A stretch of 45,544 bases of DNA from Verrucomicrobiota bacterium. Lineage in GTDB: Bacteria > Verrucomicrobiota > Verrucomicrobiia > Opitutales > UBA953. A model generated the notes under the pieces. It was given only the letters and a program-made list of their open reading frames with translations, searched no databases and had not been told where the DNA came from. The stretch covers positions 1 through 45,544 of the forward strand of contig JAURFU010000010.1 of assembly GCA_030834165.1 (NCBI GenBank), given 5' to 3'. Position numbers and translations under genes: made by a program. This document shows positions 1-45,544 of this stretch, one piece after another. Within the stretch, counting starts at the first letter, position 1. Each line of letters begins with the position of its first letter.

Positions 1-51
1 TTCCGAACGGGCGGCGACGTCGCCGAGGGAGATTTCCTTGGTGATCTTCAC
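1..51 (-). CDS. nuoD: Start of a gene following nuoC, probably NADH-quinone oxidoreductase subunit D (partial)
   Basis: A reading frame opens on the minus strand with GTG at 51-49, just after the nuoC stop codon, and runs off the left edge. Only 17 residues are visible (VKITKEISLGDVAARSE). They are too few to identify the family. The name rests on the usual nuoB-nuoC-nuoD gene order and on the tight 6-bp gap. NuoD would be the 49-kDa-type subunit of the peripheral arm of complex I. The GTG start is inferred; no ATG fits this frame here. Confidence 0.45.
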   Translation of the reverse strand, partial: MKITKEISLGDVAARSE

Positions 52-57
52 GTTGAA

Positions 58-645
58 TCAGGCTTTGGGTTTGTCCTCGGTCCAGGACTGGTCGAGGGCC
101 GCGGGTTCGCCTTCGGACAGCTTGCCGCCGTGCGAGACGAAGGGGCCGCCCATCATCGGGGCGGGGACGACCTTCTTGCCGGTGACTTCGGCCACGTCGG
201 CGGCCGGGAGTTCGACCTCGATGCCGGCGAGCGGGAAGTCCTTGCGGAGCGGGTGGTAAGGGTAGGCCTCCCACATCAGGATGCGGCGAGGGTCGGGGTG
301 GCCTTCGAAGACGATGCCGAACATGTCGTACGCCTCGCGCTCGTGCCAGTTGGCGCCGGGGTGCAGCGAGGAGACGCTCGGGACGCGGTCATTGACGGCG
401 TCGACGTGCAGGCGCACGTATTCGCGCCGCGTGGTGCTGAGGAGATGGAGGACGACGCCGAAGCGGGTCGGGCGGTCCTTCCACTCGACGCCGCAGAGGT
501 CGGCGAGGAGGTCGAAGCCCTGTTCGTCGCGCAGGAAACGCACGGCGGCGAGGAGGTCGGCGCCCGCGACGCGGAAGGTCGGCATGTCCTTGCCGGCGAG
601 GTCCTGCGTGGCAGGGAAACGGGAGGTCAGCGCGGCGGCGTCCAT
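58..645 (-). CDS. nuoC: NADH-quinone oxidoreductase subunit C (30 kDa subunit)
   Basis: 195-residue subunit of the hydrophilic arm of respiratory complex I, which passes electrons from NADH to quinone. The family signature is plain in the C-terminal half: WHEREAYDMFGIVFEGHPD followed by PRRIL, close to the canonical ERE-YD-FG-F-GHPDLRRIL block. It is a stand-alone NuoC, not the NuoCD fusion of enterobacteria, because the stop is followed by a new start 6 bp later. The ATG at 645 lies 8 bp after the nuoB stop, so the two are co-transcribed. Confidence 0.95.
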   Translation of the reverse strand: MDAAALTSRFPATQDLAGKDMPTFRVAGADLLAAVRFLRDEQGFDLLADLCGVEWKDRPTRFGVVLHLLSTTRREYVRLHVDAVNDRVPSVSSLHPGANWHEREAYDMFGIVFEGHPDPRRILMWEAYPYHPLRKDFPLAGIEVELPAADVAEVTGKKVVPAPMMGGPFVSHGGKLSEGEPAALDQSWTEDKPKA

Positions 646-653
646 GTCCGGGC

Positions 654-1187
654 TCAGCTGACGATCTTGGTTTCGACAGTGCGTCCGCGGAAGGTGCGGC
701 GCAGCGAGCCGCCTTCCTGGCGGATCTTCTCCTGGAGCAGCATCATGCCGTCGAGGAGGGCCTCGGGACGGGGCGGACAGCCGGAGATGTAGATGTCGAC
801 GGGGACGATGTTATCGACGCCCTGCAGGGTGGCGTAGGAGCGATACATGCCGCCGGTCGAGGCGCAGGCGCCCATGGCGACGACCCACTTGGGCTCGGCC
901 ATCTGGTCGTAGATACGGCGGACGACCTCGGCCATCTTGTAGGTGACGGTGCCGGCGACGATCATGCAGTCGGCCTGGCGGGGGGAGAAGCGCATGACCT
1001 CCATGCCGAAGCGGGAGATGTCGAAGCGGGAGCCGCCGGCGGCCATGAGCTCGATGGCGCAGCAGGCCAGGCCCATGGGCATCGGCCACACGGAGTGGCT
1101 GCGCACCCAGTTCACGACGGCGTCGGCGCGGGTCACGATGACCTCACCCTCCACCTTGCTGTTATAGCCGAAATCGGATTTGACCAT
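654..1187 (-). CDS. nuoB: NADH-quinone oxidoreductase subunit B (PSST subunit, N2 cluster)
   Basis: 177-residue subunit that holds the terminal 4Fe-4S cluster N2 next to the quinone site of complex I. The cysteine ligands are visible: the tandem pair in GLACCAIE, one in MGACAS and one in [12 protein letters not shown]. The start is set at the ATG at 1187 ([14 protein letters not shown]). An in-frame upstream ATG at 1217 would add ten unconserved residues. It is the first gene of its operon; no nuoA lies upstream, where a divergent sulfatase begins instead. A candidate promoter lies at 1201-1228. Confidence 0.95.
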
Positions 1188-1200
1188 GGTCGTTCGCCGC

Positions 1201-1228
1201 AAGTTAGGGTGACCCATAGGGGGAGCAA
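1201..1228 (-). promoter_or_regulatory. Candidate sigma-70 promoter for the nuo operon
   Basis: On the minus strand TTGCTC (1228-1223) and TAACTT (1206-1201) are separated by 16 bp, 13 bp before the nuoB ATG. The same -35/-10 pair (TTGCxx, 16 bp, TAACTT) occurs before the FecR-domain gene, which supports it. Inferred from sequence only. Confidence 0.4.
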
Positions 1229-1359
1229 GCGGGAAGGCTCGAAAACGCCGTTTTTATCGCTTCTAATCGGGGTCGAAAGGGCGACGGGCGGTGCAAACGC
1301 AGAGCGAGCCCTGTCTTGCATCCCTGAGCCAATCCGGCTGTGCTACCGACACCCCTAAG

Positions 1360-3246
1360 ATGAAGACAATCCTGCTCCTACTGGCGGCTTTGTTCGCCCC
1401 TGCTCTCTCTTTTGCCCGCCCTCCGAACGTGGTCGTGATCTTCATCGATGACATGGGCTACGGGGATATCGGACCGTTCGGTGCCACCAAGCAGCGCACC
1501 CCCCATCTGGACCGGATGGCCAAGGAGGGCATGAAATTGACCAGTTTTTACGCCGCTCCGGTCTGCTCGGTTTCCCGGGCGCAGATCATGACGGGGTGTT
1601 ACGGGGCACGCATTTCGGTTCCTGGGGTCTATTTCCCCGGCCAATCTTCGGGGCTTAATCAGTCTGAAGTTACTGTGGCGGAGAGACTTAAGGAAATCGG
1701 CTACGCCACCCAGATGGTCGGCAAGTGGCACCTGGGCGATCAGCCGGAATTCCTGCCGACCCGCCAGGGTTTCGACCACTATCTGGGCATCCCTTACTCG
1801 AACGACATGCTCAAGAAGTCGGCCGAGACCAAGGTGCCGGTCGTGCCGCTCCTGAGGGATGAGAAGGTCGTCGAACTGATGGACGGGGAAGGGCAGCGTC
1901 GCATGGTCGAACTCTACACCCGGGAGGCCGTCGACTTCATCGGCCGGAACAAGGAGAAGCCCTTCTTCCTCTACTTCGCCCACAACGCCGTCCACACGCC
2001 CATCTATCCCGGCGCGGCGTTCGCCGGCAAATCCCAGAACGGTCGTTTCGGCGATTGGGTCGAGGAAGTCGATTGGAGCGTCGGTCAGGTCCTCGACACA
2101 TTGCGCGCCCAAGGGTTGGACAGGGACACGCTCGTGGTCTTCACGTCCGACAACGGCCCGTGGCTGACCAAGGGGACGGACGGCGGCAGCGCCGGCCCGC
2201 TCCGCGGCGGCAAGGGTTCGACCTGGGAAGGCGGCGTGCGCGTGCCGACCCTCGCCTGGTGGCCGGGCCGTATTCCCGCGGGGGCCGTGAACGACGCCGT
2301 CGCCGCGACCATCGACCTCCTCCCGACGTTCGTCTCGCTCGCCGGCGGCACCGTGCCCGCGACGCCGGTGATTGACGGACGTGACATCGCCCCGATCCTC
2401 TTCGGCCAGTCGAAGGAGTCCGCGCGTGAAGCGCATTATTATTTCGGCAACTACGACCTGCGGGCCGTCCGCCAAGGGCGCTGGAAGCTCGCGCTCGCCC
2501 CGCAGCCGGAGGGCATGGGCAAGACCGCCGTCAAGACGGCGCCCGGCCTACGTCTTTACGACCTCGACGCCGAGATCGGTGAGCAGACCGACGTCGCCGC
2601 GCGCCATCCCGAGGTCGTCGCTAAGCTGAAGGCGCTCGCCGACAAGATGGCCGCCGAGATCGGCGGCAAGACGCCGGCCGCGCGCCGTCCCGCCGGCGAG
2701 GCGAGGGACCCGAAGACGCTCTATCCGACGGTCGATTACGTGCCCAACGACGGGAAAAAGGCCGCCGCCAAGAAGTCTTCCGCCAAGCCTGTCTCTCTGG
2801 CGCAGGCGAAGCCCGGCGACGCGATCGTCTCCGCCGCGGCCCCGCAGGTCGGCCAGCGCGCCTTCACCGTCGCCGTCACCGTCGACACGTCGCAGCGCGA
2901 CGCCGTGATCGTCGCCCAAGGAGGACTCATCGGACACGCGCTTCACCTCAAGGGCGGACGCGTCGCCTTCGCCGTCCGTCACGCCGCGGACGAGGTCGTC
3001 GAGATCCTTTCGCCCGCCGTGGTCAAAGGTCCGTTCACCGTCACCGCGAGCCTCGCCGCCGACGGCGCGATGAAGCTCGTCGTCGCCGGGCAGGAGGCCG
3101 TGACCGGCAAGGCCAAAGGCGTGCTGCCGCGTCAGCCCGCCGAGGATTTCTGCGTCGGCCATGACAACGGCAAGCTCGTGGGGACTTACGCCAAGGTCGT
3201 CGCGCTCAAGGGCGCCGTCACCGGCCTCGCCGTCACGAACCCATGA
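1360..3246 (+). CDS. Secreted sulfatase (type I, formylglycine-dependent) with a C-terminal accessory domain
   Basis: 628-residue sulfatase predicted to remove sulfate esters from a polysaccharide outside the cytoplasm. The start at 1360 gives a clear signal peptide (MKTILLLLAALFAPALSFA); an upstream ATG at 1291 would bury it. The metal-binding IFIDDMGYGD block follows at about residue 28. The active-site motif is CSVSR at 69-73, where Cys69 would become formylglycine; K-W-H in VGKWHLGD and the TSDNGPW motif are also present. About 140 C-terminal residues after a Lys/Ala-rich linker lie beyond the sulfatase fold and look like a beta-sandwich (LamG-like) module, a weak guess. The stop overlaps the lyase start by 4 bp. 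Substrate unknown. Confidence 0.93.
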   Translation: MKTILLLLAALFAPALSFARPPNVVVIFIDDMGYGDIGPFGATKQRTPHLDRMAKEGMKLTSFYAAPVCSVSRAQIMTGCYGARISVPGVYFPGQSSGLNQSEVTVAERLKEIGYATQMVGKWHLGDQPEFLPTRQGFDHYLGIPYSNDMLKKSAETKVPVVPLLRDEKVVELMDGEGQRRMVELYTREAVDFIGRNKEKPFFLYFAHNAVHTPIYPGAAFAGKSQNGRFGDWVEEVDWSVGQVLDTLRAQGLDRDTLVVFTSDNGPWLTKGTDGGSAGPLRGGKGSTWEGGVRVPTLAWWPGRIPAGAVNDAVAATIDLLPTFVSLAGGTVPATPVIDGRDIAPILFGQSKESAREAHYYFGNYDLRAVRQGRWKLALAPQPEGMGKTAVKTAPGLRLYDLDAEIGEQTDVAARHPEVVAKLKALADKMAAEIGGKTPAARRPAGEARDPKTLYPTVDYVPNDGKKAAAKKSSAKPVSLAQAKPGDAIVSAAAPQVGQRAFTVAVTVDTSQRDAVIVAQGGLIGHALHLKGGRVAFAVRHAADEVVEILSPAVVKGPFTVTASLAADGAMKLVVAGQEAVTGKAKGVLPRQPAEDFCVGHDNGKLVGTYAKVVALKGAVTGLAVTNP

Positions 3247-4439
3247 GCTGGCGTCTGCTCGCGCTGCTCGTCGTGACCGCGCTCGGAGCGGCGGAGCCGG
3301 TCCGGCCTTATTTCTCCGCCCGGCCCGGCGCCTTGGAGAAGTCCCGGGCTTTGATCGCCGCAGGAGACGAGACGGCGAGGCTGGCGCTCAAGAAACTCGT
3401 GGCCGACGCCGACAAGGCCATGGCGGTCGAGCCTCCGTCGGTGACCGCCAAGGCCAAGGTGCCGCCGAGCGGGGACAAGCACGATTACCTCAGCCTCGCG
3501 CCCTATTTCTGGCCCGACCCGTCGAAGCCCGACGGACTCCCTTATGTGCGCCGGGACGGCCAGGTGAACCCGGAGTCGCGCGACGAGGCCGCCAACGACA
3601 CCCTGCGCATGCGGTTGCTCGGCAAAAGCGTCGAGACGCTCGGCCTCGCCTACTACTTCACGAAGGACGAGCGGTATGCCGCCCACGCGGCCAGGCTGCT
3701 CCGCGTCTGGTTCCTCGCGCCGGAGACGCGCATGAACCCGCGCCTGCGCTTCGCGCAGGCCGTCGCGGGGAAGAACGACGGCCGCGGCACCGGCATCCTC
3801 GAGTCGCGTTACGTCGGCTTCGCCGCCGACGCCGCCGGCCTGCTTCAAGGGTCCCCCGCCTGGACGGAAAACGACCGCAGGCAGTTCGACCAATGGTTGG
3901 GCGTCTTCCTGGACTGGCTGCTGACGAGCGCGCCGGGCAAGGACGAGGCCGCCGCGAAGAACAACCACGGCACATGGTTCGACGTCCAGGCCGCGCAGAT
4001 CGCCCTGGCCATCGGCCGCCAGGACGTCGCGCTGCGCCTCCTCGAGGCCGTGCCCCGGAAGCGCTTCGCGGCGCAGATAATGGCCGACGGTCGTCAGCCG
4101 CTCGAGCTCGTCCGGACGACCTCGTTCGGCTACAGCTGCTACAACCTCGAAGCCCACGCGATGCTGGCCAACTTCGGCGATCATCTCGGCGTCGACCTCT
4201 GGCGCGCCCGGGGCGGCGAGGGTTCCTTCCGCGTCGCGTTGGACTTCCTGACGCCCTACCTAGAGACGCCCCCGGCCAGGAAATGGCCTTATCCGCAGAT
4301 CAAGGCCGAGGGCGCCGACGAGATGCTGGCGGTGCTCCGCCTCGCGGCGCTGGCCTACCGCGAGCCGGCTTACGAGCGTCTCGTCGCCGGACATGCCGAC
4401 GCGCGCGGCAAACGTTTCCAGCTGCTCTTCCCCCGATGA
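3243..4439 (+). CDS. Alginate lyase family protein (PF05426-like, possibly PL38)
   Basis: 398-residue secreted enzyme with an N-terminal signal peptide (MSWRLLALLVVTALGAA). It carries the family blocks HDYLSLAPYFWPDPSKPDG and YVRRDGQVNPE, then the helical-toroid core. The NNHGTWFD segment (N240, N241, H242) and SFGYSCYNLEAH (Y297) are the likely catalytic asparagine, histidine and tyrosine of a beta-elimination lyase. Relatives cleave alginate or other uronic-acid polymers such as glucuronan; which one applies here cannot be told from sequence. It overlaps both flanking sulfatases by ATGA, so the three products are probably made together to desulfate and cut one glycan. Confidence 0.88.
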   Translation: MSWRLLALLVVTALGAAEPVRPYFSARPGALEKSRALIAAGDETARLALKKLVADADKAMAVEPPSVTAKAKVPPSGDKHDYLSLAPYFWPDPSKPDGLPYVRRDGQVNPESRDEAANDTLRMRLLGKSVETLGLAYYFTKDERYAAHAARLLRVWFLAPETRMNPRLRFAQAVAGKNDGRGTGILESRYVGFAADAAGLLQGSPAWTENDRRQFDQWLGVFLDWLLTSAPGKDEAAAKNNHGTWFDVQAAQIALAIGRQDVALRLLEAVPRKRFAAQIMADGRQPLELVRTTSFGYSCYNLEAHAMLANFGDHLGVDLWRARGGEGSFRVALDFLTPYLETPPARKWPYPQIKAEGADEMLAVLRLAALAYREPAYERLVAGHADARGKRFQLLFPR

Positions 4440-6076
4440 TCCGCCTCTTCTGCCTCCTGCTCGCCCTCGGCGCCCACGCGGCGGCCGGGCGGCCGAACGT
4501 CCTGGTCATCCTCGCCGACGACCTCGGCTATTCGGACCTCGGCGCCTATGGCGGCGAGATTCCCACGCCGAACCTCGACCGCCTGGCCAAGGCCGGCGCC
4601 CGCTTCGAGAAGTGCTACAACTCCGCGCGCTGCTGCCCGACGCGCGCCTCGCTCATCACCGGCCTGTATCCGCACGAGGCCGGCATCGGCGACTTCGTGA
4701 CCGCGAAGCCCGCGCCCAAGCGCGGCCCGGCCTACGCCGGCCACCTGCTCGACGACAACATCACCATCCCCGAGCTGCTGAAGCAGTCCGGCTACAGCAC
4801 GTGGATGGTCGGCAAGTGGCACATGGGCTCGCCCGGCCCGATCCAGCGCGGCTTCGACGCCTATTACGGTTACAAGAACCTGCAGGCGCATTCCAACGAC
4901 CAGTGGGATCCGGCCGCCTATGTCCGCCTGCCCGCGGGCACGGCCGCCGAGCTGAGCTATGCGCCGGGCAGGTTCTACGTCACCGACGTGTTCACCGATT
5001 ACGCGCTCGAGTTCCTCCGGCAGGCGCGCGCGCAGAAGGGGAAGCCGTGGTTCCTCTACCTCGCGCACTCTTCGCCGCACTTCCCCGTGCAGGCGCCCAA
5101 GGAAGCGATCGACCGGCACATGGCCACGTATCGCCGCGGCTGGGACGTCCTGCGCGCCGAACGCTTCGCGCGCATGAAGAAACTCGGGCTGGTCGCCGCC
5201 GACGCCGTGCTGCCGCCGCTTTCGACCGTGCCCGTCGAGACGGATGACGCCATCGCCAACGGTTATTCCGGCAAGCCGAATCCCGCGTGGGACAGCCTGC
5301 CCGCGGACCGTCGCGAAGACCTCGCGCGCCGCATGGCCACCTTCGCCGCGATGGTGGAGCACGTCGACCAAGGCGTCGGCCGGCTCCTCGCCGACCTCGA
5401 GCGCCACGGTGAGCTCGCGAACACCTTGGTCGTGTTCACCTCCGACAACGGCGCGTGCTACGAATGGGGCCCGTTCGGTTTCGACGGACGTTCCCGCGCG
5501 GGCCGCACGGACCTGCACGTGGGCGAGGCCTTGGCCGGGATGGGGCAGGCCGGCACGCATTCGTCTTATGGCTCCGCCTGGGCCAACCTCGGCAACACGC
5601 CGCTCAACCTGTACAAACACTTCTGCCATGAAGGCGGCATCAGCTCGCCCTTGCTCGTCGCCTGGCCGGCCGGTCTGAAGCCCTCCGCGGAATGGATCCG
5701 TTCGCCCGCGCATGTCATGGACCTGTTGCCGACGATCGCCGCCGCCGCGGGCGCGACCTATCCGACCGAGCGCGGAGGCAAGGCGATCCGACCCGCCTCC
5801 GGACGTTCCTTGCTGCCGGCCTTGCGCGGCGAACCTGTCGCCGAGCGCGGCATCCCCACCGCCCATGAAGGCGCGCGCGGTTATCGTCTCGGCGATTGGA
5901 AGATCGTCTGGGGCAAACGGCAGAGCGCGCCCGTGACTTGGCAGCTTTTCGACCTTTCGAAGGACCCCTCGGAGCAGCATGACCTCGCCGACCAGCATCC
6001 CGAGAAACTCAGGGAGCTGGCGGACGCCTGGATGGCCTGGGCCAAGCAGGTGGGCGTGGACCTCAGTTCCCGCTGA
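4436..6076 (+). CDS. Secreted arylsulfatase-type sulfatase
   Basis: 546-residue sulfatase. The ATG at 4436 overlaps the lyase stop (ATGA) and begins a signal peptide (MIRLFCLLLALGAHAAA). The open frame extends far upstream, but that part is out-of-frame sequence of the lyase. The metal site NVLVILADDLGYSDLG and the motif CCPTR at 66-70 are classical; Cys66 is the predicted formylglycine residue. VGKWHMG and FTSDNGACYEWG complete the active site, and the C-terminal KIVWGKR / WQLFDLSKDPSEQHDLA block is typical of arylsulfatase A-like enzymes. Its motif differs from that of the first sulfatase, so the two probably act at different positions on the substrate. Confidence 0.93.
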   Translation: MIRLFCLLLALGAHAAAGRPNVLVILADDLGYSDLGAYGGEIPTPNLDRLAKAGARFEKCYNSARCCPTRASLITGLYPHEAGIGDFVTAKPAPKRGPAYAGHLLDDNITIPELLKQSGYSTWMVGKWHMGSPGPIQRGFDAYYGYKNLQAHSNDQWDPAAYVRLPAGTAAELSYAPGRFYVTDVFTDYALEFLRQARAQKGKPWFLYLAHSSPHFPVQAPKEAIDRHMATYRRGWDVLRAERFARMKKLGLVAADAVLPPLSTVPVETDDAIANGYSGKPNPAWDSLPADRREDLARRMATFAAMVEHVDQGVGRLLADLERHGELANTLVVFTSDNGACYEWGPFGFDGRSRAGRTDLHVGEALAGMGQAGTHSSYGSAWANLGNTPLNLYKHFCHEGGISSPLLVAWPAGLKPSAEWIRSPAHVMDLLPTIAAAAGATYPTERGGKAIRPASGRSLLPALRGEPVAERGIPTAHEGARGYRLGDWKIVWGKRQSAPVTWQLFDLSKDPSEQHDLADQHPEKLRELADAWMAWAKQVGVDLSSR

Positions 6077-6084
6077 GCTCCACG

Positions 6085-6108
6085 CCTAGCCCTGACCCTA
6101 GCCCTGAT
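6085..6108. repeat. Two-copy 12-bp tandem repeat (TAGCCC-type)
   Basis: CCTAGCCCTGAC is followed at once by CCTAGCCCTGAT, filling the short gap between the convergent sulfatase and phosphate-transporter genes. Related GCCCTAGCCCT copies lie at 13566-13594. The function is unknown. Confidence 0.75.
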
Positions 6109-7224
6109 TTACTTCGCCCAACCCAAGACCACCACCGCGCGGTAGAACAGGTAACCGAGGGTGAGGGTGATCGGGATGGTCAGGACCCAGGCCCAGACGA
6201 TGCGGCCGACCAGACCCCACTTCACCGCATCGAAGCGCTTGGTCGCGCCCACGCCGAGGATGGAGGTGGAGATGACGTGCGTCGTCGAAAGCGGGATGCC
6301 CATCTCGGACGCGCCGTGGATGGTGATGGCGGCGGCGGTCTCGGCGGCGAAGCCGTGGACCGGCTGCAGCTTCACCATCTTGTGGCCCATCGTGCGGATG
6401 ATGCGCCAGCCGCCTGCGGCGGTGCCGGCGGCCATCGTGATGGCGCAGAGCACGATCACCCAGTAAGGGGCGTGGTCGACCACGCCCTTGGCGTTGAGCT
6501 CAGGCTTGATCGTCTGGGCCCAGGCAGGGGCGTGGGCCGGGTCGAAGGCGCCCGCGCTGACGCCGACGATGAGGGCGAAGGTGATGATGCCGACGGTCTT
6601 CTGCGAATCGTTGGAACCGTGGGAGAACCCCATCATGCCGGCCGAGACCAGCTGCAGCTTGCCGAACCACTTCTGCACCTTGCTCGGACGCATGGCGAAG
6701 CGTACGATCAGCATCGTGATGAGCGCCATGAAGATCACGCCGAGGGTGAAGCCGATGAAGGGCGAGATGACCATCGGCTTGATGAGCTTGGGCCAGAGTC
6801 CGACCGTCTTGCCGCCGACGGTATCGGACCAGATCAGGCGGCCCCACTCGAGGTGGGACTGGCCGAGGACGCCGCCGCAGAGGCCGCCCACGAGCGCGTG
6901 GGACGAGCTGGAGGGGATGCCGAACCACCAGGTGAGCAGGTTCCAGACGATGCCGCCCATCAGGCCGCAGGCGATGGCCATCTGCGCGACCTGGAACTCG
7001 GCGGAGACGTTGATGTAGCCCGAGTAGATGGTCTTGGCCACCGCGGTGCCCCAGAAGGCGCCGACGAGGTTGGTCGCCGCCGCGAGCATGATCGCCTGGC
7101 GGGGCGTCAGGACGCGCGTCGAGACGACGGTCGCGATGGCGTTGGCCGCGTCATGGAAGCCGTTGATGTATTCGAACACCACGGCCACCACGATGACCAG
7201 CACCATCAGCAGGAAGGGGTCCAT
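6109..7224 (-). CDS. pit: Inorganic phosphate transporter, PiT family
   Basis: 371-residue membrane protein of the PiT family (PF01384), which imports phosphate as a metal-phosphate complex or with a cation. Both family signatures are present: NGFHDAANAIAT near residue 21 and GFSHGSNDSQKTVGI in the second half, reflecting the internal duplication. Hydrophobic helices alternate with a cytoplasmic loop after MRPSKVQKWFG. It lies 21 bp after the DUF47 gene and is read from the same transcript, the standard arrangement for low-affinity phosphate uptake. Length and motifs are normal. Confidence 0.95.
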   Translation of the reverse strand: MDPFLLMVLVIVVAVVFEYINGFHDAANAIATVVSTRVLTPRQAIMLAAATNLVGAFWGTAVAKTIYSGYINVSAEFQVAQMAIACGLMGGIVWNLLTWWFGIPSSSSHALVGGLCGGVLGQSHLEWGRLIWSDTVGGKTVGLWPKLIKPMVISPFIGFTLGVIFMALITMLIVRFAMRPSKVQKWFGKLQLVSAGMMGFSHGSNDSQKTVGIITFALIVGVSAGAFDPAHAPAWAQTIKPELNAKGVVDHAPYWVIVLCAITMAAGTAAGGWRIIRTMGHKMVKLQPVHGFAAETAAAITIHGASEMGIPLSTTHVISTSILGVGATKRFDAVKWGLVGRIVWAWVLTIPITLTLGYLFYRAVVVLGWAK

Positions 7225-7245
7225 GACCGGAGGCGGGCGGAGGGC

Positions 7246-7887
7246 TCAGGCGTACTTGAGGGCGATCTGGAACACGACCTTGCCGGCGTCGCGGCAGTGG
7301 TCGATCGCGCGCTCGAGGAGCTCGTAGATGTCCTTGAGGACGACGACTTCCTTGGCGTCGACGTTGCCCTGGTAGAGGTCGCGGAGGAGGCCCACCATGA
7401 GGCGGTCGGCGTCGCCTTCGATCGTCTGCAGGGTCTCGTAGTCGTCCTGGATCTCCTCGACGTTCGAGAGCTTGCGCAGCTTGCGGACGAGGGAGGCGGT
7501 GACTTCGGTGGCCTGCTCGAGCATGCGCACCTGCTTGTCGACGATGTCGGTCGAGAACTGGGAGGGGCAGATGGCGAGGCGCTCGCCGATCTTCTCGCAG
7601 GTCTTCGGGATCTTGTAGAGGGCGTTGGCGAGGGCTTCGATGTCCTCGCGCTCGAGCGGGGTCACGAAGGTCTGGCAGAGTTCCTGGGTGATCGAGAGGC
7701 CGATGCGTTTGTCGACGCGGCGGGCGACGACGAGCTCGGTGAAGCGTTGCTCGAAGTCCGGCTTGCCGACCTGGGCGTACAGCTTCGAGAGCGACTTCGC
7801 GCTCTTCTGGGCCTCGTCGGCGCTGGCTTCGAGGAGTTCGTAGAACTTTTCATCCTTACCGAGGACCTTCTTGAGGAAGTCTTTCAT
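7246..7887 (-). CDS. DUF47 family (PhoU-like) Pit accessory protein
   Basis: 213-residue, largely helical, soluble protein of the DUF47 / TIGR00153 type, related to PhoU. Typical segments are LGKDEKFYELLEASADEAQKS at the N terminus and ETLQTIEGDADRLMVGLLRDL in the second half, with acidic metal-binding residues. Proteins of this family are encoded beside PiT transporters and are thought to modulate them. It is the first gene of the pair; a palindromic element lies about 70-110 bp upstream and may control it. Confidence 0.9.
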   Translation of the reverse strand: MKDFLKKVLGKDEKFYELLEASADEAQKSAKSLSKLYAQVGKPDFEQRFTELVVARRVDKRIGLSITQELCQTFVTPLEREDIEALANALYKIPKTCEKIGERLAICPSQFSTDIVDKQVRMLEQATEVTASLVRKLRKLSNVEEIQDDYETLQTIEGDADRLMVGLLRDLYQGNVDAKEVVVLKDIYELLERAIDHCRDAGKVVFQIALKYA

Positions 7888-7955
7888 GGGTGGTTGGGTG
7901 AGGGCGTTTCAAGTTGGGGGCAGGGGAGGGGGGCAAGCCCCGTCCGACACTATTC

Positions 7956-7998
7956 CGTAACAATCGTAACATCAGCGGATTACGATTGTTACGATTGT
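7956..7998. promoter_or_regulatory. Perfect 14-bp inverted repeat with 9-bp direct repeats, candidate operator
   Basis: The arms CGTAACAATCGTAA (7956-7969) and TTACGATTGTTACG (7980-7993) are exact complements around a 10-bp spacer. TACGATTGT occurs twice in tandem at 7981-7998 and once inverted at 7960-7968. The element lies between the divergent phosphate-transport pair and the LpxH-like gene. It does not match the PhoB box. A regulator site or an RNA hairpin are both possible. Confidence 0.5.
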
Positions 7999-8019
7999 GT
8001 GACGGAGGCGGCAATGTGG

Positions 8020-8136
8020 GGAGGGCTGAATGGAGGACTGCGTTGAGGACTGAATGGAGTGCTGAGTCGATGACTGCATCGATGACAGAGGACAGAGGGC
8101 TGAATCGATCACGGAGGACGGAGTGGAAGACTGAAT
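8020..8136. repeat. Degenerate 12-bp tandem repeat array, locus A
   Basis: Successive 12-mers read GGAGGGCTGAAT, GGAGGACTGCGT, TGAGGACTGAAT, GGAGTGCTGAGT and CGATGACTGCAT; after a less regular stretch come AGAGGGCTGAAT and GGAAGACTGAAT. Similar arrays occur at 10312, 10436 and 13320. There is no coding or CRISPR character. Confidence 0.85.
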
Positions 8137-8359
8137 TGAAAAAGCCCCGCCACCTGCCACCCGAAGCGAAATCATAAAATCCAAAGGGAAACCTGAGACC
8201 GGAATATTGGCTGGGGTATCATAGCCCCGAACTTGCGAGCTTTGTCTCTTTCCAACCGCCAACCGCTATCCGCTGACCACCAAAACCCGATAACTCTGTT
8301 TCCTCATTAAGACGCCATCGACGCAGGAATGACACGGTCGTCACGTAAGCTTAGGTCCC
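8137..8359. other. Intergenic leader before the LpxH-like gene; nothing recognised
   Basis: This is the rest of the 472-bp gap 7888-8359, after the palindrome and repeat array. It is less GC-rich than its surroundings and probably holds the promoter of the downstream gene, but I see no convincing -35/-10 pair, small ORF or RNA gene. Confidence 0.5.
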
Positions 8360-9226
8360 ATGGAAGAAACCACCAAGGTCCCTGGGCAGCACAAGATCCA
8401 CTTCCGGACGTTGATCCTCTCGGATCTCCACCTGGGCACCAAGGACGCGCAGGCGCGCGAACTCCTCGACGTGCTGCGCGGCATCCGTTGCGACAAGCTC
8501 ATCCTCAACGGCGACATCATCGACCTCTGGTCGCTGCAGCGGAAGAACCACTGGAGCCCGGCGCACACGGCGGTGATCCGCCGCATCATGAAGATGGCGG
8601 AGAAGGACGGCACCAAGGTCGTCTACCTGCGAGGCAACCATGACGATTTCCTCCGCCGCCTGATCCCGCTGGTGCTCGACCGCATCGAGCTCGCCGAAGA
8701 ACACGTCCACGTGGCCCAGGACGGCCGCAAGTATCTGTGCATCCATGGGGACGCCTTCGATACCGTGACCGTGAAGATGCGCTGGCTGGCCGTCGTCGGC
8801 GACATCAGCTACCAGATCCTCCTCGACCTGAACCGCTTCTATAACAAGTGGCGCGCCTGGCGCGGCAAGGAGTACTTCTCCCTCTCGCAGGCCATCAAGG
8901 CCAAGGTGAAGTCGGCGGTGAGCTTCATCTCCAGCTTCGAAGAGCACCTGCAGACGCTCGCCGCCCGCCGCGGCTGCGAAGGCGTGATGTGCGGCCACAT
9001 CCACAAGGCCGAGGACCGCATGATCGGCGACGTCCGCTACATCAACTCCGGCGACTGGGTCGAATCCCTGACCGCGGTGGTCGAGGAGGACGACGGCGTC
9101 ATCCGCGTCGTCGAACGCCCCGAACTCCTCCGTCGCATCGCCGAACGCCGCGCCGCCTTCGAGGCCGCCAAGAACGCCCCGGCCGCCGCGGGCCAAGCCA
9201 ACGCCCCGATCGCCTTCGTCGCCTGA
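8360..9226 (+). CDS. Metallophosphoesterase, UDP-2,3-diacylglucosamine diphosphatase (LpxH)-like
   Basis: 288-residue calcineurin-like phosphoesterase. The metal-binding series is complete: SDLHLG (21-26), NGDIIDLW (50-57), RGNHDD (91-96), HGDAFD (129-134) and CGHIHKA (211-217). The order and spacing match the LpxH-like family, which cuts a pyrophosphate bond in lipid A synthesis, though such homologues also act on other substrates. Its stop overlaps the start of a lipid glycosyltransferase by one base (TGATG), pointing to a shared membrane-lipid or envelope role. Whether it is the true LpxH of this organism cannot be decided here. Confidence 0.82.
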   Translation: MEETTKVPGQHKIHFRTLILSDLHLGTKDAQARELLDVLRGIRCDKLILNGDIIDLWSLQRKNHWSPAHTAVIRRIMKMAEKDGTKVVYLRGNHDDFLRRLIPLVLDRIELAEEHVHVAQDGRKYLCIHGDAFDTVTVKMRWLAVVGDISYQILLDLNRFYNKWRAWRGKEYFSLSQAIKAKVKSAVSFISSFEEHLQTLAARRGCEGVMCGHIHKAEDRMIGDVRYINSGDWVESLTAVVEEDDGVIRVVERPELLRRIAERRAAFEAAKNAPAAAGQANAPIAFVA

Positions 9227-10329
9227 TGAGCGTCATCCCCGTCCTGACGGCCGGTTTCGGCGAAGGGCATAACGCGGCCGCGCGGGCCATCCTCGAGGCG
9301 CTGGGCCGCAAGCCCGGCCTGACCGGCGAGCTCCATGACCTCTTCCTCGAGGCCTATGGTCCCGAGATGGCCAAGCGCCAGCGCGACAGCTATATCGGTG
9401 TCGCGAACAAGTATCCGCGCCTCTGGGGCTGCATGTACACGGCCCTCGACCGCCTGCCGCTCGTGCGCGCCTCGCTGCCTTTCGTCCGTCCGGTCGAGAA
9501 GACGCTCAACGCGATGCTCGACGCGGCCCGCCCTCCGGTCGTGGTCTCGGCCTATCCGCTGTATAACTACATGATGGCCCGCCGCTGGCATCGCGACGAT
9601 CCGGCCCGCCCGCGCCTGATCACCGTCGTGACCGACTCCATCTCGGTCAACCGCGCCTGGCATCGCGCCCATTCCGATTGGTACGTCACGCCGAACCAGG
9701 CGACGGCCGACGTGATGATCCGCCAGGGCGTGCCCGCCGCGAGGGTGCTGCCATACGGTTTCCCGGTCTCCTCCCGGCTCGCCCCGCGTTCCACGGCCAA
9801 GGCCGGCGAGCGCCCGCGCGTGCTGCTGATGCTCAACCCCGGCAAGCGCGACGCCGTCGAGCTCGCCTCGGCGCTTTCGACTCTGGGCCTCGAGCTGACG
9901 ATCACCGTCGGCAAGGACGCCTCCTTCAAGGAAGCCGTCGAACGCGCCGTCGAAGGCCGCGCCGAAGTGCTCGGTTGGACCGACCGCATCCCGCAGCTCA
10001 TGCTCTCCAGCCACCTCGTCGTCAGCAAGGCCGGCGGGGCCACCACGCACGAATGCGTCGCGGCCGGCGTGCCGATGGTCATCACCCAGGTCATCCCCGG
10101 TCAGGAAGCCGGCAACGGGCGCCTCATCGCCGAGCACGGCGCGGGCGCCTACGGCCTGACGCCGGAGTCGGCGCGGGCGATCATCGCCGAAGCCTTCACC
10201 GGCGACTGGAGCCTTTGGAAGAAATGGAAAGCGTCCGTCGACGGCCTCGGCGACGCCGGCGGCGGCGACCGGGTCGCGGAGCTGGTGGAGCGGGAGATGG
10301 CGGTCCAGTTCAGAGGACAGAATCGATGA
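9226..10329 (+). CDS. Glycosyltransferase of the MGDG synthase / processive diacylglycerol glucosyltransferase type
   Basis: 367-residue GT28-type enzyme. The N-terminal block TAGFGEGHNAAARAI matches the MGDG_synth domain (PF06925), and the C-terminal nucleotide-sugar block SKAGGATTHECVAAGVPMVI is the MurG/UgtP-like donor site. Such enzymes transfer a sugar from a UDP-sugar to diacylglycerol or a related lipid at the inner membrane face. The start at 9226 is fixed by the one-base overlap with the phosphoesterase. The last residues and the stop codon fall inside a 12-bp repeat array (10312-10359), so the array has formed or been inserted over the 3' end. The acceptor lipid is unknown. Confidence 0.85.
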   Translation: MSVIPVLTAGFGEGHNAAARAILEALGRKPGLTGELHDLFLEAYGPEMAKRQRDSYIGVANKYPRLWGCMYTALDRLPLVRASLPFVRPVEKTLNAMLDAARPPVVVSAYPLYNYMMARRWHRDDPARPRLITVVTDSISVNRAWHRAHSDWYVTPNQATADVMIRQGVPAARVLPYGFPVSSRLAPRSTAKAGERPRVLLMLNPGKRDAVELASALSTLGLELTITVGKDASFKEAVERAVEGRAEVLGWTDRIPQLMLSSHLVVSKAGGATTHECVAAGVPMVITQVIPGQEAGNGRLIAEHGAGAYGLTPESARAIIAEAFTGDWSLWKKWKASVDGLGDAGGGDRVAELVEREMAVQFRGQNR

Positions 10330-10359
10330 CTGAGTCGATGGCTGCATCGATGACCGATG
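10312..10359. repeat. 12-bp tandem repeat array, locus B
   Basis: Four units, AGAGGACAGAAT, CGATGACTGAGT, CGATGGCTGCAT and CGATGACCGATG, overlap the end of the glycosyltransferase gene, whose stop is at 10327-10329. It is inverted relative to locus C. Confidence 0.85.
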
Positions 10360-10382
10360 AGGCATTCTTTTAGGTGACCGAG

Positions 10383-10400
10383 GCGAGGGAACACCCTCGC
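10383..10400. terminator. Hairpin between convergent genes, possible bidirectional terminator
   Basis: GCGAGGG-AACA-CCCTCGC forms a perfect 7-bp stem with a 4-base loop, near the centre between repeat loci B and C. No U-tract follows on either strand, so intrinsic termination is uncertain. Confidence 0.4.
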
Positions 10401-10435
10401 GCTCCCCTTAAGAATTCCGGCTGCTCACCCGAATT

Positions 10436-10471
10436 ATTCTGTCCTCGACTCAGTCATCGACTCAGTCATCT
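10436..10471. repeat. 12-bp tandem repeat array, locus C (inverted orientation)
   Basis: ATTCTGTCCTCG, ACTCAGTCATCG and ACTCAGTCATCT are the reverse complement of the locus A/B units. CATCGACTCAGTCATC at 10455-10470 is an exact complement of 10325-10340 in locus B. The array ends 5 bp before the uvrC stop. Confidence 0.85.
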
Positions 10472-10475
10472 CTGC

Positions 10476-11945
10476 TCATCCTCTCGCCTCGAGATAGGCC
10501 TTCACTTCGGCGGCGAGCTTGTCGCTGAGGCCTTCGACCTCGGCGATCTCCCCGACGGTGGCCTTGCGCAGCTTCTGGATGCCGCCGAAATGCGCGAGGA
10601 GCGCGTCCTTCCGCTTCGGCCCGAGGCCCGGCATCTCGTCGAGGAGCGATTCGCGCAGCTTGCGGCTGCGGAGCTCGGCGTTGAAATCGTTGGCGAAGCG
10701 GTGGGCTTCGTCGCGGATGCGCATGAGCAGGGCGAGGCCGACGTCGTGGCGCGGCAGCTTGAGCTCGCGGCCGTCGGGGAAGACGATCGTCTCCTCGCGC
10801 TTGGCGAGGCCGATGAGCGGAGGCGGCGCCAGGTCGTGTTCCTTGAACGCCGCGAGCGCGGCGCCGACCTGGCCGAGGCCGCCGTCGATGATGACGAGCT
10901 CGGGGAAGGCGCGGTGCTCCTCGTGCAGGCGCGTGTAGCGGCGGCCGACCACCTCCTGCATGGAGCGGAAGTCGTCGTTGCCCTCGAAGGACTTGATCTT
11001 GAAGCGGCGGTAGCCGGACTTGTCGGCCTGGCCGTCGACGAAGCGCACCATCGAGGCGACGGCGAGCGTGCCGGAGATGTGGGAGATGTCGAAGCACTCC
11101 GCCGTGGCGGGGGGGCGCTCGAGTCCGAGGGCCGCGGCGAGCGAGGCGAGGGCGCCCGCTTCGTCGCGACGGGGCAGGGGGTTCTCGCGCAGGAAGCGGC
11201 GGGATTTCTCCGTGGTGCGCTTCAACGCGTCGAGCAGGTCGCGCAGGCTCGCGGCCTTCTCGTAGTCGCGCTCCGCGGCGGCCTGGCGCATGTCGGCCTC
11301 GACCTGTTCGGCCCACGTCTCGACCTTGCCTTCGAGGAAGGCGCAGGCCTCGGTCACGCGCGCGGCGTATTCCTCGGTCGTGACCACGTTGCCGTGCTTC
11401 TGGATCTCGGCGCGGGCGTCGTCGTAAAGTTTCCACGTCCCGTCGGGCTGGGCGACCGGGTTGCTGTCCGCCAGGAGGATGCCGAACTTCTTGCGCATCT
11501 CATTGAGCGTCCGGCGGACGGCCTGCTGGTGGGGGAACGGGCCGAAATAGCGGCAGGCGTCGGTCGTGCGGGCGCGGACGATCCGGAAGCGGGGCAGGGG
11601 GTCGGCGAGGTCGACCCGGACCTGGGGGAACTGCTTGTCGTCCCGGAAGAGTATGTTCCAGCGGGGGCGCCAGCGTTTGATCAGCTTGCCTTCCAGGAGG
11701 AGGGCTTCCGTCTCGGACCGGACCTCGTGCCATTCCATGTCGGCCACCGTGTCCATCATCGCGGCCACCTTGGGGGTCATCCGCTGGCGGGGGACGAAAT
11801 AGGAGGCCAGGCGCTTCTTGAGGTCCTTGGCCTTGCCTACGTAGACGACCAGGCCCGCGGCGTCCTTCATCAGGTAGACGCCCGGGGTATGGGGGGCACG
11901 CCGGGCCTTGGCCTTGGGCGAAAGTTCTTCCCGGTCGGTTTGCAT
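10476..11945 (-). CDS. uvrC: Excinuclease ABC subunit C, short form
   Basis: Nucleotide-excision-repair nuclease that makes the incisions on both sides of a lesion. The GIY-YIG domain is at the N terminus (PGVYLMKDAAG, VVYVGKAKDLKKRL), followed by a UVR helix pair (AERDYEKAASLRDLL). The RNase H-like nuclease has its acidic residues and histidine in ECFDISH, VIIDGGLGQ and RDEAHRFAND. Helix-hairpin-helix motifs end the protein. At 489 residues it is about 120 shorter than Escherichia coli UvrC: the region between the UVR segment and ECFDIS is cut to about 40 residues, while all catalytic motifs remain. The frame is intact. Confidence 0.93.
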   Translation of the reverse strand: MQTDREELSPKAKARRAPHTPGVYLMKDAAGLVVYVGKAKDLKKRLASYFVPRQRMTPKVAAMMDTVADMEWHEVRSETEALLLEGKLIKRWRPRWNILFRDDKQFPQVRVDLADPLPRFRIVRARTTDACRYFGPFPHQQAVRRTLNEMRKKFGILLADSNPVAQPDGTWKLYDDARAEIQKHGNVVTTEEYAARVTEACAFLEGKVETWAEQVEADMRQAAAERDYEKAASLRDLLDALKRTTEKSRRFLRENPLPRRDEAGALASLAAALGLERPPATAECFDISHISGTLAVASMVRFVDGQADKSGYRRFKIKSFEGNDDFRSMQEVVGRRYTRLHEEHRAFPELVIIDGGLGQVGAALAAFKEHDLAPPPLIGLAKREETIVFPDGRELKLPRHDVGLALLMRIRDEAHRFANDFNAELRSRKLRESLLDEMPGLGPKRKDALLAHFGGIQKLRKATVGEIAEVEGLSDKLAAEVKAYLEARG

Positions 11946-11947
11946 TT

Positions 11948-11968
11948 TGAGCCTGAGCCTCTAACCCT
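11948..11968. repeat. Short hexamer-type repeat in the uvrC-cinA gap
   Basis: TGAGCC is repeated twice and followed by TCTAACCC, resembling the TAGCCC-type arrays elsewhere. The divergent gap is only 46 bp, so this may overlap promoter elements. The assignment to the repeat family is weak. Confidence 0.3.
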
Positions 11969-11991
11969 GCTGGCACGCCCCGTTTCCGCAA

Positions 11992-13272
11992 ATGCTTTCC
12001 TGCAACAGCCGACCCAGACAGGTCCTCGTCATCAACGTGGGCGACGAGCTCCTCGACGGCCTCCGCGAGAACGGCCACCTGCTCTGGTTGGGCGAGCATC
12101 TCGCCCGCCGTGGTCTGCCGATCACCCGCTCCCTGGTCGTCCGTGACGACGCCGCCGAGATCGCCCGCGCCGTCGGTGAAGCCTGGGGCGCCTACGACCT
12201 CATCGTCACCACCGGCGGCATCGGCCCGACCTCCGACGACCATACGCGCGAAGCCGTCGCCGGCGCCCTCGGACTTTCCCTCATGCATGTGCCCGCCGCC
12301 GAGCAGGCCCTGCGCGACCGCTTCAAGATGATCGGCCGCAAGGTCGCCGCCGCGGACCTCAGCCAGTGCTACGTCCCGTCCGGCGCCGATTCGCTGCCCA
12401 ACCCGCGCGGCACCGCCCCCGGCGTCTTCCTGCATCGCGACGGCCGCGCGCTCGTCATGCTGCCCGGTCCTTCGCTCGAACTCCGGCCGATGTTCGAGGA
12501 TGAGGTCGTGCCGCGTCTCCGTCAGGTCGGCTGCGCCTGCCAGGGCGAAGCCTACGTGCAGGTGCGCACCTTCGGCATCGGCGCCGTGCCCCTCGAGGCG
12601 ATCGTGCGTCCGCTGCTCGCGCCCGGCATGGCCCTCACCTTCGGCACGCATACCGGCGTCGTCGACGCCCGCATCTCCTCCGATGGCAGCGGCGCCACGG
12701 CCGAAGAACTCTGCGAGGTCGCGCGCAAGGTCCGCGACGCGGTCGGCGAGGACTTCGTCGCCACCGGCCACGCCTGCCTCGCGACCCTCGTCGTCGAGCA
12801 GCTGCGCAGCCTCGAGAAGACCGTCGCCCTCGCCGAGTCCTGCACCGGCGGTCTCCTGGCCAACGCCTTCACCGACATCCCCGGGGCCTCCAAGGTCTTC
12901 GCCGGCTCGGCCGTCTGCTACGCCAACGACGCCAAGGTGAACCTCCTCGGCGTGCCCGAGTGCCTCATCGCCCAGCATGGCGCCGTCTCCGCCGAGTGCG
13001 CCGCCGCCATGGCGACGGGCGCCATCGAGAAGTTCGGTTCCGATTACGCCATCGCCGTGACCGGTTACGCCGGCCCCGGCGGCGGCACCGACGCCGACCC
13101 GGTCGGGACCGTCTATTTCGGTTACGCCTCCCCCACGGGCGTCTGGTCCCAGCGCGTCCGGATCCCCGGAGACCGCCGCCAGATCAAGCAGCGCGCCGTG
13201 AACACCGCCCTCGATTTCATGCGCCGCAAGCTGAACAAGTACCGCGTCGAGGACCTCCTGCACGGGGCGTGA
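11992..13272 (+). CDS. cinA: CinA family protein (competence/damage-inducible, nicotinamide-nucleotide amidase)
   Basis: 426-residue two-domain protein. Residues about 10-170 form the MoeA/MogA-like domain (VINVGDELLDG, VTTGGIGPTSDDHTREA). Residues about 265-415 form the PncC-type amidase domain, with AESCTGGLLANAFTDIPGAS, the G-S-x-x-C-Y-x-N block and VTGYAGPGGGTDADPVGTVY. The amidase domain deamidates NMN for NAD recycling; the N-terminal domain in relatives has ADP-ribose or CoA pyrophosphatase activity. It diverges from uvrC with a 46-bp gap. Full length and normal motifs. Confidence 0.92.
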   Translation: MLSCNSRPRQVLVINVGDELLDGLRENGHLLWLGEHLARRGLPITRSLVVRDDAAEIARAVGEAWGAYDLIVTTGGIGPTSDDHTREAVAGALGLSLMHVPAAEQALRDRFKMIGRKVAAADLSQCYVPSGADSLPNPRGTAPGVFLHRDGRALVMLPGPSLELRPMFEDEVVPRLRQVGCACQGEAYVQVRTFGIGAVPLEAIVRPLLAPGMALTFGTHTGVVDARISSDGSGATAEELCEVARKVRDAVGEDFVATGHACLATLVVEQLRSLEKTVALAESCTGGLLANAFTDIPGASKVFAGSAVCYANDAKVNLLGVPECLIAQHGAVSAECAAAMATGAIEKFGSDYAIAVTGYAGPGGGTDADPVGTVYFGYASPTGVWSQRVRIPGDRRQIKQRAVNTALDFMRRKLNKYRVEDLLHGA

Positions 13273-13319
13273 GGGCGGCGGAGCCTGCCGAGGCGCAGGG
13301 CCGGGGCTAGGTAATTTAC

Positions 13320-13355
13320 AGAGGACTGAGTAGAGGTCTGCGTTGAGGACTGAAT
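13320..13355. repeat. 12-bp tandem repeat array, locus D
   Basis: Three exact-length units, AGAGGACTGAGT, AGAGGTCTGCGT and TGAGGACTGAAT, are followed by GGACGA. The order of units closely matches part of locus A, so they derive from a common element. It lies 48 bp after the cinA stop. Confidence 0.85.
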
Positions 13356-13407
13356 GGACGAGACGCAGCGGTAGGGTCGGGACCGCGTCACGACATAGCC
13401 GTATCTC

Positions 13408-13490
13408 GTTCGCCGTAGGGCGAACGCAGGTAGGGGCACGATTCATCTGCACTCCTTTGAAGAAGGGCGCGGCGTAGCCACGCCCCTACC
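13408..13490. repeat. REP-like pair of hairpins
   Basis: GTTCGCC-GTAG-GGCGAAC (13408-13425) and GGGCGCGGC-GTA-GCCACGCCC (13465-13485, one mismatch) are compact hairpins sharing a GTA loop core. GGTAGGGGC (13429-13437) is complementary to GCCCCTACC (13482-13490). This resembles REP-type extragenic palindromes. It sits in the 387-bp gap between cinA and holA, which has no ORF of merit. Confidence 0.55.
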
Positions 13491-13565
13491 CTCGGCCGCC
13501 CTACCCGAAGCAGGACCGAAGCTTTTCCCGGTTTCCCGTCTCCCCTTGGAGCATTGCCTTCCCTG

Positions 13566-13594
13566 GCCCTAGCCCTTTGATTAGCCCTAGCCCT
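13566..13594. repeat. TAGCCC-type short repeats
   Basis: GCCCTAGCCCT occurs at 13566-13576 and again at 13584-13594, with an 18-bp period (three hexamers). The unit is shared with the repeat at 6085-6108. Confidence 0.65.
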
Positions 13595-13659
13595 GCGTGC
13601 GGCTGCACGCCGCACGCACAAAGGATTGCCACGAAGGGGGAGGGCGGGAGATTAGGCGC

Positions 13660-14784
13660 GTGCCCGGCTATCTCGCCATCATCGCTGGTAAGGACGAATA
13701 CCTCGTCGATCAGGACGGCCGCGCCTGTTATGACAAGGCCCGGAAGGCCGCGGGCCCCGACGCCGAGGCCGAGGTCATCTCCGCCCAGATCCTCCGGGTC
13801 GACGACGCGCGCGTCCTCGAGCTCCAGTTCGCGGAGTCGGTCAAGACGCTGTCCATGTTCGGCGGCAAGCGCGTCATCTGGCTGCGCAACCTCAACCTCG
13901 TCGCCGACACCGTCCAGGCCAGGTCGGAGGAGGTGAAGAAGAACCTCGCCAACATCCTCGCGGTCGCGACCGCGGCGGATCCCTCCGTCTCGGTCGTCAT
14001 CTCCGCCACGCCATACGACGGCCGGCGCAAGGACCTCAGCGCGCTCAAGTCCGCCGCGCACGACTTCATCCTCCACGCCTCGGCGTCCAAGGGGCCGTTC
14101 GACAAAGGCGACGCGCAGGCCGACAACCAGGTCGCGCTCGCGGTCGAACGCCTCAGGGGGCTCGGCGTGAAGCACGAGCGCGGCGTCCCCGAGGTGATCG
14201 TCGGCCGCGTCGGCCAGTCCACCCGCCTCGTCCTCGGCGAGTGCGAGAAGCTCGCCACCTACGTCGGCCCCGGCGGCACCATCAAGGAGTCCGACGTCCA
14301 CCTGCTCGTGCCGACCTTCGGCGAAGGCGATTTCTTCGAGCCCATCGAAGCGCTCGCCGCGCGCGACCTCGCGTGGGGCCTCGCCTCGCTCGACCGTTAC
14401 TTCTTCAACGAATCCTCCAGCCGTCCGCTCCTCAGCGCGTTGCAGAACCGCCTGCGCCTGCTCATCCAGATCCGCTGCCTCGTGGATTCCGGGGATTTCC
14501 GCGTCAGCGAGGCCGGACTGCCCAAGGGCCAGTTCGAGGCCGCGAGCGGCCGGCACGGCCCCACCTTCGGTTCCGCCGCCAAGTCCTCGGCCAACCTCTT
14601 CTCCCAGAACGCCTGGTACGTGAGCAACAAGGTGGCCCCGGCGGCGGCCCGTTACAGCCTGGCCGAGCTCGTCGACCTGCAGCTCGCCTGCGCGGACTGC
14701 TTCGACGCCTCGAACCGCGGCGAGGACGAGTCCTCCGTCCGCGCGATGTTCCTCCGAGCGCTTGCCGTGAAGCGTCCCGCCTGA
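13660..14784 (+). CDS. holA: DNA polymerase III delta subunit
   Basis: 374-residue clamp-loader subunit that opens the beta sliding clamp. The fold is recognisable from AIIAGKDEYLVDQ at the N terminus, MFGGKRVIWLRNLNLV, and the region around LALGECEKLATYV-like sequence LVLGECEKLATYVGPGGTIKE, then a helical C-terminal collar domain. The start is taken as GTG at 13660 (VPGYLAIIAGKDEY), preceded by a purine-rich GGGGGAGGGCGGG stretch; an upstream ATG at 13597 would add 21 basic residues that look unconserved and overlap intergenic repeats. It stands alone, 22 bp before purB, which has its own promoter overlapping the end of holA. Confidence 0.85.
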   Translation: MPGYLAIIAGKDEYLVDQDGRACYDKARKAAGPDAEAEVISAQILRVDDARVLELQFAESVKTLSMFGGKRVIWLRNLNLVADTVQARSEEVKKNLANILAVATAADPSVSVVISATPYDGRRKDLSALKSAAHDFILHASASKGPFDKGDAQADNQVALAVERLRGLGVKHERGVPEVIVGRVGQSTRLVLGECEKLATYVGPGGTIKESDVHLLVPTFGEGDFFEPIEALAARDLAWGLASLDRYFFNESSSRPLLSALQNRLRLLIQIRCLVDSGDFRVSEAGLPKGQFEAASGRHGPTFGSAAKSSANLFSQNAWYVSNKVAPAAARYSLAELVDLQLACADCFDASNRGEDESSVRAMFLRALAVKRPA

Positions 14785-14790
14785 TATAAA
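14762..14790 (+). promoter_or_regulatory. Candidate sigma-70 promoter for purB
   Basis: TTGCCG (14762-14767) and TATAAA (14785-14790) are separated by exactly 17 bp. The ATG at 14806 follows after 15 bp, so the predicted 5' leader is only about 8-10 bases, with no room for a Shine-Dalgarno site. Confidence 0.55.
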
Positions 14791-14805
14791 CCTAACTTCA
14801 TACCG

Positions 14806-16236
14806 ATGGAATCCGACAACGTCCCCAACGTCCTCGCCGACCGCTACGCCTCCCCGGCGATGAAGGCCGTCTGGTCCACCCGCGGCCGCGTGGTCCTCGA
14901 GCGCGAGTATTGGATCGCGGTCATGAAGGCCCAGCGCGACCTCGGCCTCGACATCCCCGCCGAAGCCCTCGCCGCCTATGAAAAGGTGAAGGACCAGGTC
15001 GACTTCGACTCCATCCGCCGACGCGAGGAGGAGACCCGCCACGACGTCAAGGCGCGCATCGACGAGTTCTGCGCCCTCGCCGGCCACCAGCACGTCCACA
15101 AGGGGCTGACCAGCCGCGACCTCACCGAATCCGTCGAGCAGCTCCAGGTCTTCCGCTCGCTCCAGCTCGTCCGCGCCAAGGCCGTGGCCGCGCTCGCCGC
15201 GCTCGCCCGCCGCGCCCAGGCCGACCGCGACGTCCTGATCGCCGCGCGCACGCACAACGTCGCCGCGCAGCCCACCACCGTCGGCAAGCGCTGGGCCATG
15301 TTCGGCGAGGAATGCCTCCGCGGCGTCGCGCAGGTCGACGCCGCGCTCGCCGCCTTCGCGGCCCGCGGGCTCAAGGGCGCCGTCGGCACCCAGCTCGACC
15401 AGCTCACGCTCTTCTCCGGCGACATCGCCAAGGTGGCCCAGCTCGAAGGCAGCGTGCTCGCGCACCTCGGCATCCCGCACGCGCTCGGCGCGGTCGGTCA
15501 GGTCTACCCGCGTTCGATGGACATGGAAGTTGTCGCCGCGCTGCTCTCCGCCGCTTCCGGTCCGTCCTCCTTCGCCAAGACCCTCCGCCTGATGGCCGGC
15601 CATGAGCTCGCCAGCGAAGGCTTCCTGCCCGGCCAGGTCGGTTCGTCCGCGATGCCGCACAAGATGAACGCCCGCACCTGCGAGCGCATCAACGGCTTCC
15701 ACGTGATCCTGCGCGGTCACCTCGCCATGGCCGCCTCGCTCTCCGGCGAGCAGTGGAACGAAGGCGACGTCTCGTGCTCGGTCGTGCGCCGCGTCCTCCT
15801 GCCCGACGCCTTCCTCGCCATCGACGGCCTGTTCGAAGCTTTCCTCACCGTGCTGGGCCAGATGGAAGTCAACCGCCCCGTCGTCGACCGCGAGTCGCGC
15901 CACTACCTGCCGTTCCTGCTCACGACCACCTTCCTCATGGAAGCCGTCAAGGCTGGCGCCGGCCGCGAAGAGGCCCACGAGGCCATCAAGGAACATGCCG
16001 TCGCCGTCGCCAAGGAGCTCCGCACCGGCAAAATCGAGCGGAACGACCTCGTCGACCGCCTGGCCGCCGACGCCCGCCTCCGTCTCCCGAAGTCCGTCCT
16101 GCTCGACGCCGTCACCAAGGCAGGCGAGCTGACGGGCACCGCCGGCGCCCAGGTCGACGTCTTCGTGCAGCAGGCCGCCGAGTGGTCCCGCAAGGTCCCG
16201 GAGTCGGCCCAGGTCAAAGCCGGACGCATTTTGTAG
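14806..16236 (+). CDS. purB: Adenylosuccinate lyase
   Basis: 476-residue enzyme of the fumarase/aspartase superfamily. It cleaves adenylosuccinate to AMP and fumarate, and SAICAR to AICAR and fumarate, in purine synthesis. Visible motifs are HKGLTSRDLTES (substrate loop), ARTHNVAAQPTTVGKRWA with the catalytic histidine, and the superfamily signature GSSAMPHKMN near residue 280 holding the catalytic serine loop. The length is that of the eukaryote-like, longer PurB class. It is probably monocistronic; a hairpin-forming C/G-rich gap separates it from the next gene. Confidence 0.96.
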   Translation: MESDNVPNVLADRYASPAMKAVWSTRGRVVLEREYWIAVMKAQRDLGLDIPAEALAAYEKVKDQVDFDSIRRREEETRHDVKARIDEFCALAGHQHVHKGLTSRDLTESVEQLQVFRSLQLVRAKAVAALAALARRAQADRDVLIAARTHNVAAQPTTVGKRWAMFGEECLRGVAQVDAALAAFAARGLKGAVGTQLDQLTLFSGDIAKVAQLEGSVLAHLGIPHALGAVGQVYPRSMDMEVVAALLSAASGPSSFAKTLRLMAGHELASEGFLPGQVGSSAMPHKMNARTCERINGFHVILRGHLAMAASLSGEQWNEGDVSCSVVRRVLLPDAFLAIDGLFEAFLTVLGQMEVNRPVVDRESRHYLPFLLTTTFLMEAVKAGAGREEAHEAIKEHAVAVAKELRTGKIERNDLVDRLAADARLRLPKSVLLDAVTKAGELTGTAGAQVDVFVQQAAEWSRKVPESAQVKAGRIL

Positions 16237-16329
16237 GCCTTAGGCGGGGGGCGCGGACAAGGGTGGGTTTTCCGTGTTGCCAAGGGGGGTGGGGCTTCCC
16301 ACAACCCACTTTTCAACTCGTTCACTCCC

Positions 16330-17631
16330 ATGTCTTCTCCCCTCATTGGCAACCTTCTCGTCGCGCAGAGCGGCGGTCCGACCCCTGTCATCAACGCCAG
16401 CCTCGCCGGGGTGATCTCCGAAGCCCTCAAGCATGAGGACGAGATCGTCGAGATCTACGGTGGCCTCAACGGCATCCAGGGCGTGCTCCATGAGCAGCTC
16501 GTCGACCTCGCGGCCGAATCCCAGCAGACCCTCCGCGCCCTCCGCCACACCCCCGGCGCCGCCCTCGGCACCTGCCGCTATAAGGTGAAGAAGGCCGAGG
16601 ACTTCGACCGCATCCTGCAGGTCTTCGAAGCCCACAACATCCGCTACTTCCACTACATCGGCGGCAACGACTCCCAGGACACCGCCGCCAAGATCGACGC
16701 CCTCGCCAAGGAGCGCGGCTACGAGCTCCGCGTCGTCGGCGTGCCGAAGACCATCGACAACGACCTGCCCCTCACCGACCACTGCCCCGGCTTCGGCTCC
16801 GTCGCCAAGCACATCGGCGTGACCATCCGTGAGACGGCCCTCGACAACGCCGCCATGGGCCAGAACGACTTCGTCTCGATCCTCGAGGTCATGGGCCGCA
16901 ACGCCGGCTGGCTCGCCGCTTCGTCCGTCCTGGCCCAGCGCCGCGACAAGAACGACGACAAGGCCGTCAGGAACACCCACTACTCCTGCTCCGCCCCGCA
17001 CATCGTGCTGCTGCCGGAAGTCGCCTTCAACGCCGACGCCTTCATCCGCCGCGTCGAAGAAGTCCTGAAGAGCAACGGACACTGCTTCGTGGTCGTCTCC
17101 GAAGGCGTCCAGGACGCCACCGGCAACTATCTCGGAGCCGACACTTCCAGCACCGACGCGTTCGGCCACGCCGTCCTCGGCGGCGCCGGCGAATACCTCC
17201 GCTCGCTCGTCGAGTCCCGCTTCGACGGCGTGAAGGCCCGCTCCTCCAAGCTCGGCATCACCCAGCGCGCCGCCTCGCACAACGCTTCGAAGACCGACGT
17301 CGACGAGGCCGAACTCTGCGGCGCCGCCGCCGTCAAGGCCGCCCTCGAAGGCGAGTCGGGCAAGATGGTCATCCTCACCCGCTCCGAGAAGGAAGCCTAT
17401 GCGGTCCAGACCCTGCTGGCCCCCCTCGACCAGATTGCCAACGGCGTGAAAGCCTTCCCGGAGAAGTGGATCGGCGAAGATAAGATGTCCATCCATCCGG
17501 ACTTCGTCCGTTATGCGCTGCCTCTCATCCAGGGAGAACTGCAACTCCCTTACGATCAAGGCCTTCCGAAGTACGCTCAGCTCTCGGCCATCGCCGTGCC
17601 TCGTCGCTTGGAGAAGTTCGTATCCGCCTAA
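16330..17631 (+). CDS. pfp: Phosphofructokinase, predicted pyrophosphate-dependent
   Basis: 433-residue glycolytic enzyme that phosphorylates fructose 6-phosphate. GGND at 111-114 puts Asp at the position where ATP enzymes have Gly (GGDG), and PKTIDND at 139-145 has Lys140 where ATP enzymes have Gly (PGTIDND). Both substitutions are known markers of pyrophosphate use, which makes the step reversible. Asn113 replaces the usual Asp of GGD; this GGND variant fits a long PPi-PFK subfamily as I recall it. MGRNAGWLA and the LPE motif (LLPEVAF) complete the active site. It is followed by a strong terminator. Confidence 0.9.
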   Translation: MSSPLIGNLLVAQSGGPTPVINASLAGVISEALKHEDEIVEIYGGLNGIQGVLHEQLVDLAAESQQTLRALRHTPGAALGTCRYKVKKAEDFDRILQVFEAHNIRYFHYIGGNDSQDTAAKIDALAKERGYELRVVGVPKTIDNDLPLTDHCPGFGSVAKHIGVTIRETALDNAAMGQNDFVSILEVMGRNAGWLAASSVLAQRRDKNDDKAVRNTHYSCSAPHIVLLPEVAFNADAFIRRVEEVLKSNGHCFVVVSEGVQDATGNYLGADTSSTDAFGHAVLGGAGEYLRSLVESRFDGVKARSSKLGITQRAASHNASKTDVDEAELCGAAAVKAALEGESGKMVILTRSEKEAYAVQTLLAPLDQIANGVKAFPEKWIGEDKMSIHPDFVRYALPLIQGELQLPYDQGLPKYAQLSAIAVPRRLEKFVSA

Positions 17632-17654
17632 GGTTGACGGAGGTTTCTGTGAAT

Positions 17655-17688
17655 AACCACCCTCGGTTTCCGGGGGTGGTTTTGTTTT
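17655..17688 (+). terminator. Rho-independent terminator of the phosphofructokinase gene
   Basis: AACCACCC (17655-17662) pairs with GGGTGGTT (17674-17681). An inner CGG/CCG pair closes a TTT loop, giving a stem of about 12 bp, and a run of T (TTTGTTTT) follows. It sits 24 bp after the stop. Confidence 0.92.
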
Positions 17689-17695
17689 AAAGGGG

Positions 17696-17723
17696 TTGCC
17701 TCTTCCCGAGCCGTCCCTAACTT
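17696..17723 (+). promoter_or_regulatory. Candidate sigma-70 promoter for the FecR-domain gene
   Basis: TTGCCT (17696-17701), a 16-bp spacer and TAACTT (17718-17723), 18 bp before the ATG and just after the terminator. It matches the candidate nuo promoter in both hexamers and spacing. Confidence 0.45.
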
Positions 17724-17741
17724 AGATTCATCCCCGCCCCT

Positions 17742-18797
17742 ATGATTTCCTTTCTCAAGCACCTTGGAATGGTCGCCCTGGCCTTCCTGCCCCTTGTTTC
17801 GTCCGCGGCCCTGCAGTCCGGTAAGGTTCAAGTGGGTAAGATCACGGGCACGGCGACCCTCATCGACGCCAAGTCTCAGCGCAAGCCCCTCCAGTCGGGT
17901 GCCGTGTTCCAGGAAGGCTCCCGCGTCGAGACCGGCATCGATTCGACCGCCGAGCTGGTCTTCTCGAACGGCGCCTCGCTCGTGCTGACGCCGAGCACCT
18001 TGGTCGAACTCCGCACCTTCCGCCAGGTCCCTTCGGACGGCATCACCGACCCTTATCGCCAGATCGAGAAAGACCCCAGTCCTTCGGTGACCGAAGTCGA
18101 AGTCCCTCGCGGTAAGGTCATCGGCGAGGTGCGCAAGTTGAATGCCCTTTCCACCTTCACCGTGAAGACTCCGGCGGGGCTCGTGCGCATCCGTGGCACG
18201 GTCTTCTCCGTCGAGTATCGCGTCGGTTCGGATGGTCTCGGCAAGGTCGTCGTCTCCTGCGTCCGCGGCTCCGTCGAGACCACCGTCTTCAGTTCCAACG
18301 CCGGTCCGGTGTCCGTCGACCCGGGCATGCAGACTTCCAGCTCCGTGCCTTCCGCGGCCTTGATCAACAGCCTCGCCCGCGCCGGAGCCCCGGCCGCCCC
18401 TGCCACCGCGGCCGCCGCCCTCTCGCCGGTCAAGGTCCTGCTCTTCCCGATTCCGGCCGAAGACCTCGCCCAACTCTCCTCCATCCTCGCCGCCGCTTCT
18501 ACCTTGCCCCCCGAGGTCGCTTCGACCATCGCCGCGATGGCTCAGACGGCTCCCTCACGTCAGGCGATCTTCCCCAACGGCGCCGCCGAGCCGGCCAAGG
18601 CTTTCGGCCAGGTCATCACCGACGCGCCCGCCGCCGGGGCCGATGTCGCCCAGAACAAGGCCGGCGCCCCGGGTGCTCCGGTCTCCAGCAGCAACGGAGG
18701 CGGCGGCACCACGATGGACGACAATCTCAAGCGGATCTCCGACAACGTGAACCGCTCCGTCGAACAGAAGCAGATCAACCCGACGCCCACGAGCTGA
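17742..18797 (+). CDS. Secreted FecR-domain protein
   Basis: 351-residue protein with a signal peptide (MISFLKHLGMVALAFLPLVSSA) and a FecR-like beta-rich domain at about residues 40-190 (FQEGSRVETGIDSTAELVFSNG, VKTPAGLVRIRGTVFSVEY, SCVRGSVETTVFSS). A long Ala/Pro-rich tail follows. There is no cytoplasmic anti-sigma part and no neighbouring ECF sigma gene, so it is not a classical FecR regulator; stand-alone secreted FecR-domain proteins are common but poorly understood. It has its own promoter and a strong hairpin after the stop. The product is exported to the periplasm or beyond. Confidence 0.82.
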   Translation: MISFLKHLGMVALAFLPLVSSAALQSGKVQVGKITGTATLIDAKSQRKPLQSGAVFQEGSRVETGIDSTAELVFSNGASLVLTPSTLVELRTFRQVPSDGITDPYRQIEKDPSPSVTEVEVPRGKVIGEVRKLNALSTFTVKTPAGLVRIRGTVFSVEYRVGSDGLGKVVVSCVRGSVETTVFSSNAGPVSVDPGMQTSSSVPSAALINSLARAGAPAAPATAAAALSPVKVLLFPIPAEDLAQLSSILAAASTLPPEVASTIAAMAQTAPSRQAIFPNGAAEPAKAFGQVITDAPAAGADVAQNKAGAPGAPVSSSNGGGGTTMDDNLKRISDNVNRSVEQKQINPTPTS

Positions 18798-18820
18798 GCG
18801 CCTCGGAGTCGTTCAAGCCA

Positions 18821-18848
18821 AGAAGGCCCGGCGATCGCCGGGCCTTCT
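18821..18848 (+). terminator. Perfect 28-bp palindrome, likely terminator
   Basis: AGAAGGCCCGGCGA and its exact complement form an unbroken 14-bp arm palindrome 24 bp after the FecR-domain stop. Flanking CCAAG and CTTGG can extend the stem with a one-base bulge. No U-run follows, so it may rather stabilise the transcript end. Confidence 0.65.
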
Positions 18849-18901
18849 GCTTGGGTCCATTCCTCGCTCGCTTTGAAGGACCGGGCAGGCATCTTGGGCG
18901 C

Positions 18902-19531
18902 ATGCCGATCGCGGGCAGATTCATCACGTTCGAAGGCGGGGAGGGCGCGGGCAAATCCACGCAGCTCCGGCGTCTCGCGGAGCGTCTGCGCGCCGCCGGC
19001 TCGGTGGTCCGGGACCTGCGCGAACCCGGCGGCACGCCGTTCGGCGAGGCCATGCGCGACGTCCTCAAGCAGCCGGGAACTTCGTTGGCGCCGGCCGCCG
19101 AGGCGCTGCTCTTCGCATCCTGCCGGGCCCAGCTCGTCGCCGCCGTCATCGCGCCGGCCTTGGCCGCGGGCGAAGTCGTGCTCTGCGACCGCTTCATCGA
19201 CTCCACCGTCGCCTATCAGGCGGGCGGCCGAGGCCTCGACCGGGCCCACATCGAAGGAGCGAACCGGCTGGCCTGCGGTCCCGTCCGCCCGGACCTGACC
19301 GTCCTGCTGGACCTGGATCCCGGCCGCGGTCTCGGCCGGGCCGCGGAGCGCGACCACGGACAGGCGGACCGCTTCGAGGTGCTCGGCGACGCCTTCCATC
19401 GTCGCGTGAGCGCGACCTATCACGCGCTCGCCCGCGAGGAGCCCGGGCGCTTCTTCGTCGTCGACGCCGCGCGCGCCCCCGAAGCCATCGAGGAGGACAT
19501 CTGGCATGAAGTCGCCCGCCGCTTCCGCTGA
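18902..19531 (+). CDS. tmk: Thymidylate kinase
   Basis: 209-residue dTMP kinase, making dTDP for DNA synthesis. The P-loop is FEGGEGAGKSTQ (10-21); REPGGT and the DRFIDSTVAYQ block bind dTMP, and the LID region is AAERDHGQADRFE. The start is the ATG at 18902 (MPIAGRFITFEGGEG), since an upstream TTG at 18851 would add 17 unconserved residues next to the hairpin. Its end overlaps holB by 26 bp, a common tmk-holB arrangement. Confidence 0.94.
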   Translation: MPIAGRFITFEGGEGAGKSTQLRRLAERLRAAGSVVRDLREPGGTPFGEAMRDVLKQPGTSLAPAAEALLFASCRAQLVAAVIAPALAAGEVVLCDRFIDSTVAYQAGGRGLDRAHIEGANRLACGPVRPDLTVLLDLDPGRGLGRAAERDHGQADRFEVLGDAFHRRVSATYHALAREEPGRFFVVDAARAPEAIEEDIWHEVARRFR

Positions 19532-20441
19532 CGTCGGCGACCTGCCGGTGCTCAAGGTGCTCGCCCGCGCGCGCGCCGAGGGCCGCATGCCCCACGCGGT
19601 GCTGCTGACCGGCGCCGACGGCGCGTTGCTCGCCCGCGCGGCCGAACAGCTCGCCGCCATGCATCTCGGCGAGGCCGATCCGCTGGCCCATCCCGACTGC
19701 CGCGTCCTGCGTCCGGCCAAGAAGTCGCGCCGCATCGTCATCGAGAACACCCTCGAGGTCGTCGCCGCGCTGCGCCTTTCGTCCCTCTCGCCGCGCCGCG
19801 TCGTGATCGTCAACGAACCCGACCGATTCCTTTCCGAATCCGCCAACGCCTTCCTCAAGACGCTCGAGGAGCCGCCGCCCGGGACGCTGATCGTCCTGCA
19901 GACGACGCATTACTACCGCGTCCTGCCGACGATCCTGAGCCGCTGCCTGCGCTTCCACGTGGGCGGGGAGGCTCCGGCGATCGCCGACCCCTCCTGGCAG
20001 GACTGGCTGCGCGAGATGGAGCGACTGCTCACGCGCATGGCGAAGGGTCCCGCCTCCCCGCAGGCGCGCGTCTCCGAGGTCTTCATCCCGCTGTACGCCC
20101 TCTGCGCCCGTTTCGAGGTGCTGCTCGAACTCTTCGTCGACGAGGCCCTCGAGGCCGCGCCGCCCCCGCCGCCGACCGACGAGGACGAGGACGACGCCGA
20201 GGCCGCCTACGAGGAGTCCGTCCGCCGCGGGGTCCGCGCCCGCATGCTCGTCTCGGTCGAGGAGAAGCTCCGGCTCGTCGGCCGTGCCCAGCCCGGCTGC
20301 GCCGGCCAGGTCGCGGAGGCCGTCGGGTATCTCGAGGACGCCCGCCGCCGCATGGAGCTGAACTATCAGGTCCTCGCCGCCTTCGAGCAGTTCCTGCTCC
20401 GTACGCTGCGCACGTTCGCCCTGCGTCCTCGCGACGCGTAA
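19506..20441 (+). CDS. holB: DNA polymerase III delta-prime subunit
   Basis: 311-residue clamp-loader subunit. MPHAVLLTGADGALLARAAEQLA is the AAA+ N-terminal segment with a degenerate, non-nucleotide-binding P-loop, as expected for delta prime. VVIVNEPDRFLSESANAFLKTLEEPPPGTLIVLQTT and the sensor-type ILSRCLRFHV confirm the family. The usual zinc-binding cysteines are not evident. An acidic Pro/Glu/Asp stretch (residues about 215-236) interrupts the C-terminal collar. It is translationally coupled to tmk by overlap. Confidence 0.88.
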   Translation: MKSPAASADVGDLPVLKVLARARAEGRMPHAVLLTGADGALLARAAEQLAAMHLGEADPLAHPDCRVLRPAKKSRRIVIENTLEVVAALRLSSLSPRRVVIVNEPDRFLSESANAFLKTLEEPPPGTLIVLQTTHYYRVLPTILSRCLRFHVGGEAPAIADPSWQDWLREMERLLTRMAKGPASPQARVSEVFIPLYALCARFEVLLELFVDEALEAAPPPPPTDEDEDDAEAAYEESVRRGVRARMLVSVEEKLRLVGRAQPGCAGQVAEAVGYLEDARRRMELNYQVLAAFEQFLLRTLRTFALRPRDA

Positions 20442-20470
20442 CTCCCGCCGCTTACCGGAGTTCCATCCAG

Positions 20471-21043
20471 ATGTCCCAGGCAGAGCCGATGCTCCCCGAC
20501 GACGAAGACGACAAGCGCCTGATGGCCCTCGTCGCGGACGGCGACGACGACGCCCTTCGCCTGCTCGTGCACCGTCATCATGCGAGGCTGGTCGGCTACC
20601 TCCGGGGCGAGGTGGGTTCGCAGGCCACGGCCGAAGAGCTGGCGATGGAGGTCTTCATCCGGCTGCACCGCGCGTCCGCCCGCTGGCGCCCCGAGGCGAA
20701 GCTCAGCACCTACCTGATCCATATCGCCCGGAACCTCGTCCTGAACGAATGGCGTCGCCGCAGCCGCAAGCCCACCACCGCGCTGGAATTCGCGGCGGAG
20801 CCCGGCGACGCTTCGCAAGGCTCGGCCCGGCGGGTCGCCGAGCTGGACGAAGCCTTCCAGCGGGCCATCCTCCAGCTGCCGCCCGAGCAACGGACGGCCA
20901 TCCTGCTGGTCGTCCAGCAGGAGCTCCCTTACGAGGACATCGCCGTGATCATGGAGGCGCCCGTCTCGTCCGTGAAGACCTGGATCCACCGCGCCCGGGC
21001 CCGCCTGCGCGAGCTCCTCAAGGATTTCTACGCCCAAGAATGA
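20471..21043 (+). CDS. ECF-type RNA polymerase sigma factor
   Basis: 190-residue sigma-70 family protein with only regions 2 and 4. Region 2 covers about residues 15-95 (ALRLLVHRHHARLVGYL, AEELAMEVFIRLHRAS, KLSTYLIHIARNLVLNEWRR), and region 4 about 130-185 (LQLPPEQRTAILLVVQQELPYEDIA, SSVKTWIHRARARLRELL). GGAG lies about 10 bp before the ATG. The next two genes encode a single-TM protein and a periplasmic protein, so this looks like a signal-responsive sigma / anti-sigma module. The target regulon cannot be read from here. Confidence 0.92.
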   Translation: MSQAEPMLPDDEDDKRLMALVADGDDDALRLLVHRHHARLVGYLRGEVGSQATAEELAMEVFIRLHRASARWRPEAKLSTYLIHIARNLVLNEWRRRSRKPTTALEFAAEPGDASQGSARRVAELDEAFQRAILQLPPEQRTAILLVVQQELPYEDIAVIMEAPVSSVKTWIHRARARLRELLKDFYAQE

Positions 21044-21091
21044 ACCCTGCAACTTCCCGCCCCGCCCGGTGTTATATCGGCGTACCCAGCC

Positions 21092-21454
21092 ATGGATAAC
21101 CCGGAACAGACGCCTTTCGACCAGAAGCTCGCCGCGACGCTCCGTCGCGGTCGCGCCGTGTCCGTCCCCGGCTTCGCCGACCGCGTCTTGGTCGCCATCC
21201 GGGCCGATCGCCGTCGCCGGAACGTCCTCCGCTTCGGCTCGGCGCTCGCCGCGACGGCGGCCGTGTTCGTCGCCCTGCTCACGTTGTCCGGCGCCTCCGA
21301 AGAAGCCCTCAACCGCCAGACCTTCGCGCTCGTCGCCCGCGACGAATCCGCGCAGCTCGCCGACCTCTTCGGCGCCGCCGACGAGCTCTCCTTGCTCGCC
21401 CCGGTGGCGGACCGTCCCGCCGTCGTGGAAACCTTCGTCGCCGCCGGCTCCTGA
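21092..21454 (+). CDS. Small single-TM protein, candidate anti-sigma factor
   Basis: 120 residues. The N-terminal 45 are charged and cytoplasmic (FDQKLAATLRRG, FADRVLVAIRADRRRR), one hydrophobic helix spans about 47-66, and about 50 residues face the periplasm. No family motif such as the zinc HxxxCxxC is present. The layout and the position directly after an ECF sigma gene suggest an anti-sigma role, but this is inference from context. The next gene starts 2 bp after its stop. Confidence 0.65.
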   Translation: MDNPEQTPFDQKLAATLRRGRAVSVPGFADRVLVAIRADRRRRNVLRFGSALAATAAVFVALLTLSGASEEALNRQTFALVARDESAQLADLFGAADELSLLAPVADRPAVVETFVAAGS

Positions 21455-21456
21455 CC

Positions 21457-21996
21457 ATGGTCCGCGCCCTCCTCAGCTGCCTGCTCCTCCTCGGCGCGAC
21501 CTCGGTCTCCGCCCAGCAGCCCGCCTCGCGTCCGCCGGAAGGCGACCCGACCGTCGAGGAGATCCAGACCATCCGCAAGATCCTCGAGCTCCCGCCGGAG
21601 CGCCTCCAGCGCATGCGCGCGGCGATCGAGAAGATCGAGCGCATGTCGCCGGAGTCGCGCCGCGAATTCGCGGCCAGCCTCGTCCGCTACGAATCCGCCG
21701 CGCCCGAGGAGCGTCACAAGCTCATGAAGGAGATGCGCGAACGCGGCGGTTTCGGTTCCCGCGTGCTCGAGCACCATTTCAAGCGCCTCAGTTCCGACGA
21801 AGCCAAGGCCGAACGCGCGCGCATCCAGGCGCTCACGCCCGAGCAGCGCATGGAATTCGTCCGCCGCCTCGCCGAGAAGTACGGACCCGAGATCGCCAAG
21901 GAGCGGGCCAAGGGCGGCGAGCCCAAGGACGGCCAGCCCGGCGCCCCCAAGCGCCGCAAGCCGCCGGAAGGCGAAGCTCCCGCGGCGAAGCAGTAA
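21457..21996 (+). CDS. Periplasmic helical protein, DUF3106/CpxP-like
   Basis: 179 residues with a signal peptide (MVRALLSCLLLLGATSVSA) and a mostly helical, charged mature part. It has repeated short motifs of the L-(S/T)-P-E-x-R type (ELPPERLQRMR, RMSPESRREF, ALTPEQRMEFVRRLAEK), which recall DUF3106 and LTxxQ/CpxP-like periplasmic sensors. The C terminus is Lys/Pro-rich. It is the third gene of the sigma operon and may sense the envelope signal or partner the single-TM protein. The specific function is unknown. Confidence 0.65.
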   Translation: MVRALLSCLLLLGATSVSAQQPASRPPEGDPTVEEIQTIRKILELPPERLQRMRAAIEKIERMSPESRREFAASLVRYESAAPEERHKLMKEMRERGGFGSRVLEHHFKRLSSDEAKAERARIQALTPEQRMEFVRRLAEKYGPEIAKERAKGGEPKDGQPGAPKRRKPPEGEAPAAKQ

Positions 21997-21999
21997 GGC

Positions 22000-22872
22000 T
22001 CAGCCTTGCAGGGGGCGGAAGGGGGCGTCGCCGTGCTTCCACCGGTCATGGGCCCAGAGCCAGTTCGCGCAGACGTCGTCGCCGGAGCGCAGCTGGCGTT
22101 CGAGCCACGCGTTGGATTCGATCGTGAGCCCGATGGAGTCGGCGGCCTGCAAGGCCTCCATGCGGAGGCGGCAGCGCCAGAAGCCGGTCCGTTCGGCCCA
22201 GTAGACGCGCGCGGCGCAATTGAAGCGCTGGGCGATGATGCCGGGCAGTTCGGTGACCGCGCACGGCTGGCCGAGGAAGCGCCAGAGCGAGCCCGTCTGG
22301 GTCGTCTGATCGAAGAGCACCGCGGCGACATGGCCGTGGCGCACCGCCTGCATCAGGCGGCCGAAGCCTTCGCGGCGCGAGACGAGCTTCATCCCGAAGC
22401 GTTCGCGGCTCTCGCGGACCCAGCGCTCGGCGGCCGGCTGGTCGAGCGGACGGTAGATCACGACCCATTCGCGTTTCGCGAGCTCGGGGCGGATCAGCGT
22501 CGTGACGGTCATCATCTCCATCAGCGCGAAGTGGGGCACGAAGAGCACCGCGCCTGCGCCCTTGGGCGGCAGGCCGTGCTCGGGGCTCGTCACGCTCCAG
22601 TCCACCTCGATGCGGTCGCGGAGCTCGGCCTCGGCGAGCATCGGGGAGACGATCGAGAAGAGCGCCATCTCCGCCGTGCGCCGGCAGGACGTGCGGCCGA
22701 TGCGACGGACCCAGGCGGCGTCGCGGCCGGGGAAGGCCCGCGCGAGGTTGCGGCGGATCACCTTGCCGCGGATCGCCCAGAGGACCTCGCCGAAGAACGC
22801 CGCGTTCGCCCGGGCGAACGCCTCGGGGAGGCGGGCCAGCAGCCAGGCGTAGGTGGCGATCAGCGGCCGCAT
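22000..22872 (-). CDS. Lysophospholipid / lipid A acyltransferase of the LpxL (HtrB) family
   Basis: 290-residue inner-membrane acyltransferase. The catalytic H-x4-E motif is seen in FVPHFALMEMM; LFDQTTQTGS, AARVYWAER and CANWLWAHDRWKHG at the C terminus are typical of the family. Relatives add secondary acyl chains to lipid A. The start is the ATG at 22872 (MRPLIATYAWLLARL), giving an N-terminal hydrophobic helix; the longer frame upstream is the shadow of the preceding gene. It lies 8 bp after the P-loop-like gene, so it is the third gene of the aroC operon, and it ends 3 bp from the convergent sigma operon. Confidence 0.85.
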   Translation of the reverse strand: MRPLIATYAWLLARLPEAFARANAAFFGEVLWAIRGKVIRRNLARAFPGRDAAWVRRIGRTSCRRTAEMALFSIVSPMLAEAELRDRIEVDWSVTSPEHGLPPKGAGAVLFVPHFALMEMMTVTTLIRPELAKREWVVIYRPLDQPAAERWVRESRERFGMKLVSRREGFGRLMQAVRHGHVAAVLFDQTTQTGSLWRFLGQPCAVTELPGIIAQRFNCAARVYWAERTGFWRCRLRMEALQAADSIGLTIESNAWLERQLRSGDDVCANWLWAHDRWKHGDAPFRPLQG

Positions 22873-22880
22873 GGCGAGCT

Positions 22881-23612
22881 TCAGCAGCGGCCCTCCTGGC
22901 GGAGGATGTCGCCGATCTCCGGCACGACGAGGTTGCGGCGGCCGAGTTCGTCGCGCGCGAAATATCTGTCGACCTGGCGGACCAGGTCGAACGGCTCGTC
23001 GGGCAGGTCGTCCTCGTCGAACTCCATCTCGTCGACCGCGTCGATGTCGTCGAAGATGTGCGTCAGGCGCAGCGGCTCGCCGTCGATGACCGCGGGCGGG
23101 TTGCCGATGGCGCCGACCTTCGTCAGGTTGAAGAACAGGCAGGGATAGAACTCCTTCTCGTAAGGCTCGAGGAACTTGCTGACCCACTGGCCGGGGACCT
23201 CCCAGCGGCGGTTGATGATGACCGCGTCGGAGAAGTGCACGCACGGGCGGTACCATTCCTCCACGGCCTTATGCTTCATCGCGAGCGGGCAGTCGACGAC
23301 CGTGAGGATGCGGGCGACGCTCCAGACGGCGTCGGGCTGCATCGGCCGGAGCGCGCGGTGCAGCGCCTCCATCTGGTCGATGACGTGGAGGGCGCCGTGC
23401 GTCACGAGGATCGCGGCGTCTTCGTCGCCGGGCGCGGGCACGAGGGCCTGGCCGTCCTTGAACTCCCAGGCGTCGGGAGCGACGCCGCCTTCGCGGACCT
23501 CGCGCAGGACGCGCACCTTGCGGCCTTCGGGCCAGGCGTGGGCCGCGAGCTCCGCGGTCACGTCGGCGCGGCCGGCGCCCGCGGGGCCGAGGATGATGAC
23601 GAGGGGCGTCAT
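22881..23612 (-). CDS. P-loop NTPase-like protein, possibly a degenerate CobW/G3E relative
   Basis: 243 residues. It starts [19 protein letters not shown], a Walker A-like loop in which Arg replaces the invariant Lys. Later segments ([31 protein letters not shown]) resemble the TVVDA and ADxVVxNK blocks of CobW/G3E GTPases, with the NK replaced by NR. An acidic stretch ([14 protein letters not shown]) precedes the C terminus. The start at 23612 overlaps the aroC stop (ATGA); the 39 residues upstream in frame are aroC shadow. If the resemblance is right, nucleotide hydrolysis is probably lost. I do not recognise the exact family. Confidence 0.55.
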
Positions 23613-24718
23613 GCCTTGCGGCCGCAGCGGCCGAAGGGAGCGTTCTGTCCGCGGTCGCGGATCCAGTGATCGACGGCGACCAGGGCCGCCATGGCTTCGA
23701 CGATGGGCACGGCGCGCGGCAGGACGCACGGGTCGTGGCGGCCTTTTGCGTTGAGCTCGGTGGCGCGGCCGTCGGGCCTGACGGTCCGCTGCGGCTTGAG
23801 CACGGTCGCGGTGGGCTTGAAGGCGATGCGGAAGACGACGTCCTCGCCGTTGGTGATGCCGCCCTGCGTGCCGCCGGAGCGGTTGGTCGCGGTGCGGATC
23901 CGGCCGCCCTTGCGGACGAACACGTCGTTGTGCGCGCTGCCGCGCAGGACGGTGCCGGCGAAGCCGCTGCCGATCTCGAAGCCCTTGGTGGCGGGCAGCG
24001 AGAGCATGGCCTTCGCGAGGTCGGCTTCGAAACGGTCGAAGACCGGCGAGCCGAGGCCGGCGGGGAGGTTCTCGATGACGCAGCAGATCACGCCGCCGAC
24101 GGAATCGCCGTCGGCGCGGGCGGCGCGGATGAGCGCGTCGATCTTCGCGGCGGTGGCGGGGTGGGGGCAGCGCGTGGGCGTGGCTTCGACCTGCTTCAGC
24201 GTGGGCGCCTTGGCGGCGGCGGGCATGCGGACGTCGCCGACGCTCTCGACCCAGGCGATGATGCGGGCGCCGCAGGCGTGCTTGAGCACGGTCTTGGCGA
24301 CGGCGCCGGCGGCGACGCGCGCGGCGGTCTCGCGGGCGGAGGAACGGCCGCCGCCTTCGACGGCGCGGATGCCGTACTTGGCGTCGTAGGTGTAGTCGGC
24401 GTGCGAAGGGCGGTAGGCGGCCTTCATCTCGGCGTAGGCCTGCGGGCGCTGGTCGCCGTTGCGGATGACGATGGCGATGGGCGAGCCGAGGGTGAGGCCG
24501 TCGGGCGAGACGCCGGAGAGCACTTCCGGCGCGTCGGCTTCCTTGCGCTGCGTCGTCAGCGCGCTCTGGCCCGGGCGGCGGCGGTCGAGCTCGCTGCGCA
24601 GGAACGCGGCGTCGAAGGGCACGCGGGGCGGGCAGCCGTCGATGACGACGCCGAGGGCGGGGCCGTGGCTTTCGCCGAAGGTGGTGATGCGGAAGCTGTG
24701 TCCGTGGATGTTGCCCAT
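23609..24718 (-). CDS. aroC: Chorismate synthase
   Basis: 369-residue, FMNH2-dependent enzyme that converts EPSP to chorismate at the end of the shikimate pathway. The signature [25 protein letters not shown] opens the protein; [56 protein letters not shown] and [19 protein letters not shown] are all canonical. It is the first gene of a three-gene minus-strand operon; its stop overlaps the next start. A terminator of the upstream lipoprotein gene lies just before its ATG. Confidence 0.97.
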
Positions 24719-24732
24719 GTGTGGAGAAGGGT

Positions 24733-24772
24733 TAAAAAATGAACGCCGCCGAGCCGGGTGGCTGGGCGGCGT
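24733..24772 (-). terminator. Rho-independent terminator of the lipoprotein gene
   Basis: Read on the minus strand, ACGCCGCC pairs with GGCGGCGT, with an inner AGCC/GGCT pair and an ACCC loop. TCATTTTTT follows. It separates the lipoprotein unit from aroC. Confidence 0.9.
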
Positions 24773-24797
24773 CCGTTTGGCGGTTCCGCCCCGGCGC

Positions 24798-25214
24798 TCA
24801 GCGCAGGTTGGAGGTGATCTTGGAGACCAGCTGCTGGGACTCCGGCAGGTTGCCGAAGGCGCCGTACTTGACGCGGACCTGGGTGAAGACGGCCTTGGTG
24901 ATTTCGTCTTCGGCCTTCTCGATGGTGATCTTGATCTCCAGGTCGCCGATGGTGCGGGCGTAGACGACGACGCTGTTCAGCTCCTTGTTGGCGCCGCGGT
25001 CATCGGTCTCGCCGGTGCGGAGGGTGCCGGGCATGGCGTCGATGGTGCGCTTGACGGCGTTGAAGACGGCCTCGGTGTCGGAAGTGTAGCGGGTGGTCAG
25101 CACGCCGGTGACGTTGGAGAAGGAAGCTTCGCGGTTCTGGGAGTTATCCACGCCGATCTGGGTGGAGCATCCGGCGAGGATGAGGGCGGCGAGGAGGGCG
25201 AGGGCGGTTTTCAT
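24798..25214 (-). CDS. Small lipoprotein of unknown function (DUF3568-like)
   Basis: 138 residues. The start at 25214 gives a signal peptide with a lipobox ([11 protein letters not shown]), so the mature N-terminal Cys would be lipidated and membrane-anchored. The mature part has a pattern of an exposed helix and beta strands ([51 protein letters not shown]) reminiscent of DUF3568 lipoproteins; this assignment is from memory of the fold and is tentative. It is a single gene with its own terminator. Confidence 0.75.
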
Positions 25215-25414
25215 GGGCAAAGGACGTGGTCGTGTGGCAGGAGAGAAAGCACAGCCGGCGGCCATTGGCAAACAGTTTCGCCCTCGCTCCGCGGCCGTGC
25301 GGCGGCCGGTTTTGTAAGCATAATCTCATAACAAGACCGGGTCGGCCGGGACGCGCAAGGATCGCCCTGGGCGGACGGGAAGGGGGGTAGGGCGGAGGCC
25401 GGAATGCCCGGGCG

Positions 25415-25493
25415 AGGCCATTAAATAACTTAAACAACTGAAGGTTAGATAGTTACATTAAATAATAACTGATATCCTTCATTTATTCGGCCT
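25415..25493. promoter_or_regulatory. AT-rich imperfect palindrome upstream of the dcw cluster
   Basis: In the 383-bp gap 25215-25597, a strongly AT-rich island interrupts GC-rich DNA. It folds as nested arms: AGGCC / GGCCT outside, GAAGG (25440-25444) with CCTTC (25476-25480), and AGTTA (25451-25455) with TAACT (25466-25470). It could be an UP-element-like region, a leader RNA hairpin or a protein-binding site. The remainder of the gap holds no ORF of merit. Confidence 0.45.
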
Positions 25494-25546
25494 GGCCGCG
25501 CTGTGAACAAGAAATTGGGCGGATGGGGGGCTAAAACCTTGACCCG

Positions 25547-25581
25547 TGGGGGACTGTGGGGAAAAGTGGGTCATCTGGGGG
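25547..25581 (+). promoter_or_regulatory. MraZ operator boxes (TGGGN repeats) over the dcw promoter
   Basis: TGGGG at 25547, TGGGG at 25557 and TGGGT at 25567 are spaced exactly 10 bp, with a fourth G-run at 25576-25581. This is the arrangement bound by Escherichia coli MraZ, which represses its own operon. A possible -35 TTGACC lies at 25539-25544, so the boxes would cover the spacer and -10 region. Confidence 0.7.
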
Positions 25582-25597
25582 CATCTCCCCATACGCA

Positions 25598-26050
25598 ATG
25601 TCCATTGGCGCCAACAACGGTCTCTTCACCGGCATCCATAAAGGAAAGATGGATGAGAAGAACCGTGTCACCATCCCGGCGGCCTGGCGTTTCGACGAGG
25701 AAGCGACCTTCCTCGCGGTCTTCCATCCGGCGCTCGGTTCCATCGTCGTGTTCCCTCCGTCGATGACCGAACGCATCCGGCTCGCCTCGCAGCAGGTGAC
25801 GGTGAGCGACCCCGTGAAGATGGACGCGATCACGCTGCTCGCGACGAACAGCATCCAGGTCACCTGCGACAAGGCCGGCCGCATCACGCTCAACGAGCAC
25901 ATCGTCAACGAGGCGAAGCTCGAGCGCGAGGTGATCTTCCGCGGCGGCTTCACCACCTTCCAGCTCGTCTCGCCGACGCCGCCCAAGGCCGACCGCGACT
26001 CCGAGTCCGCGCTCACCATCCTCCGCGCCCTCCGCGAGCTCGGCCTGTGA
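25598..26050 (+). CDS. mraZ: Transcriptional regulator MraZ
   Basis: 150-residue DNA-binding protein made of two AbrB-like half-domains. It acts as first gene and autoregulator of the dcw cluster. FTGIHKGKMDEKNRVTIPAAWR and the second-repeat CDKAGRITLNEHIV carry the conserved D-x-K/A-G-R pattern. The ATG at 25598 is chosen over a GTG at 25556, which lies inside the operator boxes and would add unconserved residues. TGGGN boxes lie directly upstream. rsmH follows after 52 bp. Confidence 0.95.
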   Translation: MSIGANNGLFTGIHKGKMDEKNRVTIPAAWRFDEEATFLAVFHPALGSIVVFPPSMTERIRLASQQVTVSDPVKMDAITLLATNSIQVTCDKAGRITLNEHIVNEAKLEREVIFRGGFTTFQLVSPTPPKADRDSESALTILRALRELGL

Positions 26051-26086
26051 TGCGTATCCGGAAGTTACTTACACTGCTCACACCTT

Positions 26087-26095
26087 ATTCACAGC
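26087..26095 (+). promoter_or_regulatory. DnaA-box-like sequence in the mraZ-rsmH gap
   Basis: TTATTCACA matches the TTATNCACA consensus exactly. Near matches lie at 25502-25510 (TTGTTCACA, minus strand) and 25144-25152 (TTATCCACG). Another perfect copy at 17648-17656 overlaps a terminator, so chance is not excluded. Confidence 0.3.
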
Positions 26096-26102
26096 CCGCC
26101 GC

Positions 26103-27020
26103 ATGACCAGCCACGTCCCAGTCCTGCTCGAGGAGTGCCTGACGCTCCTCGCTCCGCAGGACGGGCGCGCCTACCTGGACTGCACCTTCGGCGGCGGCGG
26201 CCACACGGCGGCGATCCTCGCGCGCGCGCCGGGGTGCACGGTCGACGCGATGGACCGCGACCCCGACGCCGGCGTCCGCTCCGCGGCGCTGCTCGCCGCG
26301 CACGCCGGCCGGCTGCGTTTCCATTCCGAGAATTTCCGCCACCTTGACCGCGTTCCGGGGCGATTCGACGGTGTTCTGATGGACATTGGGGTGTCCTCAT
26401 ACCAGTTGGATGTCCCGGAACGCGGTTTCTCCTTCCGCCACGACGCGCCGAACGACATGCGCATGGACACGCGGGCCGGCCGCAGCGCCGCCGAGTTCCT
26501 CGAGCGCGGCGAACGCGCGGAGCTCGAACGCGCCGTCCGCGACTACGGCGAGGAGCCCCGCTGGTTCCGCGTCGTCAACGCGATCGTCGCCGCCCGCGGC
26601 ACCGGCCGCCTCGCCCGGACGGCCAGCTTCGCCGAGCTCGTCGCCGAAGCCGCGCCGCCCGCGCCCGGTCCCCGCGGTCCGCACCCGGCCACCCGCACCT
26701 TCCAAGGCGTCCGCATCGCGGTCAACGACGAGCTCGGCGCCCTGGCCGCCGCCCTGCCGCTCGCCTTCGGCAAGCTCAACGCCGGCGGCGTGCTCGCCGT
26801 CATCTCCTTCCACTCCCTCGAGGACCGGATGGTGAAGCGTTACATGAACGAGGTCGCCGGCCGCCCGGTGGACCGGGACGACGCCCGCAACCAGGACGAC
26901 CGCGTCAAGCAGGCCGACCTCCTCACCCGTAAGGCCGTCCAGCCTTCCGAAGCCGAACAGCTTCGCAACCCCCGCAGCCGGTCGGCGCGCCTCCGCGCCG
27001 TCCGCCGCCTCGCCCCATGA
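26103..27020 (+). CDS. rsmH: 16S rRNA (cytosine(1402)-N(4))-methyltransferase
   Basis: 305-residue SAM-dependent methyltransferase that modifies C1402 in the ribosomal P site. Family motifs are HVPVLLEECL, LDCTFGGGGHTAAIL (SAM site), MDIGVSSYQLDVPERGFSFR, DMRMDTRAG, TFQGVRIAVNDEL and VISFHSLEDRMVKRY, ending with RNPRSRSARLRAVRR. Usual length and usual place after mraZ. The last 4 bp overlap the ftsL start. Confidence 0.96.
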   Translation: MTSHVPVLLEECLTLLAPQDGRAYLDCTFGGGGHTAAILARAPGCTVDAMDRDPDAGVRSAALLAAHAGRLRFHSENFRHLDRVPGRFDGVLMDIGVSSYQLDVPERGFSFRHDAPNDMRMDTRAGRSAAEFLERGERAELERAVRDYGEEPRWFRVVNAIVAARGTGRLARTASFAELVAEAAPPAPGPRGPHPATRTFQGVRIAVNDELGALAAALPLAFGKLNAGGVLAVISFHSLEDRMVKRYMNEVAGRPVDRDDARNQDDRVKQADLLTRKAVQPSEAEQLRNPRSRSARLRAVRRLAP

Positions 27021-27397
27021 GCCCGCGTTTCCTCGCCTGGACCTGGCTGCTGGCCGCCGTCGCCGCCTTCGCGATGGGGACCATCAACATCATGCGCCTG
27101 CGCGTCGAAGCCGACACCATCGGCGGCCGCATCCAGCGGCTCGAACGGGACATCGCCCTTTCCAAGAAGGAGCTCGACGCGGCCCGCCGCCACCGCGACC
27201 AGGCCGTCGACACCCTCCAGCTGCAGCAGCGCATCGGCGACGCCCTCAAGCCCCCGGTGCCCGAGCAGGTGGTCTGGATCCGCTTCACTCCTTCGGCCGT
27301 GTCCCCGGTCCCCCTCTTCTCCGCGAGTCCCCGGATGACGGCCCGCGAAATCGCCTTCCTCGGTTCGGGAGGGCAGGGAGGACCCGCCGCGCGATGA
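27017..27397 (+). CDS. ftsL: FtsL-like cell division protein
   Basis: 126 residues with one N-terminal membrane helix (about 5-22) followed by a periplasmic coiled coil (about 28-75, RLRVEADTIGGRIQRLERDI). This is the FtsL architecture, which pairs with FtsB/DivIC and FtsQ in the division complex. Sequence identity in FtsL is low in all bacteria, so the call rests on topology and on the slot between rsmH and ftsI. A loosely structured C-terminal tail of about 40 residues (FTPSAVSPVPLFSASPR) is longer than in most FtsL. ATGA overlaps at both ends. Confidence 0.75.
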   Translation: MSPRFLAWTWLLAAVAAFAMGTINIMRLRVEADTIGGRIQRLERDIALSKKELDAARRHRDQAVDTLQLQQRIGDALKPPVPEQVVWIRFTPSAVSPVPLFSASPRMTAREIAFLGSGGQGGPAAR

Positions 27398-29190
27398 GCC
27401 TGCCCCACGCCAGGCGAACGCGCTTCCGTTTGCTGGCCTGGGTCGTCCCCTCCTGCTTCCTGGCCGTGGTCGCGCGGCTGGTCTGGTTGCATTGGGTCGA
27501 CGCCCCTCGTCTGCGCGCGGAAGCGCTGCAGGCGCGCCGCGTGCTCCAGGAGAAACCGTGCCGGCGCGGCGAGATCCGCGACGCGCAGGACAACCTGCTC
27601 GCCGTGTCGGAGGACGTGTGGGACATCGGCGTGGACCCCGACGTGCTCACCAAGGCCGACCGGGAACGCGCGGGCGAGGTCGCCGTCGTGCTCGGCCTGT
27701 CCGCCGCCAAGGTCCGCCAGGCCTTCGACACCACCGTGCGCGTCGACGCGGCCGGCGAGGAGCACGTGATCCGCTGGGCCGTGCTCACGCGCGAGGCCGG
27801 CGAGGACGTCGTCAAGCGGGTCAAGGCCCTCGGCATCAAGGCGCTCCGCTCCGAGCTCAAGTACCGCCGCAGCTACCCCAAGGGCCAGCTCGGCGCGCAT
27901 GTGATCGGCTACGTCAACAAGGAGGGCGTCCCCGCCGCCGGCATCGAGAGCGTGATGAACCCGCTCCTCGAAGGCCAGAAAGGTTGGATCGAATCCGAAC
28001 GCGACGGGCGCCACCGCGAGCTCGCCAGCATCCGTCTCCGCGAAGTCGCCCCGGTCGACGGCAGCACGGTCGTCCTCACGATCAACAGCCTCGTGCAGAA
28101 GAGCTGCGAGGAGGCGCTCGCCGCGGTCGCCGCCCGGTATGACCCGAAGGGCGCGGTCATCATCGTCAGCGAGCCTCGGACCGGCCGGATCCTCGGCCTC
28201 GCGAACTGGCCGACCTTCGACCTCAACCGCTTCTTCGACCCTAAGGCCGCGCCGATGGACAGCCAGCGCAACCGAGCGGTGTCCGACGTCTACGAGCCCG
28301 GGTCGGTCTTCAAGATCGTCTCCGTGGCCGGCGCCCTCGAGGAGCGCCTCGTCACGCCGAACTCGGTCTTCGACTGCGGCGTCGCGAGCGTGCCCTACCG
28401 CGGGCGCATGGTCTCGCTCCCGGCCGACTCGCACGCCATCGGCTCGGCCGACATCCGCCAGATCGTGCGCGAGTCCTCCAACCGCGGCACCGTCCAGGTC
28501 GGCATGCAGTACGCCGAACGCTTCGGCGAGGACCGCTTCTTCGCCCTCATCAAGTCCTTCGGCTTCGGCGCGCCGACGGGCCTGATCACCGGCGCCGAGG
28601 TGCCCGGCCTGCTCATCCCGCCCAAGCGCTGGGACGGCCTCACCATCTCCCGCGTCCCGATGGGCCACTCGGTCAGCGTGACCGCGATGCAGATGCACCT
28701 CGCGATGTCGGTCGTCGCCGCCGACGGCCTGCTCATGCAGCCCCAGCTCGTGCTCCGCGTCGAGGACCCGAAGACGAAGGCGACCATCCTCGACTACGCC
28801 CCGCGTTCGCGCGGCCGCGCCATCACGCCCGCCACCGCTTCGCAGATGGCCGCGCTGCTCCGCGCCGTCTGCGGCAAGGGCGGCACCGCCCCGGTCGCCG
28901 ACATCCCGGGCTACGAGGTCGCGGGCAAGACGGGCACCACCCAGAAGATCGTCAACGGCCGCTACTCCTCCGCCCATCACGTCGCCTCGTTCGCCGGCTT
29001 CTTCCCCGTCGGCGACCCGAAGCTCGCCATCACGGTGATCATCGACGAACCGCACGGCGAAGGCGTCGGCTACGGCGGCAAGGTGTCCGCCCCGGTCTTC
29101 CGCGAGGTCGCCGAGAAGTGCATCCGCTGGCTCGACCTCCCGCCCGTCTCCACCCTTCCGCGAGGCCCCGTGGCCGACCTCGGCCGATGA
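27394..29190 (+). CDS. ftsI: Peptidoglycan D,D-transpeptidase FtsI (PBP3, class B)
   Basis: 598-residue septal transpeptidase. A membrane helix at about 12-30 anchors it, followed by the pedestal domain (CRRGEIRDAQDNLLAVS) and the transpeptidase domain with S-x-x-K (SVFK, 304-307), S-x-N (SSN, 361-363) and KTG (512-514). GGTAPVADIPGYEVAGKTGTTQK is canonical. No PASTA domain follows. It works with FtsW in septal wall synthesis. Starts within the ftsL stop and overlaps murE. Confidence 0.95.
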   Translation: MSLPHARRTRFRLLAWVVPSCFLAVVARLVWLHWVDAPRLRAEALQARRVLQEKPCRRGEIRDAQDNLLAVSEDVWDIGVDPDVLTKADRERAGEVAVVLGLSAAKVRQAFDTTVRVDAAGEEHVIRWAVLTREAGEDVVKRVKALGIKALRSELKYRRSYPKGQLGAHVIGYVNKEGVPAAGIESVMNPLLEGQKGWIESERDGRHRELASIRLREVAPVDGSTVVLTINSLVQKSCEEALAAVAARYDPKGAVIIVSEPRTGRILGLANWPTFDLNRFFDPKAAPMDSQRNRAVSDVYEPGSVFKIVSVAGALEERLVTPNSVFDCGVASVPYRGRMVSLPADSHAIGSADIRQIVRESSNRGTVQVGMQYAERFGEDRFFALIKSFGFGAPTGLITGAEVPGLLIPPKRWDGLTISRVPMGHSVSVTAMQMHLAMSVVAADGLLMQPQLVLRVEDPKTKATILDYAPRSRGRAITPATASQMAALLRAVCGKGGTAPVADIPGYEVAGKTGTTQKIVNGRYSSAHHVASFAGFFPVGDPKLAITVIIDEPHGEGVGYGGKVSAPVFREVAEKCIRWLDLPPVSTLPRGPVADLGR

Positions 29191-30707
29191 CGCCTCCGCC
29201 CGCGATGATGCCCGCCTCGACGGAACGCCCGACCTTCAACGCCTTGCTCCAGGGCCTGCCCGTCCTCGGCCGCGCCGGCGACGGTTCGGTGCGCGTGACC
29301 ACGATCGTGACGGACAGCCGCCGCGTGATCCCGGGCGCGCTCTTCTTCGCCCTGCCGGGCCTCCGCGCCAACGGCCACGCCTTCCTCGACGACGTCATCG
29401 CCCGCGGCGCCGCCGCGATCGTCTCCGGCGAACCGGTCTCGGGCCTGCCCGCCGTCGCCGCCGCCCAGGTCGCCGACCCGCGCCGCATGCTCGCCGAGGT
29501 CGCCCGCCGTTTCTACGGCCACCCCGAGGAGTCGCTCCGCCTCGTCGGCGTGACGGGCACCAACGGCAAGACCACGATCTCGACGCTGCTGCGGCATCTC
29601 CTCCAGGCCGACGGTTCGCAGTGGGGCCTCGTCGGCACGGTCCGCTACCACCTCGGCCGCCGTTCGATCCCCTCCTATAAGACGACGCCGGATTCGGCCG
29701 ACCTAGCCGCCTTCTTCCGACAGATGGCCGACGCGGGCTGCGCGGGCGCCTGCCTCGAGGTCAGCTCCCACGCGCTCCATCAGGAGCGCGTCCACGGCTT
29801 CCGCTTCCACGTCGCGGCCTTCACGAACCTCACGCGCGACCATATCGACTACCACGGCGACCTCGCGACCTACCTCGACGCGAAGACCGCCCTCTTCGAC
29901 GGCCGCAACGGCCCGGTGCCCGACGTCAGCGTGATCAACGTAGACGACCCGGCCGGCCGCGTGCTCGCCGAGGCCTGCCGCCGCCGCGGCGCCGTGCTCA
30001 CCTTCGGGCTCTCGGCCGACGCCGACGTCCGCGCGACGGACCTCGCCCTCGACACCGGCGGCGCGATCTTCACCGTCCGCCACGCCGGCCGCTCCGCCGT
30101 CTTCAAGTCGGCCCTGCCGGGCGACTACAACGTCTCCAACGTCCTCTGCGCCCTCGCGATGGCCGCCGCGCTCGGCCGCGATCCCCTCGCCCTCGCGCCG
30201 GCGCTCGCCGCCTTCCCCGGCGTCCCGGGCCGCATGGAACGCGTCGAGGCCGGCCAGCCGTACCCGGTCTTCGTCGACTACGCGCACACCGACGACGCCC
30301 TCCGCAACGCGCTGCGCATGCTCCGCGACATCACCCCGGGACGCGTGCTCTGCGTCTTCGGCTGCGGCGGCGACCGCGACCGCGGCAAGCGCCCCGCGAT
30401 GACCAAGGCCGTCGCCGACCTCGCGCACCTCGCCTGGGCGACCGCCGACAACCCGCGCAAGGAGCCGGTCGAGCGCATCTTCGCCGACATGCGCGAGGGC
30501 CTCGGTCCGCTCCCGTCCGTCGAATTCGTCGCCGACCGGCGCGACGCCATCGGCCGCGCGCTGGCCGCGGCCAAGGCCGGCGACTGCGTCGTGATCGCGG
30601 GCAAGGGCCACGAGACGACCCAGGAATTCGCCGACACCGTGGTGCCGTTCGACGACCGTCAGGTCGTCCGCGAGATCCTCGAGCTCCGGAGGGGCGTCTC
30701 CGCATGA
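29187..30707 (+). CDS. murE: UDP-MurNAc-tripeptide ligase MurE (meso-diaminopimelate type)
   Basis: 506-residue ATP-dependent ligase adding the third amino acid of the peptidoglycan stem. The P-loop is VTGTNGKTT near residue 122; KTTPDS, LEVSSHAL, FTNLTRDHIDYHG and FVDYAHTDDAL follow. DNPR at 421-424 is the sequence motif that selects meso-diaminopimelate, so the wall should be DAP-type. The start overlaps the ftsI stop (ATGA); in-frame ATGs at 29205 and 29208 are alternatives. GKGHE near the end is typical. Confidence 0.95.
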   Translation: MTPPPAMMPASTERPTFNALLQGLPVLGRAGDGSVRVTTIVTDSRRVIPGALFFALPGLRANGHAFLDDVIARGAAAIVSGEPVSGLPAVAAAQVADPRRMLAEVARRFYGHPEESLRLVGVTGTNGKTTISTLLRHLLQADGSQWGLVGTVRYHLGRRSIPSYKTTPDSADLAAFFRQMADAGCAGACLEVSSHALHQERVHGFRFHVAAFTNLTRDHIDYHGDLATYLDAKTALFDGRNGPVPDVSVINVDDPAGRVLAEACRRRGAVLTFGLSADADVRATDLALDTGGAIFTVRHAGRSAVFKSALPGDYNVSNVLCALAMAAALGRDPLALAPALAAFPGVPGRMERVEAGQPYPVFVDYAHTDDALRNALRMLRDITPGRVLCVFGCGGDRDRGKRPAMTKAVADLAHLAWATADNPRKEPVERIFADMREGLGPLPSVEFVADRRDAIGRALAAAKAGDCVVIAGKGHETTQEFADTVVPFDDRQVVREILELRRGVSA

Positions 30708-32080
30708 GCCCCGCCTACGCCGCCGCCGACCTCGCCGCCTGGACCGACGGGCGCTGGACCGCCGCGCCCGCCGCGTCCGTCACGGGCTTCGGCATCGACA
30801 CGCGCGCCTTGCGCGCCGGCGAGGCCTTCGTCGCCGTGCGCACCGAGCGCCGCGACGGCCATGATTTCGTCGGCGCCGCCCGCGCGCAGGGCGCCGCCGG
30901 CGCCCTCGTCGGCCGCCCCGTCGACGACCCGCTGCCGCAGCTCGTGGTCGCCGATCCGCTCGTCGCGCTCCGCCGGATCGCGGCCCGCGCCCGCGCGGCC
31001 TTCCCCGGCGTCGTCATCGGCATCACCGGCAGCGTCGGCAAGACTTCGACGAAGGAGCTGCTCGCCGCCCTGCTCGGCGCCGACGCCTTCGCGACCGAGG
31101 CCAACCTCAACAACACCATCGGCGTGCCGCTCATGCTGCTGCGCGCCGACCCGGCCCGCCACCGTTACGCGGTGATCGAGGCGGGGATGAGCCTGCCCGG
31201 CGAACTCGCCGTCTCGGCCGAGGTGCTGCGTCCGGACCTCGCGGTCGTCACGGCCGTCGCTCCCGTCCATCTCGAAGGCGTCGGTTCGCTCGCCGGCATC
31301 GCCCGCGAGAAGGCCTCGCTCGTCGGCGCGCTCGCGCCCGGCGGCCGGGCCGTGCTGCCCGCCGCCTTGCTCGCCTGGCCTGACTTCGCCGCCGACGCCG
31401 GCCGTTGCGTCGCGGTGGCCTTCGGCGACGAGCCTCTGCCGGCGGCCGCGCCCGCCCGTCTCGTCCGCGCCTCCTTCGGCGTCGCCGCCGACGGCGGCCG
31501 CACGCTGGTCCTCGACGGCGAGACCTTCCCGCTCGGCCCGCTTTCCGACGGCCTCGCGCGCAATGCCGCCCTCGCCGTCGTCGCCGCCCGCCTCGCCGGC
31601 CGCTCCGCGCAGGAACTGGTCGCCGCGCTCGCGGCCTGGGCCCCGCCCGCCGGCCGCGGCAGCGTGCACGTCGACGGCCCGCGCACCTTCACGGTCGACT
31701 GCTACAACTCCAGCCCGGCCTCGTTGCTCGACGCCGTCCGCGCGTTCGACGCCCGCAGCCGGTCCTCGTCGGAACCCCGTCTTTTCGTGCTCGGCGGCAT
31801 GGCCGAGCTCGGCCCCACCTCCGCGCGACTCCACCGCGACTGCGGCGCGCAGCTGCCTCTCCGCTCCGGCGACCTCGTGGTCGTCTTCGGCGGCGAGGCG
31901 GCGGCGTTCCTGCAGGGAGTCGCGCACCCGGAGGCGGGTACCTTCGTCGCGGCCACGATCGAGGAGGCCGCCGCCCGCGTCGCCGCCCATCGCGGCCACG
32001 TCTTCCTCAAGGGCAGCCGCTCGTTCGCGCTCGAACGCTGCCTCCCGCCGTCCCTGCGCTCCGCGCTCTCCTTCCACTAG
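30704..32080 (+). CDS. murF: UDP-MurNAc-tripeptide D-Ala-D-Ala ligase MurF
   Basis: 458-residue ligase that finishes the UDP-MurNAc pentapeptide by adding D-alanyl-D-alanine. GFGIDTRALRAGEAFVA and DGHDFVGAARAQGA form the UDP-binding domain; VIGITGSVGKTSTKELL is the P-loop; NLNNTIGVPLMLL, EAGMSLPGELA and FTVDCYNSSPASLLDAV (Y-N-x-x-P) are family blocks; LGGMAELG and FLKGSRSFALE end it. ATGA overlap with murE, 1-bp gap to mraY. Confidence 0.95.
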   Translation: MSPAYAAADLAAWTDGRWTAAPAASVTGFGIDTRALRAGEAFVAVRTERRDGHDFVGAARAQGAAGALVGRPVDDPLPQLVVADPLVALRRIAARARAAFPGVVIGITGSVGKTSTKELLAALLGADAFATEANLNNTIGVPLMLLRADPARHRYAVIEAGMSLPGELAVSAEVLRPDLAVVTAVAPVHLEGVGSLAGIAREKASLVGALAPGGRAVLPAALLAWPDFAADAGRCVAVAFGDEPLPAAAPARLVRASFGVAADGGRTLVLDGETFPLGPLSDGLARNAALAVVAARLAGRSAQELVAALAAWAPPAGRGSVHVDGPRTFTVDCYNSSPASLLDAVRAFDARSRSSSEPRLFVLGGMAELGPTSARLHRDCGAQLPLRSGDLVVVFGGEAAAFLQGVAHPEAGTFVAATIEEAAARVAAHRGHVFLKGSRSFALERCLPPSLRSALSFH

Positions 32081-32081
32081 G

Positions 32082-33194
32082 ATGCTTTACCGTCTCAGCG
32101 AACTCGTCCACGCCTGGGGGCCTTTCCGCCTCTTCGACTACATCACCGTCCGCGCGATCCTCGCCGGCGTCACGGCCCTCCTGCTGGGCATGCTCTTCTC
32201 CGGCCGCTTCATCGGCGTGCTCGCGCGCCTGCGCCAGCCCGAGCGTTCGGCCCGGCTGATGGGCGACCTCGCCAAGGAAGGCGGCAAGGTCCCGACGATG
32301 GGCGGGCTGATCATCGCCGCCGCGGCGATCCCGGCCGTGCTGCTCTTCGCCCGGCCCGGCGTGCTCGTCTACGCCTCGCTCTGGTGCCTCGTCGGCATGG
32401 GCCTCGTCGGCCTCTACGACGACTGGCTCAAGGTCCGTCACGGCAGTTCCGACGGCATCTCCGCGCGCCTCAAACTGGCCGGCCAGGGCTTCGTGGCGCT
32501 CACCGCCTTCGGCCTCGTGCTGCTCGACCCCGCCTATCGCGAGGGACTCGCCGAGATCTGGCTGCCCGTCCTCAAGGAGCCGCTCTGGTCGGCTGGTTCG
32601 CTGGGCTGGCCCCTCGCCGCCTGCCTGGCCGTCGCGGGCGTGTTCTTCGTCCTCGTCTGCGTGGGCTGCTCGAACGCCGTGAACCTCACCGACGGCCTCG
32701 ACGGCCTCGCCATCGGCTGCGTGCTCATCACGACCGCGATCCTCGGCGTGGTCGCCTATCTCGCGGGACACGCGGAGTTCGCCTCCTACCTGCGCATCCG
32801 CCATGTCGCGGGCGCCGGGGAGCTGGCCGTCTTCTGCGCGGCCCTCTTCGGCGGCGGCCTCGTCTTCCTCTGGCACAACGCGGCGCCGGCGGAGATCTAC
32901 ATGGGCGACGTCGGCGCGCTCGGCCTCGGCGGCGCGCTCGGCGTGGTCGCCTGCCTCATGCGCCAGCCCTTCCTGCTCGCCATCGTCGGCGGCGTGTTCG
33001 TCGTCGAGGCCGTCTCGGTCATCCTGCAGGTCGCCTATTTCAAACGCACGGGCGGCAAGCGGCTGTTCCTGATGACGCCCATCCACCATCACTTCCAGAA
33101 GAAGGGCTGGCCTGCGACGAAGGTCGTGGCGCGCTTCTGGATCCTCTCGCTCCTCTGCGGCCTGCTCGGGCTGCTCTCCCTCAAGCTGCGATGA
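32082..33194 (+). CDS. mraY: Phospho-N-acetylmuramoyl-pentapeptide-transferase
   Basis: 370-residue polytopic membrane enzyme that makes lipid I from UDP-MurNAc-pentapeptide and undecaprenyl phosphate. GGKVPTMGGLII, GLYDDWLKV (the DD pair), SNAVNLTDGLDGLAIG, EIYMGDVGALGLGG and the histidine cluster LMTPIHHHFQKKGW are all conserved, with about ten hydrophobic helices. The ATG at 32082 follows the murF stop by one base. Normal length. Confidence 0.97.
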   Translation: MLYRLSELVHAWGPFRLFDYITVRAILAGVTALLLGMLFSGRFIGVLARLRQPERSARLMGDLAKEGGKVPTMGGLIIAAAAIPAVLLFARPGVLVYASLWCLVGMGLVGLYDDWLKVRHGSSDGISARLKLAGQGFVALTAFGLVLLDPAYREGLAEIWLPVLKEPLWSAGSLGWPLAACLAVAGVFFVLVCVGCSNAVNLTDGLDGLAIGCVLITTAILGVVAYLAGHAEFASYLRIRHVAGAGELAVFCAALFGGGLVFLWHNAAPAEIYMGDVGALGLGGALGVVACLMRQPFLLAIVGGVFVVEAVSVILQVAYFKRTGGKRLFLMTPIHHHFQKKGWPATKVVARFWILSLLCGLLGLLSLKLR

Positions 33195-34465
33195 GCGAAT
33201 TCCCCGACTCCCTCCGCCGCCGGCTCACCCGGCCCGCCGCCGTCTTCGGCGAGGGCGTGAGCGGACGTTCCGTCGCCGACTCGCTCGCCGCGGGCGGGTT
33301 CGCGTCCGTCATCTACGACGAGCGCGGGGAGAACCGCGTGTTCGGCGCCGAGGAGGCCGCCCGTCACGACCTGCTCGTCTACAGCCCCGGCTTCGCGCAG
33401 ACGCATCCGTGGCTGCTCGCCGCCCGCCGCGCGGGCCTGCACTGCCTCACCGAGCTCGATTTCGGCGCGCTGCTCTGGACCGGTCCGGCGGTGGCGGTGA
33501 CCGGCACCAACGGCAAGACCACCGTCACCGAGTTCCTCTCCTTCGCGTTCAAGCGCGCCGGTCTCGACGCCATCGCCTGCGGCAACGTCGGCCTGCCGCT
33601 CACGTCGCTGCACCGCACCGTCTCCAACGGGTCCTTCCTCGCGGTCGTCGAGGTGAGCTCCTTCCAGGCCGAGGACCTGCGTCATTTCAGCCCCGAAGCG
33701 GTGCTCTGGACGAACTTCGACGAGGACCATCTCGACCGTCACGGCGAGCTCGAGACCTATTTCCGCGCCAAGTTCCGGCTGCTCGAGCGCATGATGCCGG
33801 GCGGCATCCTCGTCGTCGGCGAATCGGTCGTCGCCGCCGCGCGCGCCTTCGGCATCGAGCTGCCGGACGACGTCCTCGTCGCCACGCGCGCCGAGGTCGC
33901 CGACGCCGTGCCCATGGGTTCGGTGTTCGACAGCTGGCCGCAGCGCGAGAACTGGTCCCTCATCGTGAAGTACTGGCAGGCCCGCGGCCTGCCGTTCCGC
34001 CAGCTCGAGGAGGCGGCCCGTCTCTTCCGCCTGCCGCCCCACCGGCTGCGCCGGGTCGCCGAAGCCAAGGGCGTCGAGTTCTGGAACGACTCCAAGGGCA
34101 CCAATTTCCACGCGGTCGAGGCCGCGCTCTCCCAGTTCGCCGTGCCGGTCCGATGGATCGGCGGCGGCAAGTGGAAGGGCGGGGACCTCGGCGCCTTCGT
34201 CCGCCGGATCGCCCCGCTCGTCGAGTCCGCCTGCCTGATCGGCGAGACCGCCGAGGAGCTGAAGCGCCACTTCGACGGCCTCGGCAAGAACGCCCGCTGC
34301 TATCCGTCGCTGCAGGACGCCGTCGTCGGCGCCGCCAAGGACGCCCACGGCCCCGCCGTGATCCTCCTCAGCCCGGGCTTCTCGAGCTTCGACCAGTTCC
34401 GCGGCTACGCCGAGCGCGGGCTCGTCTTCGAACGCGCGGCCACGGCCCTCGCCCAGCGTTCCTGA
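33191..34465 (+). CDS. murD: UDP-MurNAc-L-alanine D-glutamate ligase
   Basis: 424-residue ligase adding D-glutamate. VAVTGTNGKTTVTEF is the P-loop, ACGNVGLPLTSL and VVEVSSFQAEDL follow, then NFDEDHLDRHG with the metal-binding residues, NDSKGTNFHAVEAAL, and LLSPGFSSFDQF at the C terminus. It is about 15-25 residues shorter than average, mostly in the N-terminal Rossmann domain. Start overlaps mraY (ATGA). A 44-bp gap follows, the second-longest inside the cluster, before the LysM gene. Confidence 0.94.
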   Translation: MSEFPDSLRRRLTRPAAVFGEGVSGRSVADSLAAGGFASVIYDERGENRVFGAEEAARHDLLVYSPGFAQTHPWLLAARRAGLHCLTELDFGALLWTGPAVAVTGTNGKTTVTEFLSFAFKRAGLDAIACGNVGLPLTSLHRTVSNGSFLAVVEVSSFQAEDLRHFSPEAVLWTNFDEDHLDRHGELETYFRAKFRLLERMMPGGILVVGESVVAAARAFGIELPDDVLVATRAEVADAVPMGSVFDSWPQRENWSLIVKYWQARGLPFRQLEEAARLFRLPPHRLRRVAEAKGVEFWNDSKGTNFHAVEAALSQFAVPVRWIGGGKWKGGDLGAFVRRIAPLVESACLIGETAEELKRHFDGLGKNARCYPSLQDAVVGAAKDAHGPAVILLSPGFSSFDQFRGYAERGLVFERAATALAQRS

Positions 34466-34509
34466 TTTTTCCCAAACCAAACCCACCCACCCGAACCCAC
34501 CATACCACC

Positions 34510-35049
34510 ATGCGTCCCATCATCACCGTCACCGCCGTCGTGCTCGTGCACCTCTGCGTCATCGCCGTCCTCGTCGGCGTCAACGGCTGCCGCAGCACCA
34601 GCGGCTTCGAGCAGCCCGGCGACACCGTCGCGTTCTCCGGCGGCGTGCGACCCGTCGCGGCGGCCCCGTCGGCCGTCGTCCCGGTCCCGGCTCCGTCCGC
34701 CGTGTCCGTCGCCGACCGCCTGCCGACCCCGGCCCCGACCAAGCTCGCCGCGCGCGGCCCCGTCGGTCCCGGCGGCAAGCGCACCGTCCTCAAGGGCGAG
34801 ACGCTTTACAGCATCTCCCGCAACGAGAACACCACCATCGCCGCGCTCGCCAAGGCCAACGGCCTGCCGCTGAACGCCTTGCTCAAGGAAGGTCAGGTCC
34901 TGACGATCCCGGCGGCCGGCGCGTCCGCCGCCCCGAAGCCCGCCGCGCCCAAGGCCGCGCCCGCGCCGGCGCCGACCTTCGAGCCGCTCAAGCTCCTCCC
35001 GCTCACCGGCAGCGCGCCCGCCCCGGTCGCCGCGCCGGACAAGAAGTAA
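34510..35049 (+). CDS. LysM-domain lipoprotein within the dcw cluster
   Basis: 179 residues. An N-terminal hydrophobic segment ends in a possible lipobox (LVGVNGC, Cys27), so it is probably a lipoprotein or membrane-anchored. A Pro/Ala/Val-rich linker leads to one LysM domain at about residues 93-138 (KRTVLKGETLYSISRNENTT, LAKANGLPLNALLKEGQVLTIP), which binds peptidoglycan glycan strands. The tail is Ala/Pro-rich. The upstream 44 bp are almost free of G, with no Shine-Dalgarno site. Such a gene is not part of the canonical cluster; its place between murD and ftsW suggests a role at the division wall. Confidence 0.85.
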   Translation: MRPIITVTAVVLVHLCVIAVLVGVNGCRSTSGFEQPGDTVAFSGGVRPVAAAPSAVVPVPAPSAVSVADRLPTPAPTKLAARGPVGPGGKRTVLKGETLYSISRNENTTIAALAKANGLPLNALLKEGQVLTIPAAGASAAPKPAAPKAAPAPAPTFEPLKLLPLTGSAPAPVAAPDKK

Positions 35050-35070
35050 GCCCCTGCGCCGCGACACGCC

Positions 35071-36285
35071 ATGGTCATCAAGGTGAAGCAGGAGGAGCCG
35101 GGCGCCCTGGGTGGGTACGCCCTCGGCATCTTCGTGCTCGCCTTGGCCCTGGCGTTGTTCGGCCTGATGGTGCAGTACAGCGCGGGCATCTCGCTTTCGG
35201 CGAGCAACCGCACCGCCGCCTTCTACCGGCAGCTGGCCTACGTGCCGATCGCGTTCGTCGCCGGCTTCGCCTTCTACCGGCTCGACCTCGACAAGGCGCG
35301 CGCCTGGCGCGAGCGCATCCTGTGGGGCGCGTGCGGCCTGATGCTCCTCGCGCGCGTGCCCGGCATCGGCGTCTCGGTCAACGGCTCCTGGCGCTGGATC
35401 GACTTCGGCTTCTTCCGCCTGCAGGCGTCCGACCTCGGCAAGCTCGCCCTCGTCATCGTGCTGTCCGACCTCCTGGCGCGCATGCAGCGGCACACGTTGC
35501 CCAACAAGTTCCCGCTCTACCGCCTGCGGGATCGCCCGCCGTACATCTTCACGGACCGCGGCTGGGTCGATTTCCGCGAAGGCTTCGCCAAGCCCGTCGG
35601 CGTCCTGCTGCTGATCGCGGGCTTCATCGCGCTCGGTCCCGACCTCGGCACGATCCTCCTGTGCTGCGCCGTCGGCGGCACCATGATGCTCGTCTCCGGC
35701 GTCCGCTGGGCCTACGTCATCCCTTCGTTCCTGCTCGGGCTCGGCGGGTTCACGGTCCTCATCCTCAACTGGCCCAACCGCCTGCGCCGCTTCACCTCCT
35801 TCCTCGAGCCGTGGGAGAAGCGCGGCGACGAGGCCTATCAGCTCTTCGAAGGCATGGTGGCCTTCGGCGTCGGCGGCCTGACGGGGAAGGGCGCCGCGAA
35901 CGGCCTGCAGGGCCGCGCCTACCTGCCGGAGGCGCACACCGACTTCGTCTTCTCCGTCATCGGGGAGGAATACGGCCTCGTCGCCACGACGATCGTCGCG
36001 CTGGCCTACCTCGGCATCTTCTGGTGCGCCTACCGCGCGATGCGCCACACGGCCGACCTCTACCGCTTCAACGTCTGCCTCGGCGCCACGCTCTTCCTCG
36101 TCTTCCAGGCGCTCATCAACATGGGCGTCGTGACCGGCCTGCTGCCGACCAAGGGCATCTCGCTGCCGTTCATCAGCTACGGCGGCACGAACCTCGTCAT
36201 CATGGCGTGCATGGTGGGCCTCGTCCTCAACTGCGTCCGCGCCTCGGCCCAGCCGGCGTTCGTGCCGAAGGAGGCGCGCGCATGA
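35071..36285 (+). CDS. ftsW: Probable peptidoglycan glycosyltransferase FtsW
   Basis: 404-residue SEDS-family membrane protein that polymerises septal peptidoglycan with FtsI. Key blocks are VNGSWRWIDFGFFRLQASDLGKLA, LGPDLGTILL, LPEAHTDFVFSVIGEEYGL with the catalytic Asp region, and LPFISYGGTNL. About ten membrane helices. The cytoplasmic loop at about 145-175 (LPNKFPLYRLRDRPPYIF) is longer than in most FtsW. murG overlaps its stop. Confidence 0.94.
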   Translation: MVIKVKQEEPGALGGYALGIFVLALALALFGLMVQYSAGISLSASNRTAAFYRQLAYVPIAFVAGFAFYRLDLDKARAWRERILWGACGLMLLARVPGIGVSVNGSWRWIDFGFFRLQASDLGKLALVIVLSDLLARMQRHTLPNKFPLYRLRDRPPYIFTDRGWVDFREGFAKPVGVLLLIAGFIALGPDLGTILLCCAVGGTMMLVSGVRWAYVIPSFLLGLGGFTVLILNWPNRLRRFTSFLEPWEKRGDEAYQLFEGMVAFGVGGLTGKGAANGLQGRAYLPEAHTDFVFSVIGEEYGLVATTIVALAYLGIFWCAYRAMRHTADLYRFNVCLGATLFLVFQALINMGVVTGLLPTKGISLPFISYGGTNLVIMACMVGLVLNCVRASAQPAFVPKEARA

Positions 36286-37361
36286 GCCGCGTGCTGCTCG
36301 CCTGCGGCGGGACCGGCGGCCATCTCGCGCCCGGCATCGCCCTCGCCCAGCGGCTCGCCGAGGAAGGCCACGAATGCCGGCTGATCGTCAGCCGCAAGGC
36401 CGTCGACGCGCGCATGACCGCGCACTATCCGCGCCTGAGCTTCGTGCCGGGCAAGGGCCGCGGCTTCGGTCCGGGTCTCGTCGGCCGGCTGCTGTTCTTC
36501 CCCGCGCTCCTCGGCGCGCTCTGGTCTTCGTGGCGCCTGCTGCGCGCGTTCCGTCCGTCGGTGCTGGTCTGCTTCGGCGGCTTCATGAGCCTCGCGCCGG
36601 CGCTCGCCTGCCGCCTCGCCGGCGTGCCCGTGCTCGTGCACGAGGCGAACCGCCGTCCCGGCAAGGCCGTGCGCCTCATCGCGCGCTTCGCCACGTCGGT
36701 CCACCTGCCCGCCGGCGTCCGCCTGCCGGGCGTCGCCCCCGCGCGCCAGCATGATTCCGGCTATCCCGTCCGCGCGGAGATCCGGCCCGAAGCCCGCGAC
36801 GCCGCGCGCCGCGCGCTCGGCCTGCCGCCCGCGGGCCGCCTCGTGCTCGTCGTCGGCGGCAGCCAGGGCGCGGCCCGGCTCAACCGCTGGGTCGAGGACA
36901 ACCTCGAGGAGTTCGCCGTCCGCGGCGTGCACGTGCTCTGCCTCACCGGTCCCGGCGGCCGCGAGGACGAGGTCCGTGCGGAGCAGTCGGTGGTGAGGTT
37001 CCTGCCGTTCTGCCACCAGATGGCCGCGGCCTATTCCGCCGCCGACCTCGCCGTCGCGCGCGCCGGCGCGGGCACGCTCGCCGAGCTCGCCACCTGCCGG
37101 ACGCCGGCGGTGCTCATCCCGCTGCCGACCGCGGCGGACGACCATCAGACCGCGAACGCCCGCGAAAGCGAACGCGCCGGCGCCGCGGTCCTCCTGCCGG
37201 AAGCGGAGCTCACGCGCCTCGCCGGCGTCGTCTTCGACCGCCTTCATGACAACGCGGCCCTGGCCGCCATGCGCGACGCGCTCGCGCTGGCCGACGCGGG
37301 CAACCGTTGGGACGCCCTCGCCACGGAGACCGTCGCCCTCGCGGCCGGCGCCGCCGCATGA
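36282..37361 (+). CDS. murG: UDP-GlcNAc:undecaprenyl-PP-MurNAc-pentapeptide GlcNAc transferase
   Basis: 359-residue GT28 enzyme that converts lipid I to lipid II at the inner membrane face. ACGGTGGHLAPGIALAQ is the N-terminal G-loop; VCFGGFMSLAPALA and VLVHEANRRPGKA match the acceptor side; VVGGSQGAARLN, ARAGAGTLAELA and PLPTAADDHQTANA form the UDP-GlcNAc site. HEANRRPG differs from the common HEQN-x-x-PG at the third residue. ATGA overlaps at both ends. Confidence 0.94.
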   Translation: MSRVLLACGGTGGHLAPGIALAQRLAEEGHECRLIVSRKAVDARMTAHYPRLSFVPGKGRGFGPGLVGRLLFFPALLGALWSSWRLLRAFRPSVLVCFGGFMSLAPALACRLAGVPVLVHEANRRPGKAVRLIARFATSVHLPAGVRLPGVAPARQHDSGYPVRAEIRPEARDAARRALGLPPAGRLVLVVGGSQGAARLNRWVEDNLEEFAVRGVHVLCLTGPGGREDEVRAEQSVVRFLPFCHQMAAAYSAADLAVARAGAGTLAELATCRTPAVLIPLPTAADDHQTANARESERAGAAVLLPEAELTRLAGVVFDRLHDNAALAAMRDALALADAGNRWDALATETVALAAGAAA

Positions 37362-39634
37362 GCGGTTCCGCCTGGATGCTCGGGGCGTGCGGCATGGGCG
37401 TCGGCCCGCTCGCGCTCTACCTGAAAGGCGACGGCTGGGAGGTCTCCGGCTGGGATGATGCGACCGGCAGTCCGATGGAGCTCCAGCTCGCGAACGGCGA
37501 AGTGCCGCTCCTGCGCGATCCGTGGGCCGCGGGCCGTCGGCCCACCGTGGTCGGCCGCTCCAGCGCGGTGAAGCCGGGTCATCCCGCGCTCACGCTCGCC
37601 GAAGGCCATGGCGTGCGCACCTTGCGCCGCGGCGAGCTCCTCGCCGAGGCGGTCGCCGGCCGCCGCTTCGTCGCCGTCTGCGGCAGCCACGGCAAGACCA
37701 CCACCTGCGGCCTGCTCGTCGCCGCGCTGGCCAGCGCCGGCGCCGATTTCGGCTATGTGCTCGGCGGCCTGTTCCGCGATCCCACGTTCCCGCCCGCGCG
37801 CGCCTCCGCCGCTTCGCCGTGGGTCGTCGCGGAGGTCGACGAGAGCGACGGCACGATCGGCGCCTTCTCGCCCGACGTCACCGTCGCGGTCAACCTCGAC
37901 TGGGACCACCCCGACTACTATCGCGACGAAGCCGCGCTCGAGGCCGTCTTCCGCGCGCTCTTCGAACGCACGCGCTCCGCGGTCGTGATCCCCGCCGGCA
38001 ACAAGCGTCTCGAACGTCTCGTCGCCGGTCTCAAGGTGCCCGTCATCCGCGTGGGGGAAGAGGGCGATTACTCCTGCCGGCTCGTCCAAGGCGGACATGC
38101 CTCGTCGGTCGTCGCGCTTGGCGGCCGTTTCCGGGCGGGCCAGTTCAACCTCCCGGTCGCGGGCACCTTCAACCGTTCGAACGCCTCGCTGGCGCTCGCG
38201 GTCACGCACTTCATCACCGGCGGCCTGGTCGCCGAGCCGCTCGCGCGCTGGCGCGGGATCCGCCGCCGTCAGGACGTCCTCTTCGAACGCACCGGCCTGC
38301 GCGTGCTCGCCGACTACGCGCACCATCCGACCGAGATCGCCGCGCTCCTGCAGTGGGTGCGCGAGACGCACGCCGGCCGCCTGGTCGTCGTCTTCCAGCC
38401 CCACCGCCACACCCGCACGCGCCAGTATGCGCGCGAGTTCCGCGACGCGCTCGCCGTGGCCGACCACGCGCTCGTGCTGCCGGTCTACTCCGCCGGCGAG
38501 GCCGCCGTCGAGGGCGGGGGCTCCGACGCGATCGTCGCCGGCTCCGCGCACCGCCTCGTCGATGACCGCCGCGGCTTGCCCGCCTTGCTCGACGCGCTCG
38601 CCGAGGGCGCCGACATGGTGGTCGCTTTCGTGGGCGCGGGTGACATCGAACGCGACGCCGAGGCCTACGCAAAGGTGCTCCGCCGCCGCGGCGAAGGCGT
38701 GCTCACGGCCGACCTGCCCGACCTCGTCGCCGGCCGTCTCTCCGCCGGGTGCGTCCTGCGCGCCAACGAACCGCTCGCCCGGCGCACCACGCTGGGGCTC
38801 GGCGGCGCGGCCCGTTGGTATGCCGAGCCGGCTTCCGTCGACGACCTCGTCACGCTGCTGCGCGCGGCGGCCGAACTCGACCTCCGCTGGTTCGTGCTCG
38901 GCCGCGGTTCCAACCTGCTCGTGCCCGACGAAGGTTACGACGGCCTGATCCTGCATCTCGACGCCGCCCGATGGGGCGCCGTGACCGACCTCGGCGAAGG
39001 CCGTTTCCGCGTCGGCGGCGGCACCCGGCTCAAGGAGCTGTGCGGCGTCGCCGCGCGCGCCGGCCGCGCGGGCTTCGAATTCCTCGAAGGCATCCCCGGC
39101 ACCGTCGGCGGTTCGCTCCGCATGAACGCCGGCGCGATGGGCGGCTGGATCTTCGACGTCGTCGAGTCCATCGAATGGCTGACGCCCCAGGGCCGCGTGC
39201 GGGCCGCCCGCCGCGACTGCTTCGACGCGCTCTACCGCGACTGCCCGCAGCTGCACGGCGCGGTCGTGCTCTCCGCGGTGCTGCGTTCCCCCGCCGCGGA
39301 GGACCCCGCCGTCATCCGCGGCCGCATGGACGAGATGGCCGCCCGCCGCCGCGCCTCTCAGCCCCGCGAAGCCAGCGCCGGCTGCGTCTTCCGCAATCCC
39401 GAAGGCGACAAGGCCGGCCGGCTCATCGACGCCAGCGGGCTCAAGGGCCGCGCGGTCGGCCCCGTCTCCGTCTCGCCCACGCACGCCAACTTCCTCGTCA
39501 ACGCCGGGGACGCCAAGGCCGCGGACTTCCTCGCGCTCATGCGCGAGGTGCGCGCCGAGGTGAAGGCCCGTCAGGGCGTCGAACTCCAGCCCGAGATCGT
39601 GGCCCTCGGCCGCGAATGGAAGGAACTCCTATGA
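37358..39634 (+). CDS. murC/murB: MurC-MurB fusion: UDP-MurNAc L-alanine ligase and UDP-MurNAc dehydrogenase
   Basis: 758 residues in one uninterrupted frame. Residues 1 to about 450 are MurC: the P-loop is CGSHGKTTTCGLL near 107-119, then VDESDG, NLDWDHPDYY, TFNRSNASLALA, DYAHHPTEIAAL and QPHRHTRT. Residues about 455-758 are MurB: TTLGLGGAARWYAEP, LGRGSNLLVPDEGYDG, FEFLEGIPGTVGGSLRMNAGA, SAGCVFRNPEGD and HANFLVNAG. The catalytic position usually held by Ser is Cys676, a variant known in some MurB. The two enzymes act on successive intermediates (MurB makes UDP-MurNAc, MurC adds L-Ala), so fusion may channel them. Confidence 0.94.
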   Translation: MSGSAWMLGACGMGVGPLALYLKGDGWEVSGWDDATGSPMELQLANGEVPLLRDPWAAGRRPTVVGRSSAVKPGHPALTLAEGHGVRTLRRGELLAEAVAGRRFVAVCGSHGKTTTCGLLVAALASAGADFGYVLGGLFRDPTFPPARASAASPWVVAEVDESDGTIGAFSPDVTVAVNLDWDHPDYYRDEAALEAVFRALFERTRSAVVIPAGNKRLERLVAGLKVPVIRVGEEGDYSCRLVQGGHASSVVALGGRFRAGQFNLPVAGTFNRSNASLALAVTHFITGGLVAEPLARWRGIRRRQDVLFERTGLRVLADYAHHPTEIAALLQWVRETHAGRLVVVFQPHRHTRTRQYAREFRDALAVADHALVLPVYSAGEAAVEGGGSDAIVAGSAHRLVDDRRGLPALLDALAEGADMVVAFVGAGDIERDAEAYAKVLRRRGEGVLTADLPDLVAGRLSAGCVLRANEPLARRTTLGLGGAARWYAEPASVDDLVTLLRAAAELDLRWFVLGRGSNLLVPDEGYDGLILHLDAARWGAVTDLGEGRFRVGGGTRLKELCGVAARAGRAGFEFLEGIPGTVGGSLRMNAGAMGGWIFDVVESIEWLTPQGRVRAARRDCFDALYRDCPQLHGAVVLSAVLRSPAAEDPAVIRGRMDEMAARRRASQPREASAGCVFRNPEGDKAGRLIDASGLKGRAVGPVSVSPTHANFLVNAGDAKAADFLALMREVRAEVKARQGVELQPEIVALGREWKELL

Positions 39635-40554
39635 GCGCCGAACCCGAGATCGTCGTCCTCTGCGGAGGCCTGTCTTCCGAACGCGAGGTCTCGCTCCGCT
39701 CCGGCCAGGCCGTGGCCGGAGTCCTGCCCGGCTCCCGGCTCGTCGAACTGACGACCGACGCTTTGCCCGCCTGGCTCGATCCGGCGCGCCACGTCGTCTT
39801 CCCCGTGCTGCACGGCGGCTGGGGCGAGGACGGCCGCGCCCAGGCCGAGATGGAAGCCCGGGGGATCGCCTTCGCCGGCTGCTCTTCCGCCGCCAACCGT
39901 CTCTGCATGGACAAGGTCGCGACCAAGCAGGCCATGCGCGCCGCCGGCGTCCCGGCGATCCCCGAGGTCGCCTTCGCGGGCGCCGCCAAGCCGACGGCCG
40001 CCGCGCTCGTCGCCGCCTTGGGCGAACAACTGGTGATCAAGCCCTCCGACCAGGGCAGCAGCGTCGGGCTCTACATGCTGGAAGGGGAGGCCGCCGTCGC
40101 CGAGGCCCTGGCCGCGATCCCCGCCTCCGGCCAGTGGATGGCCGAGCGTCGTCTACGCGGCCGCGAGCTGTCGATCGGCCTGCTGGACGGATGTCCCATG
40201 GGCCTCGTCGAGATCGTCCCGCTCACCGGGGTGTATGACTACAGGACCAAATACACCAAGGGCGCCTCGGAGTATCGCTTCCCCGCGCCGATCCCCGCCG
40301 AACTCACCGCCGCCATCGGCGAGGCCGCCGCGCGCCTCTTCGCCGCGTGCGGCTGCCGCGACTTCGCCCGGGCCGATGTCTTCCTTGAGCCCGACGGCCG
40401 CTTCTATTTCCTCGAGATCAACACGATGCCCGGCATGACCGCCACCAGCCTGATGCCCAAGAGCGCTTCCTGCGTCGGGCTCGATTTCCCCGCGCTCGTG
40501 CGCCGCATGGCCGCCCCGGCCCTCGCGCGCGTCGCCCGCCCCGACCGCCGCTGA
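39631..40554 (+). CDS. ddl: D-alanine-D-alanine ligase
   Basis: 307-residue ATP-grasp enzyme making the D-Ala-D-Ala used by MurF. VLCGGLSSEREVSLRSG, VFPVLHGGWGEDG, MDKVATKQAMRAAGVPAIP, VIKPSDQGSSVGL, EIVPLTGVYDYRTKYTKG and FYFLEINTMPGMTATSLMPK are canonical. YDYRTKYT is the omega-loop region of D-Ala-D-Ala-forming enzymes rather than the lactate type. Start overlaps the murB end by 4 bp; ftsQ follows after 2 bp. Confidence 0.96.
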   Translation: MSAEPEIVVLCGGLSSEREVSLRSGQAVAGVLPGSRLVELTTDALPAWLDPARHVVFPVLHGGWGEDGRAQAEMEARGIAFAGCSSAANRLCMDKVATKQAMRAAGVPAIPEVAFAGAAKPTAAALVAALGEQLVIKPSDQGSSVGLYMLEGEAAVAEALAAIPASGQWMAERRLRGRELSIGLLDGCPMGLVEIVPLTGVYDYRTKYTKGASEYRFPAPIPAELTAAIGEAAARLFAACGCRDFARADVFLEPDGRFYFLEINTMPGMTATSLMPKSASCVGLDFPALVRRMAAPALARVARPDRR

Positions 40555-40556
40555 CC

Positions 40557-41543
40557 ATGGGCCTCTTCGATTCCTTGTTCGGCCGCCGTCGCGCCGCCTT
40601 CCGCGGCCAGGCCGACCGCGACTGGCGCGCCCTCGTGCCGCAGGACGTCCGGCGCGTCCCCTCCGGCGAGCTCGGCCGCAAGCGCATCGTGCGTTCGAAG
40701 CTGCCGACCGTGGCCGCCGCCCTTTTCTTCGGCGTGCTCGTCGCCTTGCTCTGGTGGGCCGTGGACGAGTCGACCGCTGCGGCCCCCGCCGCGAAGCTGC
40801 GCTTCCAGACGGACGGCTTCCTTTCCGCCGACTTCGTGAAGAAGGTCGTGGCCGCCGGTCCCGACGGCTTCGCGCGCGATGTCCGCTCGATCAAGGCGGA
40901 CCTCGAGGCGGACAACCAGGTCCTGGCGGCGGACGTCCGCCGGCGCGGCGACGGCACCTTGGAGATCGGCCTCCGCGAACGGCTCGCCGTCGCCAAGATC
41001 GCCAGCCAGTCCGCCAAGGGCGCGCCGATCCAGGTGCGCCTCGTGGCCGCGGACGGCCAGACCTTCGCCGGCGTGGGCTACCCCGAGCAGACGATCCGCA
41101 TCCTGCCGGAGATCCAGGATTACCGCGCGACCGGCGCCGACGACAAGCTGCTCATCGAAGGCATCGAGATCGCGGCGCCCTTCCTGCTGACGGTCCGCAC
41201 GACCTATCCGCACCTCTACAAGCAGTGGTCGGCGGTCTCGCTGCGCGACTGTTTCGGCGCGCAGGAGGATTCCCCCGGATCGAACCTCCGCGTCACCGTC
41301 CGTCCCGGCACCCAGCCGCTGGACCGGCCGGCCCTCGTCGAGATCGTCTTCTCCACCGCCAACTGGCGCAACGAGCTCACGCTCCTCGGCCGCATCAACG
41401 TCGACGAGCTGCTGCGCCGGCCCGGCGCGACCGCGTCGGCCTACGTGCTCAAGATGTCGATCCAGAACCGCACCAACGCCGCCTCGCCCGTCCCCGAACC
41501 CCGCCTCGTCCCCGTCAACGCCGCCCCCGCCCCTCTCCGATGA
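40557..41543 (+). CDS. ftsQ: Divergent FtsQ-type cell division protein
   Basis: 328 residues with a basic cytoplasmic N terminus, one membrane helix at about 48-68 (LPTVAAALFFGVLVALLWWAV) and a periplasmic domain. The stretch RGDGTLEIGLRERLAVAKIAS resembles the FtsQ beta-domain core (V-x-E-R-x-P-V-A), but a clear POTRA domain is not obvious. The identity rests on topology and on the ddl-ftsQ-ftsA position. In the division complex FtsQ bridges FtsL/FtsB and early proteins. Longer than Escherichia coli FtsQ (276). Stop overlaps ftsA. Confidence 0.75.
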   Translation: MGLFDSLFGRRRAAFRGQADRDWRALVPQDVRRVPSGELGRKRIVRSKLPTVAAALFFGVLVALLWWAVDESTAAAPAAKLRFQTDGFLSADFVKKVVAAGPDGFARDVRSIKADLEADNQVLAADVRRRGDGTLEIGLRERLAVAKIASQSAKGAPIQVRLVAADGQTFAGVGYPEQTIRILPEIQDYRATGADDKLLIEGIEIAAPFLLTVRTTYPHLYKQWSAVSLRDCFGAQEDSPGSNLRVTVRPGTQPLDRPALVEIVFSTANWRNELTLLGRINVDELLRRPGATASAYVLKMSIQNRTNAASPVPEPRLVPVNAAPAPLR

Positions 41544-42775
41544 CTTCCAAGCCCCTCCCGTCCCTCATCGCCGTCATCGACATCGGCACGCACAAGACGG
41601 CCAGCCTCCTCGGCCAGGTCATCGACGGCAAGGCCCGCATGCTCAGCTTCAGCGAGCGCCGCACCGACGGCGTCGTGAAGGGCACCGTCACCGACCTCGA
41701 GAAGCTCACGCAGTGCGTGCATGAGGTCGTCAACGACATCGAGCGCGGTTCCGGCCGCGCCGTCGAGCAGGTCTATCTCTCGCTCTCCGGACCGGCCGCC
41801 GAAGGCGAGCGCGTGAAGGGTTTCATCGCCGTGCCCGCGCACGACGGCAAGGTCACCGCCAAGGACGTCGCCGACGCGGTCGCCTCGGCCAAGCGCCTCG
41901 AGCCGCCGGCCGGCCGGAGCACGCTGCTCTACATGCGCCAGCCGACGCTGCTGGACGGCAAGCCGGTGGGCAACCCGGTGGGCATGGCCGGCAAGCGGCT
42001 CGAGGTGAGCTTCTGGCGCGTCACCATGGAGGAAGGCAACATGCGCATGCGCGTGGGCATGATCAACGGCCTGAGCATCCGCGTGCGCGACTTCATCCTG
42101 GCCTCGCACGCCGCCGCCTGCGCGACGGCGAGCGACGCCGACAAGCAGGGCGGGGTGCTCGTGATCGACATGGGCGCCGGCACGACGGACTGGATCCTGT
42201 ACTACAAGGAGCACATCCTCTGCGCGGGTTCGATCCCGGTGGGCGGCGAACACCTCACCAACGACCTCAGCGTGGCGCTGCGCATCAGCCGCGAGACGGC
42301 CGAGGACCTTAAGCAGCGCTTCGGCTCGGCGCTCCACCGCGAGACGGACGTCAACCAGACCATCTGGAAGGACGGCGACAAGGGCGTGGGCGACCAGCAG
42401 TTCAACCGCGGCACGATCACGCAGGTGCTCTCGCTGCGCTACCAGGAGACGATCGAGTTCGTGCGGAAGGACGTCCTCCGCCGCCTGGAGCAGATCTTCC
42501 CGGGCCACGCCGTGCGGCTCGACCAGAACATGCTCCCTTCGGGCGTGATCCTCACCGGCGGCTCGGCTAACCTCGCCGACGCGGCCGAAGCTGTCCAGCT
42601 GGTGACCGGCGTGCCGGCCCGCGTGGGCGTGCCGGACTTCGAGAACGAATCCCTGCGCAAGCCCGAGTATGCGGGCATCGTCGGCCTCATGACCGCGGCC
42701 CTCGCCGACGCCCCGCCGCCGGTCGTCCGGCCGCGCGGTTTCCTCGCCCAGCTGAAGGCGCTCTTCCGCTTCTGA
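41540..42775 (+). CDS. ftsA: Cell division protein FtsA
   Basis: 411-residue actin-like ATPase that tethers FtsZ to the membrane. IAVIDIGTHKTASLLG is the phosphate-1 block (His replaces the usual Ser), LVIDMGAGTTDWILY the phosphate-2 block, GSIPVGGEHLTNDLS and ILTGGSANLADAAEAVQ the adenosine region. The 1C domain (VEQVYLSLSG) is present. The C terminus GFLAQLKALFRF is an amphipathic membrane-targeting helix. A 1-bp gap leads to ftsZ, so stoichiometric production is likely. Confidence 0.93.
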   Translation: MTSKPLPSLIAVIDIGTHKTASLLGQVIDGKARMLSFSERRTDGVVKGTVTDLEKLTQCVHEVVNDIERGSGRAVEQVYLSLSGPAAEGERVKGFIAVPAHDGKVTAKDVADAVASAKRLEPPAGRSTLLYMRQPTLLDGKPVGNPVGMAGKRLEVSFWRVTMEEGNMRMRVGMINGLSIRVRDFILASHAAACATASDADKQGGVLVIDMGAGTTDWILYYKEHILCAGSIPVGGEHLTNDLSVALRISRETAEDLKQRFGSALHRETDVNQTIWKDGDKGVGDQQFNRGTITQVLSLRYQETIEFVRKDVLRRLEQIFPGHAVRLDQNMLPSGVILTGGSANLADAAEAVQLVTGVPARVGVPDFENESLRKPEYAGIVGLMTAALADAPPPVVRPRGFLAQLKALFRF

Positions 42776-42776
42776 G

Positions 42777-43907
42777 ATGGCCACGCCCGCTTCCATCCTC
42801 CTGGTCGGCCTCGGCGGCGCGGGCTGCGCCATGGTCACGCGGCTCGCGGCCCAGCTCCCCGCGGAGGTCGCCGTCGCGCTCCTCGACACCGACGCGCGGG
42901 CCCTCGCGTCCGGCGGTCCCGGGACGAACCTGCAGCTCGGCCGGGCGCAGACGCGCGGGATGGGCACGGGGGGCGAAGCCGCGCTCGGCCTGGCTTCCGC
43001 CGAGGCGGAGGAGCCGTCCCTGCGCCGTCTCTTCACCGGCGTGCCGGTCGTCGTGCTCGTCGCCGGACTCGGCGGCGGCACGGGCAGCGGCGCCGCCGCG
43101 ACGGTCGCGGGTTGCGCGGCCGAGGCCGGCGCCACGGTGCTCGCCTTCGCCACGATGCCGTTCTCGCACGAAGGCGAACGGCGGATGCGTCAGGCCAACG
43201 AGGCCTCGGTCAAGCTCGGCCAGAAGGCCCACGGCCTCGTCGTCGTGCACAACGACCTGCTCCTCCAGCAGGTGGCGCCCGACGCCCCGTTGTCGGAATC
43301 TTTCGCCGCCGCCGACGCCTGGGTGGGCGGCGCGCTCCGCGGTCTCGCCGGCGCCTTCGCGCCGGGCGCGCTCGTCCCCGCCGATCCCGCCGCGCTGCGT
43401 TCGCTCCTCGCCACGCCCGGCTCGCCGACGCTCTTCGCCTTCGGCGTGGGCGCGGGCGAAGGCGCCGCGCTGAAGGCCGCGCGCGCGGCCGTCGACTGCC
43501 CGCTCGCCCACGCGCCCGGCGCGGTCGCCAAGGTGGCCTCGCTCTTCGTCCATGTCGCCGGCGGTCCGGCCATGACGTCCACCGAGGCCTTCGAGGCGGT
43601 CGGCGCGGTGCGCGCGCGCTTCGGCGGCGAGACTTCCACGATCCTCTGCGCGCGCCTCGAGCCCGCGCTCGGCGACCGCGTCGAAGTCTCGGTGCTCGGC
43701 GCTTCCCTTCCTCCGCCCAAGCCGCCCGCCAAGTCCAAGAAAGGCGCCAAGGGCGAGGACCCCGCGCAGCCGATCTTCGAGTTCGCGACGGAGGAATCGA
43801 TGCGTCGGGGTCTGTTCGGCGGCACGCCGATGACGTTCATCGAAGGACAGGACGTCGACGTGCCCGCCTACATCCGCAAGGCCGTGCGGCTGCCGCCGTC
43901 GCCCTGA
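42777..43907 (+). CDS. ftsZ: Divergent FtsZ-like tubulin-family protein
   Basis: 376 residues in the ftsZ slot. FtsZ features kept: N-terminal LLVGLGGAGCAMV, LLDTDARAL, the tubulin signature GLGGGTGSGAA (97-107), PFSHEGERRMRQA (the Glu and Arg that contact the nucleotide) and HND (158-160). A variable Lys/Pro linker leads to the C-terminal peptide VDVPAYIRKAV, which matches the FtsA-binding tail DIPAFLRK. Missing: an ungapped comparison with the remembered Escherichia coli T7 loop (NVDFADV) gives PADPAAL, so Asn207 is Pro201, Asp209 is kept as Asp203 and catalytic Asp212 is Ala206. GTP hydrolysis between subunits is therefore predicted to be weak or lost. The T1 loop also lacks GGGGGN. Confidence 0.85.
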   Translation: MATPASILLVGLGGAGCAMVTRLAAQLPAEVAVALLDTDARALASGGPGTNLQLGRAQTRGMGTGGEAALGLASAEAEEPSLRRLFTGVPVVVLVAGLGGGTGSGAAATVAGCAAEAGATVLAFATMPFSHEGERRMRQANEASVKLGQKAHGLVVVHNDLLLQQVAPDAPLSESFAAADAWVGGALRGLAGAFAPGALVPADPAALRSLLATPGSPTLFAFGVGAGEGAALKAARAAVDCPLAHAPGAVAKVASLFVHVAGGPAMTSTEAFEAVGAVRARFGGETSTILCARLEPALGDRVEVSVLGASLPPPKPPAKSKKGAKGEDPAQPIFEFATEESMRRGLFGGTPMTFIEGQDVDVPAYIRKAVRLPPSP

Positions 43908-43921
43908 AGTTCGCTTCCCGG

Positions 43922-43949
43922 TTGCGCCCCGCCCGGGTCCGCCTACGTT
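43922..43949 (+). promoter_or_regulatory. Candidate promoter for sufS
   Basis: TTGCGC (43922-43927), a 16-bp spacer and TACGTT (43944-43949), only 7 bp before the ATG at 43957. It resembles the TTGC/16/TAxxTT pattern seen before nuoB and the FecR-domain gene. Weak evidence. Confidence 0.25.
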
Positions 43950-43956
43950 CGGCCCC

Positions 43957-45177
43957 ATGCCCGCGTTCGACGTCGCCGCCTGCCGCAAGGACTTCCCGAT
44001 CCTGGGGCGTGCCGTGCGCGGCCGTCCGTTGGCCTACCTCGACAACGCGGCGACTTCGCAGAAGCCGTCCGTCGTGATCAGGGCGCTCGAGCGTTATTAT
44101 TCCGAGCAGAACGCCAACGTCCACCGCGGCGTCCATCTCCTCAGCGAAGAAGCCACCGCCGCCTACGAGGCCGCGCGCGGCTCCGTCGCGAAGTTCCTCG
44201 GCCTCAAGGACGCCCGCGGCTGCGTGTTCGTCCGCGGCGCCACCGAAGGCATCAACCTCGTCGCGGAGTGCTGGGGCCGGGCCAACCTCAAGGCCGGGGA
44301 CGAGATCCTGCTCACCCATCTCGAGCACCATGCCAACATCGTGCCCTGGCAGGCGATCGCCGAGCGCACGGGCGCCAAGGTCGTCGTCACGCCCGTCACC
44401 CCGCGCGGCGAGGTCGACCTCGTTGCCTTCAAGGGCCTGCTTTCCGCCCGGACCAAGCTCGTCGCCTTCGCGCACGTCTCCAACGCCCTCGGCACCGTCA
44501 ACCCGGCCGTCGAGATGACGCGCCTCGCCAAGGCTGCCGGCGCGGTGGTGCTCATCGACGGCTGCCAGGCCGCCGCGCACTTCCGGGTCGATGTCCCGGC
44601 GCTCGGTTGCGACTTCTACGCTTTCTCCGGCCACAAGACCTTCGGGCCGACCGGCATCGGCGTCCTGTGGGGACGTCCCGAGCTGCTCGACGCCATGCCG
44701 CCTTATCAGTTCGGCGGCGACATGATCAGCAAGGTCGACTTCGCCGGCACCACCTATCGCGCTGCCCCCGAGCGTTTCGAGGCCGGCACGCCCGATATCT
44801 CCGGGGCCATCGCCCTCGGCGTGGCCTTGGAATACGTCATGCCCATCCAGGCGGAGGCGCATGCGCACGAGCAGGCCCTGCTGGCCGCGGCCACCGAGCG
44901 ACTCAAGGCCATCAAGGGACTCACCCTCGTCGGCGAAGCGCCCGAGAAGGTCGCCGTCATCTCCTTCAACCTCGAAGGCGGCCACCCGCACGACGTCGGT
45001 ACCTTGCTCGACGCCGACGGCATCGCCATCCGCACCGGTCACCACTGCTGCATGCCGTTGATGAAGCATTACGGACTCAGCGGCACCGCCCGCGCCTCGT
45101 TCGCGTTCTACAACACCTTCGAGGAAGTCGACCGCCTGGCGGTCTCGCTCGAGAAGGCGCGGAAGATGATGGCCTAA
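43957..45177 (+). CDS. sufS: Cysteine desulfurase, SufS/CsdA type (class V aminotransferase)
   Basis: 406-residue PLP enzyme that takes sulfur from cysteine as a persulfide for Fe-S cluster assembly. YLDNAATSQKP, NVHRGVHLLSEEAT and LTHLEHHANIVPWQ are type-II desulfurase blocks; the PLP lysine is Lys227 in FSGHKTFGPTG; the persulfide cysteine is Cys364 in RTGHHCCMPL, followed by a second Cys. The loop is short, as in SufS rather than IscS/NifS. No sufBCD or sufE lies next to it in the window. It ends 4 bp into a convergent gene. Confidence 0.93.
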   Translation: MPAFDVAACRKDFPILGRAVRGRPLAYLDNAATSQKPSVVIRALERYYSEQNANVHRGVHLLSEEATAAYEAARGSVAKFLGLKDARGCVFVRGATEGINLVAECWGRANLKAGDEILLTHLEHHANIVPWQAIAERTGAKVVVTPVTPRGEVDLVAFKGLLSARTKLVAFAHVSNALGTVNPAVEMTRLAKAAGAVVLIDGCQAAAHFRVDVPALGCDFYAFSGHKTFGPTGIGVLWGRPELLDAMPPYQFGGDMISKVDFAGTTYRAAPERFEAGTPDISGAIALGVALEYVMPIQAEAHAHEQALLAAATERLKAIKGLTLVGEAPEKVAVISFNLEGGHPHDVGTLLDADGIAIRTGHHCCMPLMKHYGLSGTARASFAFYNTFEEVDRLAVSLEKARKMMA

Positions 45178-45542
45178 GGCTTCGCCGCCGGTTCGGTTGA
45201 ATCCATCGAGCGACGCAGGACGTCGAGGATGCCTTGGACTTCCCAGTTGCGGGCGGCGCCCGTGAGTCCGATCAGTCCGCGGGCGTCCTGGATGTCATCG
45301 GGGTGGTGTCCGGGCGGCCAGTCCAGCCAGCTACGGTCAAGGCTATGCCGCGTGTCTTGGAGCAGCGGCAGCAACGCGTTGATGCAGAGCGTGTCGGCGC
45401 GTCCGTCGGAGAGCAGGCAGGCGAAGACCTCGTCGACCAGCCGACGACGGGCGGATTTGAGCGGAGAGGAGGGCAGGGTGAGCGCCCAGTCGCGTAGGCG
45501 GGCACGCCAGTCGGGGCGGCGCCGGTGGAGTTCGAGGTATTG
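45174..45542 (-). CDS. C-terminal part of an unidentified protein (partial, runs off the right edge)
   Basis: The minus-strand frame is open from the window edge (about 45542) to the TAG at 45176-45174, giving about 122 residues that include LALTLPSS-like and LLSDGRADTLCINALLPLL segments and end in STEPAAKP. The internal ATG at 45374 is not a likely start, because the frame continues upstream with normal composition. The pattern (two-helix segment, then NALLPLL and GILDVLRR) vaguely recalls the C-terminal part of DUF2851 proteins; this is a weak guess. It converges on sufS with a 4-bp overlap of stop regions. Confidence 0.6.
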   Translation of the reverse strand, partial: QYLELHRRRPDWRARLRDWALTLPSSPLKSARRRLVDEVFACLLSDGRADTLCINALLPLLQDTRHSLDRSWLDWPPGHHPDDIQDARGLIGLTGAARNWEVQGILDVLRRSMDSTEPAAKP

Positions 45543-45544
45543 GG

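Follow-up and report, generated by a model that had tools for sequence, protein, structure and literature searches.

The GTP hydrolysis and treadmilling of FtsZ are held to drive the dynamics of the Z-ring, and the aspartates of its T7 loop are treated as near-universal, a view that rests here on the FtsZs of E. coli, Klebsiella, Mycobacterium and a member of the Selenomonadaceae aligned by us, and on PMC8936486. The only FtsZ found in the genome of a lake bacterium of the Verrucomicrobiota is without one of these two catalytic aspartates. What kind of FtsZ is this, and is the change peculiar to it? The gene lies in a contig stretch of 45,544 nucleotides (JAURFU010000010.1), which was analysed as a whole and is referred to below as the window.

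The ftsZ gene of the window and its T7 loop

The ftsZ gene (42777-43907, forward strand) is an uninterrupted open reading frame encoding 376 amino acids. It is the last gene of the dcw cluster and, as the original prediction had it, is coupled to ftsA (41567-42775, forward strand): a single base separates the ftsA stop codon (42773-42775) from the ATG of ftsZ, and the ftsA product matches TIGR01174 with 235.5 bits, above the cut-off. The start of ftsA is approximate, its domain beginning at about position 41567. The preceding gene (40557-41543, forward strand) was assigned as ftsQ by position only, being without a Pfam or NCBIfam match. The remaining dcw genes, rsmH/mraW, ftsI, murE, murF, mraY, murD, a gene for a LysM protein, ftsW, murG, a murC-murB fusion and ddl, occupy positions 26103-40554 on the same strand. 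The murC-murB fusion gene (37307-39634) is as described for V. spinosum, and the LysM-domain protein (33409-35049), encoded between murD and ftsW, gave weak DipM/ActS-like matches. A 433-codon open frame runs antisense to ftsZ (42687-43988, reverse strand); like the many other overlapping open reading frames of the window, it probably arises from the G+C-rich codon usage.

The protein contains the Pfam domains PF00091 (Tubulin, 98.4 bits) and PF12327 (FtsZ_C, 33.4 bits), both above the gathering cut-offs. Its score for PF13809 (Tubulin_2) is 20.5 bits, below the cut-off of 27, which places it outside this family of FtsZ-like proteins. The match to TIGR00065 (ftsZ; 1e-52, 179.6 bits) lies below the curated equivalog cut-off of 295.2. 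This cut-off does not define function in the phylum, because the essential FtsZ of V. spinosum also falls below it (271.5). An AlphaFold2 model, built with 22 sequences and of middling confidence (mean pLDDT 67.7), has the FtsZ fold. Its best Foldseek matches are filament structures of S. aureus FtsZ (TM 0.83), and the 50 matches listed are all FtsZ structures (TM-target 0.76-0.85). By its domains, fold, position in the dcw cluster and FtsA-binding peptide, the protein is a member of the orthologous FtsZ family, even though it misses the TIGR00065 cut-off.

Alignment showed that much of the nucleotide-binding machinery is unchanged. The T4 tubulin signature GLGGGTGSG (43065-43091) is unaltered, the T5/H5 segment PFSHEGERR (43158-43184) keeps Glu132 and Arg136, which correspond to E. 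coli E138 and the "arginine finger" R142 (PMC8936486), and Asn159 (E. coli N165) is also retained. A short Lys/Pro-rich linker of about 46 residues (43710-43847), predicted to be disordered (pLDDT below 50 from residue 311 of the model), leads to the C-terminal FtsA-binding peptide QDVDVPAYIRKA (43848-43883), of which QDVDVPAYIRK aligns with E. coli YLDIPAFLRK. The retention of GGGTGSG, of the Glu/Arg pair and of the VDVPAYIRK peptide had been predicted correctly. The glycine-rich T1 loop had been described as altered (GGAGCA); the real change in T1 (GLGGAGCA, 42807-42830; GVGGGGGN in E. coli) is Asn24 to Ala, and GGAG itself is ordinary in the phylum. The T2 loop is altered too, with Asp in place of Asn43.

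The T7 synergy loop, GALVPADPAA, is encoded at 43365-43394. From the F182 helix through T7 the alignment with E. coli FtsZ is ungapped and places LVPADPAAL of the window opposite LMNVDFADV, so that the canonical N-x-D-x-x-D of hydrolysing FtsZs is absent. Asn207 is replaced by Pro201 (codon ccc, 43377-43379), Asp209 is kept as Asp203 (gat, 43383-43385) and Asp212 is replaced by Ala206 (gcg, 43392-43394), exactly as first read from the DNA. A misalignment hiding an aspartate at 209 or 212 was rejected: phmmer comparisons with the Klebsiella and Mycobacterium FtsZs, two independent MAFFT runs and a small L-INS-i alignment with the E. coli protein agree without a gap.

Distribution of the T7 aspartates in the genus, order and phylum

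All 42 sequences of the window's genus have Asp209 and are without Asp212 (Ala in 40 of them), and Asn207 is replaced in each by Ala, Pro or Ser. The nucleotide-contact residues D45, G107, E138, R142 and N165 are kept across the genus in the alignment. A sequencing or assembly error was rejected, the T7 change being common to all congeners; moreover, the codon of Ala206 varies synonymously among the species (GCG, GCT, GCC), which argues against both chance and sequencing error. The reading frames are intact, at 65-93% identity. The pN/pS values of 0.25 for the core, 0.24 for T7 and 0.07 for the C-terminal peptide, the gene's most conserved stretch, reveal purifying selection, which rules out a pseudogene.

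Outside the family, 28 of the 29 other Opitutales sequences sampled are also without Asp212, mostly with Thr instead. The change predicted from the window is thus real but not peculiar to its gene. Asn207 is kept in 25 of these 29 sequences and an acid at 209 in every one. In cultured Opitutales of the Opitutus/Coraliomargarita type, the loop reads LINLDFATL. Since Asp212 is absent from nearly the whole order, its loss dates to the base of the Opitutales or earlier, and that of Asn207 followed in the window's family or genus. One sister genus (g25) has a similar loop, GAL(L/M)PLDPGAL. In another (g24), R142 and D45 are both replaced by Ser and N207 by Arg, T4 reads GRGTGSG and T7 reads RMRVDLAAF; the g24 proteins (L092-L098, L103, L104) have a one-residue insertion before T7 and are encoded by single-copy genes in genomes that are 95-98% complete. 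Judged by these residues, the case for a non-hydrolysing FtsZ is stronger for g24 than for the window gene.

The comparison was then extended to 197 FtsZs of the Verrucomicrobiota, representing about 80 families; this sample is heavily weighted to the window's genus, and the Methylacidiphilum-like T7 in it could not be aligned with confidence. The full motif with Asn207, Asp209 and Asp212 is present in only 22. Of the 197, 109 have an acid at 209 alone and 52 at 212 alone; 31 have one at each position, and 5, including one masked sequence, have neither. The mirror image of the window's change, with Asp209 replaced by Gly and Asp212 kept, occurs in Prosthecobacter-like genomes (identified as such by the presence of btubA/B), in Akkermansia-like genomes and their kin, and in Verrucomicrobium. 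The FtsZs of the Methylacidiphilum-like family f28 (L193, L195-L197, L199, L207, L208), single copy in closed genomes, are the most eroded of the phylum, having no recognisable T7 and an altered T4 (GGAMGSA, AGATGAT); a 2016 review of the PVC bacteria already flags the FtsZ of M. infernorum as uncertain.

On a maximum-likelihood tree of 154 FtsZs, computed with the T7 columns left out, at least 14 changes are needed at 209, at least 13 at 212 and at least 18 at 207. A test of dependent evolution showed that the losses at 209 and 212 are not independent (LR 28.2, 4 parameters, p = 1.1e-5): the fitted rate of Asp209 loss is 0.61 in the presence of Asp212 and zero in its absence, and that of Asp212 loss is 0.35 with and 0.08 without Asp209. 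Nine other residue pairs put through the same test gave LR values of 0.8-7.5, none significant. The result held on a FastTree topology (p = 2e-5) and without the Verrucomicrobiales-like clade (p = 4e-5); tests of this type are sensitive to a few deep events, and p became 0.016 without the Opitutales and 0.029 without both large clades. When both losses were simulated independently, the excess had a p of 0.09; this simulation was not conditioned on the number of losses and was too noisy for that reason, so the likelihood test was chosen. Compensation for the loss of Asp212 was also considered, and neither N43 (Asn43 to Asp), Q47 (Gln47 to Arg), R142 nor N207 co-varied significantly with it on the tree.

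That either aspartate can go, but rarely both, is well supported, though not proven. Across nearly the whole phylum, the sequences indicate that almost every lineage has lost one catalytic aspartate and almost none has lost both. This mutual exclusion is the main new result. The window protein is a variant of FtsZ and not a new kind of system. A search of the open-access literature, to which it was confined, found no mention of T7 erosion in verrucomicrobial FtsZ, and the loop is not mentioned in Yee et al. 2007 (PMC1845146) or in the 2025 TraDIS paper (PMC12283558). The sole FtsZs of the phylum have shed one of the two aspartates on at least a dozen occasions and retained the other. They amount to a mutagenesis of the active site carried out by nature, and the pattern shows which catalytic parts division can spare.

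Possible roles of the window protein

We favour as probable that the window FtsZ is the working, single-copy Z-ring protein of its genus, a one-acid and probably slow GTPase with an adapted interface. It would bind GTP and polymerise head to tail, and FtsA would tether the polymer. The pared-down T7 loop would offer the neighbouring subunit one acid, Asp203, together with Arg136, and with one acid instead of two, hydrolysis and turnover would probably be slow compared with those of E. coli FtsZ. The window protein would then exemplify a relaxation found across the phylum, where one or other catalytic aspartate, though seldom the two together, has been given up.

The adapted interface matters because of what is known of S. 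aureus FtsZ. There, D210 (209 in E. coli) swings in to place the water that attacks, with D213 (212) and R143 (142) forming the environment, and N208 (207) makes a water-mediated contact to phosphate; each of the single mutations N208L, D210N and D213N abolishes assembly (PMC8936486). The window's genus is without the equivalents of two of these three residues, N208 and D213, and, measured against these mutants, its protein would be expected to polymerise only if the remainder of the interface had adapted.

A possible but less likely reading is that the FtsZ of the genus binds GTP and polymerises without useful hydrolysis, forming a non-treadmilling scaffold, with constriction and turnover supplied by the synthesis of septal wall, by FtsA or by disassembly factors. 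Neither Asn207 nor Asp212 is present, alanine stands at the position of the S. aureus bond-environment residue D213, and the window loop resembles that of beta-tubulin. The further eroded protein of g24, with its changes at R142 and D45, is still encoded by a single-copy gene, and E. coli FtsZ(D212G) is reported to work in division despite deficient hydrolysis (PMC4383033). However, every sequence of the genus has Asp209, Arg142 is retained, and were hydrolysis unnecessary, frequent loss of both acids would be expected, which is not seen. The invariance of Asp209 and the phylum-wide loss of single aspartates suggest that hydrolysis has been weakened or re-engineered rather than abolished. The original prediction of a Z-ring protein without normal hydrolysis fits these data, but to call its T7 loop broken is too strong. 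Should the genus and its sister genera, with their full dcw set, have a non-hydrolysing FtsZ after all, for which we see perhaps a modest chance, a Z-ring without hydrolysis-driven treadmilling would support division in nature.

Other explanations fare worse. An accessory GTPase activator acting in trans, or FtsA, might supply the missing catalytic group throughout the phylum, which would account both for the dispensability of each acid taken singly and for the FtsA-binding peptide being conserved above all other parts; we regard this as improbable, as the GTP is buried at the interface between FtsZ subunits and leaves little room for a residue from outside (PMC8936486). It is more doubtful still that ftsZ is decaying in cells that divide independently of it. 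FtsZ has been lost entirely in the sister phyla Planctomycetota and Chlamydiota (PMC5147048), and the Methylacidiphilum-like proteins look strongly eroded, but frames that stay intact at this level of identity, with the low pN/pS values given above, speak against a decaying gene, and V. spinosum cannot do without its own T7-eroded FtsZ (PMC12283558).

The least probable reading, and one largely refuted, makes the window FtsZ half of a two-tubulin system whose partner has an intact T7, as also raised in the original prediction. There are precedents in chloroplast FtsZ1/FtsZ2 and in BtubA/BtubB, and two genomes from the class to which the window belongs, G201 and G205, carry btubA/B. Nevertheless, the window's genome (81% complete) contains a single PF00091 protein and, with two exceptions, so does each of the 64 family genomes that gave a match, including 99%-complete genomes of the window's genus. 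The two exceptions have two copies each, 86-88% similar and on separate contigs, and look like mixed bins. PF13809 was not detected in any of 79 family genomes. The family thus yielded no further tubulin homologue, and the idea of a partner fails. Elsewhere in the phylum, a Prosthecobacter-like genome (G205:C9) has two btubA/B pairs about 220 kb apart, plus an FtsZ without Asp209, and in eight genomes of other classes (G232, G236, G240, G242, G259, G260, G262 and G280) FtsZ is accompanied by another protein with a weak tubulin domain, about 364-398 amino acids long.

Comparison with known FtsZs and tubulins

A close parallel to our favoured reading, a working one-acid FtsZ, is found in V. spinosum. 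We located its ftsZ gene in an 8.2-Mb single-contig genome by means of the published sequencing primers; the protein matches the reported 673 amino acids, is the sole FtsZ of the genome and has the T7 loop IVRMGIADL, with Arg at 207 and Gly at 209. V. spinosum divides by binary fission and has ordinary peptidoglycan, and its ftsZ is essential by TraDIS (PMC12283558), so that division does run on an FtsZ with an eroded T7 loop; Yee et al. 2007 called this protein "canonical" (PMC1845146). It belongs to the same phylum as the window FtsZ and, like it, is a sole FtsZ with one T7 acid left and a C-terminal peptide. In contrast to the window protein, it has kept Asp212 and lost Asp209, and it has a long C-terminal extension; having lost the other acid, it supports the phenomenon and not the exact variant of the window. 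How much hydrolysis division needs is directly testable in cultured members of the phylum such as V. spinosum, for which genetic tools exist, Akkermansia and Opitutus.

With the canonical FtsZs of E. coli, S. aureus and M. tuberculosis, the window protein shares the Tubulin and FtsZ_C domains, T4, the Glu/Arg pair of T5, the FtsA peptide, the dcw position and the fold. It differs in a T7 reduced to (P/A)-x-D-x-x-A in its genus, in the changes of N24 and N43 and in a low TIGR00065 score. In beta-tubulin, the T7 loop has the equivalent of Asp209, the catalytic acid (a glutamate) matching Asp212 is absent, and the GTP that it caps is not hydrolysed. Beta-tubulin works as a heterodimer with alpha-tubulin, whereas no second subunit was found in the window's genome.

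In E. coli FtsZ(D212A), GTP hydrolysis is greatly slowed, yet the protein still forms rings (PMC4383033). This allele and D212G resemble the window FtsZ in being without Asp212 and with Asp209; unlike it, they keep Asn207, and they were made in the laboratory, whereas the window FtsZ is the natural and only FtsZ of its lineage. The FtsZ of Nitrosopumilus is, like that of the window, a natural protein without the T7 motif. However, its GTP-binding motif is also absent, it does not polymerise and Cdv proteins divide the cell (PMC3684127), whereas the window FtsZ retains its GTP-binding loops and its FtsA-binding peptide.
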